This document shows positions 1 through 64,000 of a stretch of DNA of 64,000 nt, one piece after another; positions within the stretch are counted from its first letter, which is position 1, and the number at the start of each line of letters is the position of its first letter. The position numbers and the translations under genes are program-made. The notes beneath the pieces were generated by a model, which saw nothing but the letters and a program-made list of their open reading frames with translations, had not been told where the DNA came from and searched no databases. This stretch comes from an uncultured Deferribacteraceae bacterium (GTDB taxonomy: Bacteria > Chrysiogenota > Deferribacteres > Deferribacterales > Mucispirillaceae), in contig CAMRCY010000002.1 in NCBI GenBank assembly GCA_947041165.1, forward strand, positions 1-64,000, given 5' to 3'.

Positions 1-292
1 CTAACCGTGCCAACTGCCTAACCGTGCAAACTGCCTAACCGTGCCAACTGCCTAACCGTGCAAACTGCCTAACCGTGCCAACTGCCTAACCGTGCAAACT
101 GCCTAACCGTGCCAACTGCCTAATCGTGCCAACTGCCCAACCGTGCCAACTGCCTAATCGTGCCAACTTGCCCAACCGTGCCAACTTGCCCAACCGTGCC
201 AACTGCCTAATCGTGCCAACTGCCTAATCGTGCCAACTTGCCTAACCGTGCCAACTGCCTAACCGTGCCAACTGCCCAACCGTGCCAACTGC
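1..292. repeat. Tandem minisatellite, 17-18 bp unit, about 17 copies
   Basis: Seventeen head-to-tail copies of a unit reading ctaaccgtgccaactgc. Some have c to t or c to a changes and three have an extra t (aacttgc). The array runs off the left edge, so its full length is unknown. Units alternate between a 'ccaac' and a 'caaac' form over the first seven copies, which suggests a higher-order 34 bp period. It is richer in G+C than the other spacers, has no spacers between units and ends 17 bp before the fabD stop codon. It lies downstream of fabD. The function is unknown. Confidence 0.95.
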
Positions 293-309
293 CTAACAAT
301 ATAAGTCAA

Positions 310-1227
310 CTAGTCTAGTTTTTTTAGATCTTCTACCGTAGAGATATTAAAAACCTCTACATCACTATCTATTTTTTTAACAAGCCCTGTTAATACCGAA
401 CCTGAACCGATCTCTATAAATCTTTTTACACCTAATGATCGCATCTTCTGAACTGATTCCGTCCATCTAACTGATCCTGAAACTTGTCTAACTAAACCTT
501 CAAATACTTTAGCTGAACTTGTTACCTCTTCTGCATCAACATTATTTATTATAGGTGTTGTTAAATCACTTATGACAATATCTTTAAGATATTTTTCCAT
601 ATTGATTTTTGCAGGCTCCATCAACGAACAATGAAACGGTGCTGATACTGGTAACGATATAACTCGTTTTGCTCCAGCTTTTTTTGCCGTTTCTATAAAT
701 CTTTCTTTTGCTGATGCATGTCCTGCTACAACTACTTGTCCATCACAGTTAAAGTTTGCAACCTCTATAATTGAGTTGTCCTCAGACACATGTTCACAAA
801 CTGCAATAACATCAACATCTCGCATTCCTAAAACAGCCATCATAACGCCATGCCCTGATGGAACTGCTGTTTGCATAAATTTGCCTCTGTTGTGAACTGC
901 AATAACAGTATCTTCAAAACACATTCCGCCTGCAACTGTTACTGCTGTATATTCACCTAACGAATGTCCTGCAAAATATGATGGAGATATTCTATGAGAT
1001 ATTGCACTCCAAATTACCATAGATACAGTTAATAATGCCGGTTGAGTGTTCGCCGTTAAACGAAGCTCATCATCACTACCATTGAAAATAATATCTGTGA
1101 TTGAATAACCTAAAGCCTTATCGGCTCTCTCAAACAAAGTCTTAGACTCATCAAATGAATTATAAAAATCAAAACCCATCTTAAGCTGTTGAGAACCTTG
1201 ACCTGGAAAAATTATCGCCGTTGACAT
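310..1227 (-). CDS. fabD: Malonyl-CoA:ACP transacylase (FabD)
   Basis: Transfers malonyl from CoA to acyl carrier protein, supplying the extender for type II fatty acid synthesis in the cytosol. The 305 aa length is normal. The N-terminus has the family GQGSQ motif at residues 9-13. The nucleophile serine is S89 in GHSLGEY and the catalytic histidine is H199 in SAPFHC. It lies downstream of plsX on the same strand but is separated by a 250 bp spacer holding a repeat array, so a separate promoter is possible. fabH, which often sits between plsX and fabD, is absent here. The following genes lie outside the window, beyond the array at the left edge. Identification is secure. Confidence 0.97.
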   Translation of the reverse strand: MSTAIIFPGQGSQQLKMGFDFYNSFDESKTLFERADKALGYSITDIIFNGSDDELRLTANTQPALLTVSMVIWSAISHRISPSYFAGHSLGEYTAVTVAGGMCFEDTVIAVHNRGKFMQTAVPSGHGVMMAVLGMRDVDVIAVCEHVSEDNSIIEVANFNCDGQVVVAGHASAKERFIETAKKAGAKRVISLPVSAPFHCSLMEPAKINMEKYLKDIVISDLTTPIINNVDAEEVTSSAKVFEGLVRQVSGSVRWTESVQKMRSLGVKRFIEIGSGSVLTGLVKKIDSDVEVFNISTVEDLKKLD

Positions 1228-1334
1228 ATTATTCCTTTATCCCTTATTCCTTTAATATGTAGGTGTATATCAATAATGATAAAACCTATACCCCTATTTA
1301 ATAAAATAATGACCAACATTATAACAAATATTAT

Positions 1335-1445
1335 CGTATTAGCAAATACATATTATCATATGTCTAGTATTCGCAAATACATATTGTCATATGTTTAGTA
1401 TTAACAAATACATATTGTCATATATCTAGTATTTGCAAATATATG
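1335..1445. repeat. Tandem repeat, 31 bp unit, about 3.6 copies
   Basis: Lies in the plsX-fabD spacer. Units read approximately agtattcgcaaatacatatt followed by gtcatatgttt, with periods of 30-31 bp at 1336, 1366, 1397 and 1428. The rest of the 250 bp spacer is AT-rich with nothing else recognisable. It may interrupt what would otherwise be a plsX-fabD operon. Confidence 0.85.
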
Positions 1446-1477
1446 CAAACACAACTGTTATAATAGAAAGAAACTCT

Positions 1478-2482
1478 CTATAGACTTTTTAAGCCCTCAA
1501 TAATCGCACTATTCATCTTATTTAAAACAGCCTCACGTGCAACACGGATACCGTTTGTTATTGCAACCTGATTTGATCCACCATGTCCGATAATACATAC
1601 ACCGTTTACACCTAATAATGGTGCTCCACCGTATACTGAACTATCACCTTTTGCTTTCACATTATGAAAAACATCTTTAAGTAGAAGTGCTCCGATCTTT
1701 GCTCTGAATGATTTACCGATCTCTTCTTTAAGAGATTTGAAAATCATACCTACAACAGATTGAGTAACTTTGATCGTGATGTTTCCAACATACCCATCAC
1801 TAATAACTACATCAGCTTCACCCTTATAAAGAATTTTAGCCTCAATGTTACCAACAAAATTGATACACTTTAAATCTCTTAAAAGTGGAAATGTGCTCTT
1901 TGTAAGCGCGTCGCCCTTACCCTCTTCTTCACCGTTAGATAACAAGCCAACAGATGGATTAGATATATTTAGAACTCTATTGGCGTAAGCCGAACCCATT
2001 ATTGCAAATGTTACAAGGTGTTCTGGTTTACAATCAACATTAGCTCCGATATCTAACATAAAAAACTTATCTCGGCTACCTGATGCAGGAAGTACTGATC
2101 CTATCGCTGGACGTGAAATACCTTCAAGCATTCCTAACGTAACCATAGCCACAGCCATAATAGCGCCTGAATTACCAGCTGAAAAAAATGCGTCTGCTTT
2201 ACCCTCTTTAACAAGTTTTAAGCCCAAATGCATCGAAGATCGTCTTTTGCCTCTGACAATTTCTGATGGAACATCATCCATAAGAATAACCTCGTCAGCG
2301 TGCATAACAGATAACCTAGGATGAGATTTTGCACCTATACTTCCAAGTTCACGCATTACAATATCTTTATTGCCTATAAGTGTTATCTTTATATCTGAAT
2401 ATTTCATCAGTGCATCGACTACTCCTCTAACAACTACAGAGGGAGCGTAATCACCACCCATCGCATCAACTGATATCATCAT
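1478..2482 (-). CDS. plsX: Phosphate acyltransferase PlsX
   Basis: Makes acyl-phosphate from acyl-ACP, the acyl donor for PlsY in phospholipid synthesis. It is a peripheral membrane enzyme. The protein has 334 aa, with the family N-terminus ISVDAMGGDYAP and a conserved SAGNSGA segment near residue 102. The first two residues are both Met, so the start could be one codon further in. It starts 22 bp after the rpmF stop, in the common rpmF-plsX arrangement, so the two are probably co-transcribed. Confidence 0.97.
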   Translation of the reverse strand: MMISVDAMGGDYAPSVVVRGVVDALMKYSDIKITLIGNKDIVMRELGSIGAKSHPRLSVMHADEVILMDDVPSEIVRGKRRSSMHLGLKLVKEGKADAFFSAGNSGAIMAVAMVTLGMLEGISRPAIGSVLPASGSRDKFFMLDIGANVDCKPEHLVTFAIMGSAYANRVLNISNPSVGLLSNGEEEGKGDALTKSTFPLLRDLKCINFVGNIEAKILYKGEADVVISDGYVGNITIKVTQSVVGMIFKSLKEEIGKSFRAKIGALLLKDVFHNVKAKGDSSVYGGAPLLGVNGVCIIGHGGSNQVAITNGIRVAREAVLNKMNSAIIEGLKSL

Positions 2483-2504
2483 AGCGAAAAACCTCCACAG
2501 ATTT

Positions 2505-2690
2505 TTAAACCTCTGTCATACCTTTTATCACTTGTCTTCCATTGTACGATCCACATGCTCTGCAAAGTGCGTGAGCTAATTTCAACTCTCCACATTTAGA
2601 ACATTTAACACTGTTTAATGTCGCTGCTCTGTGATGTGATCTTCTCATCTTAATTCTACTTTTTGTTACCTTATGCTTCGGTCCTGCCAT
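2505..2690 (-). CDS. rpmF: Large ribosomal subunit protein bL32
   Basis: A 61 aa protein of the 50S subunit. It starts with the basic MAGPKHKVTKSR segment and has two CxxC pairs (CSKC and CRAC) separated by ten residues, a zinc-ribbon form of bL32. It sits between the YceD-like gene and plsX, the standard neighbourhood. A clear Shine-Dalgarno (ctaaggag on the minus strand) precedes the ATG. Confidence 0.97.
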   Translation of the reverse strand: MAGPKHKVTKSRIKMRRSHHRAATLNSVKCSKCGELKLAHALCRACGSYNGRQVIKGMTEV

Positions 2691-2767
2691 CTCAAACTCC
2701 TTAGTGTTCTACTAATATTATATATTGTAATATATACGAATATATCTAATCGAACTATCATTTTAAA

Positions 2768-2790
2768 TTAATGTATTAAACATACATTAA
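2768..2790 (-). terminator. AT-rich hairpin at the end of the YceD-like gene
   Basis: Arms ttaatgta and tacattaa are fully complementary around a 7-base loop and overlap the YceD-like gene stop codon. It has no G+C-rich core and only a short T run, so it could be a weak terminator or processing site, or simply AT-rich coincidence. Confidence 0.25.
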
Positions 2791-3197
2791 TAATTTATTC
2801 CATCACACTCTTCACTACATAACTTTTTACCTGGTGTTAAAAGTAACACCTCTTCTCGTAAAAACTCATCTATATCAAAATGATCGATAGCTGTAACATA
2901 TACATCTATCTCTTCATCTGTCAATCCATCACTCTCAACAACATCACTAACTATCTCTACATTAGATATAACTTGTGATATCGTAGCTTCTCCTACAACC
3001 GTTGCACTCTCTAAACATCTATCACATTTAGAGGTTAACGAATAAGATAAATCGCCACTCAAAATATATTGTTTGCCAACCTTTTCAAGTCTACCTTTAA
3101 ACTCTTTTACATGATAAAGATCTGAAGATTCTTCAAATTCAAAAGATCTATCTATCTCTGCAACATTGTTTTTAATTAAATCATACCTTATTTTCAA
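2787..3197 (-). CDS. YceD family protein (DUF177)
   Basis: A 136 aa member of the YceD/DUF177 family, which is usually encoded just upstream of rpmF and is linked to 23S rRNA accumulation in some organisms. The family CDRCLE motif lies near residues 59-64, with an acidic stretch after it and a C-terminal CSEEC segment. The C-terminus ends at CDGINY, shorter than family members with a final Cys-rich tail, so one metal-binding pair seems missing. The following gene is rpmF after 96 bp. Confidence 0.88.
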   Translation of the reverse strand: MKIRYDLIKNNVAEIDRSFEFEESSDLYHVKEFKGRLEKVGKQYILSGDLSYSLTSKCDRCLESATVVGEATISQVISNVEIVSDVVESDGLTDEEIDVYVTAIDHFDIDEFLREEVLLLTPGKKLCSEECDGINY

Positions 3198-3285
3198 AAC
3201 AAACCTCTATAAAACTAACGAAATATATTTAGCAATCTAAAATAAGTCTGTTAGTTTATCATAATTTACAAATAAATAAAGAAAT

Positions 3286-4560
3286 TTATTTATTTTGTCT
3301 ATATATGATGCTATTTGCATGTCCATCTAAGCCTTCGTCTGAGGCTAATCTTATAACATCTTTTGATGCAAAATCAAACTCTTCTTTACTATAACATATA
3401 ATAGACGAACGCTTAATAAAATCGTAAGTTCCTAGCGGTGAGAAAAATCTTGCACTACCACCTGTTGGTAATACATGGTTAGGTCCTGCATAATAATCAC
3501 CTATAACCTCAGGAGAATACTCTCCCATAAATATAGCACCTGCATGCTTAATCTTAGGCAAAAACTCCATAGGAGATTTGATGTATAACTCTAAATGTTC
3601 TGGTGCAAATGAATTAGATATCTCAGCTGCCTCATCAAGGGTATCAACTAACACAATCGCTCCATAATTATCTAACGATTTCTGAGCAATCTCTTTTCTT
3701 GGCAATAGAGCTAACTGTCTTTTAAGCTCCACTAAAACCTTTTCTGCTAAATCTTTAGAGTTAGTAACAGTAACCGATGCCGCAAGCTCATCATGCTCTG
3801 CTTGTGATAACATATCTGCTGCAACCCTCGCTGGATTTGCATACTTATCTGCTATTATCAAGATCTCACTAGGCCCTGCTATCATATCAATATCCACTAA
3901 TCCAAATACTGATTTTTTAGCAAGCGCTACATATATATTGCCTGGACCTACTATCTTATCAACCTTCTTAATACTATCCGTTCCATAAGCTAATGCTCCG
4001 ATCGCTTGAGCACCACCAACCTTATAAATCTCTGTCACACCTGCAATTTTTGCAGCAAGTAGAACTTTAGGATTTATATATCCATCAACCGCAGGAGTAA
4101 CCATTGCGATCTCTTTCACACCTGCAACCTTAGCAGGTAGAGCGTTCATTAATACAGATGAAAAGTATGAAGCTTTGCCACCTGGAACATAAATACCTAC
4201 CCTTTCAATAGGCGTAACTCGTTGTCCTAAAATAGATCCATTAGACGTTTCAATATTCCAACTCTTCTCTATTTGATATGAGTGAAACGATAGTATGTTA
4301 TCTCTCGCTCTTGATAACGCTTCTAGGAACTCTTTATCAACAGTTGCGACAGCTTCATCAATTTCTTTATCTGTTACACGAACAGTATTTGCATCTAAAT
4401 CCAATCTATCAAACTTTGAAGTGTATGAAAATAAAGCCTCATCACCTAAAGTTTTAACATCATTTAAAATCGTCTTAACTGTTTCTTCATACTGAGAGTT
4501 TGACGACTCATTTCTATTTTTTATCTCATCTAATCTTTTATCTGTTTTACTTATTATCAT
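3286..4560 (-). CDS. hisD: Histidinol dehydrogenase
   Basis: Catalyses the last two steps of histidine synthesis, L-histinol to L-histidine, with NAD+ and zinc. The 424 aa length is typical. Visible motifs are ERVGIYVPGGKASY, the nucleotide-binding VGGAQAIGAL, VGPGN, FAPEHLELY with the catalytic Glu-His pair, and the GDYYAGPNHVLPTGG segment. The first 14 bp overlap the end of the DUF484 gene upstream, indicating co-transcription with polA and DUF484. No other his genes are in the window, so the histidine genes are scattered in this genome. Confidence 0.98.
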   Translation of the reverse strand: MIISKTDKRLDEIKNRNESSNSQYEETVKTILNDVKTLGDEALFSYTSKFDRLDLDANTVRVTDKEIDEAVATVDKEFLEALSRARDNILSFHSYQIEKSWNIETSNGSILGQRVTPIERVGIYVPGGKASYFSSVLMNALPAKVAGVKEIAMVTPAVDGYINPKVLLAAKIAGVTEIYKVGGAQAIGALAYGTDSIKKVDKIVGPGNIYVALAKKSVFGLVDIDMIAGPSEILIIADKYANPARVAADMLSQAEHDELAASVTVTNSKDLAEKVLVELKRQLALLPRKEIAQKSLDNYGAIVLVDTLDEAAEISNSFAPEHLELYIKSPMEFLPKIKHAGAIFMGEYSPEVIGDYYAGPNHVLPTGGSARFFSPLGTYDFIKRSSIICYSKEEFDFASKDVIRLASDEGLDGHANSIIYRQNK

Positions 4561-5122
4561 CGTTACTACTCTCTAATAAATATCTATTATTTAAATTTTT
4601 TATTGATATCGCTGTGAAGATAGATAGATCATTTATAAAATCAAAATTTTTCTCTAACACAAATCGTTTATCATCTAAACTATACATGCCAACTGCACCT
4701 ATAATATCTTTATCACGTTTTATAGGTGAAAGAATATATGAATAATCACCATCTATCACTTTAAAATCTTCGTGAATTGATGCATCAGCTTTACCATTAT
4801 ATATTCTTTTCTCTAAAAATGTATATCTAAAAGCATCTGCTGAAACAATTTTCACTCTCGCTATATCATCAGCTACACTATTTAAAATCTCATAACTATC
4901 TTCTTTAAAAAATATTACAGCTTTATCCAGATTAAAAATCTCTTCAAGATATTTTAACGCCGTATCTGAAATCTCTAAAACAGTGTCCGATACAAGTAAT
5001 GAAAAACCAACTATCCTAAAACCTTTGTAGATAGATTCGTTCTTGCGTACCATAGATACCATACTTTTTAACTCTTGTTTTAACTCATAATTCTCTTTCA
5101 AGATATCATTCATTTTAGCCAT
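4547..5122 (-). CDS. DUF484 (GAF-like) family protein
   Basis: A 191 aa protein with an N-terminal coiled-coil stretch (about residues 5-30, rich in K, E and L) followed by a GAF-like domain. The segment ending SPIKRDKDIIGAVGMYSLD fits DUF484 proteins. It sits 3 bp after the polA stop and overlaps hisD, so all three form one transcription unit. The biochemical function of DUF484 is not established. In other bacteria it lies near xerC or dapF, which is not the case here. Confidence 0.7.
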   Translation of the reverse strand: MAKMNDILKENYELKQELKSMVSMVRKNESIYKGFRIVGFSLLVSDTVLEISDTALKYLEEIFNLDKAVIFFKEDSYEILNSVADDIARVKIVSADAFRYTFLEKRIYNGKADASIHEDFKVIDGDYSYILSPIKRDKDIIGAVGMYSLDDKRFVLEKNFDFINDLSIFTAISIKNLNNRYLLESSNDDNK

Positions 5123-5125
5123 ATT

Positions 5126-7561
5126 TTATATCTCTCCCCAATTGATCCCTACGTAACTGTTCACTATTAAAGGGATATCAAGCGATATAATATTCTGCAT
5201 TATATCTATAACTTTTAACTCAAACTCTGCAACCAAACTATCGTTCACTTCAAATATTAATTCATCATGAATCTGTAAAAGTGGTCTGACATCTAAGTTG
5301 TTTTCAATAATATATTTATCAATCTCAACCATAGCTAACTTAATTATATCAGCAGCTGAACCTTGTATCACAGCGTTTAACGCCATACGAACTGCTCTTG
5401 ATTTAACAGTGAAATTTCGATCGTTAATTCCGTGAATATACCTTTTTCTCTTCAGTATTGTCTCGCAATAACCTCTCTCTTCAGCCTCTTTTATAATCGT
5501 ATCTTTATATGCCTTAACTTGATTGTAACTATCATAATATCTATCAATAAATTTAGTAGCATCTGCAACCGATATATCTATCTCTTTCGATAAACCGAAA
5601 GCCGACTGTCCATATAGCACTCCAAAATTAACAACTTTAGCCGTGCGTCTTGCTCTATCACTTACCTCTTCATCACTCGATAAATTGTAAATTCCTCGTG
5701 CAGTTAAATCATGGATATCTAAACCATCTCTAAATGCAAGTTGTAAATTATCATCCTTTGATAGATGTGCCAAAACTCGAAGTTCAATCTGTGAGTAATC
5801 AAACGATAATAATTTATATCCATCAATAGATACAAACGCAGATCTGATCGCTGTTCCATATTCGCCTGTTGCAGGAATGTTCTGCATATTAGGTTGAACA
5901 GATGAGAGCCTGCCTGTTGCCGTTCCTGTTTGTTTAAAAATTGTGTGTATTCTGCCATCTTCTTCTACAAACTCTAATAGGCTTGATGTGTAGGTTGAAA
6001 TTAATTTATTCAACTCTCTATATTTTAAAATATTATCTATAAGTGGTGAGTAAACAGGATTTAAATATTTCAACTCTTTTAAAGTTTCAACATCTGTTGA
6101 GTTACTTTTTCTAACTCGTTTCAACAGTAGCTCTTCATATAAATAAACAGCAAGCTGTTTAGGAGAATTTAGATTTATATCATCGCCTGTTTCAGATTTG
6201 ATCGCTTCAATTAATATATCTAACTCAACTTGTAACTTCGCCTCTAACGATATAATAATCTCTTGATCTACTTTTATTCCGTTAACTTCCATCCTTGCAA
6301 GTACTAAAGCAACCTCTAATTCTAAATCATAATATAGATCGCTTAAACCATCATCGGTTTTAAATTTCTCATTTATTAAATCTAATTTACTTACGATTTT
6401 TACAAAAAAGATCTCCTTATCTTCACTCTTCTTAGTGGTTAATCCACCCTCATCTGCATCTATTAGATATGTTACTAATAATATATCTATAACCTTAGAT
6501 GCTATAAAATCAGGATACTTTTTGATGATAGATTTTATATCGTAACAGTACTCTGTTGTGATATCTAAATCATTCGTTAATCTATAATTACGCTCGGAAG
6601 CTAAATAGATTTCATCTTCATAAAATATCGTAACAGTTGGTGTGAAATCATCTAACATCACAAGAGGTTCAAAATCGTTTTTAATCTCTATATTTATACT
6701 TTCGTTAGATTTGATCAACTTTTCAAGATGTCTTTTGAGTCCATATTTTTCATATAATGGAACTAAACATTCAACATCTAAAGAATTGATAACTCTCTCA
6801 AAATTTTCAATATATTTTAATTGCACAAGCTCTTTAGAAAGATATGCCATCTCTTTATCAGCTATCAGTTTATCTTTAAGTTTGCCTGCAACTGATTCAA
6901 CATTTAAATAAATATTATCTAATGTTTTATACTCGCTTAATAGTTTTTTAGCAGTAACAAGTCCAACACCTTTGACGCCTGGAATATTATCTGAACTATC
7001 CCCTGCTAACGCTAACATATCTTGAATATCTTCTGGATAGAGTTCAAACTTTTCATGAACTTTATCCCTATCCATAACTATATTGCTCTTATAGTCGTAT
7101 ATAAAAACTCTGTCATTAACTAACTGATGTAGATCTTTATCTTTGCTCACTATATATACTTTAGATGTGAGATCATTAGGTGTTTCTGATTTCGATGTAA
7201 GATCTTTTGCAAGCGTGCTTATCACATCATCAGCCTCATATCCATCTATAACATATTGCTCTAAACCCATTAGTGGAATAATGCTTTGCAAAATCCCCAT
7301 TTGGATAACAAGATCATCTGGCATAGACTCTCTTGTTGCTTTATATTCAGCGAGCATATCGTGTCGATAATTTTTAACCTTAGAGTCAAAAACAACGATG
7401 ACATTAGTTACACCTTCAAGTTTTCTTAACTTATCCACAACCGCTAAAAACATATGAAGAACCCCTGTTGGAGTGTCATCAACTTTTAATGGAGGTGCAC
7501 CATAAAACATTCTGTATGCAACAGAATGTCCATCTATAACTACTGTTATCTCATCTGACAT
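5126..7561 (-). CDS. polA: DNA polymerase I with degenerate proofreading domain
   Basis: Repair and Okazaki-fragment-processing polymerase of 811 aa, shorter than the 928 aa E. coli enzyme. Residues 1 to about 285 are the 5'-nuclease domain (FDSKVKNYRH, GYEADDVI, GDSSDNIPGVKGVG). About 290-420 corresponds to the 3'-5' exonuclease domain but is short and lacks the acidic DxE metal site, so proofreading is probably lost. The polymerase domain follows, with motif A (SFDYSQIELR), motif B (RRTAKVVNFGVLYGQ) and motif C (QIHDELIFEV). It is the first gene of the unit that continues into DUF484 and hisD. Confidence 0.97.
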   Translation of the reverse strand: MSDEITVVIDGHSVAYRMFYGAPPLKVDDTPTGVLHMFLAVVDKLRKLEGVTNVIVVFDSKVKNYRHDMLAEYKATRESMPDDLVIQMGILQSIIPLMGLEQYVIDGYEADDVISTLAKDLTSKSETPNDLTSKVYIVSKDKDLHQLVNDRVFIYDYKSNIVMDRDKVHEKFELYPEDIQDMLALAGDSSDNIPGVKGVGLVTAKKLLSEYKTLDNIYLNVESVAGKLKDKLIADKEMAYLSKELVQLKYIENFERVINSLDVECLVPLYEKYGLKRHLEKLIKSNESINIEIKNDFEPLVMLDDFTPTVTIFYEDEIYLASERNYRLTNDLDITTEYCYDIKSIIKKYPDFIASKVIDILLVTYLIDADEGGLTTKKSEDKEIFFVKIVSKLDLINEKFKTDDGLSDLYYDLELEVALVLARMEVNGIKVDQEIIISLEAKLQVELDILIEAIKSETGDDINLNSPKQLAVYLYEELLLKRVRKSNSTDVETLKELKYLNPVYSPLIDNILKYRELNKLISTYTSSLLEFVEEDGRIHTIFKQTGTATGRLSSVQPNMQNIPATGEYGTAIRSAFVSIDGYKLLSFDYSQIELRVLAHLSKDDNLQLAFRDGLDIHDLTARGIYNLSSDEEVSDRARRTAKVVNFGVLYGQSAFGLSKEIDISVADATKFIDRYYDSYNQVKAYKDTIIKEAEERGYCETILKRKRYIHGINDRNFTVKSRAVRMALNAVIQGSAADIIKLAMVEIDKYIIENNLDVRPLLQIHDELIFEVNDSLVAEFELKVIDIMQNIISLDIPLIVNSYVGINWGEI

Positions 7562-7768
7562 CTTACTTTATCTCTCTTTTACAAACTAACTGACTGCAAC
7601 TTTTACGACTGAATTATTTAATATTATTTATATAAAATTTACTGAATTAATTATATAAATTTCTACAAACTTAATTACTACTCTATTGTGATATTATGAA
7701 TCAGCAAACTTACCACTTCGTAATTTTGAACCTGTTCGCAACTTTTACAACTTTATAAATTTTAACAA

Positions 7769-7864
7769 ACTGACTAAGCCTAATTTACACGAACTGACTA
7801 AGCTTAATTTGCACAAACTGACTATGCCTAATTTGCACAAACTGACTAAGCCTAATTTGTACAA
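7769..7864. repeat. Tandem repeat, four 24 bp units
   Basis: Lies in the 429 bp spacer 7562-7990 between ilvE and polA. Four units of actgactaagcctaatttgc plus acaa start at 7769, 7793, 7817 and 7841. The flanks hold looser repeats: two AT-rich copies at about 7610-7670, and two roughly 75 bp copies of a segment with caatttt...aactcaccaaac at about 7865-7990. The last of these reaches the ilvE stop codon. No gene or terminator was seen in this spacer. Confidence 0.88.
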
Positions 7865-7990
7865 ACATGTAAACATTGTCAATTTTGCTAACTTACCAAA
7901 CTTAGTCAACTCAACAAACTATCTATTCATAATTTTTACGAACATACAAATATAGTCAATTTATATAACTCACCAAACCTAGCCCACAAA

Positions 7991-8914
7991 CTATTTTGTA
8001 GGTGTAAGCCATTTGCTATATCTTCTATTACTACCGCTTACAACGCCAAAATATGCACTTTGTATTTTTTTAGTTATAGCCCCTATTGAACCTGTTCCTA
8101 GTAATCTGTTATCCAACATACTAATAGGAGTGATCTCTGCAGCTGTGCCTGTGAAAAATGCCTCATCTGCTACATATATATCATCACGAGTAAATAACTG
8201 CTCTTTCACTGTATAATTTAAATCTTTTGCGATCTCTAAAACTGTATCTCTTGTTATCCCTTTTAATACTGATGTTAACGGAGTTGTAATAAGTACACCA
8301 TCTTTGATAATAAAAATGTTCTCTCCAGTACCTTCAGCAACATAACCCTCTGTATCAAGAAATAATGCCTCATCGTATCCAGATATATTAGCTTCACGTT
8401 TTGCCAACACAGATGTTACATAGTTTCCACAAGTTTTTGATCTGATTGGAATAGAGTTAACATTAAATCTTGTGTATGATGAAGTTTTAACTTTGATACC
8501 TCTTGATAACGCCTCATCACCTAAATATGCTCCCCAGTTCCAAGCAGCTATTATAACCTCAATAGGATATGCATCGGTTGTAGCAATACCTAAACCACCA
8601 TCACCTAATGTGATAATAGGACGGATATAACACTCTTCTAAATTATTAGCATTGATAGTTTCAAGAACGGCAGACATTAACTCTGATACAGTATATTTCT
8701 GTCTCATCATCATTATTTTTGCAGAATCTAAAAGACGCTTAATATGTTCCTCTAATCTAAATACCGCCGCACCCTTTGAAGTTTTATAACATCTAATTCC
8801 TTCAAATACACCTGTACCATAATGTAATCCATGAGATAAAACAGATACCTTAGCATTTTCACGTTCAACTAATTCTCCGTTCATCCATATAACACCATCA
8901 TTCGTAACTGACAT
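7991..8914 (-). CDS. ilvE: Branched-chain amino acid aminotransferase
   Basis: A fold-type IV PLP aminotransferase performing the last step of valine, leucine and isoleucine synthesis. It is 307 aa. The PLP lysine is K160 in the RSKTCGNYVTSVLAK segment. The FEGIR motif near residue 37 and EGTGENIF after the lysine match the family. It is monocistronic here, far from the main ilv/leu cluster at 29.7-38.7 kb. Confidence 0.97.
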   Translation of the reverse strand: MSVTNDGVIWMNGELVERENAKVSVLSHGLHYGTGVFEGIRCYKTSKGAAVFRLEEHIKRLLDSAKIMMMRQKYTVSELMSAVLETINANNLEECYIRPIITLGDGGLGIATTDAYPIEVIIAAWNWGAYLGDEALSRGIKVKTSSYTRFNVNSIPIRSKTCGNYVTSVLAKREANISGYDEALFLDTEGYVAEGTGENIFIIKDGVLITTPLTSVLKGITRDTVLEIAKDLNYTVKEQLFTRDDIYVADEAFFTGTAAEITPISMLDNRLLGTGSIGAITKKIQSAYFGVVSGSNRRYSKWLTPTK

Positions 8915-9040
8915 AGCAACTCTCCAAAAATAATATTTTAAAAAAATCTATAAATTCATAATCATAATTATATTCAATATCTATTAATTAATATATACCA
9001 AAAATCAAAACATAAAATTATCCACTAAATAACATTTATA

Positions 9041-10030
9041 TTAATAAGGTTTCTCTTCTTTTAAAGGTCTTAACATAAGATCTCTAATCGAACCTTTCAC
9101 ATCTTTCTTCTCATATATAATCTTATACACTTCTTCACAGATAGGCATTTCAACCCCTCTCTCCGTTGCTGCAAAATACACAGCTTTTGATGTAGGAACG
9201 CCTTCTGCGATCATCTTCATGCTGCCTGTAATCTCATCAATACTTAAACCTTGTGCAAGTTTTTGCCCAACTTGATTGTTGCGTGACTCATCACCACTAC
9301 AAGTTAAAACTAGATCTCCTAAACCTGATAATCCGATAAAAGTTTCACGCTTTGCACCATATATCAAGCCAAATCTTGTGATCTCAGCTAGCCCTCTTGT
9401 GATAATCGCAGCCTTAGTATTGCTACCAAGTTTTAACCCGTCTGCTATTCCTGATGCAATAGCGATTACATTCTTAACCGATCCACCAACCTCTAAACCG
9501 ATCATATCTTCTGATGTGTATGTTCGAAAATAATCTGTCGATAAAGCTTCTTGCCACGATTTAGCAAGTGCTGATGAAAATGATGCGATAGTTGTAACGG
9601 TTGGACGCTTCATTGCAAGCTCTTTAGCAAATGATGGACCTGATAAAACAGAATATTTTGCAGTGCAAACATCTTTCAACACATCTAACATAAGTTGACC
9701 CGTTGATATCTCAATGCCTTTTGTTGCAATTAATATTGATTTTGTTTCTAAAGTTTTACGATATTTCTCTGCAACTTCTCTTGTAAATTGCGATGGGATA
9801 GCCCAAATAAAGTTAGGGATATTGCTCTCTAGCAAGTCATCCATACTCTTAGCTCGTAAAGTTGTTGGAAGTTTAATATCTGGCAGAAAAAGAGGATTAA
9901 CATGATCATTTTCAATACTATTAACTATCTCTTTCTCTCTAGCAAAGATAGTTACATGATTATTATTTTCCGCAGCTAATATCGCAAGAGCAGTACCAAA
10001 GCTTCCCGATCCTATAACCCCTATTTCCAT
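9041..10030 (-). CDS. gpsA: Glycerol-3-phosphate dehydrogenase (NAD(P)+)
   Basis: Reduces dihydroxyacetone phosphate to sn-glycerol 3-phosphate, feeding the phospholipid pathway that plsX, pssA and psd in this window also serve. It has 329 aa. The Rossmann motif VIGSGSFGTAL lies at residues 5-15, SGPSFAKEL in the middle, and the catalytic lysine in GGSVKNVIAIASG. The GLSGLGDLVLTC and SRNNQVG segments are the expected C-terminal motifs. The 126 bp upstream of ilvE show only AT-rich sequence. Confidence 0.97.
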   Translation of the reverse strand: MEIGVIGSGSFGTALAILAAENNNHVTIFAREKEIVNSIENDHVNPLFLPDIKLPTTLRAKSMDDLLESNIPNFIWAIPSQFTREVAEKYRKTLETKSILIATKGIEISTGQLMLDVLKDVCTAKYSVLSGPSFAKELAMKRPTVTTIASFSSALAKSWQEALSTDYFRTYTSEDMIGLEVGGSVKNVIAIASGIADGLKLGSNTKAAIITRGLAEITRFGLIYGAKRETFIGLSGLGDLVLTCSGDESRNNQVGQKLAQGLSIDEITGSMKMIAEGVPTSKAVYFAATERGVEMPICEEVYKIIYEKKDVKGSIRDLMLRPLKEEKPY

Positions 10031-10157
10031 AATAATTGTACCCCTTTAAATTTAGACATAAACACACTAGATAAACTAGAATATTATCATTATATCTACT
10101 TTTAATCAAGTAGCAAATAGGATAAATAATTAATCATAATAAACAGATAAGATACAT

Positions 10158-10382
10158 ACACTTGTTAAGTCTACATATCTTTAAAGTGACAAATAAATAA
10201 TTATATAAAACAGATGTAATAGACACACTTGTTAAGTCTACATATCTTTAAAGTGACAAATAAATAATTATATAAAACAGATGTAATAGACACACTTGTT
10301 AAGATTGTTTATCTTAATACTGATAATTAATTTATAGTTGAAAATTGATAAAACAGGTACTAATATTAAGATTATTTATCTT
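10158..10382. repeat. Tandem repeat, 67 bp unit, running into the DUF4340 stop codon
   Basis: Two nearly identical 67 bp units start at 10158 and 10225 (acacttgttaagtctacata...). A third, diverged unit starts at 10292. A fourth begins about 10359 and overlaps the 3' end of the DUF4340 gene. The string ttaagattrtttatctt at 10299-10315 and 10366-10382 matches at 16 of 17 positions, exactly 67 bp apart, and the right-hand copy contains the gene's stop codon. The array fills most of the 341 bp spacer 10031-10371. No other feature was seen in it. Confidence 0.85.
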
Positions 10383-11244
10383 CAAACATATCCTTTACTG
10401 TTCTGTCTACCACAAGAATAGATCCACCCATTGGCACAAAATAATGTGTTTCATCTTTACCAACAAAAAAGTAGCGTGTGTATGATTTTTTAGCAAGCTT
10501 GATACTTATTGAACCCTCTGGTTTTGGTGATAATTTTATTTTATCATCAACGATAGCTGATGCTCTGATACTTATAATCTCATCAATAATTTCTCTTCCT
10601 TTATCCTCTAACAACATATTGCCACGCAGAAGCCAACCGTTACTCTGCTTAGATATAAGGTACATTGAGTTATTGAAAACACTCTCAACCGATTTCACAT
10701 CTTCGTAACTAACATTAAATATATTTAAGTTTACAAAATCTTCTGCCGAATTAGGAAAATGTGCTCTTATTGAATTACTCACCATAATAACATCATTATC
10801 ACTGCTTTCAACATTTGCATAAACCATTTCACAGCCTTCAACATCGTTACCAAAATTGATAATAATAGGTTTATTGCCGTAAAAAATCTCTATAGATTGG
10901 TGTTTGCCGATACCATATTTTAACTCATCTTTTGCATTAGATATTCTATCAACAACAACTAAATCACTCAACCTTACTATCAATTTAACAATAGCTGATT
11001 GATCTGCATTCCATACAGCAGGAACAACAATTTTCCACGCATTATCACCACTACGTTCAGCTTCGATCACGACTTTACCACAAGAATATTTTAAATATTT
11101 TGATGTTGTCGGATCTTTATATATTAATTTCTTAAAAACTTTATCTTTTATTTTACGGTAAGGGAAAAAATAAGCACCAATCATTATAACTAAAAATAAC
11201 ATAAGATATACATATGTCGAATTCATAAACTGCTCCATATCCAT
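10372..11244 (-). CDS. DUF4340 domain membrane-anchored protein
   Basis: A 290 aa protein with one N-terminal membrane segment at about residues 11-27 (YVYLMLFLVIMIGAYFF), followed by a probably periplasmic part. Residues about 65-180 resemble DUF4340: YGIGKHQSIEIFYG, then a repeated Y-x-N and DFVNLNIFNVS stretch. DUF4340 proteins are often found with gliding or ABC-type export (GldG-like) systems, but no such genes are adjacent. It begins 17 bp after the hypF stop and is probably co-transcribed with trkA, trkH and hypF. The function is unknown. Confidence 0.6.
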   Translation of the reverse strand: MDMEQFMNSTYVYLMLFLVIMIGAYFFPYRKIKDKVFKKLIYKDPTTSKYLKYSCGKVVIEAERSGDNAWKIVVPAVWNADQSAIVKLIVRLSDLVVVDRISNAKDELKYGIGKHQSIEIFYGNKPIIINFGNDVEGCEMVYANVESSDNDVIMVSNSIRAHFPNSAEDFVNLNIFNVSYEDVKSVESVFNNSMYLISKQSNGWLLRGNMLLEDKGREIIDEIISIRASAIVDDKIKLSPKPEGSISIKLAKKSYTRYFFVGKDETHYFVPMGGSILVVDRTVKDMFEDK

Positions 11245-11261
11245 TTCGTTAATGGATAAAA

Positions 11262-13760
11262 TTATAAATTAAATTCTATATCATACAGATAATAATATAT
11301 CTGTCCAAGCGATATAGATGAATCATTAGTAGGAATTACATTATTCCTATAAACCATTAAATCTCTTTCTTCAAGAGTTTTAGTAATACCATTTAAGAGT
11401 ATCTTGTTTTGGAAAACACCACCCGATAAAGATATATGTTTTACGCCACTCTCTTGTGATAAATTTATTAAAATATCTGCTACCACTTTAATAAAACCGT
11501 TATGAAATTTTGCTGATATAACGGATATTAACTCTCCGTCATAAAGATCAGATATCAACTTATTAAAAACATCTTTAAAATCTAACACGCCATCATCTGT
11601 CGTAAAATGATAATACCCTTGCTCGCTCTTATCTACAATAGATTCAAGTTTTATAGCAAGTGAGCCTTCATACTCATTATCTCTTTCACACAGAAGAAGT
11701 GAGCCTACTGCCTCAAATAATCTTCCAACTGATGAGGTATATATACTATTTATATATTTATCGGATATTTGCTTTACTATATTAATCTCGTTATCACTCA
11801 AGCTTAACCTTTCTTTTAAAAGAGAGTCTGCTGTAACTAATAAATTCATACTGGAAAGGTATGATATCAACATCATATACGGTGATTTAACTGATGCATC
11901 CATAGATGGCTGGGTATACTTTTTAAGTGAAAAAACTCTTGAAATTTTACGATCAATCTTTAAAAAGAATTCTCCACCCCAAGCAAGATTATCTAACCCT
12001 AAACCGAAACCATCAAGAACAACTCCTATCGAGTCACCGACATATTTATGTTCTGCTAACACAGATAAAAAGTGTGCGACATGATGTTGAACTTTAACAA
12101 CATTAACCGATAAATCTTTAGCAATCTTATCTGCATATTTTGAGGACATGAAGCCATCGTGACAATCTCTCACTATAACTTCTGGTTTTATGCCTAACAC
12201 TGATGATAGCTTTTTGTACGTTTCATCGAAATAATCATATGTCGCAATACTCTCTAAATCACCTATATATTGTGATAAAAAAGCGTACCCATTTTTATAT
12301 AACGCTAAAGTGGATTTAAGATCTGCACCTACTGCAAAAATATCTGTGTCAATTATCTTATCAAAATCAATCGGGTATGGAGCATACGATCTTGATCTTC
12401 TTATAAATTGATAACCATCATCTAACGATGCTATCACTGAATCATCAAGCCTAGTATGTATAACTCGATTGTGATCTAAAAATATATCGGTGAAATTTGA
12501 TAGTTTTTTCATAGCCTCATTAATATCTGATATCACAGGCTCATCACCGATATTAGCCGATGTTGCTATTAAAAAATCTGAGTTATAAAAATTGAAAAGA
12601 AGTTTGTGTAAAGGAGTGTAGGCGATCATTATACCTAAACTATTATTACCGTTTTCAATATGCTGATGAACGCCTGCAAGATCGCTAGAATTATTATTAC
12701 TTTCAGCGTTGTCATTGTCATTGTAATTGTCATTGTCATTGTCATTGTCATTGCAATTCTTATTGTTGTCTGCACCACTTAGATTGTGAAAACTATTATT
12801 ATCCTCGGCACTACTATTCTCATTTACACAATCACCAAAACAAATAGGATTTACAAATTTAGATATGCCAAGTTTCTCAAAATCAATATTATTTAAAATC
12901 ACAATCGGAGCTTCCCCCGAGGTCAACAACTCTCTTTCAACAGTCGATATATTTTCAACATATTTATCTATAACCGAGATATCACGAACCATCACTGCGA
13001 ACGGTTTTGTTGGACGTTTTTTTAACTCTCTCAATTTAAGAATAGCTTCATCATTATAAGCTGATAGAATAAAATGAAATCCAGATAAACCTTTTATCGC
13101 AACTATCTCACCGTTATTAATTCTCTCTGCTGTTCTCTTAATCGCTAATTTATTATCAGTTATAACATCATTACCATCGTATAAAGTTAGTGAAGGACCA
13201 CAATCTGCACAAGCATTCGGCTCTGCATGAAAACGTCTACTATCACTATCTTCATACTCATCTCTACATTTATCGCATAATATAAAATCAGACATAGTAG
13301 TATTAGATCTATCGTACGGTATAGATTTTATTATTGAATATCGAGGGCCACAATTTGTACAGTTTGTAAATGGATATAGATAACGTCTATTGCTACTATC
13401 AAAAATATCCTGCTCGCACTCTTTACATATTGCAAGATCAGGAGAGATCAATGTTAGACCTTCGGTGACATCACTTTTGAGAATTGAAAACCCTTCAAAT
13501 ATTTCATTCTCTATCTCTGAACTCTCAATAGATTTGATAACTGCATTGATAGGTTTATTGACTTTTATATAACCGACAAAATCTTCGGCTGTGTGAATGC
13601 TCTCAACATTTAGAGCGATCTCTAAACCGATTGAAGAGTTTTTAACGTAACCGTTTAACACAAATCTGTCTGCACTTCTTTTGATAAAAGGTCTAAAGCC
13701 GACGCCTTGAACAACTCCTTTAACAACGATCCTACACGTTATCATCTCTTCCAAAACCAT
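11262..13760 (-). CDS. hypF: Carbamoyltransferase HypF ([NiFe]-hydrogenase maturation)
   Basis: Makes thiocarbamate on HypE from carbamoyl phosphate for the CN ligands of [NiFe] hydrogenase. It has 832 aa. The domains are acylphosphatase (about 7-90, VQGVGFRPF), two zinc fingers made of four CxxC pairs (112-187), YrdC-like (about 205-400) and the Kae1-like C-terminal domain with VQHHVAHF and LSGGVFQNK. A low-complexity Asn/Asp-rich stretch at about residues 300-372 interrupts the YrdC-like domain. The start overlaps the last 19 bp of trkH. No hydrogenase or other hyp genes are in the window, so the partners must lie elsewhere. Confidence 0.96.
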   Translation of the reverse strand: MVLEEMITCRIVVKGVVQGVGFRPFIKRSADRFVLNGYVKNSSIGLEIALNVESIHTAEDFVGYIKVNKPINAVIKSIESSEIENEIFEGFSILKSDVTEGLTLISPDLAICKECEQDIFDSSNRRYLYPFTNCTNCGPRYSIIKSIPYDRSNTTMSDFILCDKCRDEYEDSDSRRFHAEPNACADCGPSLTLYDGNDVITDNKLAIKRTAERINNGEIVAIKGLSGFHFILSAYNDEAILKLRELKKRPTKPFAVMVRDISVIDKYVENISTVERELLTSGEAPIVILNNIDFEKLGISKFVNPICFGDCVNENSSAEDNNSFHNLSGADNNKNCNDNDNDNDNYNDNDNAESNNNSSDLAGVHQHIENGNNSLGIMIAYTPLHKLLFNFYNSDFLIATSANIGDEPVISDINEAMKKLSNFTDIFLDHNRVIHTRLDDSVIASLDDGYQFIRRSRSYAPYPIDFDKIIDTDIFAVGADLKSTLALYKNGYAFLSQYIGDLESIATYDYFDETYKKLSSVLGIKPEVIVRDCHDGFMSSKYADKIAKDLSVNVVKVQHHVAHFLSVLAEHKYVGDSIGVVLDGFGLGLDNLAWGGEFFLKIDRKISRVFSLKKYTQPSMDASVKSPYMMLISYLSSMNLLVTADSLLKERLSLSDNEINIVKQISDKYINSIYTSSVGRLFEAVGSLLLCERDNEYEGSLAIKLESIVDKSEQGYYHFTTDDGVLDFKDVFNKLISDLYDGELISVISAKFHNGFIKVVADILINLSQESGVKHISLSGGVFQNKILLNGITKTLEERDLMVYRNNVIPTNDSSISLGQIYYYLYDIEFNL
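12709..12754. repeat. In-frame GTCATT hexanucleotide repeat inside hypF
   Basis: About seven copies of gtcatt (one changed to gtaatt) encode alternating Asn-Asp on the minus strand. The repeat lies in the roughly 70-residue insertion of HypF. Because the unit is 6 bp, changes in copy number would keep the reading frame. Confidence 0.9.
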
Positions 13761-15214
13761 GTGGTGAAGATAATTATTAATGTGTAAAATTCTAATCTAC
13801 CTAGTAACATAAAAAAAGATAAAACATATTTAAGATACGCTGGATAAAATGAATAATTGTCGGTAGGACCAACGTCACCGAAGCCAGGACCGATATTACA
13901 AATCGTCGCAACAGATGTTGATAACGCCGTTATTAAATCTACATTTGCAGATGAAACAATAACCGTTAATGTTAAGAATGAAAGCATGTAAAGAACAAAT
14001 ATACCCGTTGCTGCATGAGTAACATTGTTCTTAATAGGAGCACCATTTAATCTTAATGTGAAAACCCCTGATGGATGTAGTAAATATTTTATCTCATGTG
14101 CGGCTTGTTTAGATAATATAACGTGCCTCATTATCTTGATACCACCTGTTGTTGATCCAGATGATGCTCCGATAAACATAACTATAAATAGTAACGATTG
14201 TGAGAAGGCTGGCCATAATTCATAATTCTCTGTTGCAAAACCTGTTGTTGTTAAAATAGAAACTACATGGAACATAGCGAAACGAAATGTATCTAAGGCT
14301 GAATGTGCAAATTGTGCGTAACTTGCTGAATTGTAATTAATGACAGCAATCATCGTTGAGATAAATAAAACTATACCTATATAAACTTTAAACTCGGTAT
14401 CTATTTTCAAGTAATTAAATTTGCCTGTTATAAATCTTATAATTAATACAAAATTCATCCCACCAAAAAACATTAATGCAATCGTAACCCAATCTATATA
14501 TTCAGACTTAAATGCACCGACTGATGCATTCTTTGTTGATAATCCTGATGTTGAAATTGATGATGATGAGTGAGTAAAAGCATCTAATATATTCATGCCA
14601 CCAAACATATAAAGAACCGTTCCAATAAGCGTTAACCCAACATATAAAAACCATAAATATTTCGCAGTATCTCCAATTCTTGGAGTTAACTTATCACCTT
14701 TAACACCAGTTGTTTCAGCCTTCATCATCTTCATGCTACCAACACCTACGATAGGTAGAATAGCAACAGCTAAGACTATAATTCCGCCTCCACCAAACCA
14801 GTGAGTTAAAGATCTCCAAAAAAGTATAGAGCTAGGTAACACTTCAATATCTTTTAATATAGATGAACCAGTTGTTGTAAATCCTGAAACTGACTCAAAT
14901 AATGCGTCATGAAATGCTGGAATTGAACCTGAAAAATAATATGGTAAAGCACCTAATGTACATACAGTTATCCATATTAATGATACTAATAGAAAACCAG
15001 TTCTGACAGATTGTTGATAATCTCTCTGTCTTGATCTTGATAAAATAAATGATATTGTGGCTATCACACCTGATATAATTGATGTTATTAAAAAACCACG
15101 AAAAGCTAAAAACTCTCCAAGTACGTAGGCTATAATACCACAGATTAATATTGCTATACTCTGTATCGCAGATACCATTGATATAGGTTTAAGTATTGTT
15201 GATATTTGTTTCAT
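13742..15214 (-). CDS. trkH: Potassium uptake channel subunit TrkH
   Basis: Membrane subunit of the Trk/Ktr potassium uptake system, 490 aa, with about ten hydrophobic segments. The four pore-loop filters can be picked out: SGFTTTGSS, SISTSGLS, LTTTGFATEN and CNIGPGFGDVG. The fourth lacks the usual 'TTG' core. It lies 8 bp after trkA, and its end overlaps the hypF start by 19 bp, so trkA-trkH-hypF-DUF4340 form one unit. Confidence 0.95.
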   Translation of the reverse strand: MKQISTILKPISMVSAIQSIAILICGIIAYVLGEFLAFRGFLITSIISGVIATISFILSRSRQRDYQQSVRTGFLLVSLIWITVCTLGALPYYFSGSIPAFHDALFESVSGFTTTGSSILKDIEVLPSSILFWRSLTHWFGGGGIIVLAVAILPIVGVGSMKMMKAETTGVKGDKLTPRIGDTAKYLWFLYVGLTLIGTVLYMFGGMNILDAFTHSSSSISTSGLSTKNASVGAFKSEYIDWVTIALMFFGGMNFVLIIRFITGKFNYLKIDTEFKVYIGIVLFISTMIAVINYNSASYAQFAHSALDTFRFAMFHVVSILTTTGFATENYELWPAFSQSLLFIVMFIGASSGSTTGGIKIMRHVILSKQAAHEIKYLLHPSGVFTLRLNGAPIKNNVTHAATGIFVLYMLSFLTLTVIVSSANVDLITALSTSVATICNIGPGFGDVGPTDNYSFYPAYLKYVLSFFMLLGRLEFYTLIIIFTTWFWKR

Positions 15215-15222
15215 TATTTATA

Positions 15223-16584
15223 CTAATTCGACAAGAAATCTTCAAACTCTTCAAGCGAGTTTGTCGTAACAAACGCAATTAAAGAATCCTCAGCTCTTAT
15301 TACATAATTTCCAGATGGGATTATCGTTGAGTGTCCACGCTGAATTGCAACTATTAAACAGTTGTTAGGAAATTTTATATCTATTAATGTTTTGCCATCT
15401 AACTCTGAATTCTTACTAACTGTAAACTCGATAGCCTCAGCTTTACCCTCAAAAACAGTATAAACATTTTTAACATTACCTTTACGGATAAATCTTAATA
15501 TCGCATCAACTGATGATAGTTTTGGAGTAACACAACTATCCACTCCTAAACTTGTAGCAAGGTTTACATAGTTCTGTCTATTGATTAATGCAATAGAATG
15601 TTTCACACCGTTCTTCTTTGCATATATTGCTGCTAATATATTTAACTCTTCATTTAATGTTGTTGTAACTATCACATCTGCTGAGCCTAAATTTTCTTCG
15701 TTGAATGTTACGTCATCTGATATATCTCCGTTGATCACCATTACATCTTCAAATAACGCAACAAGCTCTTTACACTTATCATGATCTTTCTCAATAAGTA
15801 AAATCTCTCGCCCCTGTTCTAATAGTAAGCCGACAACGTGCCTACCTATAACTCCACCACCTACGATTATCACTTTACGAATTTTAGCTAATTTCTTACC
15901 AGTCTTTGTAAGTATTTTATTGAACGTGTTAGATAGCGATACCATATATATATGATCAGACTCTAATATCACAAAATCACCTGATGGGATTAAAACTTCC
16001 TCATCTCTATATACTCCAGCTATTATGAAATTTTCTCTAATCTCTAAACGGATATCTTTAAGTGTTTTGTTTGCAAAAAATGAATCTTTATCAACATAGA
16101 AATCCCTAAGCTGTGCTCTTGTGCCATTAAATGCAAACACTCCACTTACAGCTCCTAAATCAACAGTTTCTGCGATCTCATAAGATGCTTCAACCTCAGG
16201 GTTAACGATGTAATCTATACCTATTGATGAACGATTGAAAATATCTGATTTCGCATATCCAACATTTCTAACCCTTGCAATCTTTACAGGGATATTATAT
16301 TCAGATGATGCAACAAAACATGAAACCATGTTCACTTCATCTATACTCGTTGCTGCAATAAATATATCTGCATTCTCAATACCAGCAGATTCAAGCACTG
16401 CAACATTTGTGCCCTCACCTAAGATCACTAAACAATCAAGTAGATCGTTAGCCTTTTGAACTCGCTCAGGATCTTTCTCAATTATCACAACATCTTTACG
16501 TTCGCTTATTAGCTGAGAGGCGATATTAATACCAACTTCTCCAGCGCCAACTATAACTATCTTCATATTTTTGATATACACCAT
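15223..16584 (-). CDS. trkA: Trk potassium uptake regulatory subunit TrkA
   Basis: Cytosolic NAD(H)-binding regulator that gates TrkH. It has 453 aa with two tandem RCK units. The dinucleotide motifs are VIVGAGEVGINIA near the N-terminus and VIIVGGGVIGRHV near residue 235, each followed by a TrkA-C type domain. The listed ATG gives a six-residue MVYIKN extension. The next ATG, at 16566 (MKIVIVGAG), matches family N-termini better, and neither has a strong Shine-Dalgarno. It is the first gene of the trkA-trkH unit. Confidence 0.95.
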   Translation of the reverse strand: MVYIKNMKIVIVGAGEVGINIASQLISERKDVVIIEKDPERVQKANDLLDCLVILGEGTNVAVLESAGIENADIFIAATSIDEVNMVSCFVASSEYNIPVKIARVRNVGYAKSDIFNRSSIGIDYIVNPEVEASYEIAETVDLGAVSGVFAFNGTRAQLRDFYVDKDSFFANKTLKDIRLEIRENFIIAGVYRDEEVLIPSGDFVILESDHIYMVSLSNTFNKILTKTGKKLAKIRKVIIVGGGVIGRHVVGLLLEQGREILLIEKDHDKCKELVALFEDVMVINGDISDDVTFNEENLGSADVIVTTTLNEELNILAAIYAKKNGVKHSIALINRQNYVNLATSLGVDSCVTPKLSSVDAILRFIRKGNVKNVYTVFEGKAEAIEFTVSKNSELDGKTLIDIKFPNNCLIVAIQRGHSTIIPSGNYVIRAEDSLIAFVTTNSLEEFEDFLSN

Positions 16585-16655
16585 TTAAAAAAATTATTGC
16601 GATAAATTATAGAATTAACCACATCTATAAACCTATCAATATATATATTAAATCC

Positions 16656-16800
16656 ATCTACTAGAGTAAACACATCTACTAGCAGTAAACATATCTACTT
16701 GAGCAAACACACCTACTAGACTAAATCCATCTACTAGGGTAAACATATCTACTAGGGTAAACACATCTACTAGATTAAATCCACCTACTAGTAGTAAATA
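16656..16800. repeat. Tandem repeat, eight 18-19 bp units
   Basis: Eight units of the form atctactagrgtaaacac start at 16656, 16674, 16693, 16711, 16729, 16747, 16765 and 16783. There is a higher-order pattern: units 4 and 7 both end in aaatcc. It lies in the 263 bp spacer between trkA and the macro-domain-like gene. The sequence at the latter's stop codon (agctactataaaaac at 16843) looks like a diverged unit. There are no intervening spacers, so it is not a CRISPR array. Confidence 0.9.
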
Positions 16801-16847
16801 AACTTTATAACGATACTATCTCTCACATATCTATAAAGATATAGCTA

Positions 16848-17219
16848 CTATAAAAACGCAACTGGTAGTTTAACATTTTCACTCACGCCATACTTTTTAA
16901 ATATAGAAGAGATCTCCTCTATACTATAACCTGCAAGTCCACAGCCAACTTGTGTTACTAGAAACTCTAGATCTGGACGACTTTTTGCGAACTCGATAAA
17001 ATCTACAATATATTTCTCTATTATAGCTAACGGCAATGTTTCAATATTATCATCTTTTGTAGGTATCGCATATGAACTGCCTTGAAGCCCTATACCTTGT
17101 CCGTAGATCGCACCAAACTTGCTAAGTGCATCAAACGCCGCCCCACCACCATGGATACCTGCTAAATTTGATCCAAATACAAAAATCTGATTCTCTTTAA
17201 GTTCGTTAATCATTTCCAT
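16848..17219 (-). CDS. A1S_2505-like, macro-domain-like small protein
   Basis: A 123 aa protein of the family often annotated as 'A1S_2505 phage-related'. Recognisable segments are ENQIFVFGSNLAGIHGGGAA, FGAIYGQGIGLQGSSYAIPT and FLVTQVGCGLAGYS, which recall the nucleotide-binding loops of macro domains. Homologues occur both in phages and on bacterial chromosomes. No phage genes are nearby, so it is a lone chromosomal copy. Substrate and function are unknown. It is divergently transcribed from the methyltransferase gene. Confidence 0.75.
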   Translation of the reverse strand: MEMINELKENQIFVFGSNLAGIHGGGAAFDALSKFGAIYGQGIGLQGSSYAIPTKDDNIETLPLAIIEKYIVDFIEFAKSRPDLEFLVTQVGCGLAGYSIEEISSIFKKYGVSENVKLPVAFL

Positions 17220-17374
17220 ATAACTATCTCCTTAAATCTACTAACTAAACATAATACCCTATTTACTACTATTTTACAATCCTCACTCAAACATAGCCAT
17301 AAATTCATATAACTATCTACTTAAATTATGTGTAAAAGATAGTAACCTATTTACATCTATATTACAATCATCTA
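17217..17374. repeat. Direct repeat, two roughly 69 bp copies at the divergent start region
   Basis: Copies begin at 17217 and 17306 with catataactatctmcttaaat and end with the shared cctatttac...ttacaatc segment. The left copy starts exactly at the start codon of the macro-domain-like gene. The right one ends 11 bp before the start of the methyltransferase gene. The duplication may have copied the promoter and leader of the minus-strand gene. Confidence 0.75.
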
Positions 17375-17384
17375 CTATGACATT

Positions 17385-18779
17385 ATGGATAAAAATGAAA
17401 ATATAAATAATTTTAAAAATTACTACAAAGATATCTTAAAAGATAGATATGATGAGTTTGAAGCAAACATGCTAATCGACAAAAAGAAAACTTTTCGAGT
17501 TAACTCATCAAGAAATATTAACTATATCGATAACGAACTCTCAGATCTATTCAAACTATCTACCTACGAAAATCATGATAACATATTTATAGTTGAAGAT
17601 CAGTTAACAGATATTAATTTATCTGAAACAATCTCACATATTACAGGTGGTATATATATAATGAATGTATCATCAATTCTTACTGCTAAAATAGTGGCAA
17701 AATTGATACCTGAAAATGTGCAAGATAATCCACTGATACTTGATATATCAGCAGCACCTGGTGGTAAAACATCTGCCATATCAGATTATATAGGTCGTAA
17801 AGGATTAATAATCGCAAATGAAATATCACACTCAAGACTTAAATCTCTACACTTTAACCTAGAGCGTAACGGTTGCTACAATGTGTTAACTACATCGCTT
17901 GATGGAAGAATATTAAATAGATATATGGAGAATAGTATAGATATGATACTGCTTGATGCTCCTTGTAGTAATGAAAATAAATTCTTTAGAGATAAAACTG
18001 TACAAACATTATGGTCTGAACAATCTATAGAAAAGATGGCTAAACTTCAGAAAGAATTGATAACATCAGCGTATAAATGTCTTAAAGAAGGTGGTGTATT
18101 GATATATTCTACATGCACTATGAATATCAACGAAAACGAAGAAATTATTAAATACCTATTGTCAATTGAAGAAACAGCCGAACTAATAGATATTAACAAT
18201 ATCGATAAAAGTAGCGAACATGGACTTTTAGGCGATTCTCATATAGATGAATGTGTTGCACGAATAATGCCTAGCAGTTCAGTTGATGCATTCTTTATTG
18301 CCGCCATTAGAAAGAAAGGGGAACTTGATACTGTTGATATTATTGAAAGTTGTGAAAAAAAATCTGATACACAGATAAAGTTTTTTGACGACTATTTTAA
18401 CGATAATTTCGTAGAAAACATATCAATCACAGAAGTAGATAATAGAGGATATATAAAGCCTAATGATATAGATCAAAGGGCTGACTTCTTAAATAAATTG
18501 AAATTTAGCAGAAGAGGATTAAATTTATATCGTCTTGCTAAGACAGAACTTTATCTCCAATCTCAAAGTTTATGGGAGTTTGGACGATTAATAAATAAAG
18601 ATAGAATTGGCGAAATTGACTACAATGACGCAAAACTTTTTTTAAAAGGGTTTGACTTACAGATACCAAACAATTATAATGGAAATTGTATGTTTTATAA
18701 TGGCATTCCTGTTGGTACAACTAAACTTTTAGGCAATATAGCTAAAAATAAATTAGATAGATATTTTTTATATTCATAA
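17385..18779 (+). CDS. RsmF-like 16S rRNA (cytosine-C5) methyltransferase
   Basis: A SAM-dependent m5C RNA methyltransferase of the NOL1/NOP2/Sun family, 464 aa. The SAM motif DISAAPGGKTSA lies near residue 125, DAPCSNE carries the first conserved Cys, and YSTCTMNINENEE carries the second (catalytic) Cys. The C-terminal part (from about 370), with PVGTTKLLGNIAKNKLDRYF, resembles the PUA-like tail of RsmF rather than the N-terminal NusB domain of RsmB, which is absent. The target base is inferred from this resemblance only. Confidence 0.85.
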   Translation: MDKNENINNFKNYYKDILKDRYDEFEANMLIDKKKTFRVNSSRNINYIDNELSDLFKLSTYENHDNIFIVEDQLTDINLSETISHITGGIYIMNVSSILTAKIVAKLIPENVQDNPLILDISAAPGGKTSAISDYIGRKGLIIANEISHSRLKSLHFNLERNGCYNVLTTSLDGRILNRYMENSIDMILLDAPCSNENKFFRDKTVQTLWSEQSIEKMAKLQKELITSAYKCLKEGGVLIYSTCTMNINENEEIIKYLLSIEETAELIDINNIDKSSEHGLLGDSHIDECVARIMPSSSVDAFFIAAIRKKGELDTVDIIESCEKKSDTQIKFFDDYFNDNFVENISITEVDNRGYIKPNDIDQRADFLNKLKFSRRGLNLYRLAKTELYLQSQSLWEFGRLINKDRIGEIDYNDAKLFLKGFDLQIPNNYNGNCMFYNGIPVGTTKLLGNIAKNKLDRYFLYS

Positions 18780-18821
18780 TAAATCTACTCACTACATAAA
18801 TAGAGATTAGGGGACGCACAA

Positions 18822-20441
18822 ATGCTTAAATTATTTTTCTCACTTTCAATTATATTCTTATACTCAATCAACTCATATGCATTATCAAAAGAAGAAATCG
18901 CTGGCGGTTCAATTAATGCTGTCAACTTCGTTGCTGAAAAACTGTTCGGAAAATCAATCAGATATAATCAAACTTATGGCGACAGTAAAACTGTTGATAA
19001 TAAGAGTGTTGTTGATATTAATATTGATAATATGAGTGCCGACATAATAGTCGTTGATAATCAAACTGCTAACAACCAAATAATTGATAACAAAACATCT
19101 GATAATCAAACTGCTATCAACGAGGCTGAATTAGCTAAAAATGAAGAGGCGATTAAAGAAGCTAATAGATTGAAAGAAGAAGCCGATGCAAAAGCAAAAG
19201 CTGATGAAAAAGCAAAAACCGATGCAATAGCCATGGCTGATGAAAAAGCAAAAGCCGACGCAAAAGCCATGGCTGATGAAAAAGCAAAAGCCGACGCAAA
19301 AGCTAGAAATGATGCAAAAGCTAGAAATAAAGCGAACAGTCAAAACAAAACATATATTGCTAATATCTTTACTGAAGACGTTAATAATTTTAAAATAATA
19401 ATATCTGATAGAAAAAATAAAGAAGTGTCTTTATACCAAATAAATAACGACAAACTAAATAGCATATCAAGTTTTCCTGCTATATATGGATCTAACGATG
19501 GCGACAAAATTCTTAGAGGTGACAATAAAACTCCTCAAGGTGTCTATTATATAACTAACTATATCGATGAAAAAACTTTAATTAGAAAATATGGTTCATA
19601 TGCTCCAGTTTACGGTGAAGGGGCATTCCCTCTTGATTATCCTAATCCGATAGATCGTGCTGAAAACAAAACGGGTGGAGGAATTTGGTTACACGGAAAT
19701 AGTGTTGATGCTAAAAATATCACTCAAGGGTGTGTGGCGATTGATAATAAAAACCTTAATATGATGAAGCAACATGTAGCCGTGACAACTCCTGTTATTT
19801 TAACAGATGACGTTATCTATACAACTAAAGAAGAGTATGATAAAGAGAAAGCAAAATTAATATTATTTGCTCATACATTTATTAACGATAGATTAAAATT
19901 AAACAATAATAAAAACGCTATAAGTAATCTTAAAATCCTTACTGATAACGGTGAAGATTATATTATAGATTTTGATGTTGATAGCTGTATAAACGGGAAT
20001 ATATTATACAATAATATAAAATACTACTTCTCTGATAATGGAAATAGCTTAAAATTACTAGATCAAAAAATCACTTCATTAAAAATTGATGGAACAAAAT
20101 ATCAAGAGATTGAAAATTTTGCAAACAAATGGGCTGCTGCTTGGAAATCTCAAAATATTAACACTTACCTATCTCATTACTCTGAAAAATTTAGATCTGG
20201 TAATCGTAACTTTCAACAATTGAAAAAATACAAAACTGCAATTTTTAAAAGAAATAGTGGACGACCAGTTAACATAAAAATTGAAGTTAATAAAATATGG
20301 ATAAGTAAAGGTAAAATATTTGTACAGTTAAAACAACAGTACTCATCTAGATATATAAACAATACTGGGTATAAAACATTACAATTAATTGGTTGTAACG
20401 GTGATTATTCTATCGTTAAAGAAAGTTGGAATAAATTATGA
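18822..20441 (+). CDS. L,D-transpeptidase/carboxypeptidase, Csd6-like
   Basis: A 539 aa exported protein with a signal peptide (about 1-20) and an Asn/Asp-rich then KA-rich low-complexity stretch (55-175), including three 36 bp DNA repeats at 19203-19310. The YkuD catalytic domain spans about 188-335, with H291 (WLHGNS) and C304 (QGCVAI). A C-terminal NTF2-like domain (about 420-539) follows. This YkuD plus NTF2 layout is that of Helicobacter Csd6 and Campylobacter Pgp2, which trim peptidoglycan tetrapeptides to tripeptides and set helical cell shape. A GGGGAC ribosome site precedes the ATG. The stop overlaps the next gene by 4 bp. Confidence 0.85.
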   Translation: MLKLFFSLSIIFLYSINSYALSKEEIAGGSINAVNFVAEKLFGKSIRYNQTYGDSKTVDNKSVVDINIDNMSADIIVVDNQTANNQIIDNKTSDNQTAINEAELAKNEEAIKEANRLKEEADAKAKADEKAKTDAIAMADEKAKADAKAMADEKAKADAKARNDAKARNKANSQNKTYIANIFTEDVNNFKIIISDRKNKEVSLYQINNDKLNSISSFPAIYGSNDGDKILRGDNKTPQGVYYITNYIDEKTLIRKYGSYAPVYGEGAFPLDYPNPIDRAENKTGGGIWLHGNSVDAKNITQGCVAIDNKNLNMMKQHVAVTTPVILTDDVIYTTKEEYDKEKAKLILFAHTFINDRLKLNNNKNAISNLKILTDNGEDYIIDFDVDSCINGNILYNNIKYYFSDNGNSLKLLDQKITSLKIDGTKYQEIENFANKWAAAWKSQNINTYLSHYSEKFRSGNRNFQQLKKYKTAIFKRNSGRPVNIKIEVNKIWISKGKIFVQLKQQYSSRYINNTGYKTLQLIGCNGDYSIVKESWNKL

Positions 20442-22207
20442 TTACAAGAATAATATCTATTATTTTTGTAATACTTATAACAACCTCAACAACAGAAGCA
20501 TCAGATATTGAACGACCTTCTACCGTTAAAAAAACTTACTATGCTAATACTGAATTTCCACTCGTTGCATACTATGTATATGGTAGACAAGATGGCCCAA
20601 CAGCTCTTATAATAGGCGGTATACAAGGTGATGAACCAGGTGGCTATCTTGCAGCTGAAGCATTAACTAACCTTACACTCGCAAAAGGTAATCTCATTGT
20701 AATACCTAGAACAAACAGAAACGCTGTAGCTAAAAATGTTCGTGGAATTGATTTTGACATGAATAGATTATTCTCAGATATATCAGATGAAAATCCACAA
20801 GCAGAAACTGATTCCGAAAGAGCTATTAAAAAAATTGTCGAACTTATGGCATCTGCTGATCTCTTCCTAAACCTTCATGATGGATATGGGTTTCATAAAG
20901 ATAGATATATAAACGAAATACATAACGAAAATAGATTCGGTCAATCTGTAATTATAGATATCGATGAATATAGTTGTAACGATAAAACATTCACACTTAT
21001 GGCTAATGCTAACCATGTATTAAAAAGAGTTAATGAAAAAATTCCTAATAATATGTATCACCTCTACCTGTTCAACACTCGCACAACTGAGCCTGACTCT
21101 AAACATAAAAGTATGCTTAAAGCATCTACGTGGTATGCATTAAGCAAACTATGTGTACCAGCTTATGCGATTGAAGGATCTAAAAATACAAGAAATATTA
21201 GTGAAAGAGTAAGGTATCATCTATACGCTGTAAAAGAGTTTCTTGATCTATATAATATAGAGTATGAAATTGAACCTGTAACCAATAATGAGCCGAAACT
21301 AATCTCTGCTATCATCAACATAGATGGAAAAGGATATGTTATTAATGAAAATAATAGCATATATATTAAACCTGAAAAATTGCTGGAAATAGTATATATA
21401 GACTCAAACTTCAGACAAGGTATCACTGTAGATATTCTTGAATATGGAAGTTACAACGATATAAATAAAAGTTTTGTTATAGGTAAAAACACAACTATTG
21501 TTCTTAAAAAAGATAATAAAATATTTGCACAAATACCTGTGAATGTAGATAAATCTCTATCTACTGAGGTTAGTGTTATCGGAAATAAAGGTACTCGTAA
21601 TCTAACTTCACAACAGTTTGCAGAGGTTTTTAATGTCACAAATTATATATTAGCATCAACTATGCAAAATAATACAAGTGATCAAAACACACTTATATCT
21701 TTTCAAAGCTTGAGAGATAAATATACAAATGGAAACAATTATAATACTGTTAGAGTTGCTCCTAAAAAGATAAAACCTAAAATTGTTGCAAAAACAGACT
21801 CTACTAAAATTAATATTATGCCTGAGGCAAAGCCTGATAAACCGAAAAAACTTGAGAATATTAACTCTTATAATTCAAAATATGTTTTTCTAATTGAAGT
21901 TGATAAAAAAAGAATGTTTGTTAAAGACGGTGAAACTTTAAAACTTGAAACTCCTTACAAAATTAATTTAATCGAAACTTATAAAAGAGATAATGATGGC
22001 AAATATCAACCGTTAGATTTAATCATTAATTTCAAAGGCTGGTATCCTGAAGGAGCTGAAAATAATGGTGATGATAGAGGGTATATAGTTAATATTCCTA
22101 ATAGTAGATTTATGAAAAAATATTCAATTATTAAAGGTAAAAACACCTACCCTGTTGAAGCTAAAAACAGAAACAAATCAATTGCTAATTTCTTTATAGA
22201 ATTTTAA
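20438..22207 (+). CDS. D,L-carboxypeptidase, Csd4/Pgp1-like (peptidase M99)
   Basis: A 589 aa exported metallopeptidase. The signal peptide covers about 1-21. Zinc ligands by comparison with Csd4 are Q63 and E66 in GGIQGDEPGG and H147 in LNLHDG. Glutamine instead of histidine as first ligand is the hallmark of this family. The catalytic domain ends near residue 275. The remaining 300 residues form beta-rich domains, with a final segment (about 490-589) typical of long family members. It follows the Csd6-like gene with a 4 bp overlap. Known family activity is cutting tripeptide to dipeptide side chains, acting after Csd6. Confidence 0.87.
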   Translation: MITRIISIIFVILITTSTTEASDIERPSTVKKTYYANTEFPLVAYYVYGRQDGPTALIIGGIQGDEPGGYLAAEALTNLTLAKGNLIVIPRTNRNAVAKNVRGIDFDMNRLFSDISDENPQAETDSERAIKKIVELMASADLFLNLHDGYGFHKDRYINEIHNENRFGQSVIIDIDEYSCNDKTFTLMANANHVLKRVNEKIPNNMYHLYLFNTRTTEPDSKHKSMLKASTWYALSKLCVPAYAIEGSKNTRNISERVRYHLYAVKEFLDLYNIEYEIEPVTNNEPKLISAIINIDGKGYVINENNSIYIKPEKLLEIVYIDSNFRQGITVDILEYGSYNDINKSFVIGKNTTIVLKKDNKIFAQIPVNVDKSLSTEVSVIGNKGTRNLTSQQFAEVFNVTNYILASTMQNNTSDQNTLISFQSLRDKYTNGNNYNTVRVAPKKIKPKIVAKTDSTKINIMPEAKPDKPKKLENINSYNSKYVFLIEVDKKRMFVKDGETLKLETPYKINLIETYKRDNDGKYQPLDLIINFKGWYPEGAENNGDDRGYIVNIPNSRFMKKYSIIKGKNTYPVEAKNRNKSIANFFIEF

Positions 22208-22227
22208 TTATCAGCATATAAATACAA

Positions 22228-22845
22228 ATGAATATATTAAACCTTGATAAGTTTTCAATATATCTTATATTAGAAACATCAGCATTAAAAACTAAACTTG
22301 AAGATTTTATAGATCAGGTAGTAGATGCTGGCGTATCAATAATACAGTTAAGAGATAAAGGTTGTTCTGAAAATGAACGGTACCATACATCTTTAAAACT
22401 TAGCCAACTTCTTGAAAATAAAAGTTGTAAATTGATAATCAACGATAGTATCGATATCGCATTATCCGTAAATGCTGATGGAGTTCATTTAGGCATTAAA
22501 GATACTCCGATTGATGAAGTTAAATTAAAATATCCTAACTTGATTTTGGGATACTCATGCAACAATATTCATGATGTCGAGATCGCTAATCAATATGCAG
22601 ATTATATAGGTATCGGACCTGCATTTAAAAGTAGCACTAAGCTTGATACAAGAGAAATTCTTTCAATTGAAGAAATAAATCAGTTGTCAAGAAAATCTAT
22701 CCACCCTTCTTTTGCTATCGGAGGAATTAACGATCTTAATATAGATGTAATACGAAATAACACATCCGTAAGTGGTGTAGCAATTTCGTCATACATAACA
22801 TCAACTCTTACGCCATACGACACTGTTTCCAGATTGCTGAGGTAG
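22228..22845 (+). CDS. thiE: Thiamine-phosphate synthase
   Basis: Joins HMP-pyrophosphate and hydroxyethylthiazole phosphate to thiamine phosphate. It is 205 aa, a TIM-barrel of family length. The motifs IIQLRDK, LIINDSIDIAL, ADGVHLG and IGPAFKSSTK match ThiE substrate loops. It begins 20 bp after the Csd4-like gene and 7 bp before thiL, so it is likely in the same transcript. No TPP riboswitch fits in the short upstream gap. Confidence 0.93.
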   Translation: MNILNLDKFSIYLILETSALKTKLEDFIDQVVDAGVSIIQLRDKGCSENERYHTSLKLSQLLENKSCKLIINDSIDIALSVNADGVHLGIKDTPIDEVKLKYPNLILGYSCNNIHDVEIANQYADYIGIGPAFKSSTKLDTREILSIEEINQLSRKSIHPSFAIGGINDLNIDVIRNNTSVSGVAISSYITSTLTPYDTVSRLLR

Positions 22846-22852
22846 ATTATTT

Positions 22853-23785
22853 ATGAAAGAATTCGAGTTTATAAAACTTATGACATTAGAATTTGGCGGA
22901 GGCATATCTGGTATCGGAGATGATGCTGCTTTATTTGATGACACTCATATTGTTACGAATGACATGTTGATAGAGAACACACACTTTCTTCCTACAACAC
23001 CTATTGACTATGTTATCAATAAACTTTTTACATCAAACGTATCTGATATCGCTGCGATGGGTGGAAAAGCAAAATATGCAATACTATCTATCGCCACTGA
23101 TAACGAACTAAAGTTAGATAAAATTGTTCCAGCTTTAAAATCGCTTTGCGAAAGATATAATATAAAACTGATCGGTGGGGACACTTGTTATAACTCATTC
23201 GGGCTGATCTTATCTATGACGTTAATCGGCACTAAACCGAAAAATCTTTTAACTAGATCTAAAGCATCACCTGGAGATCTATTATTTCTATCTCGTCCAA
23301 TTGGTAAAGCTAAAATATCTTTAGAAACAGAGTTAGGATTATCACAATACAACTGCGATCCTTACTATCATTATAAACTTGAAGCTGAAGATAAATTAGG
23401 TGAAATTCTTGGCACTATACCTGATGTTACATCGTGCATAGATATCTCGGATGGACTTGGAAGAGATGCTGCACATATATCTAGAATGAGTGGTGTGAAA
23501 GTTATTATATATGACAACTATCTGCCTTATGCATATTTAGGGAAATTTCATATAAATAAACAGAGCTATATTTTAACATCTGGAGAAGAGTATGCACTTC
23601 TATTTACTATATCCAAAAATGTAATTGAAGATGTTATACCTAAAATTGTTTCATCATCAGGTTGTAACGACATCATACTTATTGGTAAAATAGAACAAGG
23701 TAGTGGAACATTTTTAAAATGTGAAAACGGTATGATGAAAGATATCTCAACTGCTGGATTTGAACACTTCAATAAAAATAGATAA
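22853..23785 (+). CDS. thiL: Thiamine-monophosphate kinase
   Basis: Phosphorylates thiamine phosphate to thiamine diphosphate, the cofactor needed by IlvB encoded further on. It is 310 aa. The PurM-like ATP site shows as GIGDDAAL at about 21-28 and MLIENTHF at 43-50, with GGDTCYNS near 107 and DISDGLGRDAAHI near 197. It lies directly after thiE, so the two consecutive steps are encoded together. Confidence 0.95.
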   Translation: MKEFEFIKLMTLEFGGGISGIGDDAALFDDTHIVTNDMLIENTHFLPTTPIDYVINKLFTSNVSDIAAMGGKAKYAILSIATDNELKLDKIVPALKSLCERYNIKLIGGDTCYNSFGLILSMTLIGTKPKNLLTRSKASPGDLLFLSRPIGKAKISLETELGLSQYNCDPYYHYKLEAEDKLGEILGTIPDVTSCIDISDGLGRDAAHISRMSGVKVIIYDNYLPYAYLGKFHINKQSYILTSGEEYALLFTISKNVIEDVIPKIVSSSGCNDIILIGKIEQGSGTFLKCENGMMKDISTAGFEHFNKNR

Positions 23786-23880
23786 GCTTTTTTTCTAGTA
23801 AAAAAATGACAAAAACATTATACTATTTAAGTAATTCTTTTTGTTAATCTCTAATTAGTAATAAAATTTAAGGAACTATA

Positions 23881-25398
23881 ATGGTTATTAAGCTATCCAA
23901 AATTATAGATAAAGCAACTTTACCTCTGATATTTAGAAATATCTACAATCTAGAGGCGAATGAGTTTACTATCGATTCAAACAAAGATTATAACTTTGTG
24001 AAAATAGATACAAACAAAAATATAGATACTATCTTAAAAATTGATATATTGCAAAGTGGTTTTTACGCAGCCTTAACGTTGCTTCCTCCTATCAATATTG
24101 AAACTCGCATGGATAAAAAAACTATTATCGGTATAATTACTGATGATTATAAAATTGAAGAAAAATATATTAATGATCAAATTCTTGATACATTACTTGA
24201 ATCATACAACAATAACATATTAGTGTTTAGAGAAATATTTGCAGATGGAGTGCCTCCAAAAAGAGGTACTAATGTTAGTATAAAAGTATATTTTGATTTA
24301 GAGATATCAAAACCAAAAGTTTTAGCTAATGGACAAGTTAATTTCAAAGATCTTAAACAATATGTTTTTGTAAAAGAAGGAGATATCCTTTTAAAAAAGA
24401 CACACCCAATAGAAGGCATTCCTGGTGTATCTGTTAACGGAAAAGAACTTCCTCCACCACCTGTTAAAAATAAAGAGATAAACGCATTGACAGGTGTCAC
24501 TGTTAGCGAAGACGGCACAACCTATACGGCAGCATACGCTGGACAACTTCTTTTCTATAACGACAACATTACAATTAATCCATTTTTAACAATCACCGGT
24601 AACCTTGATTACAAATCTGGAAACATAGTATTTGGTGGGACAGTTGATGTTACAGGTGACGCTCTAGCAGGATTTTCTATAAATGCAGACAATATTATTA
24701 TCCAAGGTATATATGAAGATGCGATATTGAATGCTGAAAACTCTATCAGTATCAAAACTGGAATAAAAGGTAAAAACAAAAATGGTGAAATTGTTGCTAA
24801 AGGCACAGTTTTTTCTAGATATGCAGAGAATGCAAAAATAAATACTTTTGGTGATGTTGAGATAGAAAAATATTGCTATAACTCAGATATTGTTGCCAAT
24901 AGAATTATATGTAATTCATCTGCATCGGTTGTGGTTGGTGGAAAATTAATTGCAACTTCTGAGATAAATCTTTTTAGCGCTGGATCAAAAGGTAGCAATG
25001 ATATGTTACTTCATGCTGGCATATCACCAACTCATAAAAAAGAAGCAGAAAAGTTAATTACTGAAATAGATAAATTAAATAAATCTATGAATGAGATGAA
25101 AAATGTTTTATCTAAATTAGATTTAACAGATCCAAATATTATAAACAATCCGAAAGTTAAAAAAATATTAGATGCGATAAAGGTTTTAAAAACTCGTCTA
25201 CCAGCTATTCAAGATAAGTATAATGAGCATAAGAAAAAATCTGTTAATATAGATGCTACAATTATAATCAATGGAGTGATCCACCCTGGAGTGACTATAA
25301 AATTTGTTGACTCATTTATGATCGTACCAACTGAGATGAGTAAGGTTAAATTTTATTACGATAAACTTAGTAGTGAAATTAAATTTGTGAATTTATAA
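23881..25398 (+). CDS. FapA (DUF342) domain protein
   Basis: A 505 aa cytosolic protein with an N-terminal non-conserved region (1-140), then the FapA domain with its glycine-rich right-handed beta-helix: PIEGIPGVSVNGK, LTITGNLDYKSGNIVFGG, VDVTGDALAG and YSKAKINTFGD-like turns. A coiled coil follows at about 385-450, then a final beta-helix strand (INGVIHPGV). FapA proteins are polymerising or envelope-associated factors of uncertain role (Vibrio FapA regulates glucose PTS, and homologues occur near flagellar genes). It is preceded by a 95 bp spacer. Confidence 0.8.
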   Translation: MVIKLSKIIDKATLPLIFRNIYNLEANEFTIDSNKDYNFVKIDTNKNIDTILKIDILQSGFYAALTLLPPINIETRMDKKTIIGIITDDYKIEEKYINDQILDTLLESYNNNILVFREIFADGVPPKRGTNVSIKVYFDLEISKPKVLANGQVNFKDLKQYVFVKEGDILLKKTHPIEGIPGVSVNGKELPPPPVKNKEINALTGVTVSEDGTTYTAAYAGQLLFYNDNITINPFLTITGNLDYKSGNIVFGGTVDVTGDALAGFSINADNIIIQGIYEDAILNAENSISIKTGIKGKNKNGEIVAKGTVFSRYAENAKINTFGDVEIEKYCYNSDIVANRIICNSSASVVVGGKLIATSEINLFSAGSKGSNDMLLHAGISPTHKKEAEKLITEIDKLNKSMNEMKNVLSKLDLTDPNIINNPKVKKILDAIKVLKTRLPAIQDKYNEHKKKSVNIDATIIINGVIHPGVTIKFVDSFMIVPTEMSKVKFYYDKLSSEIKFVNL

Positions 25399-25496
25399 AT
25401 AGATTATCGTATGATTACAGTTTTATTACAGTTTGAGAATTGAATATTTTTATAATATTACTATTTGATATTGTTCATGGCTGTATGGCTGTATTA

Positions 25497-25645
25497 TTTA
25501 CGACTATCACGATTTTATAGTTTTACGTCTTTCAAGCATTACTGTTTGATTATGTTTTATTATGCTTTTATTTGCTTTACGACTATCACGATTTTATAGT
25601 TTTACGTCTTTCAATCATTACTGTTTGATTATGTTTTATTTGCTT
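25497..25645. repeat. Direct tandem repeat, two 79 bp units
   Basis: Copies at 25497 and 25576 begin tttacgactatcacgatttt and are nearly identical until the second tails off near 25645. They lie in the 601 bp convergent spacer 25399-25999 between the FapA gene and dnaB. The rest of that spacer holds the 46 bp array listed next and otherwise featureless AT-rich DNA. No terminator was recognised for either gene. Confidence 0.9.
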
Positions 25646-25770
25646 GATATTGTTTTCATATAATTTTATAAATGTTACAGTTAGAAAACTTAATATGATT
25701 TTGTAATAAAACATAGCATTGAATTTTTTACAACTAACCCAACTTATAGCACAATCTACAACCTTAATAA

Positions 25771-25920
25771 TTTACAACTTACACTCAAGCTTAACACATA
25801 ATCTAAGCAATTATAATTTACAATTTATACTCAAGATTAATCCATAATCTAAGCAACTATAAATTACAATTTACACTCAAGATTAATCAATAATCTATAC
25901 AACTAGAATTTACAATCTGT
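25771..25920. repeat. Tandem repeat, 46 bp unit, about 3.3 copies
   Basis: Units start at 25771, 25817, 25863 and 25909 and carry tttacaatttayactcaag followed by attaatccataatctaagc. The period is a constant 46 bp. It is the second array in the convergent FapA-dnaB spacer and is unrelated in sequence to the 79 bp repeat beside it. Confidence 0.88.
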
Positions 25921-25999
25921 TCTAATTTCAAAACCTATCATAGCTTTACAATCCAAAACAAGTCCCGCTTATCCCACTTATAAATTACCACTATCTCTA

Positions 26000-27421
26000 T
26001 CAATCATTGCTCTTCTTCGATTTACCTGCTGGCTTACTACTCTCTTTAAGTGCTCTATAAGCATCCACATCAATAGGTGTTTTGCCGAACTTCGTAAATT
26101 GAGCATCATATTGCAGATACACTACACCCGTTGCACCGTTTCTGTGCTTAGCTAAATGTATCTCTGCAGTATTTGGAAATAGAGTGTCTTTGTTGTATAT
26201 CACATCTCTATAAATGAACATAATCAAATCCGCATCTTGCTCAATCGCACCTGATTCTCGTAAATCTGATAGCATAGGTTTATTATCTGTTCTATGCTCA
26301 ACAGCTCTATTAACCTGTGCAAACGCAACAACTGGAATATTAAGCTCTTTTGCTAATGATTTTAACGATCGTGAAATCTCTGAAATTTGTTGCTCTCTTA
26401 CAACGATAGATTTATCATGTCCCATAAGTTGCAAGTAATCCACAAAAATAATATCAAGATTATCTCGCTGTTTTAACTTTCTACATTTTGATCTAATCTG
26501 ATTAACCGTTATACTTCCTGAGTCATCAAGATAGATGTTAAGTTTAACAAGTTTAGCGTAACACTCACTTATTTTTTTCCAGTCTTCATTATTGAAATTA
26601 CCCGTTCTTAATTTAGATAAACTAATCTCGCCTTCAGACGATATTATCCTGTTTATAAGCTGATTGTTAGGCATCTCGAGTGAGAAAAATGCAGAGGTTT
26701 TTCCAGCAAGTGCAACATTATACAACACATTTAAACCAAAAGATGTTTTACCCATCCCAGGTCTTCCTGCTATAATAATAAGATCAGAATTTTGAAAACC
26801 GTTAGTCAACTTATCAAGATCAGCGTAGCCTGACGGCACACCACTTATATCTTTATCATCGCCTTGTCGACTATACAACTCTTCTAATAACTTAAAACTT
26901 TCAACTGATAAAGACTCTACGTGGCTTAGATCAGTTTTAAGTCGCTTGTTTGAGATATTGTATACTATAGATTGTGATTTATCGAGCAACTCATCAATAG
27001 GTTCAATGGTATTATATCCCATCTCTGTGATCTCTGACCCAGCAGATATCATCGCTCGAAGAGTGGCTTTCTCTTTAACAGTTGTTGCATAACCAACAAC
27101 GTTTGCAGCATTAGGTATGATCTCAATCAAATCCCTAAGAAATGCAGCACCACCTGCTTTATCGAGCGAGTCGGTATCCTTCAACTTAGATATTAATGTT
27201 ACTAAATCTAACGGTTGATTAGTTCTGTTCAGTTCTAAAAAAATAGCAAAGATGAAGCCATTAGCTGGATGATAAAAATCATCCACCTCTATAACTCCAA
27301 TAACTTCATCAATCGCTTTTTGATCAATAAGTATCGAAGCTAAAACCGCTTGTTCTGACTCAATACTGTGTGGCGGAACTGATCTTAACTTCTTAACTGT
27401 TCTCTCTTCTTTACTCTTCAT
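26000..27421 (-). CDS. dnaB: Replicative DNA helicase DnaB
   Basis: Hexameric 5'-3' replicative helicase of 473 aa. The N-terminal domain (20-120) starts at PPHSIESEQAVL. The RecA-like domain has Walker A GRPGMGKTS at 219-227, Walker B DIIFVDYLQLM, the RSLKSLAKEL segment, and SDLRESGAIEQDADLI with the arginine-finger region. The start overlaps the rplI end by 11 bp. No intein is present. Confidence 0.98.
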   Translation of the reverse strand: MKSKEERTVKKLRSVPPHSIESEQAVLASILIDQKAIDEVIGVIEVDDFYHPANGFIFAIFLELNRTNQPLDLVTLISKLKDTDSLDKAGGAAFLRDLIEIIPNAANVVGYATTVKEKATLRAMISAGSEITEMGYNTIEPIDELLDKSQSIVYNISNKRLKTDLSHVESLSVESFKLLEELYSRQGDDKDISGVPSGYADLDKLTNGFQNSDLIIIAGRPGMGKTSFGLNVLYNVALAGKTSAFFSLEMPNNQLINRIISSEGEISLSKLRTGNFNNEDWKKISECYAKLVKLNIYLDDSGSITVNQIRSKCRKLKQRDNLDIIFVDYLQLMGHDKSIVVREQQISEISRSLKSLAKELNIPVVAFAQVNRAVEHRTDNKPMLSDLRESGAIEQDADLIMFIYRDVIYNKDTLFPNTAEIHLAKHRNGATGVVYLQYDAQFTKFGKTPIDVDAYRALKESSKPAGKSKKSND

Positions 27422-27860
27422 CTTTAATTATTGTAACTTTAAATACACTTTTAATTTCTTTGAAGATTTTAACTTTAACTTCATGAGTACCAAGATCTTT
27501 AATAGGCTCTTTCATATCAAGAAGTTTTTTATCAAGTGTGATACCTTTCTCATTAATTGCATCAGCGATCTCTTGAGATGTTACTGCGCCATATAATTTA
27601 CCAGTTTCGCCAGCTTTACGTTTGAACTCTAAATGTATAGCTTTTAATTTATTTGCTAAATCTCCAGCAGATTTAATTCTGTCTTCATCTTTCTTTTTAA
27701 TCTCTGCTAATCTTTTCTCTAATCTTTTAAGATTAGAAACAGTTGCTTGAACTGCAATACCTTTACTGATAAGGAAGTTATCTGCATAACCTTTCTTTAC
27801 TTCCTTAATATCTCCCTCATGAGCAACATCTGCTAAATCAGCCAAAAAAATAACTTTCAT
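27411..27860 (-). CDS. rplI: Large ribosomal subunit protein bL9
   Basis: A 149 aa 50S protein. The N-terminal domain carries the VAHEGDIKEVKKGYADNFLI-type signature and is joined to the C-terminal domain by a long charged helix (about 55-80), as usual. It is translationally coupled with recX (4 bp overlap) and dnaB (11 bp overlap). rpsF, ssb and rpsR, its usual neighbours, are missing here. Confidence 0.97.
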   Translation of the reverse strand: MKVIFLADLADVAHEGDIKEVKKGYADNFLISKGIAVQATVSNLKRLEKRLAEIKKKDEDRIKSAGDLANKLKAIHLEFKRKAGETGKLYGAVTSQEIADAINEKGITLDKKLLDMKEPIKDLGTHEVKVKIFKEIKSVFKVTIIKDEE

Positions 27861-28309
27861 TTTAAAAAATCCTCTCTCTTTACTATTTTCACAATATCTG
27901 AAATATGATACCCTCTATTCTTCAGATAGTTCAACGTTCGTATATACAACTTCTCTCTATCTTCAACATTTTTATCAACAAATTTAAGTTTAAAAGAGTT
28001 TATCTTTTCTGCTATATCAATACCGTCTTCAAACGCAACAGTATCAATAAAATCAGAGCTAATATTCTTAACTCCCCTCTCAAACAATTTGTTCGATATA
28101 TAGTATCTACCATACCCCGATCTTAACTTATAACTTACATAATTTCTAACTACTTTATCATCATCTAAATAATTTAGATCAATCAACTTATCTACAACAG
28201 CTAGACTATCTTTATACGAAAACTTCTTCGTCACTTTATCGATTATTTCAGATGTGAGATAATCACGTCTGCTTAATAATCTAAAACAGTATTTTAATAC
28301 ATCTTTCAT
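27857..28309 (-). CDS. recX: RecA regulator RecX
   Basis: A 150 aa, highly basic, helical-repeat protein that caps RecA filaments. The segments RLLSRRDYLTSEI, VVDKLIDLNYLDDDKVVRNYV and KLRSGYGRYYISNKLFERGV follow the three-helix RecX repeats. It lies 52 bp after recA, the usual order, so it is expected to be expressed from the recA promoter by read-through. Confidence 0.9.
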   Translation of the reverse strand: MKDVLKYCFRLLSRRDYLTSEIIDKVTKKFSYKDSLAVVDKLIDLNYLDDDKVVRNYVSYKLRSGYGRYYISNKLFERGVKNISSDFIDTVAFEDGIDIAEKINSFKLKFVDKNVEDREKLYIRTLNYLKNRGYHISDIVKIVKREDFLK

Positions 28310-28361
28310 TTATATGCTAGTACCTATATTAAATTGCATCAATATTAATATCCAAATACTC

Positions 28362-29486
28362 TTATAACTCTTTTGTTTCTGTACTTACTGCACTTTCTTT
28401 AATCTCTTTAGCTTCTTTACTTTCTTTTGTTTCTTTGCTCTCTTTACGATCTTTAGAAGCTGCTTCTTTTTTAGCTTTAGCTTCTTCTTTAGCATCAACT
28501 GGTATATTGAAAAGAACTCTAATTTCATTTTCAACTTTTTTAGCTAACTCAGGATTGTTTTCAAAAAATGTTCTAGCGTTCGATTCGCCTTGTCCTATTT
28601 TGATATCACCCATTGAGAACCATGAACCTGATTTCTGAATTATACCAGCGTCCACTCCCATAGATACTATGATCGACTCGTTAGATATTCCTTTACCAAA
28701 AACAATATCAAACTCTGCCGTTTTAAATGGAGGGGCAATTTTGTTTTTAACAACTCTAACAGTTGTATGATTTGCAACAGCCTCATCTTTATCTTTAACA
28801 GTTGCACCCTTTCTAACTTCCATACGAACTGATGCATAAAATTTTAACGCATTACCACCTGTTGTAGTTTCTGGATTACCAAACATAACTCCGATCTTCA
28901 TTCTTGTCTGATTAATAAATACTAAACAAGTTTTTGATTTGCTAACAATACCAGTTAACTTTCTTAACGCTTGGCTCATAAGTCTTGCTTGAAGACCCAT
29001 ATGTGAATCACCCATGTCACCTTCAATCTCAGCCCTTGGAGTTAACGCTGCAACTGAATCGACAACGATAATATCAACCGCTCCACTTCTTACAAGTGTT
29101 TCAGTAATTTCTAAGGCAGCCTCACCGTTATCAGGTTGAGAGATCAATAAGTTATCAATATCAACACCGATGTTAGAAGCATATAAAGGATCAAGTGCAT
29201 GCTCTGCATCTATAAAAGCTGCAACTCCGCCTGCCTTTTGTGTTTCGGCGATTAGGTGAAGTGCGATAGTTGTTTTACCTGACGACTCAGATCCATAAAC
29301 CTCAACAATTCTACCTCGAGGAATTCCACCAACACCTAACGCTATATCTAAACATAAAGCTCCTGTTGGAATAACTGGTAACTGCTCTATAGGTTTGTCA
29401 CCCATTCTCATTAATGAGCCTTTACCGAAATCTTTCTCAATCTTACTTAAAGCTAAATCTAGTGCTTTCTGTTTATCATTATCCAT
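28362..29486 (-). CDS. recA: Recombinase RecA
   Basis: Strand-exchange ATPase and SOS coprotease of 374 aa. Walker A is GSESSGKTT at 65-73, Walker [15 protein letters not shown], loop L2 around [20 protein letters not shown]. The core is very conserved. The C-terminal tail (about 330-374) is a low-complexity K/E/S run ([18 protein letters not shown]), longer and more repetitive than usual acidic RecA tails. No LexA-like box was recognised upstream. Confidence 0.98.
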
Positions 29487-29547
29487 TAACGTATCTCCCC
29501 AAAATTATATAATCATAAAAATTTAATTTACTGCAATCAACCGTATG

Positions 29548-29772
29548 TAAGTTTTACACTTAACGATACTCAAAATATTTAATATATTACAAACTGCTAT
29601 CACTAAGTTTTACACCTAACGATACTCAAAATATTTAATATATTACAAACTGCTATCACTAAGTTTTACACCTAACGACACTCAAAATATTTAATATATT
29701 ACAAACTGCCGTTCACTAAGTTTTACACCTAACGACACTCAAAACATTTAATATATTACAAACTGCCGTTCA
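29548..29772. repeat. Tandem repeat, four 56-57 bp units, running into the leuA stop codon
   Basis: Units start at 29548, 29604, 29660 and 29717 and read taagttttacacctaacgay then actcaaaatatttaatatattacaaactg. The last unit includes the final codons and stop of leuA: ttacaaactgccgttca occurs both inside unit 3 and at the leuA end (29756-29772). The array occupies nearly all of the 269 bp leuA-recA spacer. Confidence 0.92.
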
Positions 29773-31303
29773 TTGGTTTAACCCTTTCAACGCCTCTTAA
29801 AAAACTATTTAATGCCGACAAATACGCCTCAACTGAAGCTATAAGAATATCGGTTGAAAATCCTTTGCCACCTGTGTTATAACCACATTTATTAAACTCA
29901 ACAGATACAGTAACATCACCTTGTGCATCTTTACCAGGAGTGATTGATGCTAACTTGTAACTTTTCAATTTACTCTCAATGCCAACAATTCTTTCAATTG
30001 TTTTAAACGCCGCATCAATTGGTCCATCACCTATATTTGAATCACTAAGAACTGTGCCATCATCTTTTTTCAATTTCATAGTAACGGTAGGTATTGTATC
30101 TGTACCTGAATTAAATCCTATATAATCAAGTTCATAAAATATCTGAACCTTACCTAACTGACCTAAAACAATTACCTCTAAATCTTCATCGAAAACTTCT
30201 TTCTTCTTATCAGCAAGTAATTTAAATTTAATAAAACATTCTTCAAGTTCATCTTTAGATAATTTATATCCTAAAATTCCCAGTCTATTAACTAACGCAT
30301 TTCTTCCTGAATGTTTACCAAGAACCATTGTGCTTTCTGCAATACCAACCGATTCTGGTGTCATAATTTCATACGTCTTACGGTTTTTTAACATACCTGC
30401 TTGATGTATACCCGACTCATGTGCAAACGCATTCTTGCCAACAATCGCTTTGTTAGGTTGAACATTTACGCCCGTTATCGTTGATAAAAGTTTGCTACTT
30501 CTATAGATCTCTTTCGTATTAATATTATGTTTAACATCGCTATATATATCTAAACGTACACTCATCGCCATAACAATTTCTTCAAGTGCAGCATTTCCTG
30601 CTCGCTCTCCGATACCATTAATCGTACACTCAATCTGCGTTGCTCCTGCTCTAATTGCTGCAAGTGAGTTCGCAACAGCAAGCCCTAAATCGTTATGATT
30701 GTGAACCGATATTTTAGCTTTCTTAACATTTGGAACATTCTTAATCACATAAGAAACCATCTCAAATATTTCATCAGGAGTTGTATAACCTACCGTATCA
30801 GGAAGGTTGATTGTTTTAGCTCCAGCATTAATTACTGCTTCAATAATCTTAACAAGAAACTCTTTATCAGATCTTGTTGCATCTTCACAAGAGAACTCAA
30901 TATCATTAAATAATGTTTTAGCGTATGCCACTGATTCAACTGCAATCTGTAACGCCTCAACACGCGTTTTATTAAGTTTATATTTTAAATGTAAATCACT
31001 TGTTGCAATAAAAATATGTATCCTAGGTTTTTTAGCATCTTTTAAAGCTTCATAAGCTCTATCAATATCCAACTTGTTAGCCCTAGCTAATGAACAGATT
31101 GAAGATTTTTTGATATGCTTAGCAATCAATTTTATCGATTCAAAATCACCATCTGATGAGATCGCAAACCCAGCCTCGATAACATCAACACCTAATTTTT
31201 CTAGCTGTTTAGCGAGCTGTAACTTCTCCTCTATCTTCATAGAAAATCCTGGAGCTTGTTCGCCGTCCCTTAACGTTGTATCAAAAAAAACTATCTTATC
31301 CAT
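29756..31303 (-). CDS. leuA: 2-isopropylmalate synthase
   Basis: Condenses acetyl-CoA with 2-oxoisovalerate, the committed step of leucine synthesis. It is 515 aa. The N-terminal HMGL-like TIM barrel starts FFDTTLRDGEQAPGFSM, and the metal-binding HNHNDLG (SVHNHNDLGLAVAN) lies near residue 200. The C-terminal LeuA regulatory domain (about 385-515) senses leucine. It ends the ilv-psd-pssA-leuA run. A hairpin terminator lies between it and pssA, so its expression may be set by a separate promoter or by attenuation. Confidence 0.97.
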   Translation of the reverse strand: MDKIVFFDTTLRDGEQAPGFSMKIEEKLQLAKQLEKLGVDVIEAGFAISSDGDFESIKLIAKHIKKSSICSLARANKLDIDRAYEALKDAKKPRIHIFIATSDLHLKYKLNKTRVEALQIAVESVAYAKTLFNDIEFSCEDATRSDKEFLVKIIEAVINAGAKTINLPDTVGYTTPDEIFEMVSYVIKNVPNVKKAKISVHNHNDLGLAVANSLAAIRAGATQIECTINGIGERAGNAALEEIVMAMSVRLDIYSDVKHNINTKEIYRSSKLLSTITGVNVQPNKAIVGKNAFAHESGIHQAGMLKNRKTYEIMTPESVGIAESTMVLGKHSGRNALVNRLGILGYKLSKDELEECFIKFKLLADKKKEVFDEDLEVIVLGQLGKVQIFYELDYIGFNSGTDTIPTVTMKLKKDDGTVLSDSNIGDGPIDAAFKTIERIVGIESKLKSYKLASITPGKDAQGDVTVSVEFNKCGYNTGGKGFSTDILIASVEAYLSALNSFLRGVERVKPMNGSL

Positions 31304-31333
31304 ATATATTGAACCTCAGAATTGTGCCTCTAT

Positions 31334-31355
31334 AAAAAAAGCCCCAAGGGAGCTT
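31334..31355 (-). terminator. Rho-independent terminator between pssA and leuA
   Basis: On the minus strand the sequence aagctcccttggggcttttt forms a 7 bp stem (aagctcc with ggggctt, one G-T pair, loop ctt) followed by seven T. It lies about 41 bp after the pssA stop and 31 bp before the leuA start. It ends the pssA transcript and, if transcription reads into leuA, could act as an attenuator. A leader peptide rich in Leu codons was not seen. Confidence 0.75.
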
Positions 31356-31395
31356 CTCTATTAGATCACATTCTATATAACCGTTTACAATCACT

Positions 31396-32175
31396 CTATT
31401 TGATTTTTTTTCTTTTAAACAACACGAATAACATCCCTGTTGTAATATATGTTAACGCAATAAAAAAGAATATTATCTCAAAATATAACCCTACTACAAA
31501 TATAAATATAACTAACAACACAAGCGTATTGAACGGATGCTCTTTAAAATATCTTACCTTTTTAAAACTGTAATAAGGTATAGAACTTACCATCAAAAAA
31601 GCAAGCACATATACAGATGCAGTCAATGATATATCAACTATACTATTCCAATTTGCACTATGTAAAAACTCAAAATGAAAATATTTTAAGTTATTAACAA
31701 ATATAACAAATGATGCAATGTATGCTGCCGAAACTGGAATTGGTAAACCTACGAAATATTCCGAATGTCCACCACGTGATGCTTGAACATTAAATCTCGC
31801 AAGGCGTAAAGCACCTGTTGCTACAAATAGGAATACTCCCATTATACCAACTCTACCTAAATCTTCTAATGCATAATTATATGCAAGCAGTACTGGAGCT
31901 ACTCCGAACGAAACCATGTCGCATAATGAATCTAACTGTACTCCAAAATCTGAAGTACCTTTCATTAATCTAGCAACTCTACCATCAAGAAAATCAAATA
32001 TCGCTGCTAATATGAGTGCATACGCAGCATATATAAATGATCCTGCCGATGATAAAATAATAGAGTAAACTCCACATAACAGCCCTAAGATAGTAATAAA
32101 GTTTGGCAATATTACATTTTTATTCTTTAGAAAAAGATCTATCTTATCTGACTTTCCTCTACTAAATCCTACCAT
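31396..32175 (-). CDS. pssA: Phosphatidylserine synthase (CDP-alcohol type)
   Basis: Transfers phosphatidyl from CDP-diacylglycerol to serine at the inner membrane. It is 259 aa with about seven hydrophobic segments. The CDP-alcohol phosphotransferase motif shows as DGRVARLMKGTSDFGVQLDS with the final aspartate in LCD. It starts 30 bp after psd, so the two enzymes for phosphatidylethanolamine are adjacent. Confidence 0.95.
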   Translation of the reverse strand: MVGFSRGKSDKIDLFLKNKNVILPNFITILGLLCGVYSIILSSAGSFIYAAYALILAAIFDFLDGRVARLMKGTSDFGVQLDSLCDMVSFGVAPVLLAYNYALEDLGRVGIMGVFLFVATGALRLARFNVQASRGGHSEYFVGLPIPVSAAYIASFVIFVNNLKYFHFEFLHSANWNSIVDISLTASVYVLAFLMVSSIPYYSFKKVRYFKEHPFNTLVLLVIFIFVVGLYFEIIFFFIALTYITTGMLFVLFKRKKIK

Positions 32176-32205
32176 TAATATATTACCAACTTATATAATA
32201 TTTTT

Positions 32206-32817
32206 TTAGAATGTCGCAAGTATAGATTCTCCAGCCTTAACAACATCATCTTCTCTAACAGTTATGTTAAAATCAAGTGGAAAGTAATGATCCACTCTTG
32301 ATGAAAATTTGATCATTCCAAATCTGTCACCAGTTGTGATACTATCGCCTGCTTGAACATTACATACTGTACGTCTTGCAACTAAACCTGCAACTTGAAC
32401 ACATACTATATCACCATGAGCGGTATCAAAAACAACTACCGTTCTCTCATTCTGTACAGACGCCTCAGGTTTTGCAGCATTTAAAAACTTGCCTTCAATA
32501 TGGTTTACTGATTTAACAACACCAGATAAAGGAACTCTATTAACATGAACAGAGAACACATTCATAAATACAGAAACTTTCTGATATTTAACGCCATCAA
32601 GTTCTGATTGTGAAACCTCAACAACTTTACCATCAGCAGCCGAAACTGCAACGTTTTCTGATGTTGGGATCTTTCTTTCTGGATCTCTAAAAAACCATAG
32701 AAAAAGTAATAATGTTAATACCGTAAGAACAACTAAAATCTCTCTTGGTAAAATAATAAAAACTATTAGTGCAATAATTGCACCTAATATAAACGGAAAC
32801 CCTTCTTTAGCTATCAT
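32206..32817 (-). CDS. psd: Phosphatidylserine decarboxylase, short form
   Basis: Makes phosphatidylethanolamine; a self-cleaving pyruvoyl enzyme. It is 203 aa, the short type seen next to pssA in many bacteria, with two N-terminal hydrophobic segments. At the autocleavage site the usual FGSRVD is FSSRVD here, so the residue before the pyruvoyl-forming serine is Ser, not Gly. The rest of the C-terminus (DHYFPLDFNI) is as expected. It lies 41 bp after ilvC. Confidence 0.93.
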   Translation of the reverse strand: MIAKEGFPFILGAIIALIVFIILPREILVVLTVLTLLLFLWFFRDPERKIPTSENVAVSAADGKVVEVSQSELDGVKYQKVSVFMNVFSVHVNRVPLSGVVKSVNHIEGKFLNAAKPEASVQNERTVVVFDTAHGDIVCVQVAGLVARRTVCNVQAGDSITTGDRFGMIKFSSRVDHYFPLDFNITVREDDVVKAGESILATF

Positions 32818-32858
32818 AAAATTCTCCTAATTGATCAATTTTATTTACTACTGTTATC

Positions 32859-33878
<1,020 letters not shown>

Positions 33879-33966
33879 CTACTTCCTCCGTAATAACCCT
33901 ATAAATTTTATAGAGTTTAATTTGTTTTTTTTATAGAACTTTAATTTATTTATTAATTTTTATCTT

Positions 33967-34470
33967 CTACTTTTTATCCATATCGGCAGTTGGTTTACTG
34001 CCTCTACCTATTGCTAATGCACCTGTTCTAACCAGTTCGATTATTCCAAACGGACGAACAACTTCAATAAAAGCCTCTAACTTAGACTCCTCTCCTGTTA
34101 TCTCTATCACGATAGAATCACTAGTTAAATCAACAACCTTGCCCCTAAAACTATTGACTATATTATATACATCACTTCTGTTTTTAGAATTGACAAATAA
34201 TTTTATCAAAATCAACTCACGCTCAATATGATTATAAAGCGTTAAATCTCGCACTTTTATCACATTGATAAGTCTTCGTAACTGTTTTATAATCTGTTCG
34301 ATAACCTGATCGTCACCAGTTGTGACTATCGTTATCATAGATAGATCCGATTTTTCAGTCATGTTTACCGTTAGACTTTCTATGTTGTACCCTCTACCAG
34401 AGAAGAGTCCAGATATTCTCGATAACACACCAAACTTGTTTTCAACTAAAATAGACATTATATGACGCAT
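33967..34470 (-). CDS. ilvN: Acetolactate synthase small (regulatory) subunit
   Basis: Regulates IlvB through valine binding at ACT domains. The open frame extends upstream to 34515, but the preferred ATG at 34468-34470 (MRHIMSILVENKFG) has a GAGAG ribosome site with 7 nt spacing and matches family N-termini. This gives 167 aa. The ACT domain (LSRISGLFSGRGYNIESLTV) covers about 1-75 and the C-terminal domain follows. It is separated from ilvB by a repeat-filled spacer, which is unusual because the two are normally tightly linked. Confidence 0.95.
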   Translation of the reverse strand: MRHIMSILVENKFGVLSRISGLFSGRGYNIESLTVNMTEKSDLSMITIVTTGDDQVIEQIIKQLRRLINVIKVRDLTLYNHIERELILIKLFVNSKNRSDVYNIVNSFRGKVVDLTSDSIVIEITGEESKLEAFIEVVRPFGIIELVRTGALAIGRGSKPTADMDKK

Positions 34471-34799
34471 AATCATTCTCTCAAGTAAAGTTTTTAATAT
34501 AGCAAAATTAAGCACTAAAAATCAATTCTTTTTTATTTTATAGTAACAAAAGTTATAATACAAAATAAATATATAAACTATTTAATCAGATAAACTGATA
34601 AATATTATCACAAATAAATCTAATACACTACTAAGATAACACATAATAAAAAATGTTCTATGCCAAATAATATTTTATATAGATACTCTATCCATAAATA
34701 TTACACTTCAACAAAATCTTCTGTGCTGACTCTTATCCTACCGTAAAATATCACACTAGATACAACTGCTCAGCGACGCAACATTCATAATCACAAATA

Positions 34800-34937
34800 T
34801 CACAATCGTAAACCTAGCCTCAATAACCTCAATTATCCAACTTTCTCACAATCGTAAACCTAGCCCCAATAACCTCAATTATCCAACTTTCTCACAATCG
34901 TAAACCTAGCCCCAATAACCTCAATTATCCAATGACA
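34800..34937. repeat. Tandem repeat, three 46 bp units
   Basis: Units at 34800, 34846 and 34892 read tcacaatcgtaaacctagcc then ccaataacctcaattatccaactttc. The third is cut short near 34933, a few bases before the ilvB stop (34944). It lies in the 473 bp spacer between ilvN and ilvB. The remainder, 34471-34799, is AT-rich with no gene or terminator that I could recognise. Confidence 0.92.
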
Positions 34938-34943
34938 TGAATA

Positions 34944-36641
34944 TTATCCTATTATCATCTCACTGATTGATGCCCCAGCTGGTACCATCGGATAAACATT
35001 CTCTTCTCTTGCACAAACAAAATCCATCATAACTGGGATATTTTTTATCTTTAAAGATTCTTTGATAACATCAGCAACTTCAGATGGTTTCTCAGCTCTA
35101 AGTCCTATTGCTCCAAATGATTCTGCTAATTTAACAAAATCAGGTTGCGATTCAAGACAAGTATATGAATATTTTTTATCAAAAAACAGTTCTTGCCACT
35201 GACGAACCATACCTAAAAATCTATTATTTAATATCGCAATCTTTATGCCTAATCTATATTGTACACATGTCATCAACTCTTGAATATTCATCAATATTCC
35301 ACCATCTCCAACAATCGCAATAACTTCCTTATCTGGAACACCCAGTTTTGCACCCATCGCAGCTGGTAATCCAAAACCCATTGTGCCTTGTCCGCCTGAT
35401 GAAAGAAACTGTCTCGCAAATTGAAATTTATAAAACTGTGCAGCCCACATCTGATGTTGTCCTACATCTGTTGTGATGATCGCATTTCCATCTGTTGCTT
35501 TATATAAACTTTCAACTACAAACTGAGGTTTGATAATTGTGTCTGAATAAGTATAGCTAAACGGCTGTTTCTTATCTAATTCCTTAACATGATCTAGCCA
35601 CTCTATTCTTGATGTTTCATTTTTTTCCCATTTGAAATCATCCGCCATCTTGTTCGCCATAACTAAAACATTTTTCGCATCACCAACAATCGGAATATCA
35701 ACTTTAACATTTTTACTAATCGACGCTGGATCAAAATCTATATGCGCAATAGTCGCCTTTGATGCAAAACTATCTAATCTACCTGTTGATCTATCTGAAA
35801 ATCTACTAGCTACTGATATAATATAATCAGCCTCTGAAACTGCGATATTCGACGCATAATTGCCGTGCATTCCTAACCAACCAATATAGTTGTTATTCTT
35901 AGAAGATAGACCACCTTGTGCAATAAATGTTGTCACTGTTGGAACTTTTATTCTATTAACAAACTTCTCTAATTCGCCACTACCGTTTGCAGATATAAGT
36001 CCGCCACCGACGATTATTAACGGTTTTTTTGCATTCTCTAAACTTTTAAGAAGTTTCTTAACCTGCATAGGATGTCCGTTTTCGTTAGGTTGATAACCTA
36101 GAAGTCCTACTTTTTTCACTTTCTCATATTTACATTTATTATGCAAAACATCTTTAGGAATATCCACAAGCACTGGACCTGGTTTCCCTGTTCGTGCAAT
36201 ATGAAAAGCCTCTTTTAATGTTTCTGCAAGATCTTTAACATCTTTAACTAAATAACTGTGCTTAACGATCGGACGTGTTATGCCTACTATGTCAGCCTCT
36301 TGAAAAGCATCTCCACCGATTAACTCTGTAGCAATTTGCCCTGTTAAAACTATCATAGGGATAGAATCGGTATACGCTGTAGATATACCTGTAACTAAAT
36401 TCGTAGCACCAGGCCCTGAGGTTGCTAAACAAACACCAACTTTACCAGTTGCTCTTGCATATCCATCAGCTGCGTGTGCTCCACCTTGTTCATGTCTTGG
36501 AAGAACGTGCTTTATATTTGAATCAAATAATGTATCGTAAAAACCTACTAACACACCACCTGGATATCCAAAAATAGTATCCACACCCTCTGCCTTTAAA
36601 CACTCTATTAATATTTCACTGCCACTTTGCATAATAGTCAT
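34944..36641 (-). CDS. ilvB: Acetolactate synthase large (catalytic) subunit
   Basis: TPP- and FAD-dependent synthesis of acetolactate, first common step of branched-chain synthesis. It is 565 aa. Conserved segments are GYPGGVLVGFYD, the catalytic Glu region PRHEQGGAHAADGYA, the FAD region, and the TPP motif GDGGILMNIQEL...ILNN. It needs the thiamine diphosphate made by ThiE/ThiL. It is flanked on both sides by tandem arrays. Confidence 0.98.
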   Translation of the reverse strand: MTIMQSGSEILIECLKAEGVDTIFGYPGGVLVGFYDTLFDSNIKHVLPRHEQGGAHAADGYARATGKVGVCLATSGPGATNLVTGISTAYTDSIPMIVLTGQIATELIGGDAFQEADIVGITRPIVKHSYLVKDVKDLAETLKEAFHIARTGKPGPVLVDIPKDVLHNKCKYEKVKKVGLLGYQPNENGHPMQVKKLLKSLENAKKPLIIVGGGLISANGSGELEKFVNRIKVPTVTTFIAQGGLSSKNNNYIGWLGMHGNYASNIAVSEADYIISVASRFSDRSTGRLDSFASKATIAHIDFDPASISKNVKVDIPIVGDAKNVLVMANKMADDFKWEKNETSRIEWLDHVKELDKKQPFSYTYSDTIIKPQFVVESLYKATDGNAIITTDVGQHQMWAAQFYKFQFARQFLSSGGQGTMGFGLPAAMGAKLGVPDKEVIAIVGDGGILMNIQELMTCVQYRLGIKIAILNNRFLGMVRQWQELFFDKKYSYTCLESQPDFVKLAESFGAIGLRAEKPSEVADVIKESLKIKNIPVMMDFVCAREENVYPMVPAGASISEMIIG

Positions 36642-36730
36642 CCCATGTTAATTATAAAACTACTTAAATCTATATACATAAACATTCTAATAAAATCAAC
36701 CACATTAATTTAATAACATAAATATTGAAT

Positions 36731-36751
36731 TTATTTATTCTTAAATATTGC
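36731..36751. repeat. 21 bp copy of the ilvD 3' end
   Basis: The 21 bp starting ttatttattcttaaatattg at 36731 occur identically at 37053-37073, where they are the last six codons plus stop of ilvD. The copy lies 322 bp downstream of ilvD, on the far side of the 18-19 bp array. The 411 bp spacer 36642-37052 otherwise holds only that array and AT-rich DNA. Confidence 0.9.
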
Positions 36752-36820
36752 AACAAACCATATCGATAAACTGTACGCTTATTTGTTTGAAATAATGTAC
36801 TCGTTATATACTTATATATC

Positions 36821-37048
36821 AACGTACTAAACTTTGCCCAACACTAAACATTGCCCAACGTACTAAACTTGCCCAACGTACTAAACTTGCCCAACGTACT
36901 AAACTTGCCCAACGTACTAAACTTTGCCCAACGTACTAAACTTTGCCCAACGTACTAAACTTTGCCAACGCACTAAACTTTGCCCAACGTACTAAACTTG
37001 CCCAACGTACTAAACATTGCCCAACGTACTAAACATTGCCCAACGTAC
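36821..37048. repeat. Tandem minisatellite, 17-19 bp unit, about 12 copies
   Basis: Twelve units of aacgtactaaactttgccc, with variants lacking one t or having aaacattg, ending 5 bp before the ilvD stop codon. The unit resembles the array at 1-292: acttgcccaac is shared, as is the alternation between -cttgcc- and -ctttgcc- type variants. It is richer in G+C than surrounding spacers. Confidence 0.93.
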
Positions 37049-37052
37049 ACAA

Positions 37053-38717
37053 TTATTTATTCTTAAATATTGCGCCTTCTGCTGCTGATGATACCGATTT
37101 TGCATATTTTAACAGATATCCTTTCTTAATTTTAGGCTCAGGAGCTTTCCAACTCTCTTTCCTTTTAGATAAAACAGCATCATCAACATTCAATGATATT
37201 TTTCTATTAGGGATATCTATTTCGATCTCATCGCCATCATTAACTAGTCCGATCATTCCGCCTTCCATAGCCTCAGGAGATATATGTCCTATACAAGGAC
37301 CTCGTGTGCCACCTGAAAATCTTCCATCAGTAATAAGAACAACTTCATTTAAACCGAGTCCCATTATCGCAGCTGTTGGTGCAAGCATCTCACGCATTCC
37401 AGGACCACCCTTAGGACCTTCATAACGGATAACTACAACATCGCCGTTCTTAATAACTCCACCCATGATAGCAGTCATTGCAAGCTCTTCACTATCGTAA
37501 CATTTTGCAGATCCTTTGAACTTCATCATATTTTCTGCAACAGCCGATTGTTTAACAACCGATCCATCAGGTGCTATATTACCTCGTAGAACTGCTATGC
37601 CACCCTCTTTATGATAAGGTTTATCTAACGGTCTAATTATATTATTATCATATATTTTTGCTTTATCACAAATTTCATGAATTGTTAAACCTGATACCGT
37701 CATACTATTATGTAGAATAGGTTTAAGTGATTTTAATACACCAGGAATTCCACCTGCATGATCTAGATCTTCCATGAAGAACTCTCCACCTGGACGCATT
37801 GACGTAATATGTGGAGTAGTTTTTGCTAACCTATCAAACGTGTCTAAATTAACTTTCACGCCAGCTTCATATGCGATAGCTGGAATATGTAATGTTGTGT
37901 TAGTAGATCCACCTAATGCTAGATCTACTATAACTGCATTCTCAAACGCTTCTTGTGTCATTATATCAAGAGGTTTTATATCCTCTCTTACTAATCTATT
38001 TATCTCAACTCCAGAATCAAACGCTATACGACGTTTATCGGCAAGCCCTGCTAGTGCAGTCGCCATTCCTGGAAGTCCCATACCCATACTTTCTGTTAAG
38101 CATGCCATCGTGTTTGCAGTGAATAATCCCTGACAAGCACCCTCACCTGGACAAGCTGTTCTTTCAAGATTATCTAACTCTTCAGCGTCGATCTCACCTT
38201 TAGAAAATTTTGCAACTGCTTCAAATGAATCTGTTATAAAATCTCTTCTAATCATTTTATAATTACCAGATGGCATAGGACCTGCCGTTACAAATATTGA
38301 TGGAACATTTAATCTAGCAGATGCCATCAACATTCCTGGTGTGATTTTGTCGCAATTTGTAAGAAATACTACACCGTCTAACTGATGAGCATTTACTACA
38401 CATTCAATAATATCTGCGATAGCATCTCTGCTTGGAAGACTATAATGCATTCCAGAATGTCCCATCGCTATCCCGTCACAAATACCTGGAACTGAAAATA
38501 TAAACGCTTGTCCACCACCTGTGTGAACACCTTTTTCTATAAATCTTTCAAGCACACGCATTCCAGAATGTCCTGGGATTAGATCGGTAAACGATGAACA
38601 TATTCCTATAAAAGGAGCGTTCATCTGCTCTTTTGTAACGCCAGTACCATATATTAATGCTCTATTTGGTGCTCGCTCGCTACCTTTTTTTATTATATCG
38701 CTTCTCATAATTCTCAA
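37053..38717 (-). CDS. ilvD: Dihydroxy-acid dehydratase
   Basis: Iron-sulfur enzyme for the third step of valine and isoleucine synthesis, 554 aa. Cluster cysteines are visible in [14 protein letters not shown] and [16 protein letters not shown]. The C-terminal [19 protein letters not shown] motif is present. It is the first gene of the ilv run and is divergent from tatA across a 162 bp region. Confidence 0.98.
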
Positions 38718-38879
38718 CCTTTTAATCTGTTATATAGTAATCATAGATAATATGATTTTGTAATCTCGTATTGTACACTAATTTTAAACTTTTTTCCATA
38801 AAATATATAATTTTCTCTATTGATCTTGATTTTTATCTAATATTGTTGCAATATATATATATAGCTTAGGAGTATATAT

Positions 38880-39203
38880 ATGTTTGGTTTAGGAATGTCT
38901 GAACTTATTTTGATCGCAGTTGTTGCATTATTGGTTATAGGACCTAAAAGGTTGCCTGAGGTTGCAAAATCTATCGGTAAAGGATACGGCGAGTTTCGAA
39001 GATCGTTCTCTGACTTTAAAGAGAGTGTTAATCTTAATGATACTATGAACCCTACTGATAGAAAAGCAGATACTAATAATAGTCACGCATCTAAAGAAGT
39101 TGTAGCTGTTGAAAAATATAAAGAAGAGTGGAAGGCAAAACTTCCTGATACGAAAAATAAGAAAAAAACTGACGTAAATGACAGCTCTAATAAAGGTAGT
39201 TAA
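38880..39203 (+). CDS. tatA: Sec-independent translocase TatA/TatB-type subunit
   Basis: A 107 aa protein with one N-terminal membrane helix (about 5-21), then the amphipathic helix starting GPKRLPEVAKSIGKGYGEFR and a charged tail. The GFG-like FGLGMSEL start is present. It could act as TatA or as a combined TatA/TatB because no second copy is present in the window. A taggag ribosome site precedes the ATG. It lies 2 bp before tatC. Confidence 0.92.
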   Translation: MFGLGMSELILIAVVALLVIGPKRLPEVAKSIGKGYGEFRRSFSDFKESVNLNDTMNPTDRKADTNNSHASKEVVAVEKYKEEWKAKLPDTKNKKKTDVNDSSNKGS

Positions 39204-39205
39204 TT

Positions 39206-39994
39206 GTGAATAACAGTAGTGATAATTTAAGCAAACCAGAGGTAGCATCAAGATATCCACTTATGCATCACCTTGTAGAACTTAGAAAAAGATTAGTATA
39301 TGTGATTATATTTTTAATAATCGTTTTCATAGGTGCATACTCGCAGGGAAAAGTGTTGATGAATTTCGCTATTGCTCCACTTGTTGAAATTATGCCTGAA
39401 GGATCTACTATCGCATTTATTAAACTGACTGAAGGTTTTATAACTGAATTGAAATTATCTGCACTTGTTGCATTCTTTGTATCTATGCCCTTTATATTAT
39501 TTCAACTATGGAAATTTATTGCACCTGGATTATATGTTAATGAGAAAAAATATTTTATTACATTTGTAGTATCAGCATCTATTTTATTTTTCATCGGTGC
39601 ATCGTTTGCATATTTTATAGTTTTCCCGTTAGGGTTTCAATTCTTTCTCAAATACGCCTCTCCTGAATGGAACATGATAGCTAGTTTATCTGTTGATTGG
39701 TATTTAAGTTTTGTAATTAAATTAACTCTAGCTTTCGGACTTGTTTTTGAAATGCCTGTGATTATGTTCTTTTTAGCACTGATGGGGATAGTTACAGATA
39801 AAAAACTTATCAAATATAGACGATATGCAATTGTTGCAATTTTCATACTCGCAGCAGTCCTTACTCCTCCTGATATAATATCTCAAATAACTATGGCTAT
39901 ACCGTTACTGATACTTTATGAGATCAGTATATTTATAGCTAAATTTGTTAATAGAAATAAAAAAGAAGAAGCTACTCTTAATATTTATGAGTAG
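39206..39994 (+). CDS. tatC: Twin-arginine translocase subunit TatC
   Basis: Twin-arginine receptor core of the Tat export channel, 262 aa, six membrane segments. The start is GTG. The N-terminal MHHLVELRKRL motif and the FPLGFQFFLKYASPEW segment match TatC. It is co-transcribed with tatA and followed by moaA, a sensible association because molybdenum enzymes are typical Tat substrates. Confidence 0.96.
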   Translation: MNNSSDNLSKPEVASRYPLMHHLVELRKRLVYVIIFLIIVFIGAYSQGKVLMNFAIAPLVEIMPEGSTIAFIKLTEGFITELKLSALVAFFVSMPFILFQLWKFIAPGLYVNEKKYFITFVVSASILFFIGASFAYFIVFPLGFQFFLKYASPEWNMIASLSVDWYLSFVIKLTLAFGLVFEMPVIMFFLALMGIVTDKKLIKYRRYAIVAIFILAAVLTPPDIISQITMAIPLLILYEISIFIAKFVNRNKKEEATLNIYE

Positions 39995-40066
39995 ATATAA
40001 ATAAATAACTTATAAAATAATAACTTATATTTTACAGTTAAATAATTTTACATTGAGTGGTACAAT

Positions 40067-41107
40067 ATGAACAATAATAACAACATTAATGATAACAACA
40101 ATAGCACTAGCAACAACAGTGATATTATACAACCCGATCAATATGGAAGAAGATTAAAATATCTGCGTATATCTGTTACGCCTGCTTGCAACTTCAAATG
40201 TATATATTGTAAACCTCACACTGAAAGTAGTATGGGTTTATCTGGTGAAAAAGTTCTTAGTTACGATGATATCCTGTTTGTTTCAGAAGTGTTTGCGAAG
40301 CTTGGAGTTAATAGGTTAAGAGTAACAGGTGGCGAGCCTCTTGTGAGAAAAGATATAGTTCCTTTCTTATCAAAACTATCCGCTATCGATGGTATCGAAG
40401 AGATTATGATAACCACTAACGGATCTCTACTTACTAAATATTCTGACGATCTTTTAAAAGCTGGAGTTGATAGATTAAACATTTCACTTGATACCTTAAA
40501 CGCTGAAAGATTTAATTATATAGCTGGTGCAAATATGTTTAATGAAACTATGGCTGGGATCAGAACTGCTATTAGAACTGATTTTAAACAAGTTAAAATT
40601 AACGCTGTGATGATTAAAGGATTTAACGATGACGAACTGCTTGATTTTGTAAATTTCGCAGCTGAAGAAAATATTATTATGCGATTTATCGAGTTCATGC
40701 CAGTTGGTAATCATGACCTATGGAACAAAGATAATATTGTTACAAACGAGATGATACTTCAACAATTAGCTCACCTAAACCCTCAGCAACTTCAAAAAGA
40801 TAAAAACACTGGGCCTGCTGTAAACTATAAACTTTCAAACGGTGCTACAATAGGAATTATTACTCCTATCACAAAACATTTCTGTGATGATTGTGATAAA
40901 GTAAGATTAACATACGATGGATATATCCGTTCTTGTCTTCTTGATGATAGAGAGATAGATATTAACGACGCTATAAAAAATAGAGATACTGACATGCTAA
41001 TTGAATGTATTAAAGAGGCGTTAACTATCAAAGCTAAGGAATACGATAAAAATTCTGTAGAGGTTAAAAATGGATATAATAGAACAATGTCTAGGATTGG
41101 TGGATAA
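40067..41107 (+). CDS. moaA: GTP 3',8-cyclase MoaA, with Asn-rich N-terminus
   Basis: Radical-SAM first step of molybdenum cofactor synthesis, 346 aa. The first cluster motif is CNFKCIYC at about 41-48. The second cluster is in HFCDDCDKVRL...RSCL. The chain ends in the required GG (MSRIGG). The first 20 residues are almost all Asn (NNNNNINDNNN...) and lie before the usual QYGRRLKYLRIS start; no later Met precedes the conserved core, so they are probably translated. It overlaps the next gene by 38 bp. Confidence 0.95.
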   Translation: MNNNNNINDNNNSTSNNSDIIQPDQYGRRLKYLRISVTPACNFKCIYCKPHTESSMGLSGEKVLSYDDILFVSEVFAKLGVNRLRVTGGEPLVRKDIVPFLSKLSAIDGIEEIMITTNGSLLTKYSDDLLKAGVDRLNISLDTLNAERFNYIAGANMFNETMAGIRTAIRTDFKQVKINAVMIKGFNDDELLDFVNFAAEENIIMRFIEFMPVGNHDLWNKDNIVTNEMILQQLAHLNPQQLQKDKNTGPAVNYKLSNGATIGIITPITKHFCDDCDKVRLTYDGYIRSCLLDDREIDINDAIKNRDTDMLIECIKEALTIKAKEYDKNSVEVKNGYNRTMSRIGG

Positions 41108-42311
41108 AAAGTTTAGATATAGCAACAATACACAACCTATAAATTTTAACGATTTTATAGAGTGCATCAATAACAACGTAGTAAAATCTTCCACTTTTAT
41201 TGAGCTACTTGAAAATAATAAAAGTAAAAAGATACTCCTTATTCTCGATCAAAAAACAGATTTCAAACTTGTCTCTATAATATTAAACTTTATAGAAGAT
41301 AAGATCGACTCGATAGATAACTTAAATATTATTTTAGCATCATATGCAAAAGACAAAATCGTTAAAGAAGATTATAAAAACATACTTGTAGATCATTATA
41401 ATAAGTATGAAAAAAACCTTGTTGAATACGATCCAAATGATACAACAGATTTCGATTTTTTTGGAACAACATCACATAAGCAACCGATACTTTTACATAA
41501 ATTATTTCTTAAATCAGAGCTAGCCATCACTGTGTCTGAAATCTATCCTGATTTAATCTACGGATATAAAGGTGGTAGATCTTTAATTTTTCAAGGGATA
41601 GCTCCTAAAAAATCATTTATAAAAACTGCATCTTTAATGCTTGATGATGATATAAACGACAGCAAAAAACTGTTCAAGAAAAATTATCATGCAGGAAGTA
41701 AAGAGAATATTATGATAGCTGATGCGATCGCTGGAACGCTAATTGCTAGAAGTGAAATTGAATATTATTCTATCAACTATATCAAAAATGCCGACAATGA
41801 AATTACTGATATTTTTGCTGGAGATATATTTTTATCACAAATAGAGATGATAAATAAACTTGATAAACTATCTTTCACAAATAGCGAAAACAACAGTACA
41901 GAGTGTCATAAATCTGCTCTAATTAAATTAGAGAAAAATAATAAATCTTTTGAAGAGTGTGCACAATATATATACTCTATTTTAGGAAAGATTGAAAAGG
42001 GTTGTAGAGTTCTAATCGATGCTACAGATCTTGATGAATTTGGATCAGAGAAGTTTATAACATATTTTAATATAAATACAGTTATAGAACAGAAAGAAGA
42101 ATTGCTTGCAGGGTTTGATTATAATTTATTAAACTCTATGATAATAAAATATCTGTCATCGATCTATCACATAGCTATTATATCTAACTTCGATAAAGAT
42201 ATAGTTGCAAGATCTGGAATGAACCACTTAAATATAGATAATGTTAAAGAATTTATTGAAGATAAAAAGAGTACGCTAGGGGTTACATGTGTCGAAAGAT
42301 TTTCAATCTGA
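41070..42311 (+). CDS. Divergent LarA-like (DUF2088) protein
   Basis: A 413 aa protein I place with the nickel-pincer lactate racemase LarA family. GYKGGRSLIFQGIA matches the GFSGGRKSVLPGIA loop, and FAGDIFLSQIE matches the FAGD segment after it. By this comparison from memory, two catalytic/Ni ligands are changed: the PHFFAG histidine is Asp (YPDLIYG), and the PIHED histidine position reads SKEN. It may therefore be a non-racemase member. An agagg site precedes the ATG inside moaA. It is coupled with moaA and the regulator downstream. Substrate unknown. Confidence 0.55.
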   Translation: MDIIEQCLGLVDKKFRYSNNTQPINFNDFIECINNNVVKSSTFIELLENNKSKKILLILDQKTDFKLVSIILNFIEDKIDSIDNLNIILASYAKDKIVKEDYKNILVDHYNKYEKNLVEYDPNDTTDFDFFGTTSHKQPILLHKLFLKSELAITVSEIYPDLIYGYKGGRSLIFQGIAPKKSFIKTASLMLDDDINDSKKLFKKNYHAGSKENIMIADAIAGTLIARSEIEYYSINYIKNADNEITDIFAGDIFLSQIEMINKLDKLSFTNSENNSTECHKSALIKLEKNNKSFEECAQYIYSILGKIEKGCRVLIDATDLDEFGSEKFITYFNINTVIEQKEELLAGFDYNLLNSMIIKYLSSIYHIAIISNFDKDIVARSGMNHLNIDNVKEFIEDKKSTLGVTCVERFSI

Positions 42312-43014
42312 TAAAAAAACTATCCTTGTAATAGACGATGACATAGAGATCATTGAGCTTCTAAAAATGTTTCTAGATCTTGAAGGCTACGCTGTTGTTT
42401 CATCTGCGAATGGTATGGATGGGATCAAAATGGCGGAGAGTAATAACAGTATAGATCTAGTTATATTAGATGTTGGACTTCCTGATATTTCAGGACAACA
42501 AGTTTGTAAAATTATTCGTCAAAAAACTGACATACCTATAATAATGCTTTCAGCAAACGATTCTGTATCTGATAAAGTTATATGCCTTGAATACGGTGCT
42601 GATGATTATATCACTAAACCGTTTGAGAACATGGAACTTATGGCAAGAATTAAAGCAGTGCTTAGAAGGTTTGAAAGTAATCACGAATTATTAGATAACA
42701 ATACTGATGAAAGCAGAAATTTTAACGGCATAATAATAAACTTTAAAAATAGATATGCAACTATAAATAACGAAAACCTAAATCTTACTCCTAAAGAGTT
42801 TGAGCTACTTATATATTTCAGCAAACACGCAGGACAAACTTTAAGTAGAGATAAAATAATTGAAGATCTATGGGGCAAGAATACTCTCTATAGATGGAGC
42901 AGAAGTTTAGATGTGCATATACAAAACCTTAGACAAAAAATTGAACAAAATCCTAAAAACCCATCGATCATAAAAACAGTTTCTGGGATAGGTTATAAAA
43001 TCAAAAAAGATTAA
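42289..43014 (+). CDS. OmpR-family response regulator (orphan)
   Basis: A 241 aa regulator. The receiver domain (11-125) has the acidic pocket DDD at 16-18, phospho-acceptor D61 (VILDVGLPD) and K110 (YITKPFE). The winged-helix DNA-binding domain (about 140-240) has LTPKEFELL and VSGIGYKI. The GTG start has an aggggtt ribosome site and overlaps the LarA-like gene by 23 bp. No histidine kinase gene is adjacent, so its partner lies elsewhere. Confidence 0.93.
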   Translation: MSKDFQSDKKTILVIDDDIEIIELLKMFLDLEGYAVVSSANGMDGIKMAESNNSIDLVILDVGLPDISGQQVCKIIRQKTDIPIIMLSANDSVSDKVICLEYGADDYITKPFENMELMARIKAVLRRFESNHELLDNNTDESRNFNGIIINFKNRYATINNENLNLTPKEFELLIYFSKHAGQTLSRDKIIEDLWGKNTLYRWSRSLDVHIQNLRQKIEQNPKNPSIIKTVSGIGYKIKKD

Positions 43015-43069
43015 ACCAAGAATTTAAATAACTCTAATAAAGTTGAACTGTTTTTTAGATGTATTATCG

Positions 43070-43140
43070 AAACTATCGCACTAAAACTATGCAATGCGAA
43101 CGATTGCACCAAAATTGCATAACTTAAAACTATCGCACTA
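43070..43140. repeat. Short repeat and inverted repeat in the regulator-gltX spacer
   Basis: The 14-mer aaactatcgcacta occurs at 43070 and 43127. Between them, gcaatgcgaacgattgc forms a 5 bp inverted repeat with a 7 bp loop. It may be the start of a decayed 57 bp tandem array. Weak evidence. Confidence 0.4.
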
Positions 43141-43217
43141 CCCTCCCCATCTCCTCTACAAATATTCAAAATATCAAATTAATTTATATATAAATTAGAA
43201 CGCCTGTTCAATAATTA

Positions 43218-43246
43218 TAGACAATAACGTGATCTCGTAGTATAAT
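43218..43246 (+). promoter_or_regulatory. Candidate sigma-70 promoter for gltX
   Basis: Tagaca (-35) and tataat (-10) are separated by exactly 17 bp. The gltX start lies 65 bp downstream of the -10, leaving room for a leader with a cttcggag ribosome site. It is the clearest promoter-like pair I noticed. Confidence 0.5.
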
Positions 43247-43310
43247 CATCAGTTCAAGTTTAATTAAAAAATATTAGCTTAGATATGTAATAAACTTCGG
43301 AGTATATATT

Positions 43311-44762
43311 ATGTCAATTAGAGTTCGATTTGCACCAAGTCCAACAGGACACATCCACGTTGGAAACCTTCGTACAGCTCTATTTAATTATCTGTTTGCG
43401 AAAAATCAGAACGGTGAAACTGTTCTAAGAATAGAAGATACAGATATCGTACGATCAACTAATGAAAGTGAAGAATTGATCTATAAAGATCTTGATTGGG
43501 TTGGATTAGAGTTTGATGAATCTCCTTTATTTGAAGGTGATTACTCTCCATATCGTCAATCGGACAGGCTAGATATATATAAAAAATATGCTGATCAATT
43601 GTTAGAAGATGGATTTGCATATTACTGTTTCTGTAGCAAAGAAGAGCTTGATAGCGAACGTGAAAAAGCTGCAAAAGAGAGCCGTGCTCCATTATATAAT
43701 TTAAAATGTGCAAACATATCTTTAGATGATGCGAAAAAACGTATAGCTAACGGTGAGAAACCTGCAATTCGTTTTAGAGCTTTTAAAGAGAATATTATTG
43801 TTAAAGATATTATCCACGGCGATATAGACTTTCCTACAAGTTCGTTCGGTGATTTTATTATTGTGCGTCCTGATAACATGCCTATATATAATTATGTTGT
43901 TGTGATCGACGATGCGTTAATGAAAATATCACACGTTATTAGAGGCGACGATCATCTATCTAACACTCCTAAACAGGCGTTAATATTTGAAGCGTTAAAA
44001 TTTGAGACTCCTATATTTGCGCATATACCGATGATAGTTGGTGATGATCATGCTAAATTATCTAAACGACATGGAACAACTTCTGTTGAACAGTTTAGAG
44101 ATAATGGCTATCTTCCTGAAGCGTTAATAAACTATCTTGCACTTCTATCATGGTCATCTGATGATGGTAAAGAAGTGTTTACTATTGATGAACTAATTGA
44201 AAGATTTTCATTAAAAAGAGTATCTAAATCGGCAGCGGTTTTTGATTTTGATAAATTAAATTGGATGAATGGACAACATATAAGATTGCTTGATACTGAT
44301 AGATTATTTAAAGAGTGTCTACCATACATGAAATCTATTGAACTTCTAACTGATGAGTTTATTGAAGAGAATGTTGATAGATTAAAAGAGTGTCTACTTT
44401 CTGTTAGAGATAGTTTAGTTACAATAAAAGATGTTACAAAACAGATATCGGTTTATTTTAAACAACCTGATGATTTAACATCTGGGGCTGTTGAGATATT
44501 AGAGTTAGAGTCAACAAAACCTGTTTTAGAAAGTTTTCTTAATTTAATAGGAGATGATGAGTATCTTACAGTTGATAAATATAAAGCGATCATGAAAGAA
44601 ACTCAAACAACTCTCGGTGTGAAAGGTAAGCCGTTATATATGGCTGTGCGTGTTGGTATATCAAAATCAACTGAAGGTCCAGAGCTTGACTCGCTTTCAA
44701 CTTTGATACCTGTTAGATGTATTAAGAAACGTATTGAAAAAGTTTTGTCGATAAAAAAATAA
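43311..44762 (+). CDS. gltX: Glutamyl-tRNA synthetase
   Basis: Class I aminoacyl-tRNA synthetase, 483 aa. The HIGH-type motif is PSPTGHIHVGN near the N-terminus and the KMSKS-type motif is KLSKRHG near residue 246. The anticodon-binding domain ends in VGISKSTEGPELDSL. Whether it is discriminating or also charges tRNA-Gln cannot be decided here. It is followed 20 bp later by der. Confidence 0.97.
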   Translation: MSIRVRFAPSPTGHIHVGNLRTALFNYLFAKNQNGETVLRIEDTDIVRSTNESEELIYKDLDWVGLEFDESPLFEGDYSPYRQSDRLDIYKKYADQLLEDGFAYYCFCSKEELDSEREKAAKESRAPLYNLKCANISLDDAKKRIANGEKPAIRFRAFKENIIVKDIIHGDIDFPTSSFGDFIIVRPDNMPIYNYVVVIDDALMKISHVIRGDDHLSNTPKQALIFEALKFETPIFAHIPMIVGDDHAKLSKRHGTTSVEQFRDNGYLPEALINYLALLSWSSDDGKEVFTIDELIERFSLKRVSKSAAVFDFDKLNWMNGQHIRLLDTDRLFKECLPYMKSIELLTDEFIEENVDRLKECLLSVRDSLVTIKDVTKQISVYFKQPDDLTSGAVEILELESTKPVLESFLNLIGDDEYLTVDKYKAIMKETQTTLGVKGKPLYMAVRVGISKSTEGPELDSLSTLIPVRCIKKRIEKVLSIKK

Positions 44763-44782
44763 AAATATAGTAGGAAACAAAT

Positions 44783-46129
44783 TTGTTTGCAATAGGAATA
44801 ATAGGAAGACCCAATGTTGGGAAATCTACACTTTTTAACAGAATAGCAGGTAAAAGGGTATCTATCGTTCACGATAGACCTGGAGTTACGCGTGACAGAA
44901 TTGAGGTATATACTGATTGGTTAGATAAGAAATTTAAAATTATCGATACAGCAGGATACGATCTTAAAGATGATCTAATCAAGAAAGAGATGATAGAACA
45001 ATTTAGACAAGCTGTGCATCAAGCCGATTTTTTCATTCTTGTAACCGATGTTGCAGAAGGTCTACACGCCCTTGATGAGATGGTTGTTGAGATACTTAGA
45101 AAAGAAGGTAAAAAATTCTGTGTAGCTGTTAACAAAGTTGATTCACACCAAAGAGAAGATCTACTTGGAGAGTTTTACGCATTAGGTAGAAATCTTGAAC
45201 TTATACCAATCTCAGCTTCGCACGGTAAAGGTGTTGATGATCTTCTTGATCACGTTATATCTTTTATTGATGACGAACCTGATGATGAAGAAGAAGATGA
45301 AAGAGATGATTCTGAGATAAAAATAACTGTAATCGGTAGACCAAATGTTGGAAAATCATCTCTAATCAATGCACTCCTTGATGAAGAGAGAGTTATTGTT
45401 ACAAATATCCCAGGCACAACTAGAGATTCTGTTGATATCGTTTTTAACTATAAAAAGAAAAAATATATTCTAACTGATACTGCTGGTATTAGAAAAAAAT
45501 CTATCATGTTTAAAGATCTAATAGAGCGTTTCGGATATTATAGATCGATCGATGCCATAGATAAATCTGATATTGCAATAGCTGTTATTGATGCTATAGA
45601 TGGCGTTAATGAGAGAGATGTTAAAGTTATAGCCGAGGCATGGGAAAGAGGCAGACCTGTTATAATAGTTGTAAGCAAATGGGATCTAGTTGAAGATCCA
45701 AAAGAAGCTACAAAAACTATTATGAACGAGATTGATGCAAAACTACAATTCTTGAATAAACCTCATATTATTTTTACATCATCTATAACTAAAAAAAATA
45801 TATACCAAATATTTGAGCATGCGAATTCGCTTTATGCACTATATAGCAAACGTATTCAAACAAGCAAAGTTAACGAAGCCTTAGAGGAAGCTGTTGCACG
45901 ACATCAAGCTCCTGCTATTGGAACAAAAAGATTGAAATTTTTCTATATGACACAAGTTGCTTCACGTCCTCCATATTTTGTCGTGTTCGTAAACTTTCCA
46001 CGTGCAGTTCACTTCTCATATCAACGATTTATCGTAAACGTGTTAAGAGATAAATTTGGGTTTTATGGTATACCTATAAGACTTTCAATTAGAGCTAAAA
46101 CAAATAGAAATAATTATGATGGACAATAA
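44783..46129 (+). CDS. der: GTPase Der (EngA)
   Basis: Double GTPase for 50S subunit assembly, 448 aa. Two G domains have P-loops GRPNVGKST (7-15) and GRPNVGKSS (about 184-192), with an acidic linker (DEPDDEEEDERDD) between them, and a C-terminal KH-like domain. The start is TTG with a good taggaaac ribosome site. It lies 20 bp after gltX. Confidence 0.97.
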   Translation: MFAIGIIGRPNVGKSTLFNRIAGKRVSIVHDRPGVTRDRIEVYTDWLDKKFKIIDTAGYDLKDDLIKKEMIEQFRQAVHQADFFILVTDVAEGLHALDEMVVEILRKEGKKFCVAVNKVDSHQREDLLGEFYALGRNLELIPISASHGKGVDDLLDHVISFIDDEPDDEEEDERDDSEIKITVIGRPNVGKSSLINALLDEERVIVTNIPGTTRDSVDIVFNYKKKKYILTDTAGIRKKSIMFKDLIERFGYYRSIDAIDKSDIAIAVIDAIDGVNERDVKVIAEAWERGRPVIIVVSKWDLVEDPKEATKTIMNEIDAKLQFLNKPHIIFTSSITKKNIYQIFEHANSLYALYSKRIQTSKVNEALEEAVARHQAPAIGTKRLKFFYMTQVASRPPYFVVFVNFPRAVHFSYQRFIVNVLRDKFGFYGIPIRLSIRAKTNRNNYDGQ

Positions 46130-46292
46130 AGTTAAGTAATAGTAAAGATGAACTAGCCATCTTGATAAGCCATCGAGTTAGATAACATCAAATATGAAAT
46201 GATAAGTTGACAACTAAAAAAAACTAGAGAATATCAGGTATCATAATTAGTAGAAACATTAAGATGAGAGATAGGATTAAATAAGAAGAAAT

Positions 46293-47186
46293 ATGAAAAC
46301 AGATTATATAGTAGATATAGATACAGAAAGAATTGATATATTATTAGCACGACTATCAGGTGTGACACGCACGTTGATAACAGAACATATTGATTTAGGG
46401 TTTGTATACTCAGAAGGTAAAGTTGTTAAAAAATCGGCTAAAATGGAGATCGGTAAAGTTGTTACCGTTGATCTGCAAGAAGAGAAAATGCCGAACTTAG
46501 AACCTAAAGATATTCCTTTTGAGATCCTTGCTGATAATGATAACTATGCAATAATTTGTAAACCTCCTTATTTAACTGTTCATCCAGCACCTGGCAATTT
46601 CGATCATACATTAGTAAACGCTCTGCTTTACAAATTTAATATCGAACACGATAACGAAGATTGTCGTCCAGGGATAGTGCATAGATTAGATAAAGATACA
46701 TCAGGTATTATGATTATCACTAAGAACTATGATGCTAAATTAAAATTCTCTGAGATGTTTGCAAAAAGAGAAGTTAAGAAAATCTATCAAGCTGTGCTAC
46801 ACGGTAAGCTTAAAGAAGATAATATAACTGTTGATAAAGCGATCGCTCGTGACAAAGCTAATCGTAAAAGAATGGCTATAAACGAAAAAGGTAAAAACTC
46901 GGTATCTATATTTAAAATTAAAGAGAGATATCGTGAATCTACATTGGTTGAAGTTCAAATCTTAACAGGTAGAACTCATCAGATTAGAGTTCATGCAAAA
47001 TTTCTTAGACATCCACTTGTTGGCGACACTTTATATGGTGGCAGAGAGTTGCACGGTATGGATCGTCAAGCACTTCACGCCTGTTCGTTAGAGTTCGTTG
47101 ATCCGTATACTAATAAAGAAGTTTATGTGAATTCTAAACTACCTGATGATATGGTTAAATTGATGGAAAAATTGTCTAATACCTAA
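46293..47186 (+). CDS. RluA/RluD-family 23S rRNA pseudouridine synthase
   Basis: A 297 aa protein with an N-terminal S4 domain (about 11-60) and a catalytic domain with the motif HRLDKDTSGIMI, catalytic Asp at 133. The TGRTHQIRVH segment near 228 is also conserved. S4 plus this length resembles RluD. Which uridines it modifies cannot be told from sequence. The 163 bp spacer after der has no clear promoter. Confidence 0.9.
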   Translation: MKTDYIVDIDTERIDILLARLSGVTRTLITEHIDLGFVYSEGKVVKKSAKMEIGKVVTVDLQEEKMPNLEPKDIPFEILADNDNYAIICKPPYLTVHPAPGNFDHTLVNALLYKFNIEHDNEDCRPGIVHRLDKDTSGIMIITKNYDAKLKFSEMFAKREVKKIYQAVLHGKLKEDNITVDKAIARDKANRKRMAINEKGKNSVSIFKIKERYRESTLVEVQILTGRTHQIRVHAKFLRHPLVGDTLYGGRELHGMDRQALHACSLEFVDPYTNKEVYVNSKLPDDMVKLMEKLSNT

Positions 47187-47313
47187 AATGTTATTAGTCA
47201 TAGATAAGGTAGTTAAATAAAAAGATATATTTTTTATTTTATCTAATATAAACTAGTTCTGAAACTTATATAAAATAGTAAGAACTTGTGTATTGTATAA
47301 AAATTATATACGG

Positions 47314-47371
47314 TTAATCAGAAGTGTTTAAAACATATGCTATTAATTAGAAGTGTGTAAAACTTCTATGT
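47314..47371. repeat. Two 29 bp direct repeats upstream of the AI-2E gene
   Basis: Copies at 47314 and 47343 share ttaatyagaagtgtktaaaac. They lie in the 220 bp spacer after the pseudouridine synthase gene. There is a short 5' leader of about 36 bp between the repeat and the next start codon. Confidence 0.6.
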
Positions 47372-47406
47372 ACCAATAAATTCTACGGAGAAAATAACTT
47401 TAAAGT

Positions 47407-48444
47407 ATGAAACTGTCAGAAATCAATATAACATTGAAAAATATACTTCTTTTTACATTCTTTATTGTAACAATAAGTGTTGTGTATTACTCGATAAACA
47501 TATTACTTATTCTACTTCTCTCATTATTTATAGCGTATATACTTAATCCACTTGTGGAACTGATGATTAAAATTCGTATCCCACGGGTATTGGCTGTCGT
47601 GATCTTAGTCATGATTATGCTCACACTTATAATAGTCTTTTTAGCGTTAATTCTACCTTTTATTATAACTGATTTAATTGCTTTTGTTAAACAGCTTCCT
47701 AACTATATAAATATTCTATTTGGTAAGATAGAAGAGTTACTTATGTATTTAGATATTGAGTTATCATTTGATCATATAAAAACATTTATAATAGCAAAAA
47801 TTGATTCTATATCAAGCTATGCTTTAAACACATTAACAACAACGCTCTCCTCTTTAAAGGGAGCTGTATCTGGTATCATTAATATTTTTATTATGCCTGT
47901 AATGGTATTCTTTTTATTAAAAGATCTACCACAACTTAAGATCTACGGTCTTAATATATTAGAGAGTTTAGACATGAGAAAAGTTGCAGATTTAGTTTCA
48001 GAATTTGAAAAATTAATAGGCAAATATTTTAAAGGTATGATAATCGTAGGTTTAATTTTATCTGTGCTATACTCATCAGTATTAAAAATTATCGGTGTAG
48101 ATCATGGAATATTATTAGGCGTTATAACAGGTATGGGAGTTATCGTTCCATATGTTGGATTTGGTATAGGTTTATTTGTATCATTATTTATAACAATCAT
48201 ACAGTTCCAAGATTTTGCTCATCCGTTATATGTATTAATAGGATTTACGGTTGTACAGATGTTAGAGAGCTTTGTTATCACTCCAAAAATTGTTGGAGAT
48301 AGTTTAGGCTTATCACCGATAATTGTGATTGTAGCACTTCTTATCGGTGGATCATTATTTGCTATACCTGGGATGTTATTAGCATTACCAATGGCTGCAT
48401 TTATTAAAATTTTAATCGATAGATATATATTAAAAAAATCTTAA
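47407..48444 (+). CDS. AI-2E family transporter
   Basis: A 345 aa inner-membrane protein with about eight hydrophobic segments. The family GVDHGILLGVITGMGVIVPY motif is near residue 236, and GDSLGLSPIIVIVALLIGG follows near 298. Members of this family include TqsA, PerM and YdiK, and their transport substrates differ (signals, sodium/proton exchange), so substrate cannot be assigned. The next gene, an IclR regulator, begins 20 bp later. Confidence 0.85.
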   Translation: MKLSEINITLKNILLFTFFIVTISVVYYSINILLILLLSLFIAYILNPLVELMIKIRIPRVLAVVILVMIMLTLIIVFLALILPFIITDLIAFVKQLPNYINILFGKIEELLMYLDIELSFDHIKTFIIAKIDSISSYALNTLTTTLSSLKGAVSGIINIFIMPVMVFFLLKDLPQLKIYGLNILESLDMRKVADLVSEFEKLIGKYFKGMIIVGLILSVLYSSVLKIIGVDHGILLGVITGMGVIVPYVGFGIGLFVSLFITIIQFQDFAHPLYVLIGFTVVQMLESFVITPKIVGDSLGLSPIIVIVALLIGGSLFAIPGMLLALPMAAFIKILIDRYILKKS

Positions 48445-48463
48445 TTCAAGGGGATTCTAGATT

Positions 48464-49252
48464 ATGAAATACACTTCCGATATCAAGCCAGTGCATGCAG
48501 TAAAACATGCTTTAGAGTTATTTGAAGTATTTAAGATGTCTTCAAACAAACAAGAGTTTGGAGTAACTGAACTTGCAAAAATTTTAGGTTTACATAAAAA
48601 TAACGTTTTTAGAATTTTAGCAACACTGTCAACTGAAGGATATATTGAACAGAACCCAGCAACGGAAAATTATCGTTTAGGGATTAAAATATTTAACCTA
48701 GGACAAAGATTTATATCTAAATTAGGATATTTAAAACTTGCAAAACCTTTTATGGAAAGATTAAAATCAGAGTTAAATGAAACTGTCTATATCGGCATAT
48801 TGCGTAAAGACTCAGTTGTTTATTTAGATATCGTTGAATCTGATAACTCTGTTAGAATTGCATCAAGGCTCGGGAAAGATATTCCTGCTCATTGCACATC
48901 AGTTGGTAAAGTTCAACTAGCTTATATGTCTAACGATGAGTTAAATAATATCTATACTGATGAGTCTAAGTTTCAAAAATATACAGAAAATAGTATCCTC
49001 TCATTATCAGAACTGAAAAAAGTTCTAAGCGATGTGCTTGTGAACGGATACGCAATAGATAATCAAGAATTTGAAAAAGATGTAGCATGTTTTGCTGTTC
49101 CTATTAAAGATTATAAAGGACGACCAGTTGCCGCATTATCTGTTGCATCACCTATATTTAGATTATCTGAAGATAGAATTTTTAATGAAATTATACCAAT
49201 AACTAAAAGATATGCGAAAGAGATATCGCAAAGACTTGGGTATCAAGAGTAG
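48464..49252 (+). CDS. IclR-family transcriptional regulator
   Basis: A 262 aa regulator with an N-terminal winged helix-turn-helix (about 12-72, VTELAKILGLHKNNVFRIL) and a ligand-binding domain with PAHCTSVGKVQLAY. These regulators usually control small aromatic or organic acid pathways. The only near gene is the AI-2E transporter, which is co-oriented. Two hairpins follow the gene. Confidence 0.9.
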   Translation: MKYTSDIKPVHAVKHALELFEVFKMSSNKQEFGVTELAKILGLHKNNVFRILATLSTEGYIEQNPATENYRLGIKIFNLGQRFISKLGYLKLAKPFMERLKSELNETVYIGILRKDSVVYLDIVESDNSVRIASRLGKDIPAHCTSVGKVQLAYMSNDELNNIYTDESKFQKYTENSILSLSELKKVLSDVLVNGYAIDNQEFEKDVACFAVPIKDYKGRPVAALSVASPIFRLSEDRIFNEIIPITKRYAKEISQRLGYQE

Positions 49253-49273
49253 TTTGTGTTGTAACTGGCTGAC

Positions 49274-49298
49274 ATCTATATAGCTTAACTATATAGAT
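49274..49298. promoter_or_regulatory. Perfect 10 bp inverted repeat after the IclR gene
   Basis: Atctatatag and its exact complement ctatatagat are separated by cttaa. It could be a hairpin at the 3' end of the regulator message or a palindromic operator for IclR or typA. No T run follows, so it is not a standard terminator. Confidence 0.45.
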
Positions 49299-49328
49299 AC
49301 ATTATAGATATTTTAACACACACAACCA

Positions 49329-49351
49329 CTCATCTATATTATCTAGATGAG
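49329..49351. promoter_or_regulatory. Second inverted repeat upstream of typA
   Basis: Ctcatcta and tagatgag (8 bp arms, 7 bp loop) lie 31 bp after the first inverted repeat and 95 bp before typA. The arms of both share the core atcta/tagat, so the two may be related sites. Confidence 0.4.
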
Positions 49352-49445
49352 CATATCTATGAGCCATATTTTAATAACTATAAATATATATTATATAATA
49401 AATAATAAATAAATAAATTAATTAATTTAAAGAGTAAGGATTATT

Positions 49446-51284
49446 ATGAAAGAATTTTTAAGAAATGAAAAGTTAAGAAACGTTGCTATTATCGCCCATG
49501 TCGATCACGGAAAAACTACACTTGTTGATTCTATGTTTAAACAATCAGGGGTTTATAGAGAGAACCAAGCAACTGAAGAACGTGTTATGGATAGTATGGA
49601 TATCGAGAAAGAACGTGGTATTACTATCGCTGCGAAAAACTGTTCAGTTGTTTATAACGACGTTAAGATAAATATTATCGATACTCCAGGTCACGCCGAT
49701 TTCGGTGGAGAAGTGGAAAGAGCTTTATCAATGGTTGATGGAGCAATACTGCTTGTTGATTCATCAGAAGGGCCTCTACCACAAACAAGATTTGTGCTTC
49801 AAAAAGCGTTACAAGGAAAATTGAAAGTTTTTGTTGTTATAAATAAAGTTGATAGAAAAGATTCTCGTATAGAAGAAGTTGTTGATGAAGTTTTAGATCT
49901 ATTTATAGATCTTGATGCTGATGAAGGACAATTAGAATTCCCTATCCTTTACGCAATAGGTAAAGACGGTATCGCTTCTCTTGATAAAGATAATTTAGGC
50001 GATAGCTTAAAACCATTGTTTGATATGATATTAAAAGAAATCCCTGCCCCTTCATTTGAAGATGACGAACCATTCAAAATGATGGTATCTGATATCGGAT
50101 ACTCTGATTATACTGGTAGACTTGCGATTGGACAAATTAGATCTGGTAAAATAAGTGCTAACGATTCTATTATATATATTAATGATAAAAATGAAGAAAA
50201 ACCTGCAAAAGTTAGTAAATTGCAAGTTTATAACGGCTTAGAGTTAGAAGATTCTAACAATCCATTACCTGGAGATATTATTCTTTTAGCAGGTATAACT
50301 GATGTAACAATCGGAGATACTATATGTACTAAAGACAATCCAATTCCACTACCAAGATTAAGAGTTGATGAGCCAACAGTTGCTATCAGATTTTCAATCA
50401 ATACATCTCCTCTTGCAGGACGTGAAGGGAAAATTCTTCAATCAGGAAAAATTAGAGAACGTCTTGAAAGAGAGCAATTAAGAAACGTCGCTATACAAGT
50501 TGAAGAAAGTGATGAAAAAGAATCATTCATCGTTAAAGGTAGAGGAGAGTTACAATTAGCAATTCTTATCGAGAACATGAGAAGAGAAGGATTTGAATTA
50601 TCAATCGGTAGACCAGAAGTTATTTTCAAAAAAGAAAATGGTAAAGTTCTTGAACCTGTTGAGTCTGTGTTTATAGATTGTGAAGAAAGTTATTTAGGTG
50701 TTGTAACTGAAAAATTATCTACTCGTAAAGGTAGAATTGTTAACTTTATTAATAAAGGAACAGGAAGAGTTAGAGCAGAATTCTCTATCCCATCAAGAGG
50801 CTTAATCGGATACCGTGATGAGTTTTTATCAGATACAAAAGGTACTGGTATAATGAACTCACTATTTGATGGATATGAAGAACATAGAGGTGATTTTCCT
50901 GCACGCCACACTGGATCATTAGTATCTGATAGAGCAGGAACAGCTATCACTTACGGTCTATTCCACCTAGAACCAAGAGGATTATTACTCGTGTTACCAC
51001 AAGCTCCAGTATATGAAGGTATGGTAATCGGTGAGTATAACAAAGATAGTGATTTGAATGTTAATCCTTGTAAAGAGAAAAAATTAACAAACATGCGTGC
51101 ATCTGGGAAAGATGAATCATTAGCATTAAGACCTATTACTCCGATGACTTTAGAGCGTGCATTACACTTTATATCTGATGATGAAATTGTTGAAGCAACA
51201 CCTGTATCAATTCGTATCAGAAAGAAAATTTTATCAGCACAAGAACGTCATACAAATCGTGGTAAAGCATACACTGGTAAATAA
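49446..51284 (+). CDS. typA: Translational GTPase TypA/BipA
   Basis: Ribosome-associated GTPase linked to stress and 50S assembly, 612 aa. G1 is AHVDHGKTTL at 17-26, G3 NIIDTPGHADFGGE, G4 INKVDRKDS. Domain V-like and the BipA-specific C-terminal domain complete the protein. A taagga ribosome site precedes the ATG. No EF-Tu-type truncation. Confidence 0.97.
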   Translation: MKEFLRNEKLRNVAIIAHVDHGKTTLVDSMFKQSGVYRENQATEERVMDSMDIEKERGITIAAKNCSVVYNDVKINIIDTPGHADFGGEVERALSMVDGAILLVDSSEGPLPQTRFVLQKALQGKLKVFVVINKVDRKDSRIEEVVDEVLDLFIDLDADEGQLEFPILYAIGKDGIASLDKDNLGDSLKPLFDMILKEIPAPSFEDDEPFKMMVSDIGYSDYTGRLAIGQIRSGKISANDSIIYINDKNEEKPAKVSKLQVYNGLELEDSNNPLPGDIILLAGITDVTIGDTICTKDNPIPLPRLRVDEPTVAIRFSINTSPLAGREGKILQSGKIRERLEREQLRNVAIQVEESDEKESFIVKGRGELQLAILIENMRREGFELSIGRPEVIFKKENGKVLEPVESVFIDCEESYLGVVTEKLSTRKGRIVNFINKGTGRVRAEFSIPSRGLIGYRDEFLSDTKGTGIMNSLFDGYEEHRGDFPARHTGSLVSDRAGTAITYGLFHLEPRGLLLVLPQAPVYEGMVIGEYNKDSDLNVNPCKEKKLTNMRASGKDESLALRPITPMTLERALHFISDDEIVEATPVSIRIRKKILSAQERHTNRGKAYTGK

Positions 51285-51376
51285 AAAACAATAAAGCTAG
51301 TAAGTGATGCAAGACTTAATTTTAAATAATTAGTGGCAAGTTTATTAGCTTTAACTTATACTTATAGATAACATAG

Positions 51377-51421
51377 AAGTACAGTAAACGGTTTAGCAGT
51401 AAACAAGTTGCTGTACTTTTT
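51377..51421 (+). terminator. Probable terminator after typA
   Basis: Aagtacag and ctgtactt are complementary (8 bp) around a 26-base loop that contains a smaller taaac/gttta hairpin, and a TTTTT run follows. It sits 93 bp after the typA stop and before the sirtuin gene. Confidence 0.55.
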
Positions 51422-51479
51422 AATAACTACATAGTGTTTCGTTATAAATAATTGTAGTAACAAAGTTGAGGTGATAAGA

Positions 51480-52184
51480 ATGCCTAGAATATTATTTTTT
51501 TCAGGTGCAGGATTATCGGCAGATAGTGGTCTTGCGACATTTCGTGATAGTAACGGGTTATGGGATAAATACGATCCATCAGTTGTTTGTAACTATAATA
51601 ACTGGAGAGAGAATTATCATCTCGTACACGAATTCTACAATCTAAGAAGAACAGAGTATGAAGGTGCTGAACCAAACAAAATGCATCTATTCATAGCTGA
51701 GATGCAAGATAAGTATGGTGCTAAAGATGTTGATGTTGTTACGCAGAATATCGATAACTTATTAGAAAAAGCGTTAGTGAAAAATGTTACACATCTACAT
51801 GGACGTATAAATTATATTCATTGCGTAGATTGTAATGATGAGTTTGAAATAAGAATTGAATTTGATAGTAAAAACTACACATGTAAAAAATGTGGATCAA
51901 AAATATTTAAACCATCGATTGTTTTTTTCGGCGAGATGGCACCTATGTATCAATCTATGTATGAGTCATTTTCAAAACTCACTAAGGATGATATATTAGT
52001 TGTTGTTGGCACAAATGGAAATGTTATACCTATCGCATCTATTGCATCACAGCTTAGTGCTACAAAAATATTATGCAACCTTGAAAAGTCGCAACATATT
52101 GATGCTAAAATATTCGATCATGTGTTTTATAAACGTGCAGAAGAAGCAGTTGTGGATATTAGAGCACTTCTTGATACTCATTAA
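51480..52184 (+). CDS. Sirtuin NAD-dependent deacylase (CobB-type)
   Basis: A class III-like sirtuin removing acyl groups from lysine with NAD+. The ATG at 51480 is preferred because GAGGTG lies 6 nt upstream, giving 234 aa; a GTG at 51471 would add three residues. Motifs: FFSGAGLSADSG, TQNIDNLLEKA, catalytic THLHG, and four zinc cysteines (CVDC and CKKC). The FYNLRR segment has the Tyr and Arg that mark desuccinylase/demalonylase-type sirtuins, so acidic acyl groups may be removed too. Confidence 0.93.
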   Translation: MPRILFFSGAGLSADSGLATFRDSNGLWDKYDPSVVCNYNNWRENYHLVHEFYNLRRTEYEGAEPNKMHLFIAEMQDKYGAKDVDVVTQNIDNLLEKALVKNVTHLHGRINYIHCVDCNDEFEIRIEFDSKNYTCKKCGSKIFKPSIVFFGEMAPMYQSMYESFSKLTKDDILVVVGTNGNVIPIASIASQLSATKILCNLEKSQHIDAKIFDHVFYKRAEEAVVDIRALLDTH

Positions 52185-52192
52185 AATTATTA

Positions 52193-52310
52193 ACTATGTA
52201 AAGTTGGCTATGTAAAGTTGGCTATGTAAATTTAGGCTTGATATAATTGTGCTATATAAAGTTTGGCTATGTAAAATTAATTGTACAAAGTTTAGTTATG
52301 TAAAGTTTGA
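52193..52310. repeat. Short tandem repeat, 14-15 bp unit, after the sirtuin gene
   Basis: Units of ctatgtaaagttgg begin directly after the sirtuin stop codon, with two perfect copies, then diverged ones. They lie in the 633 bp spacer 52185-52817. Besides this array the spacer holds two terminators and two 35 bp copies (52471 and 52506, ctctctctttag...). Confidence 0.8.
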
Positions 52311-52355
52311 TAGTCAAAATAGAAAAAAGTTTAAAATTAAAAAGTAATATATATC

Positions 52356-52386
52356 GGAACGCTGAGTTTATCGGCGTTCCTTTTTT
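52356..52386 (+). terminator. Rho-independent terminator after the sirtuin gene
   Basis: Ggaacgc and gcgttcc form a 7 bp stem (52356-52362 with 52374-52380) followed by six T. It ends transcription from the plus strand before the convergent encapsulin unit. Confidence 0.85.
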
Positions 52387-52613
52387 ATGTTCAAAAATAT
52401 ATATCGTATTGAATATCTACAATACCAACTCTGTTCTTTTTTATACATATCTATGAAATAATATTAAACTACTCTCTCTTTAGCACATTAAATTAATACG
52501 ATACTGCTCTCTCTTTAGTATTTTAAAATAATATTAAAATATACAAATATAAATCATTCTACTATTAAAACCGTTTAACTTGTAAATTATTAACTCTTAA
52601 AATTGAGCAACAT

Positions 52614-52637
52614 AAAAGGGAGAGTTTACACTCTCCC
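52614..52637 (-). terminator. Rho-independent terminator of the encapsulin operon
   Basis: On the minus strand gggagag and ctctccc form a perfect 7 bp stem with loop tgtaaa, followed by TTTT. It lies 181 bp beyond the encapsulin stop codon, after the 30 bp repeat array. On the plus strand no T run follows, so it is oriented for the encapsulin unit. Confidence 0.8.
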
Positions 52638-52693
52638 CTAAATATTAAATAAAAAAAGAAAATCACGTTTAAGCAAACGCAAAAAAAAATCAA

Positions 52694-52834
52694 CTTTAAA
52701 TCTATCACTAAAAATTAGTTTTAAATTTATATTTCAAAACATATCAATTTTTAAATCTACTTTTCTAATACATTCAATTTCTAAATCTACTTTTCTAATA
52801 TAGCCTAATTTCTAAATCTATTTCTCAAATACAA
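52694..52834. repeat. Tandem repeat, about 30 bp unit, running into the encapsulin stop codon
   Basis: Clear units at 52745, 52775 and 52805 read caatttctaaatctactttt then ctaatacatt. The third contains the encapsulin stop codon and last codons (ctatttctcaaatac). Two more diverged units precede them from about 52694. The array extends downstream from the gene end. Confidence 0.85.
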
Positions 52835-53630
52835 CTATTGCTTCTGGTTTTTTAATTCTTGGAAGAACAGTTTCTATTATACGAAACGAATGATTTAAAT
52901 CTTTCTGCTCTAAATATGCAGTAACTATATCTTGTCCGATTGCTAAATCAATATACTGTGGCTCTGAACAGATAAGAACTGCTTGTTGTCCTTTTAATAT
53001 AGGAACTCTAAATAAACCACCTAACTGCTTCGCAATTCTGTCAACCTCTAAAAGTCCTGTGCCTGTTTGAATTCTTTGAAGATTAACATATAACTCTGGA
53101 CTTACACATAAAAAAAAGTGTCCGATTAATCCTTTGCTGATAATCATGTTAACGCCTTTAACGATATCCATAAATGCGTTTTCGCCCTCTTTCCAATCTG
53201 ATATTGCAACTTTTTGAACACCAGGTGCATTCATTATTCCATCAGTTTTTAGAAACTTGTTACCGAAAAATATCAACGAATCTTCAAGATTAGTAATCTT
53301 ATGTGTTGCCTCAATTACCGCTGTTAAGTCTAGTGGTAAACCTGTTGAGAAATGATTTTCAATATCTCTCCATAATATACTAAAATCTGCATATATTTGT
53401 GGAAGTTCTACAAATGTTCTTCCAGTTGTCTTAACTATTCCATTCTCAAATTCTTCATTTCTAACCATTTTATCGTAAGAAACATTAATAGCACCTGAAC
53501 CTAAAGGTCCATAAACTGTTAAAAATTTTCTACCATTTAAATGGTTTCTAGCTGTCTCAACTACAATCGAATCAATCTGTTTCCAGAAATCTTTTTTTAT
53601 AGGAGCCCCATCCCTTGAAAGGTAATCCAT
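52818..53630 (-). CDS. Family 1 encapsulin shell protein
   Basis: Self-assembling HK97-fold nanocompartment protein, 270 aa, the normal length for Linocin_M18/encapsulin. The N-terminal MDYLSRDGAPI, the WKQIDSIVVETARNHLNGRKF helix, GRTFVELPQIYADFSILWRDI and GLLEVDRIAKQLG are familiar positions. The C-terminus ends VVFEK. It lies 14 bp after the ferritin-like cargo gene, the standard cargo-then-shell order. It encloses the cargo by binding its C-terminal peptide. The shell probably sequesters iron oxidised by the cargo. Confidence 0.96.
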   Translation of the reverse strand: MDYLSRDGAPIKKDFWKQIDSIVVETARNHLNGRKFLTVYGPLGSGAINVSYDKMVRNEEFENGIVKTTGRTFVELPQIYADFSILWRDIENHFSTGLPLDLTAVIEATHKITNLEDSLIFFGNKFLKTDGIMNAPGVQKVAISDWKEGENAFMDIVKGVNMIISKGLIGHFFLCVSPELYVNLQRIQTGTGLLEVDRIAKQLGGLFRVPILKGQQAVLICSEPQYIDLAIGQDIVTAYLEQKDLNHSFRIIETVLPRIKKPEAIVVFEK

Positions 53631-53644
53631 AATATTCTCTCCTC

Positions 53645-54136
53645 CTATTTTTTAAGTAAACTGCCTACTGTTAATTTATTCACTAATACAGATTTATCTT
53701 CTGATTTTTCATCAGAACCACAACCACAATCTGCTTCACCGCCACAACAAGATGATTTATCACCATGTGTGTGCCCATCATCACCGTGTGAGTCATCACA
53801 TGATGCGATTAACTTACTTGGGATCTCTCCAGATTTAATACCTAGATCTTCCATCATCTCTCTTACTTCAGATTCTCCACCTGCAAAAAACTCTGCTTCT
53901 TTAGGATCTAAATATCTAAGTAAAGTTGTTAACTCACCAACGTGAGCTTTCTCTTCATCTCTAATATCACCTAAAACAGTTTTCACAACTATATCATCTG
54001 TTGCAAGAATATGAGCTTCATATAAATATATAGCCTCTAACTCTGCTGCTATATCAAGTCTAATAGCTTGTATTAGCTCTTGTTTAGTAATCTTACGATT
54101 CACATTGCCTGCGAATGGATTTGCAAAACTTGCCAT
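53645..54136 (-). CDS. Encapsulated ferritin-like cargo with Cys/His-rich linker
   Basis: A 163 aa cargo protein. Residues 18-98 form two antiparallel helices. E32, E34, Y39, E62 and H65 align with, and carry the same numbers as, the ferroxidase residues of Rhodospirillum EncFtn. The C-terminal LTVGSLLKK is a classic encapsulin loading peptide. Residues 112-140 form a linker with four adjacent or spaced cysteine pairs and histidines (C113, H117, H122, H124, C130, C131, C137, C139), which should bind metal and is unusual for this family. A GGAGG ribosome site precedes the ATG. It is followed by the shell gene. Confidence 0.93.
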   Translation of the reverse strand: MASFANPFAGNVNRKITKQELIQAIRLDIAAELEAIYLYEAHILATDDIVVKTVLGDIRDEEKAHVGELTTLLRYLDPKEAEFFAGGESEVREMMEDLGIKSGEIPSKLIASCDDSHGDDGHTHGDKSSCCGGEADCGCGSDEKSEDKSVLVNKLTVGSLLKK

Positions 54137-54208
54137 TAATAACCTCCAAAAAATTTATTATGTTACTATCTATAATTATACACAATCATACACTAAATTA
54201 AAACAGAT

Positions 54209-55363
54209 TTATTCTGCTACCTGATTTAGCAAATATCCGTACCCCTCTGATACCATTTTAGATTTTGGAACAAATCTAAGTGAAGCACTATTAATACAGT
54301 ATCGCATCCCACCACTTTCTTTAGGTCCGTCATCAAATAGATGTCCTAAATGCGAGTTACTACCACTGCTTTTAACCTCAGTTCTTTCCATTCCAAAACT
54401 TTTATCAGTACTATCTGTTATTAAGTTTTTATCAATTGGTTTTGAAAATGATGGCCATCCTGATGATGAAGCAAATTTATCCTTCGATAAAAATAACGGC
54501 TCTCCAGTTGTCACATCAACATATATCCCTTCTGCTTTATTATCCCAATACTCATTTTTAAACGGTTGCTCTGTCTTATTTTCTTGAGTAACATCATATT
54601 GTAATTTTGTTAATTTTGATTTTAACTCTTCATCACTCAACTTTTTATACTCCTTTGATGGAGAAGTTGAAACTTCATCACTACTTGTTTTAGAACTTAT
54701 ATTGTCTTTAGATTTCTTTGCATCTTCAAACTCTGCTTTACCTATATGACAATAGCCATCAGGATTTTTATCTAAATAATCTTGATGATAATCTTCTGCT
54801 TTATAGTAATTATTAACTGTCATCACTTCAATCGCAATAGGCTTTTTATAATCCTTTGAAACTCTTTTTACAAAATTTTCTGCAATCTTTTTCTCTACAT
54901 CGCTATCATAATAAATACCTGTTCGATACTGACGTCCTACATCATTGCCTTGCTTGTTAAGTGATGTTGGATCGACAACTTTTTTATACATATCAAGTAT
55001 AAAATCTAGTGATACTTTCGTTGGATCATAAACTATCCTAACACCCTCTGAAGCATCTGATGAGCCTGATGTAACATCTTTATATGTTGGATCAGCTGTT
55101 TTAGAATTAACATATCCAACATCTGTAAACACAACACCATCTATATATTGAAAGTATTTTTCAACACCCCAAAAACATCCACCAGCCACTATTATCGTAT
55201 CATATTTGTCAGGAGAAAAATCTTCGTATTTCATATCTTTATTCACCACAGCCGTATATTCAGGCTCACTCTTTAAATCGTTTGCGTAACTACTGCTATC
55301 TCGTTTACAACTAGCAAATAGTGATAACATTATTCCTAACATTAATACATATATTATTTTCAT
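54209..55363 (-). CDS. MsrA-MsrB fusion methionine sulfoxide reductase, predicted lipoprotein
   Basis: Repairs both stereoisomers of oxidised methionine in exported proteins, 384 aa. The lipobox LFASC puts the lipid-anchored Cys at 19. MsrA domain (about 52-215): [11 protein letters not shown] with catalytic C63, and [10 protein letters not shown]. MsrB domain (about 240-384): [17 protein letters not shown] (H338, H341) and RYCINSASL (C356, N358). An electron donor such as DsbD is not in the window. It lies 72 bp upstream of the encapsulin cargo gene and may share its transcript. Confidence 0.96.
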
Positions 55364-55428
55364 AATTCTTTCTACCTAATTCCTTAATATCTACTTTATC
55401 TTATTATGCATCATAGATTAAAAGTGCT

Positions 55429-56022
55429 TTATTTAGACACCTGATTTAATAAATATCCGTACCCTTCTGATACCATTTCTGCTTTAGGAATAAATCTTAA
55501 CGATGAACTATAAAGACAGTATCTTTTCCCACCTTTATCTTTAGGCCCATCGTAATATAAATTTCCTAAATGTGAGTTTGTAATACTGTTTTTTACATCT
55601 GTTTTATTTACGCCATCTTTATTTGACAAAATATTTATTACAAAATTTTTATCAATTGGTTTTGTAAATGATGGCCAACCAGTTCCTGAATCGAATTTAT
55701 CTTTAGATAAAAATAACGGCTCTCCTGATATCACATCTACATATATACCCTCTGCCTTATTATCCCAATACTTATTTTCAAACGGTTTCTCTAACTTAAT
55801 TTTTTCCGTAATATCACTCTGTAATTTAGTTAACTTTGATTTTGAAACTTCATCACCCATCGCCTTATATCCCTTTTTTGCAGATACAGGAACTTTATCG
55901 TTACTAACACCAGTCGTAGCCTTTAACTCACTATTTAATTCATTTGCTAAAACAGTTTGTTCAAAACCTACAACAGATAGTGACAACGATATTCCTAACG
56001 CTAATACATATATTGTTTTCAT
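55429..56022 (-). CDS. Degenerate MsrB-like paralogue of the neighbouring MsrAB
   Basis: A 197 aa protein with a signal peptide (cleavage likely near residue 27) but no lipobox. Its sequence follows the MsrB half of the adjacent MsrAB closely, including [18 protein letters not shown] and GWPSFTKPIDKN, and even its signal peptide (MKxIYVLxLGIxLSL). C169 in RYC remains, but the catalytic histidine is Asn (SHLGNLY, N154) and the Asn after the Cys is Tyr (Y171). It is therefore probably an inactive or altered MsrB. It lies 65 bp upstream of msrAB. Confidence 0.85.
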   Translation of the reverse strand: MKTIYVLALGISLSLSVVGFEQTVLANELNSELKATTGVSNDKVPVSAKKGYKAMGDEVSKSKLTKLQSDITEKIKLEKPFENKYWDNKAEGIYVDVISGEPLFLSKDKFDSGTGWPSFTKPIDKNFVINILSNKDGVNKTDVKNSITNSHLGNLYYDGPKDKGGKRYCLYSSSLRFIPKAEMVSEGYGYLLNQVSK

Positions 56023-56110
56023 AATTATTTCTACCCCTATTCTTTAACAAATACTTTTTTATCTTCTTTTATATCAACAAACGGTAACGTAAATTTTTAA
56101 TTTAAAACAA

Positions 56111-57853
56111 CTATCCGAAACACTTATTAACAAAAATCAGATCGCTATCACCACCACTATCAACCGAAATACTTAACCCGTTATTTATATCTGTTGTAGT
56201 ATTATTCACTAGCTCAAACATATCTATATCTAAATTATCTTCTACACTCACCGTAGGTAAACCATCTGCTGTACTTGGAGGCATAGGATTAAAATACCTG
56301 CTACACGATGTTGCAATTTCAAATTTTTCTACAATATTATATAGATAATAAACTAGATTATTATATGTGATAAAACTTCCTATCCGTGGACTTCCTGATA
56401 TTGTGCTTTCATATGATTGAGAGCCATATAGTGTAATATAATCTGTGCTATCAAAACTGATTATATTATTGACATTTTCTTTACACTCAGTATCATTATC
56501 CAACCCATCACACTCTTGATGTTCATATTTATAATGAAACACAAAATATAACTCTTTCTTATTTACTCCACCAATTGACACAAAATCTAAATTATTATAT
56601 ATAGGATAAGTTTTAATAATTCTCCATAAACCATTTTCATATACACTAACTTCTGAGCCTATCGGTGCAAAATTATTATCTGATGTGCTATAAATGTAAT
56701 GTATCGCACCATCAATAATATCTACGCTAAATGCTGTAACTTTTAAATCTGTAGGAGGTGTAATTGTTACATAATCAAGAGTTGTGTTATCGATAAAATC
56801 ATCAACTATAATTTTTAATAATTTACTTTCGTTATCAATGTATGATGTTATCACTGTGCCGTTATCATAAATTTTTATAATAGGTTGTGAAACATTTTCA
56901 ACGCCATTAAAATAATCTACAAAACTTGCAACTTCATCAACAGTTCCATTATCTTTCTTAAACATGCTAAGGTTATCATCAATATCAACATATGCTACAA
57001 ATATATCTTGAGCTTTATTTGTGGCTATTGTTGAGTAAATAGCGTTAATACCTAGACCGTTACCTTCTGTTAAAGTTCTACCTTTTACTGTTTTATTTAG
57101 TTCATAGACTTCAATTTTTTCATCATCCTTGATGTATGTCATCGTTGCATTATCACCGAGTGGTGCAACACTATGATATCCTGTTGTCTTTCGTGCAGGA
57201 GCTGGCAGAGCAGTACTATTATCAATCTCCTCATCTCTCCAACTTCCATTAACTAAAGTATAACCTTTTATGATACTTCTATTATCACTATCTGTGATAG
57301 TGGCGATTGAGTAAAGTGTTCCTGAGTTTGTTACTGTTGCCGAGAGTCCTGTGTTTTCCATATACTTATCATTAGACATAGTGTTTGCAAGCTCGACATT
57401 AATTCCCTTAAGATTAGTCGCTCTATTTTCTTCAATAAACTCCACATCTGTTTGGTTATAATAATATTCACCATCATTATAATATAATTTCATACCTATA
57501 GCTTGTTGATCATCATTCTCATCTAGAATTATCTCAACTCCAAAATAATTAAAATAAGTTTGAGATTCCTCATGATATCCATTTGCATAAATTGCTTTTG
57601 TATAATCAATCGAGTCTACATAATGTCCGATAATTAATTTCTTGTTTGTCACATCATAACCATATATCTGACCTGAAGGAAGCTCTACTGTTACATTTCC
57701 ACCTAACACAACAAAATACCACTCATTACTTGCAGCTAATACTCTAAATGTGTCGCCTGGATCTTCTTCACCACTATAAGAACACGATGTAGTGAATGTA
57801 ATAATTATCAACAACATATATATATAAAATTTCTTAAACACAATTATCTCCAA
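56111..57853 (-). CDS. Large predicted lipoprotein with one shared repeat module
   Basis: 580 aa. The N-terminus has a hydrophobic signal and TTSC lipobox (Cys 24). Residues about 60-150 contain one copy of the AIY...YFGVEI...DVEF module shared with the two lipoproteins at 59.7-64 kb. The remaining 430 residues are rich in Tyr, Asp and Asn, with repeating beta-strand-like segments that suggest a propeller. No enzyme motif was found. It is likely an outer-membrane or surface lipoprotein. It is followed after 88 bp by the MsrB paralogue. Confidence 0.6.
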   Translation of the reverse strand: MEIIVFKKFYIYMLLIIITFTTSCSYSGEEDPGDTFRVLAASNEWYFVVLGGNVTVELPSGQIYGYDVTNKKLIIGHYVDSIDYTKAIYANGYHEESQTYFNYFGVEIILDENDDQQAIGMKLYYNDGEYYYNQTDVEFIEENRATNLKGINVELANTMSNDKYMENTGLSATVTNSGTLYSIATITDSDNRSIIKGYTLVNGSWRDEEIDNSTALPAPARKTTGYHSVAPLGDNATMTYIKDDEKIEVYELNKTVKGRTLTEGNGLGINAIYSTIATNKAQDIFVAYVDIDDNLSMFKKDNGTVDEVASFVDYFNGVENVSQPIIKIYDNGTVITSYIDNESKLLKIIVDDFIDNTTLDYVTITPPTDLKVTAFSVDIIDGAIHYIYSTSDNNFAPIGSEVSVYENGLWRIIKTYPIYNNLDFVSIGGVNKKELYFVFHYKYEHQECDGLDNDTECKENVNNIISFDSTDYITLYGSQSYESTISGSPRIGSFITYNNLVYYLYNIVEKFEIATSCSRYFNPMPPSTADGLPTVSVEDNLDIDMFELVNNTTTDINNGLSISVDSGGDSDLIFVNKCFG

Positions 57854-58015
57854 TTTTTAAAACAATTAAATGATAGCTACCATAATAATATAGTAACCAA
57901 TCGAACTTATCACAATAGATAAATATAGAACAAACTGAGAGTATCTAATAAATCAATCTATTAGACCAAACTGCTGACTTATTAGACAACAGTTGTTGAA
58001 ATGTTTTGACTGTAA

Positions 58016-58039
58016 TTTTCATAAATTAATTTATGAAAA
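58016..58039. promoter_or_regulatory. Perfect 24 bp palindrome
   Basis: Ttttcataaatt is followed by its exact reverse complement aatttatgaaaa. It lies between the GLUG lipoprotein stop (58100) and the start of the next lipoprotein (57853). It could be an operator or an AT-only terminator. A weaker inverted repeat (tctaata...tattaga, 57944-57965) lies beside it. The rest of this 246 bp spacer shows nothing else. Confidence 0.5.
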
Positions 58040-58099
58040 GAGAACCACTTAATAATAGAACCATGATACCTATATTAAGTTCAATGAAGTCTACTTTGT

Positions 58100-59374
58100 C
58101 TACTCATCAGGTTCTGTTGCTTTTTTACAAGGCCCAATTAATCTCTCAACAATAACTTTATCATCTATATCTAATATCCATTTAAGGACAGGACATTTAT
58201 CTTGCATTACCCATATATTATTAAAATCCCACTGATTAAAATTATACGAGTTATTATATTGTTTAGAATCCATCTCAGCACCTGCATCATTTGATTTAGG
58301 CTTACCGATAGCTTTCAAATCACCATCTCCTAAATAATAGTTATCAACATAAACGCTATGAGTATTATTATCCACTTTGCCGATAATTTTCCCAACTGTT
58401 TCAACAGATGCTGATGGAGGAAATAATTTGCCGTAGCTATGTGTATTCATTAAAGCAATCTCTTCTTGCACATTGCCTATAATTCCTCCAAGACTTCCCC
58501 TGCCCATAAGTTTTGCTAAGTTTGAAGAGTTCTCAACTTCGCACCTAAAGCAAGCACCAATTATACCACCTGCAAATAATCCTCTTATTAATTGTCCATT
58601 ATTTTGAGAGAGTGAAACCGATGTGTCCATACCATAACCTGCTATGCCACCTACGCTCATGTCACCACTAATCTCTCCAAGATTAACTGAGTTAGTTATA
58701 TCTAACCCTGTAGCGTGCCCAACAATTCCACCAACTCCATTTCCACGACCATAAACCTTGCTGAGATTTGTAGCAAACTTGATCGTTACATTATCTGCAA
58801 CACCTACAATGCCACCAACTTGATCTTCTGAACCTGTAACAGTAACATTGCTATTTCTAACATTTATTAGTTTAGCGTTTTGTGCCCATCCAACTATTCC
58901 ACCTACCGATTGTTTCCCCTTAATACTGCCATTTTTTATCGTTAAATCCTTTACTGTTCCATTATCAAGAAGTCTCCTGATTAAGCCAACCTTGTCATAA
59001 ACGATACTTATATATATATTAGAAATAGCTTTATTGTTGCCATCTAATGTACCTTGAAATACCGCCATACCATACATAGATTTATTATCCAGATCTATAT
59101 CATTAACAAGAATAATTGTATCCTTATCGTAAGTTATTGAATCATTATCATTTGGCCTTTTTATTATCCATGCAAAATGAGTTGCATCAGTTACATAATA
59201 CGTTCTACTCTCTTCATCATATCTCGGTTCATTGATAGTTTTGCCATCCCATGGAAGTGATGGAAGATTGTATGGATCGTTAACTCCACCTGCATCTGAA
59301 TCATCAAAACCAAATATACCACATGATATTAATAAAAAAGATAAACTTAAAATAACAAGCCTTTTATAAAACAT
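58100..59374 (-). CDS. Predicted lipoprotein with GLUG repeats
   Basis: 424 aa. Lipobox LLISC with Cys at 18. Residues about 110-310 contain five to six GLUG-type repeats of the pattern VGGIVG...N...G, for example VGGIVGWAQNAKLIN, VGGIVGVADNVTIKF, VGGIVGHATGLD and VGGIAGYGMD. These form a beta-solenoid in other surface proteins. No protease motif is visible. It is probably surface-exposed, but its partner is unknown. The neighbours are also predicted lipoproteins on the same strand. Confidence 0.75.
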   Translation of the reverse strand: MFYKRLVILSLSFLLISCGIFGFDDSDAGGVNDPYNLPSLPWDGKTINEPRYDEESRTYYVTDATHFAWIIKRPNDNDSITYDKDTIILVNDIDLDNKSMYGMAVFQGTLDGNNKAISNIYISIVYDKVGLIRRLLDNGTVKDLTIKNGSIKGKQSVGGIVGWAQNAKLINVRNSNVTVTGSEDQVGGIVGVADNVTIKFATNLSKVYGRGNGVGGIVGHATGLDITNSVNLGEISGDMSVGGIAGYGMDTSVSLSQNNGQLIRGLFAGGIIGACFRCEVENSSNLAKLMGRGSLGGIIGNVQEEIALMNTHSYGKLFPPSASVETVGKIIGKVDNNTHSVYVDNYYLGDGDLKAIGKPKSNDAGAEMDSKQYNNSYNFNQWDFNNIWVMQDKCPVLKWILDIDDKVIVERLIGPCKKATEPDE

Positions 59375-59449
59375 AAGCTATACAAACCTCTTCATAACAT
59401 AAATAATAAAACAACAGATATCTTCGTACTGAAATAACCTGCTCTTTAT

Positions 59450-59523
59450 AAAACATAAACTCCAAAAATATAAACTGCAAAAACATAAACTACAAAAACA
59501 TAAACTGCAAAAACCTAAGCATT
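59450..59523. repeat. Tandem repeat, five 15 bp units
   Basis: Units of aaaaacataaactgc lie between the GLUG lipoprotein and the 775 aa lipoprotein gene (spacer 59375-59702). The string ctytttataaaacataa also occurs at the GLUG gene start (about 59361-59376) and just before the array (about 59443), suggesting a duplication of the gene's 5' end. The spacer also holds the terminator listed next. Confidence 0.85.
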
Positions 59524-59573
59524 GATAATCTAAATCATTAATTAAAGATATAACCAAACTTAACTATTCAACT

Positions 59574-59617
59574 TAATAAGAAAATAAGTAGCAAGCACAT
59601 TCAAGTACTCGCTACTT
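59574..59617 (-). terminator. Rho-independent-like terminator after the 775 aa lipoprotein
   Basis: On the minus strand aagtagcgag pairs with cttgctactt (10 bp, one G-T) around a 12-base loop and is followed by attttctt. It lies 86 bp after the stop of the lipoprotein gene at 59703. Confidence 0.75.
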
Positions 59618-59702
59618 ACTTATATTATTAATACACTATAGATTTTTAAACTAAACTATAAAAAACAACTTCTTTACTTATTACACTCAAACTTGTTTTT
59701 AA

Positions 59703-62030
59703 TTAAAATAAACCAGGAGTAACAGCTAATTTAAATGCTCCACCATCTTTCATATTCAATTTCATAACTTTAAGTTTGCCATCATCTGAAATATAAGATA
59801 TATGGATATCACCTGTTGGTAAAACTTTATCTGTATCCGTTGCATAAGGATCTAAATTAACAGCTTTAACTTTATCAGAGTTATCTACTATAGTGATACC
59901 TGGAACTACTACTGTACTGCCTATAGGTATCTCAATACTTACTGTCTTTTCACCTGCAAAAGCTGCTAAACTGCCACTCTCTGTAATTCTTAATGGTGTT
60001 AAAATTAACTTACTAGCCTTGTTATATAAAAAGTAAAGATTATCTCCCTTTGATATAAGTTTTGCATCAACAAAACCAGCACCCGTTATCGTAGGTAATA
60101 TCTGCTTCGTCCATGCAGGCTTAACACTGTTTGAGTTATAGAGATATATATCAGTCCCACTACTTACCGTAGTAACAGCGTATAATCTTCCACCTGCATA
60201 AGCTAGTGAAATAGTATTAGTGTCAACACTATCAACAGGAGGCAATCCAGTGCCTGTTATCTCTGTGCCCCATGCACCAGGTGTAGGTTTAACATCAAGA
60301 AAAGATGTAGACACTGAGAACTTATTACCACCCTCAGTAGTTAGACCAGCTGTAAACAATTCATTTTTATCTACAACTATTGTTTGAACAATATCTTGAT
60401 CATGCTTGATAACATACTCACCACCTGTGATTATGGTTTCTTCACCATCAACACCTTCAGTACTTCCACTACTTGCAACATAAAGCTTATCGTTAGCCGT
60501 TACTGTTACTAAGCCAGTAACCTTGTCTGCCCTTACATTACGTTTTACATCTATAAAACTACCGCTATCTATTGATCTACCGCTATCTATTGAACTCACA
60601 GGAGATAACCCAGGTTTTAATTTTAAGGTTGTAACCTTCTTAGTAGTATTATTTATTACTGTAGCTAAAATATCTTTGCCTATAGATTGTAATGATGAAC
60701 TAATAACCTTATATCCAGCAGTTGTGCTTGAGTCCCACTTTGGATTATCAGATTTATCTATTGTATACGATAGTGTAATATTATCAGCACTTGTTTGAGA
60801 AAGAACATAAGTTACATTATCAGCTATAAGAGTTGAAATTTCTGAGTTTGGCACAATCACTTCATTACCACCAACAACTTTAGCAGTACCGCCTTCCATA
60901 CCAACAAACCTTGTAGCTAGTACAGAATCATCTTCATCAACATATTCAACATGTTGAGTGTGATCCCAAAATTGCACAACATTCTCTTTATTTTTAAAAT
61001 ATATATTTAATTTTTTATTTTCATTGGTATTTCCAGATATTTTAATACCTACATATTTATCTTCTAATTCACCTGAATTAGCATCTTTATATATCGCTTT
61101 AGTAGGATCAGTAAGATTATCTTGACGCAGATAAGTAAATAAAGCTTTCGTATCTGTACTGTTCGTGATAGTTCCATTATCATGAATATTAGCACCGCTA
61201 TCTTCTAATGCAAATTCATAACCATCTTTTCTAGCATAATCGATAAACGTCTTAGGAAAAACATCTACATTAGCATGGTCTTCATCAAATCTGACATCAG
61301 TACCTTTACTCCAAAACTTAGATTCGTTATTATGATTATTGAAATAAAATCTTAGATCCTTGTTATCTCCCTCTCCAACAATTTCTACTCCTAAATAATT
61401 ATTACCTTCAGATTTATAAATTGCTTGATCAGCTACTTTAACCCCAACCGGAATATCAGTATATTCAAATATCACTATGCTTTCATCATGATAATAAACA
61501 AGAGTACCTTGTTTTAATAAATTGACATAAGAATCATCTTTTGTATAAATATATTTTGTTTTAGGTGCTAAATCTAAAAATTCTACCTGATTTACAGAAA
61601 CGTTATCTTTCTGTGAACGTCTCAGATTGATATCATCTGTATTAGTCCAGTAATAGCCACCACTGACTTCTTCGTCAAAAACAAATTCTAAAACTTTATT
61701 TTTACCTGTGCCGATAATATTCACAACAAAAAATCTATTTAAAGTTTCTCCAGGTAGTTGAGCATTATAAATCGCCTTAGAGTTATCACCCTCAAACTGC
61801 TCTACATAACTATAAACCGCAAAAGCTTTATCTTTAGCCATTATAGAACCGTTATCAACTAAGTGAAGCGTTGTATTATCATATATCGGTGAACGATAAT
61901 TATCCATCGCTGCGAACTCAGTGAAGTTATCAAACGAGCTTGCCCCAGGTGCAGCTTCTTGTGTGCAGGATATTAAAAAAGTTGCCGTAACTAATCCTAG
62001 AATTTTAATTTTATCAAATCGCTTAAACAT
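59703..62030 (-). CDS. Large predicted lipoprotein with three copies of a shared module
   Basis: 775 aa. Lipobox FLISC with Cys 22. Residues about 55-165, 166-275 and 279-378 are three copies of a module with a KAIY core, then a G-V-E-I type strand, F-Y-F, and F-W with a DV-x-F ending (for example YLGVEI...FYFNN...FWSKGTDVRF). The following 400 residues contain repeated beta-strand segments rich in Asp, Ser and Thr, possibly a propeller. I do not recognise the module. It is paralogous to the partial gene at 62358. Confidence 0.65.
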   Translation of the reverse strand: MFKRFDKIKILGLVTATFLISCTQEAAPGASSFDNFTEFAAMDNYRSPIYDNTTLHLVDNGSIMAKDKAFAVYSYVEQFEGDNSKAIYNAQLPGETLNRFFVVNIIGTGKNKVLEFVFDEEVSGGYYWTNTDDINLRRSQKDNVSVNQVEFLDLAPKTKYIYTKDDSYVNLLKQGTLVYYHDESIVIFEYTDIPVGVKVADQAIYKSEGNNYLGVEIVGEGDNKDLRFYFNNHNNESKFWSKGTDVRFDEDHANVDVFPKTFIDYARKDGYEFALEDSGANIHDNGTITNSTDTKALFTYLRQDNLTDPTKAIYKDANSGELEDKYVGIKISGNTNENKKLNIYFKNKENVVQFWDHTQHVEYVDEDDSVLATRFVGMEGGTAKVVGGNEVIVPNSEISTLIADNVTYVLSQTSADNITLSYTIDKSDNPKWDSSTTAGYKVISSSLQSIGKDILATVINNTTKKVTTLKLKPGLSPVSSIDSGRSIDSGSFIDVKRNVRADKVTGLVTVTANDKLYVASSGSTEGVDGEETIITGGEYVIKHDQDIVQTIVVDKNELFTAGLTTEGGNKFSVSTSFLDVKPTPGAWGTEITGTGLPPVDSVDTNTISLAYAGGRLYAVTTVSSGTDIYLYNSNSVKPAWTKQILPTITGAGFVDAKLISKGDNLYFLYNKASKLILTPLRITESGSLAAFAGEKTVSIEIPIGSTVVVPGITIVDNSDKVKAVNLDPYATDTDKVLPTGDIHISYISDDGKLKVMKLNMKDGGAFKLAVTPGLF

Positions 62031-62260
62031 CTCTGTATTCTCTCTCTTTTTTCTTTCTCATCAGTTTTAGACATATATCAACATCAATGTTCTATCGTTA
62101 AACCAATAGTTATATTTAATAATATAAGTGAATGATACTATAATGTCAAAAAAAAAATCAATTATTTGATTTTTTTTATTCTCAAAACATTATTAATTAC
62201 ACTATTACTATATATTTACTCGATAATAAATAAGTTTTATGATATTCAACAGATCGTAAA

Positions 62261-62293
62261 TTAAAAAGAGGATGAGCATAATACCCACCCTCT
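62261..62293 (-). terminator. Terminator after the partial lipoprotein gene
   Basis: On the minus strand agagggtggg pairs with ctcatcctct over ten positions (three G-T pairs), loop tattatg, followed by a TTTTT run. It lies in the 327 bp spacer 62031-62357. The rest of that spacer is AT-rich with no gene that I can see. Confidence 0.8.
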
Positions 62294-62357
62294 CTATTAT
62301 AATTAGTAATTTATAGTTACTAAAATTTTAACTCTTTACTTTTTACTCTTTAGCAAA

Positions 62358-64000
62358 CTAAAGAGGCATTGTATATGATTTACTGTAAAGCATTGGATTG
62401 CTGTATTTAAGATCTTCTGGAGATCCATCTCCAACATAAACTTTAAATATTCCCATACCAGGTAGCGCAACTACACCAGGAACAATCGCAGCCTCTTCTC
62501 CAACAGGATCACTCTCAGCTAATTTTGTAACAGTATTTGCCGTAGTATCAACATGATAAACCTCAGTCATAGCATCTGTTCTTGTAAAGTAAACAGTTGT
62601 CTCATCAGCTACTATAGAAGTAGTTACCGCATTAGATACAACTGAACCTACAACTTCAGTCCATACATAAATATTATCTCTAGGATCGTTATCTTTATAC
62701 ATTTTCTCACCACTAACAACATACAATGCAGTACCTATTGCAAATAGTTTGATATCAGCAGTAGTAGCAGGAAGATTTCCAGTTATATTTGACGGAACAG
62801 ACTCTGCAGTCATTTTATTAATCACAGGAGTAGTTGCGTTCATAATACCACCGATAAAAACATCTGTACCTATTGTAACTACTGATTTAGGATCCATAGC
62901 TTTAGTATCAGAATATAAATTTTTACCTGTCTGAACACCGTCAACAGTTACTTTACTAAGTGCTGCTTGATTAGAGGCTAAAGTTGCAATAAAGAAACCA
63001 TCGTTATCATTAATTGATCCAGCACCTATTGCATAACTTTCACATAAAACTTTCTGGTTTGAAGAAACTAGTGATATCGGATCTCCATTAGATTTAAAGA
63101 ACTCAACATTTGCAAATCCTGCATCCACTCCATCTTGAACAGCTAAGAACACATCATCACCGATAAATTGTAACGAAGTAGATATCATATTATCAACGAT
63201 TGTTCCAGTAACATTTGAGCTTGTTGTAGTTACTGTTTTACCGTTTATAACATTTTTAAATAATGTACCACCAGAATTAAGAGTCTCATTATCTGCAAGT
63301 GTGTATGCGATATTATCTTTATACACTGTTGAAACAGCTCCATTAGTTTTTACATTTGCCTGTGTAAGTGTTGCAGTTGGAATTGAATTATCTGTTACTC
63401 CAAATCCACCGTTAATAGTTCTTGTAGCTAACAGAACACCGTTAGCTGATGCGAATTTAACATCTGCCATATTTGCCCAGTAAGCACCAGTAGCAGTTGT
63501 ACTATTATCAAAATAGAAGTTTAATTTAGCGCCATCAACTTCAACACCGAAATATTCATCTGCATCAGGATTTTTATAAACAGCTGTAGTTGATGTTTTT
63601 TCCTCTGCGACTGTATAAGTTTTAGTATTAAAAAGTATATCGCCAGCTGTAGGAGTTGTATCACCAAGTTTAGTTAATGTTCCTTCTTTTGTAATAACAA
63701 GTTGATACGACTTACCAGCAACATTCTCTTTGAAACTTTGTTCAGGAAGAGATGTCCCTGCTTCTGTAGTAAACACAACTGTATCAGCTGTCGCAAAATA
63801 TGTAGGAGCTGAAGCCGTACCATTTACATAAAATTTTATCACTCTTGGACTTGCTGTATTTACTAACTCAATACCTAAAAACTCATTAGGGTCTAATACA
63901 TTTGTGCTTTGATACACAGCATGAGTTTTATTATCACTAAGTTTATTGTTGTATGTAAATAAAATATGATTACCTGCATCAACCACATTACCATCAATTA
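62358..64000 (-). CDS. Large predicted surface protein, 5' end beyond the window
   Basis: The reading frame stays open to the right edge, so the start is outside. A GTG at 63986 is inside the module (its preceding residues read IDGN) and is not the real start. At least 547 residues are visible. Two copies of the shared module come first (for example EFLGIELV...IKFYVNG, EYFGVEVDG...YFDNS...YWANMADVKF). A Ser/Thr-rich part with beta-strand repeats follows, aligning loosely with the C-terminal half of the 775 aa lipoprotein. A signal or lipobox is expected upstream. Confidence 0.6.
   Translation of the reverse strand, partial: IDGNVVDAGNHILFTYNNKLSDNKTHAVYQSTNVLDPNEFLGIELVNTASPRVIKFYVNGTASAPTYFATADTVVFTTEAGTSLPEQSFKENVAGKSYQLVITKEGTLTKLGDTTPTAGDILFNTKTYTVAEEKTSTTAVYKNPDADEYFGVEVDGAKLNFYFDNSTTATGAYWANMADVKFASANGVLLATRTINGGFGVTDNSIPTATLTQANVKTNGAVSTVYKDNIAYTLADNETLNSGGTLFKNVINGKTVTTTSSNVTGTIVDNMISTSLQFIGDDVFLAVQDGVDAGFANVEFFKSNGDPISLVSSNQKVLCESYAIGAGSINDNDGFFIATLASNQAALSKVTVDGVQTGKNLYSDTKAMDPKSVVTIGTDVFIGGIMNATTPVINKMTAESVPSNITGNLPATTADIKLFAIGTALYVVSGEKMYKDNDPRDNIYVWTEVVGSVVSNAVTTSIVADETTVYFTRTDAMTEVYHVDTTANTVTKLAESDPVGEEAAIVPGVVALPGMGIFKVYVGDGSPEDLKYSNPMLYSKSYTMPL

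What the first reader, a model, noticed from the sequence alone, without database searches (positions are those of the whole stretch)
52818..54136. Encapsulin cargo with a Cys/His-rich linker between ferritin domain and loading peptide
The sequence shows a family 1 encapsulin and an EncFtn-type cargo with E32, E34, Y39, E62 and H65 in place and LTVGSLLKK at the end. Between them, residues 112-140 hold five cysteines (including a CC pair and a CxC) and three histidines in a Gly/Asp-rich flexible stretch. Known EncFtn linkers are plain tethers. Inside the shell this linker could bind Fe, Zn, Ni or Cu, or carry a redox centre, so the compartment may do more than store iron.
Basis: partly seen in the sequence, partly recalled or inferred. 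Interest (0 to 1): 0.8.

Follow-up and report, generated by a model that had tools for sequence, protein, structure and literature searches.

The report
Encapsulin ferritin with metal-binding-type linker
In one genus of uncultured Deferribacteraceae, the iron-oxidising protein packed inside a protein nanocage carries an extra cysteine- and histidine-rich acidic stretch, seen in none of about 100 other targeted relatives sampled, that most likely holds metal ions next to the stored iron; no metal has been shown.

Summary
Window 54136-53645 (-) encodes a 163-aa encapsulated ferritin (EncFtn) with the ferroxidase residues in place and LTVGSLLKK at the C-terminus; 53630-52818 (-) encodes a family 1 encapsulin shell. 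Between ferritin domain and loading peptide lies an acidic, predicted-disordered linker with C113, C130, C131, C137, C139 and H117, H122, H124. Of 146 EncFtn homologues compared, 105 carry a targeting peptide. Only the four species of this genus have any Cys in the tail (5,5,5,4); the other 101 have none, with tails of at most 34 aa against 56-69 here. The sister genus lacks the insert, so it arose on the stem of this genus. Within the genus the linker evolves fast, and one species lost all three of those His. Four of five Cys columns are invariant and the fifth changes only to His: suggestive of ligand retention, weak statistically (p 0.12; 0.02 if Cys/His are pooled). Best reading: a SlyD-tail-like metal-binding tether inside the shell, possibly aiding iron capture or release. 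Metal identity and function are undemonstrated. It is a new variant of a known system. The genus has no detected classical ferritin but a conserved double-Bfd protein, so iron release is the natural function to test.

The parts
53645..54136 (-). Encapsulated ferritin-like cargo (EncFtn, NCBIfam EncB_fam), 163 aa
   Evidence: NF058679 152 bits against a cut-off of 90; phmmer and Foldseek to the P. furiosus EncFtn domain 5n5e and M. xanthus EncC
53816..54136 (-). Ferritin-like domain (residues 1-107) with ferroxidase residues E32, E34, Y39, E62, H65
   Evidence: Invariant in 21 aligned homologues; AF2 helices 18-45, 49-76, 79-97, block pLDDT up to 98; residues checked
53720..53800 (-). Cys/His-rich cluster of the linker, residues 113-139: C113, H117, H122, H124, C130, C131, C137, C139
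   Evidence: Sequence; only in this genus among 146 homologues; pLDDT <50 over residues 106-156
53648..53674 (-). C-terminal targeting (cargo-loading) peptide LTVGSLLKK, residues 155-163
   Evidence: Matches the family consensus LTVGSL (PMC11202242 Table 2); the only C-terminal copy in a long ORF of the genome
52818..53630 (-). Family 1 encapsulin shell protein, 270 aa
   Evidence: NF041155 253 bits against a cut-off of 100; PF04454 221 bits
54137..54208 (-). Intergenic region with GGAGG ribosome-binding site and conserved TATAAT (54180-54175); probable cargo-shell promoter
   Evidence: Nearly invariant across four species; promoter function inferred
52616..52639 (-). Intrinsic terminator-like hairpin downstream of the shell gene
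   Evidence: 10-pair stem with T-rich tail

Best explanation
This is a two-gene family 1 encapsulin iron-storage operon whose EncFtn cargo has gained, in one genus, about 40 residues between the ferritin domain and the loading peptide. The insert is a flexible, acidic Cys/His tether (net charge about -7) that binds metal ions inside the shell, in the manner of the disordered His/Cys/Asp/Glu tails of SlyD and similar metallochaperones. Many copies packed in each shell would give a high local concentration of thiol, imidazole and carboxylate ligands between the ferroxidase decamers and the shell wall. The likely use is to hold Fe(II), or a competing soft metal such as Zn, on its way to or from the ferroxidase centre. 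Shown: gene structure, domain, targeting peptide, linker composition, genus-wide presence, absence elsewhere in the sample. Inferred: encapsulation, metal binding, metal identity, physiological role.
For: Five Cys and three His in 27 residues against zero Cys in the tails of 101 targeted homologues. Present in all four species of the genus at one conserved locus. Cys retained while the rest drifts: 4 of 5 Cys columns invariant against 12 of 30 non-Cys columns, and the exception is Cys to His, a ligand-for-ligand change; the 12-residue deletion in G003 removes no Cys. Predicted disordered, as in the E. coli SlyD tail, described as unstructured and rich in His, Cys, Asp and Glu, with the protein binding up to 7 Ni(II) (PMC7055735). 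The genus has no strong ferritin/bacterioferritin match, so this operon is its probable main iron store.
Against: No metal is shown. Cys retention is not significant alone (p = 0.12; 0.019 if Cys/His are pooled, a choice made after seeing the data). Only four closely related species. G003 keeps only four Cys and one His in the linker, so no fixed binding geometry is conserved. No match of the linker to any Pfam family or solved metalloprotein.
Confidence: 0.5

Rival explanations
1. Redox linker: the Cys cluster carries a [2Fe-2S]-type centre or works as a thiol/disulfide couple that passes electrons to the ferric core, so the cargo brings its own iron-release electron carrier, analogous to the targeted Bfd-like ferredoxin of IMEF encapsulins.
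For: C-C-x(5,6)-C-x-[C/H] is kept in all four species, and 4 Cys or 3 Cys + 1 His are possible Fe-S or Zn ligand sets. Electron carriers for release from EncFtn shells are an open question (PMC11202242). The genus also has a double-Bfd protein and no strong ferritin/Bfr match. The shell keeps Trp at position 87, at or near the place of the T. maritima flavin site.
Against: No similarity to any Fe-S family; predicted disorder; spacing changes between species; the double-Bfd protein lies on another contig and has no terminal targeting motif.
Confidence: 0.17
2. Disulfide or structural role: linker cysteines cross-link cargo chains or cargo to shell under oxidising conditions, controlling loading or packing.
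For: Methionine sulfoxide reductase genes lie directly upstream in all four species, an oxidative-stress context; the shell has Cys175 and Cys221.
Against: Neither shell Cys is special to the genus (Cys221 in 76 of 109 shells, Cys175 in 14); the Msr proteins look like exported lipoproteins, so probably in another compartment; CC and CxC pairs plus His fit metal binding better.
Confidence: 0.1
3. Nearly neutral low-complexity expansion: a Gly/Asp/Ser/Cys-rich insert that arose once in the genus ancestor and drifts, acting only as a longer tether.
For: High dN in the linker, a 12-residue deletion in G003, and all of H117/H122/H124 lost there; retention of 4 of 5 Cys has a chance probability of 0.09 given the background rate.
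Against: Five Cys in 27 residues is far above background and absent from all other tethers sampled; the one lost Cys became His; no repeat structure suggests slippage.
Confidence: 0.2

Closest known systems
Encapsulated ferritin FLP-TP (R. rubrum / H. ochraceum EncFtn; M. xanthus EncB/EncC; clostridial and Brachyspira EncFtn)
   Same: Ferritin-like hairpin domain, ferroxidase residues, C-terminal LTVGSL-type targeting peptide, gene next to a family 1 shell
   Different: Known C-terminal disordered regions are about 10-40 aa (PMC11202242) and none of the 101 sampled outside the genus has Cys; here 56-69 aa with 4-5 Cys
SlyD / HypB-type metallochaperone His/Cys-rich tails
   Same: Disordered, acidic, His- and Cys-rich metal-ligand composition (PMC7055735)
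   Different: No FKBP/SlyD domain, no detectable homology; lies between a ferritin domain and a loading peptide. The genome's only FKBP_C match is a trigger-factor-like protein
IMEF encapsulin systems with targeted Bfd-like 2Fe-2S ferredoxin
   Same: A Cys-bearing module placed with an iron-storage cargo of an encapsulin
   Different: There a separate folded ferredoxin with an N-terminal targeting motif (PMC8346489); here an unstructured linker in the ferritin cargo itself
EMcapsulins (engineered metallothionein fused to the encapsulin lumen)
   Same: Cys-rich metal-binding peptide displayed in the encapsulin interior (PMC10713455)
   Different: Engineered, fused to the shell N-terminus; here natural and on the cargo

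Membership tests
Family 1 encapsulin shell | Match to the curated encap_f1 / Linocin_M18 models above cut-off | tested here: met
   NF041155 253 bits (cut-off 100), PF04454 221 bits (cut-off 24)
Encapsulated ferritin (EncFtn, FLP-TP) | Match to a curated EncFtn family model | tested here: met
   EncB_fam NF058679 152 bits over its cut-off of 90; TIGR04535 95 bits is below its cut-off of 125, PF22277 23.3 below 27
Encapsulated ferritin (EncFtn, FLP-TP) | Ferroxidase residues Glu32, Tyr39, Glu62, His65 in an alpha-hairpin fold | tested here: met
   Residues present and invariant; literature definition; AF2 model matches 5n5e and 7s8t
Encapsulated ferritin (EncFtn, FLP-TP) | C-terminal targeting peptide | tested here: met
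   LTVGSLLKK at residues 155-163, fits the family consensus
Encapsulated ferritin (EncFtn, FLP-TP) | Decamer assembly and encapsulation in the shell | not testable with these tools
   Inferred from homology and operon
SlyD | FKBP domain with IF domain and metal tail | tested here: not met
   No FKBP match in the cargo; only the tail composition is similar
Bfd-like [2Fe-2S] ferredoxin | Fer2_BFD domain | tested here: not met
   No PF04324 match in the cargo at E <= 1
Metallothionein-like metal-binding peptide | Measured binding of metal by the Cys cluster | not testable with these tools
   Needs purified protein

The most novel reading that the evidence does not exclude
The linker is a natural lumenal metal/redox module built into the ferritin cargo: it takes part directly in iron release (as thiol/Fe-S electron donor or Fe(II) acceptor), answering within one polypeptide how an EncFtn shell gives its iron back.
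Probability: 0.17. Interest if true: 0.75.

Novelty: new variant of a known kind. Interest (0 to 1): 0.45.

Why it matters
How iron leaves encapsulin stores has yet to be shown (PMC11202242). A cargo with a built-in ligand cluster, in organisms with no detected classical ferritin, offers a direct test: delete or mutate the cluster at constant length and measure iron uptake and release. It would also be a natural counterpart to engineered metallothionein-lined encapsulins.

Tried and rejected
Linker derived from a SlyD or other host protein: the genome has one FKBP_C match, a trigger-factor-like protein, and no second copy of the motif. Match of the linker to a solved metalloprotein: only a chance hit to a Kazal inhibitor, E 5. 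Replication-slippage origin: no direct or inverted repeats found. Genus-specific shell cysteines pairing with the linker: none. Second targeted cargo or ferredoxin: of seven TVGSL-like DNA matches, only the cargo's own is a C-terminal motif in a long ORF; one lies near the end of a very short ORF and the rest are internal or in tiny ORFs. Viral-contig relatives: none. Published description of Cys-rich EncFtn linkers: none found in the papers searched, which cover open-licence papers only.

Full report
Observation. The cargo scores 152 bits against NCBIfam EncB_fam (cut-off 90) and the shell 253 bits against encap_f1 (cut-off 100). The ferroxidase residues and the loading peptide are as described. 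The linker cysteines are C113, C130, C131, C137, C139 and the histidines H117, H122, H124. The window's proteins have 0.9% Cys; five in the 44-residue linker has a probability of about 5e-5, and no other 28-residue stretch among 40 checked window proteins holds more than four.

Where it occurs. The genome (G000, 2.14 Mb, 70 contigs) has one copy. The sister genus of the family (G004) and a more distant genus of the order (G031) have the same kind of operon with short Cys-free linkers. The ten genomes of genus g3 in the same family have neither cargo nor shell. Across loci from the genome-contig scan and surveys of 100, 391 and 399 genomes, I compared 146 distinct homologues. 105 carry a targeting-peptide motif; the four congeners have 4-5 Cys in the tail and the other 101 have none; congener tails are 56-69 aa, the others at most 34, and the median of all 105 is 26. 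This matches the published 10-40 aa range (PMC11202242). The sample leans to Firmicutes, Spirochaetes and Deferribacteres; proteobacterial and myxobacterial EncFtns are thinly covered.

When it arose. In trees of the shell and of the ferritin domain the four species form one clade (support 1.0 and 0.998), with G004 as nearest neighbour (support 0.47 and 0.87), then Brachyspira. The insert was therefore most simply gained on the stem of this genus. Nesting with Brachyspira suggests lateral spread of the operon, but I did not test this further.

Selection. The ferritin domain has dN 0.011-0.028 between species. The linker has dN 0.196-0.464 in all pairs but one (the closest pair, G000-G002, 0.019) and a 12-residue deletion in G003 that removes H117, H122 and H124. 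Even so, C113, C130, C131 and C137 are invariant and C139 is Cys or His. Four of five Cys columns against 12 of 30 other columns gives p = 0.12; pooling Cys and His as ligands gives p = 0.019, but that grouping was chosen after seeing the data. The honest reading is a loosely constrained linker whose metal ligands are the better-kept part.

Structure. AlphaFold2 gives the EncFtn hairpin with high confidence and pLDDT below 50 for residues 106-156; Foldseek finds 5n5e (P. furiosus EncFtn domain) and 7s8t (M. xanthus EncC). AlphaFold does not model metals, so metal-induced folding is not excluded. The linker is acidic (net charge -6 to -7).

Context. A TATAAT element and ribosome-binding site upstream of the cargo are almost invariant in the genus, and a terminator-like hairpin follows the shell. 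Upstream on the same strand are an MsrA-MsrB fusion and an MsrB, apparently lipoproteins, conserved in all four species. The genus has only a weak PF00210 match and no strong ferritin or bacterioferritin match, so the encapsulin is probably the main iron store. All four species also have a double Fer2_BFD protein, fused to a cupin in G000 and G002, not found in G004; among the 20 genomes searched only genus g3 has another, single and weaker match, in a long frame. It has no terminal targeting motif, and a link to the encapsulin is speculation.

Mechanism. The composition and disorder resemble the His/Cys/Asp/Glu tail of SlyD, a protein that binds several Ni or Zn ions (PMC7055735). I therefore judge a metal-holding tether in the shell lumen most likely (0.5). 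A redox or Fe-S role in iron release (0.17), a neutral expansion (0.2) and a disulfide role (0.1) remain open. No tool here can show metal binding.

Verdict. A real, genus-specific elaboration of a known system; moderately interesting and cheap to test.

Noticed in passing
L148:1243-1806 (G000:C17 near 10660-11220); L149-L151 in congeners: Genus-conserved protein with two tandem Bfd-like [2Fe-2S] domains, fused to a cupin in G000 and G002 and apparently without the cupin in G001 and G003; a candidate electron donor for iron release in a genus with no detected ferritin/Bfr.
   Followed up: partly
window 54209-55363 and 55429-56022 (-): MsrA-MsrB fusion and a second MsrB, both with signal-peptide-like N-termini (lipobox-like FASC in the first), directly upstream of the encapsulin operon and conserved in all four species.
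   Followed up: partly
window 56111-63986 (-): Run of large putative lipoproteins; three of them have homologues next to the encapsulin locus in congeners at 51-66% identity, much more diverged than neighbouring genes, and the one checked (56111-57853) has no Pfam match.
   Followed up: no
window 53645-54136 and 52818-53630 (-): Cargo and shell of this genus and its sister group with Brachyspira rather than with the other Deferribacterales EncFtns (about 50% identity), suggesting lateral transfer of the operon.
   Followed up: partly
L110:6423-9752 and 10098-11321 (G001): In G001 the DNA downstream of the shell differs from the window (large repeat-like lipoproteins), so a synteny break lies right after the encapsulin operon.
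   Followed up: no

Follow-up and report, generated by a model that had tools for sequence, protein, structure and literature searches.

Tandem lipoprotein genes sharing a repeated candidate domain in one genus, probably of the Mucispirillaceae

Three lipoproteins encoded in a stretch of 64,000 nucleotides from an uncultured Deferribacteraceae bacterium (the window) share a repeated module of ~102 profile positions and belong to a larger family. On a close call, its proteins are perhaps best read as outer-membrane lipoproteins in which a stalk of modules carries a variable ligand-binding head, diversified by duplication and recombination. The module was described by an earlier, sequence-only reading as occurring once, three times and at least twice in the three proteins, and all six copies, each on the minus strand, were recovered by profiles trained without the group under test (leave-group-out profiles; Table 1). 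These scored 19.7 bits (E 5.7e-5) for the single copy of the 580 aa protein, 68, 62 and 58 bits for the three copies of the 775 aa protein, and 55 and 44 bits for the two copies of the partial (723 aa) gene, which has a third copy just beyond the window (C2:64092-64403). Held-out scores of 19.7-68 bits rule out chance similarity, given that the best of 900 residue-shuffled sequences (300 for each of the three proteins) reached 8.4 bits; no unrelated window protein (ORFs of at least 130 aa) scored above 1.5 bits with the module profile. Contrary to the earlier statement, the three genes do not all adjoin one another: an unrelated GLUG-motif lipoprotein gene separates the 580 aa gene from the 775 aa gene.

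Table 1. Features of the lipoprotein gene array within and at the edge of the window
Feature	Position	Strand	Remarks
580 aa lipoprotein gene	56111..57853	minus	Lipobox TTS|C, one module, 437 aa C-terminal region
Module of 580 aa protein (aa 36-144)	57422-57748	minus	Profile match
GLUG-motif lipoprotein gene	58100..59374	minus	Between 580 and 775 aa genes; unrelated, not a family member
Terminator-like hairpin	59582..59621	minus	3' of 775 aa gene
775 aa lipoprotein gene	59703..62030	minus	Lipobox LIS|C, three modules, propeller-related C-terminal region
C-terminal region of 775 aa protein	59703..60926	minus	Propeller-related by sequence
M3 of 775 aa protein	60927-61247	minus	Profile match
M2 of 775 aa protein	61272-61580	minus	Profile match
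M1 of 775 aa protein	61608-61925	minus	Profile match
T10 run at promoter-like site (TTGACA, 17, TATATT)	62121..62157	minus	5' of 775 aa gene
Terminator-like hairpin	62265..62295	minus	3' of partial gene; type common to other array genes
723 aa family gene, 3' part	62358..64000	minus	Continues to C2:64529
C-terminal region of 723 aa protein	62358..63437	minus	Related to the modelled propeller of a paralog
M3 of 723 aa protein	63438-63734	minus	Profile match; copy folded alone
M2 of 723 aa protein	63756-64058	minus	Cut by window end (64000)

Across the genome, 11 lipoproteins contain 25 module copies between them; nine of these proteins are encoded in a single array on contig C2 and the other two on contig C6. 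The C2 array, of which the window's three family genes form one end, extends to C2:78064, is flanked by tRNA-Ser/hrcA and by msr genes, and bears out the earlier proposal of tandem paralogous lipoprotein genes. Most array genes have a terminator-like hairpin behind them and four have a promoter-like site in front, so that they look like separate transcription units; the upstream regions of family genes are dissimilar, except at the end adjoining the start codon. Module number does not drift, as had been supposed: all 26 complete proteins (of 29 listed sequences, the three cut by contig ends being left out of the counts) carry either one copy (8) or three (18). In a module tree, to be read with the caution that columns are few and long branches may meet, M1 copies form one clade (65 of 66 matches used; one cut copy omitted) and single copies join core M3, except those of the 580 type, which stand apart. 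These groupings suggest that the triple is old and that whole genes multiply. Hence, in the earlier interpretation, the unrecognised domain and tandem paralogy stand and the changing module number falls, while 'rapidly expanding' is better stated as gene duplication together with between-species recombination.

Like bacterial lipoproteins, all 28 sequences that retain the N-terminus (of 29 listed) begin with a hydrophobic leader followed by Cys, with the lipobox read by eye. The Cys is at residue 21-28, or at 40 in one sequence with an upstream alternative start; L009_1951, L034_4994 and L035_215 have an earlier Cys at 17, but their lipobox (AG|C) is at residue 25. In E. coli, the residue after the lipobox Cys governs sorting (the +2 rule). 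None of the listed proteins retaining the N-terminus has Asp at this position, which makes sorting of the family to the outer membrane likely. A LolA homologue is present in the genome, which says little because its Pfam family also matches two archaea among 14 controls.

Consistent with the earlier reading, the module matches no known domain above a curated cut-off in Pfam or NCBIfam. No Pfam cut-off was passed by the three window family proteins, the 18 three-module proteins or 38 modules (best E for modules 0.014), and no NCBIfam cut-off by the 18 three-module proteins (best E 0.12); in PHROGs, searched without a cut-off, the best E was 0.029. For the 580 type, the scans covered Pfam and the PDB alone; for the other one-module proteins, they covered the modules alone. 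With nothing significant by sequence in the libraries searched, a known curated domain is rejected, and on these profile searches the module is an uncharacterised domain new to those libraries. Structure prediction of one copy (M3 of the 723 aa protein with five residues at each end) yielded a small beta-barrel model (pLDDT 80.8, pTM 0.76) with eight strands of at least three residues (DSSP). The predicted fold weakly resembles calycin barrels, which are eight- or ten-stranded up-and-down barrels; among the matches listed, the best VIA Z was 5.6 (against a designed barrel), and Foldseek found no PDB match below E 0.86. Lipocalins proper have an N-terminal GxW motif, and G-x-W is absent from all 38 module copies, so that a lipocalin proper is rejected.

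The sequence-only reading overlooked a C-terminal domain that varies more than M1 and M2 in every pair of core array paralogs. Members other than the 580 type have a common C-terminus, related by sequence, that is predicted to fold as a beta-propeller in the single member modelled, a 714 aa array protein (AlphaFold; mean pLDDT 84.4; pTM 0.59, which does not fix the placement of modules relative to propeller). Residues 366-705 of this model match solved propellers at VIA Z 21-24 among the matches listed, including YncE (Z 22.9, rmsd 3.3, 284 aligned), the PLL5 lectin (Z 22.7, rmsd 3.2, 292 aligned) and leptospiral Lp49 (Z 21.4, rmsd 3.5, 287 aligned); the matches listed for the full model cover the propeller alone and barely test the N-terminal modules. 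Foldseek returned 480 PDB matches to the model at E <=0.001, with multi-propeller proteins on top. The region has 27 strands in the model, and the propeller is probably seven-bladed, as the matched folds presumably are. In the 775 aa protein, the C-terminal region scores 234.7 bits against a propeller profile whose alignment included this protein, and is 23-28% identical to paralog propellers. For the 580 aa protein, a relation of the C-terminal region to the family propeller is undetectable (hhalign probability 0.2%), and this type of C-terminus gives weak matches alone to PDB sequences (E 0.069 and 0.1).

Among the five core array paralogs (ten pairs), identity is 50-65% in M1, 45-73% in M2, 37-59% in M3 and 28-54% in the propeller, which falls below M1 and M2 in every pair and below M3 in eight; a conserved stalk with a varied head would give this pattern. 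When one of the two proteins is the 775 aa protein, modules and propeller differ to the same degree. The expectation is not borne out between species: across nine ortholog pairs of genomes G000 and G002, the C-terminal part is the better conserved one in four (723a, 714, 723b and 775) and the less conserved one in another four (709, 580 and both C6 genes), with 706 showing no difference.

All four genomes examined of the genus have a family gene on the hrcA side of the array (its start alone in two) and 580-type and GLUG genes on the msr side; the middle of the array differs among the four, and gene order differs between two species. For G000 against G002, three array propellers have dS values of 0.017-0.038, and the 775 modules and 580 gene have values of 0.73-0.89, compared with 0.21-0.40 in six of seven hrcA-side genes and 0.089 in the remaining one. 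This baseline was taken from the hrcA-side contig because window positions 9000-25400 have no match in G002 (in G001 and G003, they match at 83-88% in long pieces). Rearranged order and mosaic synonymous divergence together make between-species recombination of the array likely, and the low dS of one hrcA-side gene suggests that recombination also reaches beyond the array. In three of the four genomes (all probably metagenome assemblies), contigs break within the array, and some of the mosaic could be an artefact of chimeric assembly.

Within the phylum, the family was found in one genus alone (probably Mucispirillaceae), in 4/4 genomes of this genus and 0/46 others. The genome itself has no module or full-length profile match outside the eleven members, and searches without a positive control found relatives in none of 291 and 39 genomes of two other phyla. 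A scan of genome contigs gave no relatives among 34 candidate stretches, and one with a single short pattern gave three loci, all titled 'uncultured Deferribacteraceae bacterium'. A phage or plasmid origin is rejected, as the 714 aa protein had no tblastn match among 72,556 plasmid records or 50,697 phage records. Literature queries found no description of the lipoprotein family; they did not name its sequence features, and absence from print is thus unproven.

The favoured stalk-and-head explanation would run as follows. The signal peptide with its lipobox would direct lipidation, and the lipidated protein would be carried to the outer membrane, where one or three small beta-barrel modules would form the stalk for a ligand-binding head, namely the C-terminal domain (a beta-propeller, except in the 580 aa type). 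The ligand would most likely be a glycan or protein belonging to the host gut or to microbes nearby, with adhesion a possible role. Array genes would act as separate transcription units, and the varied repertoire would arise as whole genes are duplicated and rearranged and as related species recombine. The weight of this explanation is reduced by the T10 run at a promoter-like site and by the between-species comparison, which does not favour a variable head. Lipobox-like leaders and a propeller would also suit proteins that face the periplasm at the outer membrane and function in envelope assembly or scaffolding, as does BamB, a propeller lipoprotein of envelope assembly located on that face of the membrane. 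Such a role is also in keeping with dN/dS, which is below 1 for each of the nine family gene pairs (whole-gene comparison), but eleven divergent one-genus paralogs with mosaic divergence would be unusual for housekeeping proteins, and a periplasmic scaffold is considered unlikely.

An antigenic- or phase-variation system, in which the array is a store of variants and expression is switched to escape host immunity, might also show divergent paralogs in tandem, a rearranged order and mosaic divergence. More weight is lent to this by the T10 run, which meets the promoter-like site of the 775 aa gene at its -35 part and may switch that gene alone, and by a 126-base identical tract between two C6 paralogs that hints at gene conversion or recent duplication. 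However, the eleven members in the genome are complete open frames with no silent cassettes seen, most array genes are followed by hairpins and four preceded by promoter-like sites, and exact 16-base inverted arms occur as two local palindromes alone. With T10 the one simple-sequence tract above thresholds and no gene pair at dN/dS above 1, the immune evasion suggested earlier gains no specific support, and such a system is judged distinctly improbable. There is a still smaller chance that the propeller is catalytic (e.g. glycosidase- or lyase-like), with the modules as accessory carbohydrate-binding domains. The top VIA match listed is the alkylating enzyme CylK (Z 23.7), virginiamycin B lyase matches at Z 21.3, and one of 18 members has a sub-threshold Pfam match to Glyco_hydro_97 (E 0.029); yet no enzyme family exceeds its cut-off in Pfam or NCBIfam, core array propellers share just 28-54% identity, and the invariant columns after residue 365 (L417, L447, Q448, Y589 and Y630) are unlike a catalytic set.

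A bolder form of the stalk-and-head explanation, somewhat doubtful at present, is that the new small-barrel domain is an interchangeable lipid-anchored stalk for different heads (the propeller or the 580-type C-terminus), and that species of one Mucispirillaceae genus trade both parts with one another at a hotspot beside a tRNA gene, so that each acquires its own set of surface receptors for the vertebrate gut. The domain and its protein family, neither of them characterised so far, form an eleven-gene repertoire in a little-studied gut lineage that probably lies beside Mucispirillum. If the heads are surface receptors, the array would be a direct handle on niche and partner choice in the gut, and the mosaic would show where species exchange genes; if the proteins are periplasmic, the array would represent a large unexplained envelope investment.

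Like the module, the calycin-type barrels of lipocalin-family BACOVA_00364 (4gzv; VIA Z 4.9, 83 residues aligned) and the streptococcal lipoprotein SP_0198 (3ge2; Z 4.2, 74 residues aligned) are small all-beta meanders, but there is no sequence match and Z <8 may reflect a common arrangement alone. The predicted fold of residues 366-705 of the 714 aa protein resembles propellers of the YncE (3vgz) and Lp49 (3bws) type, though identity is 9-10%, no PDB sequence relative is found at E <=1 and the N-terminal modules lie outside the VIA matches listed. It is likewise similar to the sugar-binding propellers of Photorhabdus PLL/PHL lectins (8q83 and 5mxh; Z 22.7 and 22.4); here, identity is 6-9%, many unrelated propellers are within 1-2 Z units, and the likeness is of fold alone, not of sugar-binding residues. 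A parallel in repertoire is offered by the ectosymbiotic Deferribacterota Termitispirillum, which differs in that its expanded proteins are flagellins rather than lipoproteins, the lipoprotein family being absent from the 46 other genomes of the phylum (Termitispirillum perhaps not among them). It is reported to have up to 40 flagellin variants, likewise an expanded paralogous repertoire of surface type in gut Deferribacterota (PMC12887300).

For three lipoprotein genes at 56111-64000, the sequence-only reading had counted one, three and two or more copies of a repeated module of roughly 100 residues. This was confirmed, and the ORFs match their description: the 580 aa protein carries one copy, the 775 aa protein three, and the truncated gene two, its third copy falling beyond the window. 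These genes belong to a lipoprotein family that is arranged as an array and was found in one genus of its phylum. Three modules, delimited by eye in a 714 aa paralog that lies farther on in the contig, seeded a profile that grew over five building rounds to 102 positions and gave 66 matches in 29 sequences. Since it was trained on the proteins scored, the search was repeated with whole groups held out. The copies then scored 19.7 bits (E 5.7e-5) in the 580 aa protein, 68, 62 and 58 bits in the 775 aa protein, and 55 and 44 bits in the partial gene, against a best of 8.4 bits among 900 shuffled sequences. The copies are thus more alike than chance. Within a protein their identity is 22-36%, as measured in the genome's seven three-module members.

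No known-domain profile passed its curated cut-off. This held in Pfam for the three family proteins of the window, for 18 three-module proteins (best E 0.029) and for 38 single modules (best E 0.014), and in NCBIfam for the 18 three-module proteins (best E 0.12). PHROGs gave no match below E 0.029, and PDB sequences gave none at E <=1 with the full-length profile and none better than E 0.18 with modules. One copy folded alone, from the 723 aa gene of the window, was predicted to form eight strands (36 aligned copies; pLDDT 80.8, range 69.2 to 80.8 over five models; pTM 0.76). Foldseek found no match to this model under E 0.86 in the PDB or under E 0.45 among viral proteins. By VIA, a designed barrel was best (Z 5.6), followed by a Bacteroides lipocalin (Z 4.9) and lipoprotein SP_0198 (Z 4.2), all in a range where likeness may be merely a common arrangement; the lipocalin G-x-W motif is present in none of the 38 copies.

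The C-terminal domain was modelled in a 714 aa member, the ortholog of an array gene in a congener (G002; 91% identical to the copy in this genome), with mean pLDDT 84.4 and pTM 0.59 (14 aligned sequences). Among the best 50 matches listed, residues 366-705 resemble solved propellers (VIA Z 21-24); the best-matching folds are presumably seven-bladed propellers. Searched whole with Foldseek, the model returned at the top proteins with several propellers, LRP2 and DDB1 among them, at low TM-scores of 0.2-0.3. On these models, family members would combine a sequence-novel small-barrel module with a propeller head, or with another head in the 580 aa type, whose C-terminus shows no relation to the propeller in hhalign (probability 0.2%).

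A lipobox-like leader was read by eye in all 28 sequences retaining the N-terminus, an automated scan giving an earlier cysteine in three. The genome encodes a LolA homologue (41.4 bits, cut-off 23.6), a family with matches in two archaeal controls as well. Across the ten pairings of five core array paralogs, identity is 50-65% in the first module (M1), 45-73% in the second (M2), 37-59% in the third (M3) and 28-54% in the propeller, the propeller being less alike than M1 and M2 in every pair and than M3 in eight. The membrane-anchor end is therefore the conserved part among close paralogs. Over all 21 paralog pairs, including the divergent C6 and 775 aa proteins, the ranges are 31-65%, 22-73%, 23-59% and 23-54%. 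This pattern fails between species: of nine ortholog pairs, four have the better-conserved part at the C-terminus and four at the N-terminus, and in one the two are equal. The paralog comparison and the 580 aa type may be read as a stalk with exchangeable heads.

The genome (2.14 Mb in 70 contigs) is probably a metagenome assembly. The window takes up the opening 64 kb of contig C2, and the array extends past its end as far as C2:78064, through genes that encode 723, 723, 709, 714, 706, 510 and 511 aa, of which the first is the truncated window gene and the second (723 aa from its longest start) is 717 aa from an alternative in-frame start. Contig C6 holds two further members of 514 and 717 aa. 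By profile count the genome has 25 copies, in seven proteins with three and four with one. Among 26 complete proteins from four species, 18 carry three copies, eight one and none two; three more, cut by contig ends, carry three, one and none. Those relatives that bear a name are assemblies titled 'uncultured Deferribacteraceae bacterium', and the genus is probably a sister of Mucispirillum within Mucispirillaceae. The full-length profile matches four of 50 phylum genomes, namely all four examined of the genus, and none of the other 46; the module profile gives the same distribution, and the 714 aa protein as sole query matches in four of 59 relatives. Searches of two other phyla, run without a positive control, found the family in 0/291 and 0/39 genomes.

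In a tree of 65 module copies, built on few columns and at risk of long branches joining, M1 copies form a single clade (support 96/80), core M3 copies group with six single copies (97/94), and both M2 and M3 of the 775 aa type and the three 580-type copies lie elsewhere on long branches. Module triplication is old, and later multiplication was of whole genes. The single module of the 514 aa C6 protein shares 69% identity with M3 of the neighbouring 717 aa protein and 24% with its M1 and M2, and the two leaders are nearly identical, so the 514 aa protein likely arose through losing M1 and M2. The two C6 genes (L009 1951-6164) are also identical over a 126-base tract within the propeller, where protein identity is 66%; gene conversion is possible.

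Features of the window and array
Position	Strand	Feature
window 51471-52184		SIR2-family protein, 143.5 bits
window 52818-54136		encapsulin shell gene (Linocin_M18, 220.8 bits) after an EncFtn-like (encapsulated-ferritin-like) gene below cut-off
window 54209-56022		two adjacent methionine sulfoxide reductase (msr) genes: MsrA-MsrB fusion and MsrB-only copy
window 58100-59374		lipoprotein with GLUG motif, encoded between the 580 and 775 aa genes
window 62148-62157	minus	upstream of the 775 aa gene: T10 run that meets a promoter-like site at its -35 part
C2:64092-64403		third module copy of the truncated gene

In this genome the array is bordered by tRNA-Ser(GCT) and hrcA on one flank and by the msr genes on the other. 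The encapsulin and EncFtn-like genes adjoin the latter, forming an oxidative-stress neighbourhood; the second, MsrB-only match occurs in three congeners and is absent from six same-family relatives examined. In two relatives from another genus of the same taxonomic family (G005 and G011) no gene of the lipoprotein family was found; in them the tRNA lies about 1 to 3.5 kb from hrcA, and an msr gene is about 250 kb off in G005 and on a separate contig in G011. In the congener G001, a fused C5-methyltransferase/HpaII-type restriction endonuclease lies between hrcA and a family-gene start at the contig end (L036 4802-6754), a hint that further genes are acquired at this site.

Neighbouring genes of the array, the GLUG gene included, stand 246-384 bases apart. 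A hairpin followed by a T run was seen by eye 3' of the two C6 genes and of eight of the nine genes in the array, the exception being the 580 aa gene; five of these hairpins were listed on the gene strand in a scan of a 20 kb array stretch. That stretch holds 15 terminator-like sites versus 5.2 in shuffles, and five matches to GATGAGTGTNATGCTCATC with <=3 mismatches versus 0.01 expected. Promoter-like sites show no overall excess there (134 versus 119.5, sd 10.6), and four of the five matching 11 of 12 positions are upstream of family genes. Of these four, the site at the 775 aa gene is the one preceded by the T10 run.

Ortholog order is 706-714-709-723b-723a-775-GLUG-580 in this genome and 709-723b-706-714-723a-775-GLUG-580 in G002. 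Between the two, dS is 0.365, 0.400, 0.210, 0.305, 0.376, 0.336 and 0.089 in seven hrcA-side genes and 0.41-0.45 in the two msr genes, all array and msr values coming from one G002 contig. It is 0.028, 0.017 and 0.038 in the propellers of 723a, 706 and 723b and 0.218, 0.088 and 0.274 in their modules; modules and propeller give 0.33 and 0.43 in 709, and 0.30 and 0.09 in 714. The 580 aa gene reaches 0.89 and the 775 aa modules 0.73. Identity also shifts inside genes: in 723a, for instance, most of the module part stands at 87-97% and most of the propeller at 97-100%. The array thus appears to recombine, a reading tempered by the one low-dS hrcA-side gene and by contig breaks in the array in three of four genomes. 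The GLUG lipoprotein (52% identity with the G002 ortholog, dS 0.71) has the highest dN, 0.37, of twelve gene pairs compared. Nine whole family gene pairs have dN/dS of 0.26-0.70; as gene-scale averages, no whole or half gene exceeds 1, the half-gene maximum of 0.95 resting on few changes.

The best-supported guess for the function of the family is that its members are surface receptors. Known precedents exist for lipoproteins, for propellers and for expanded surface families; the module and its combination with the head are new to the libraries searched.
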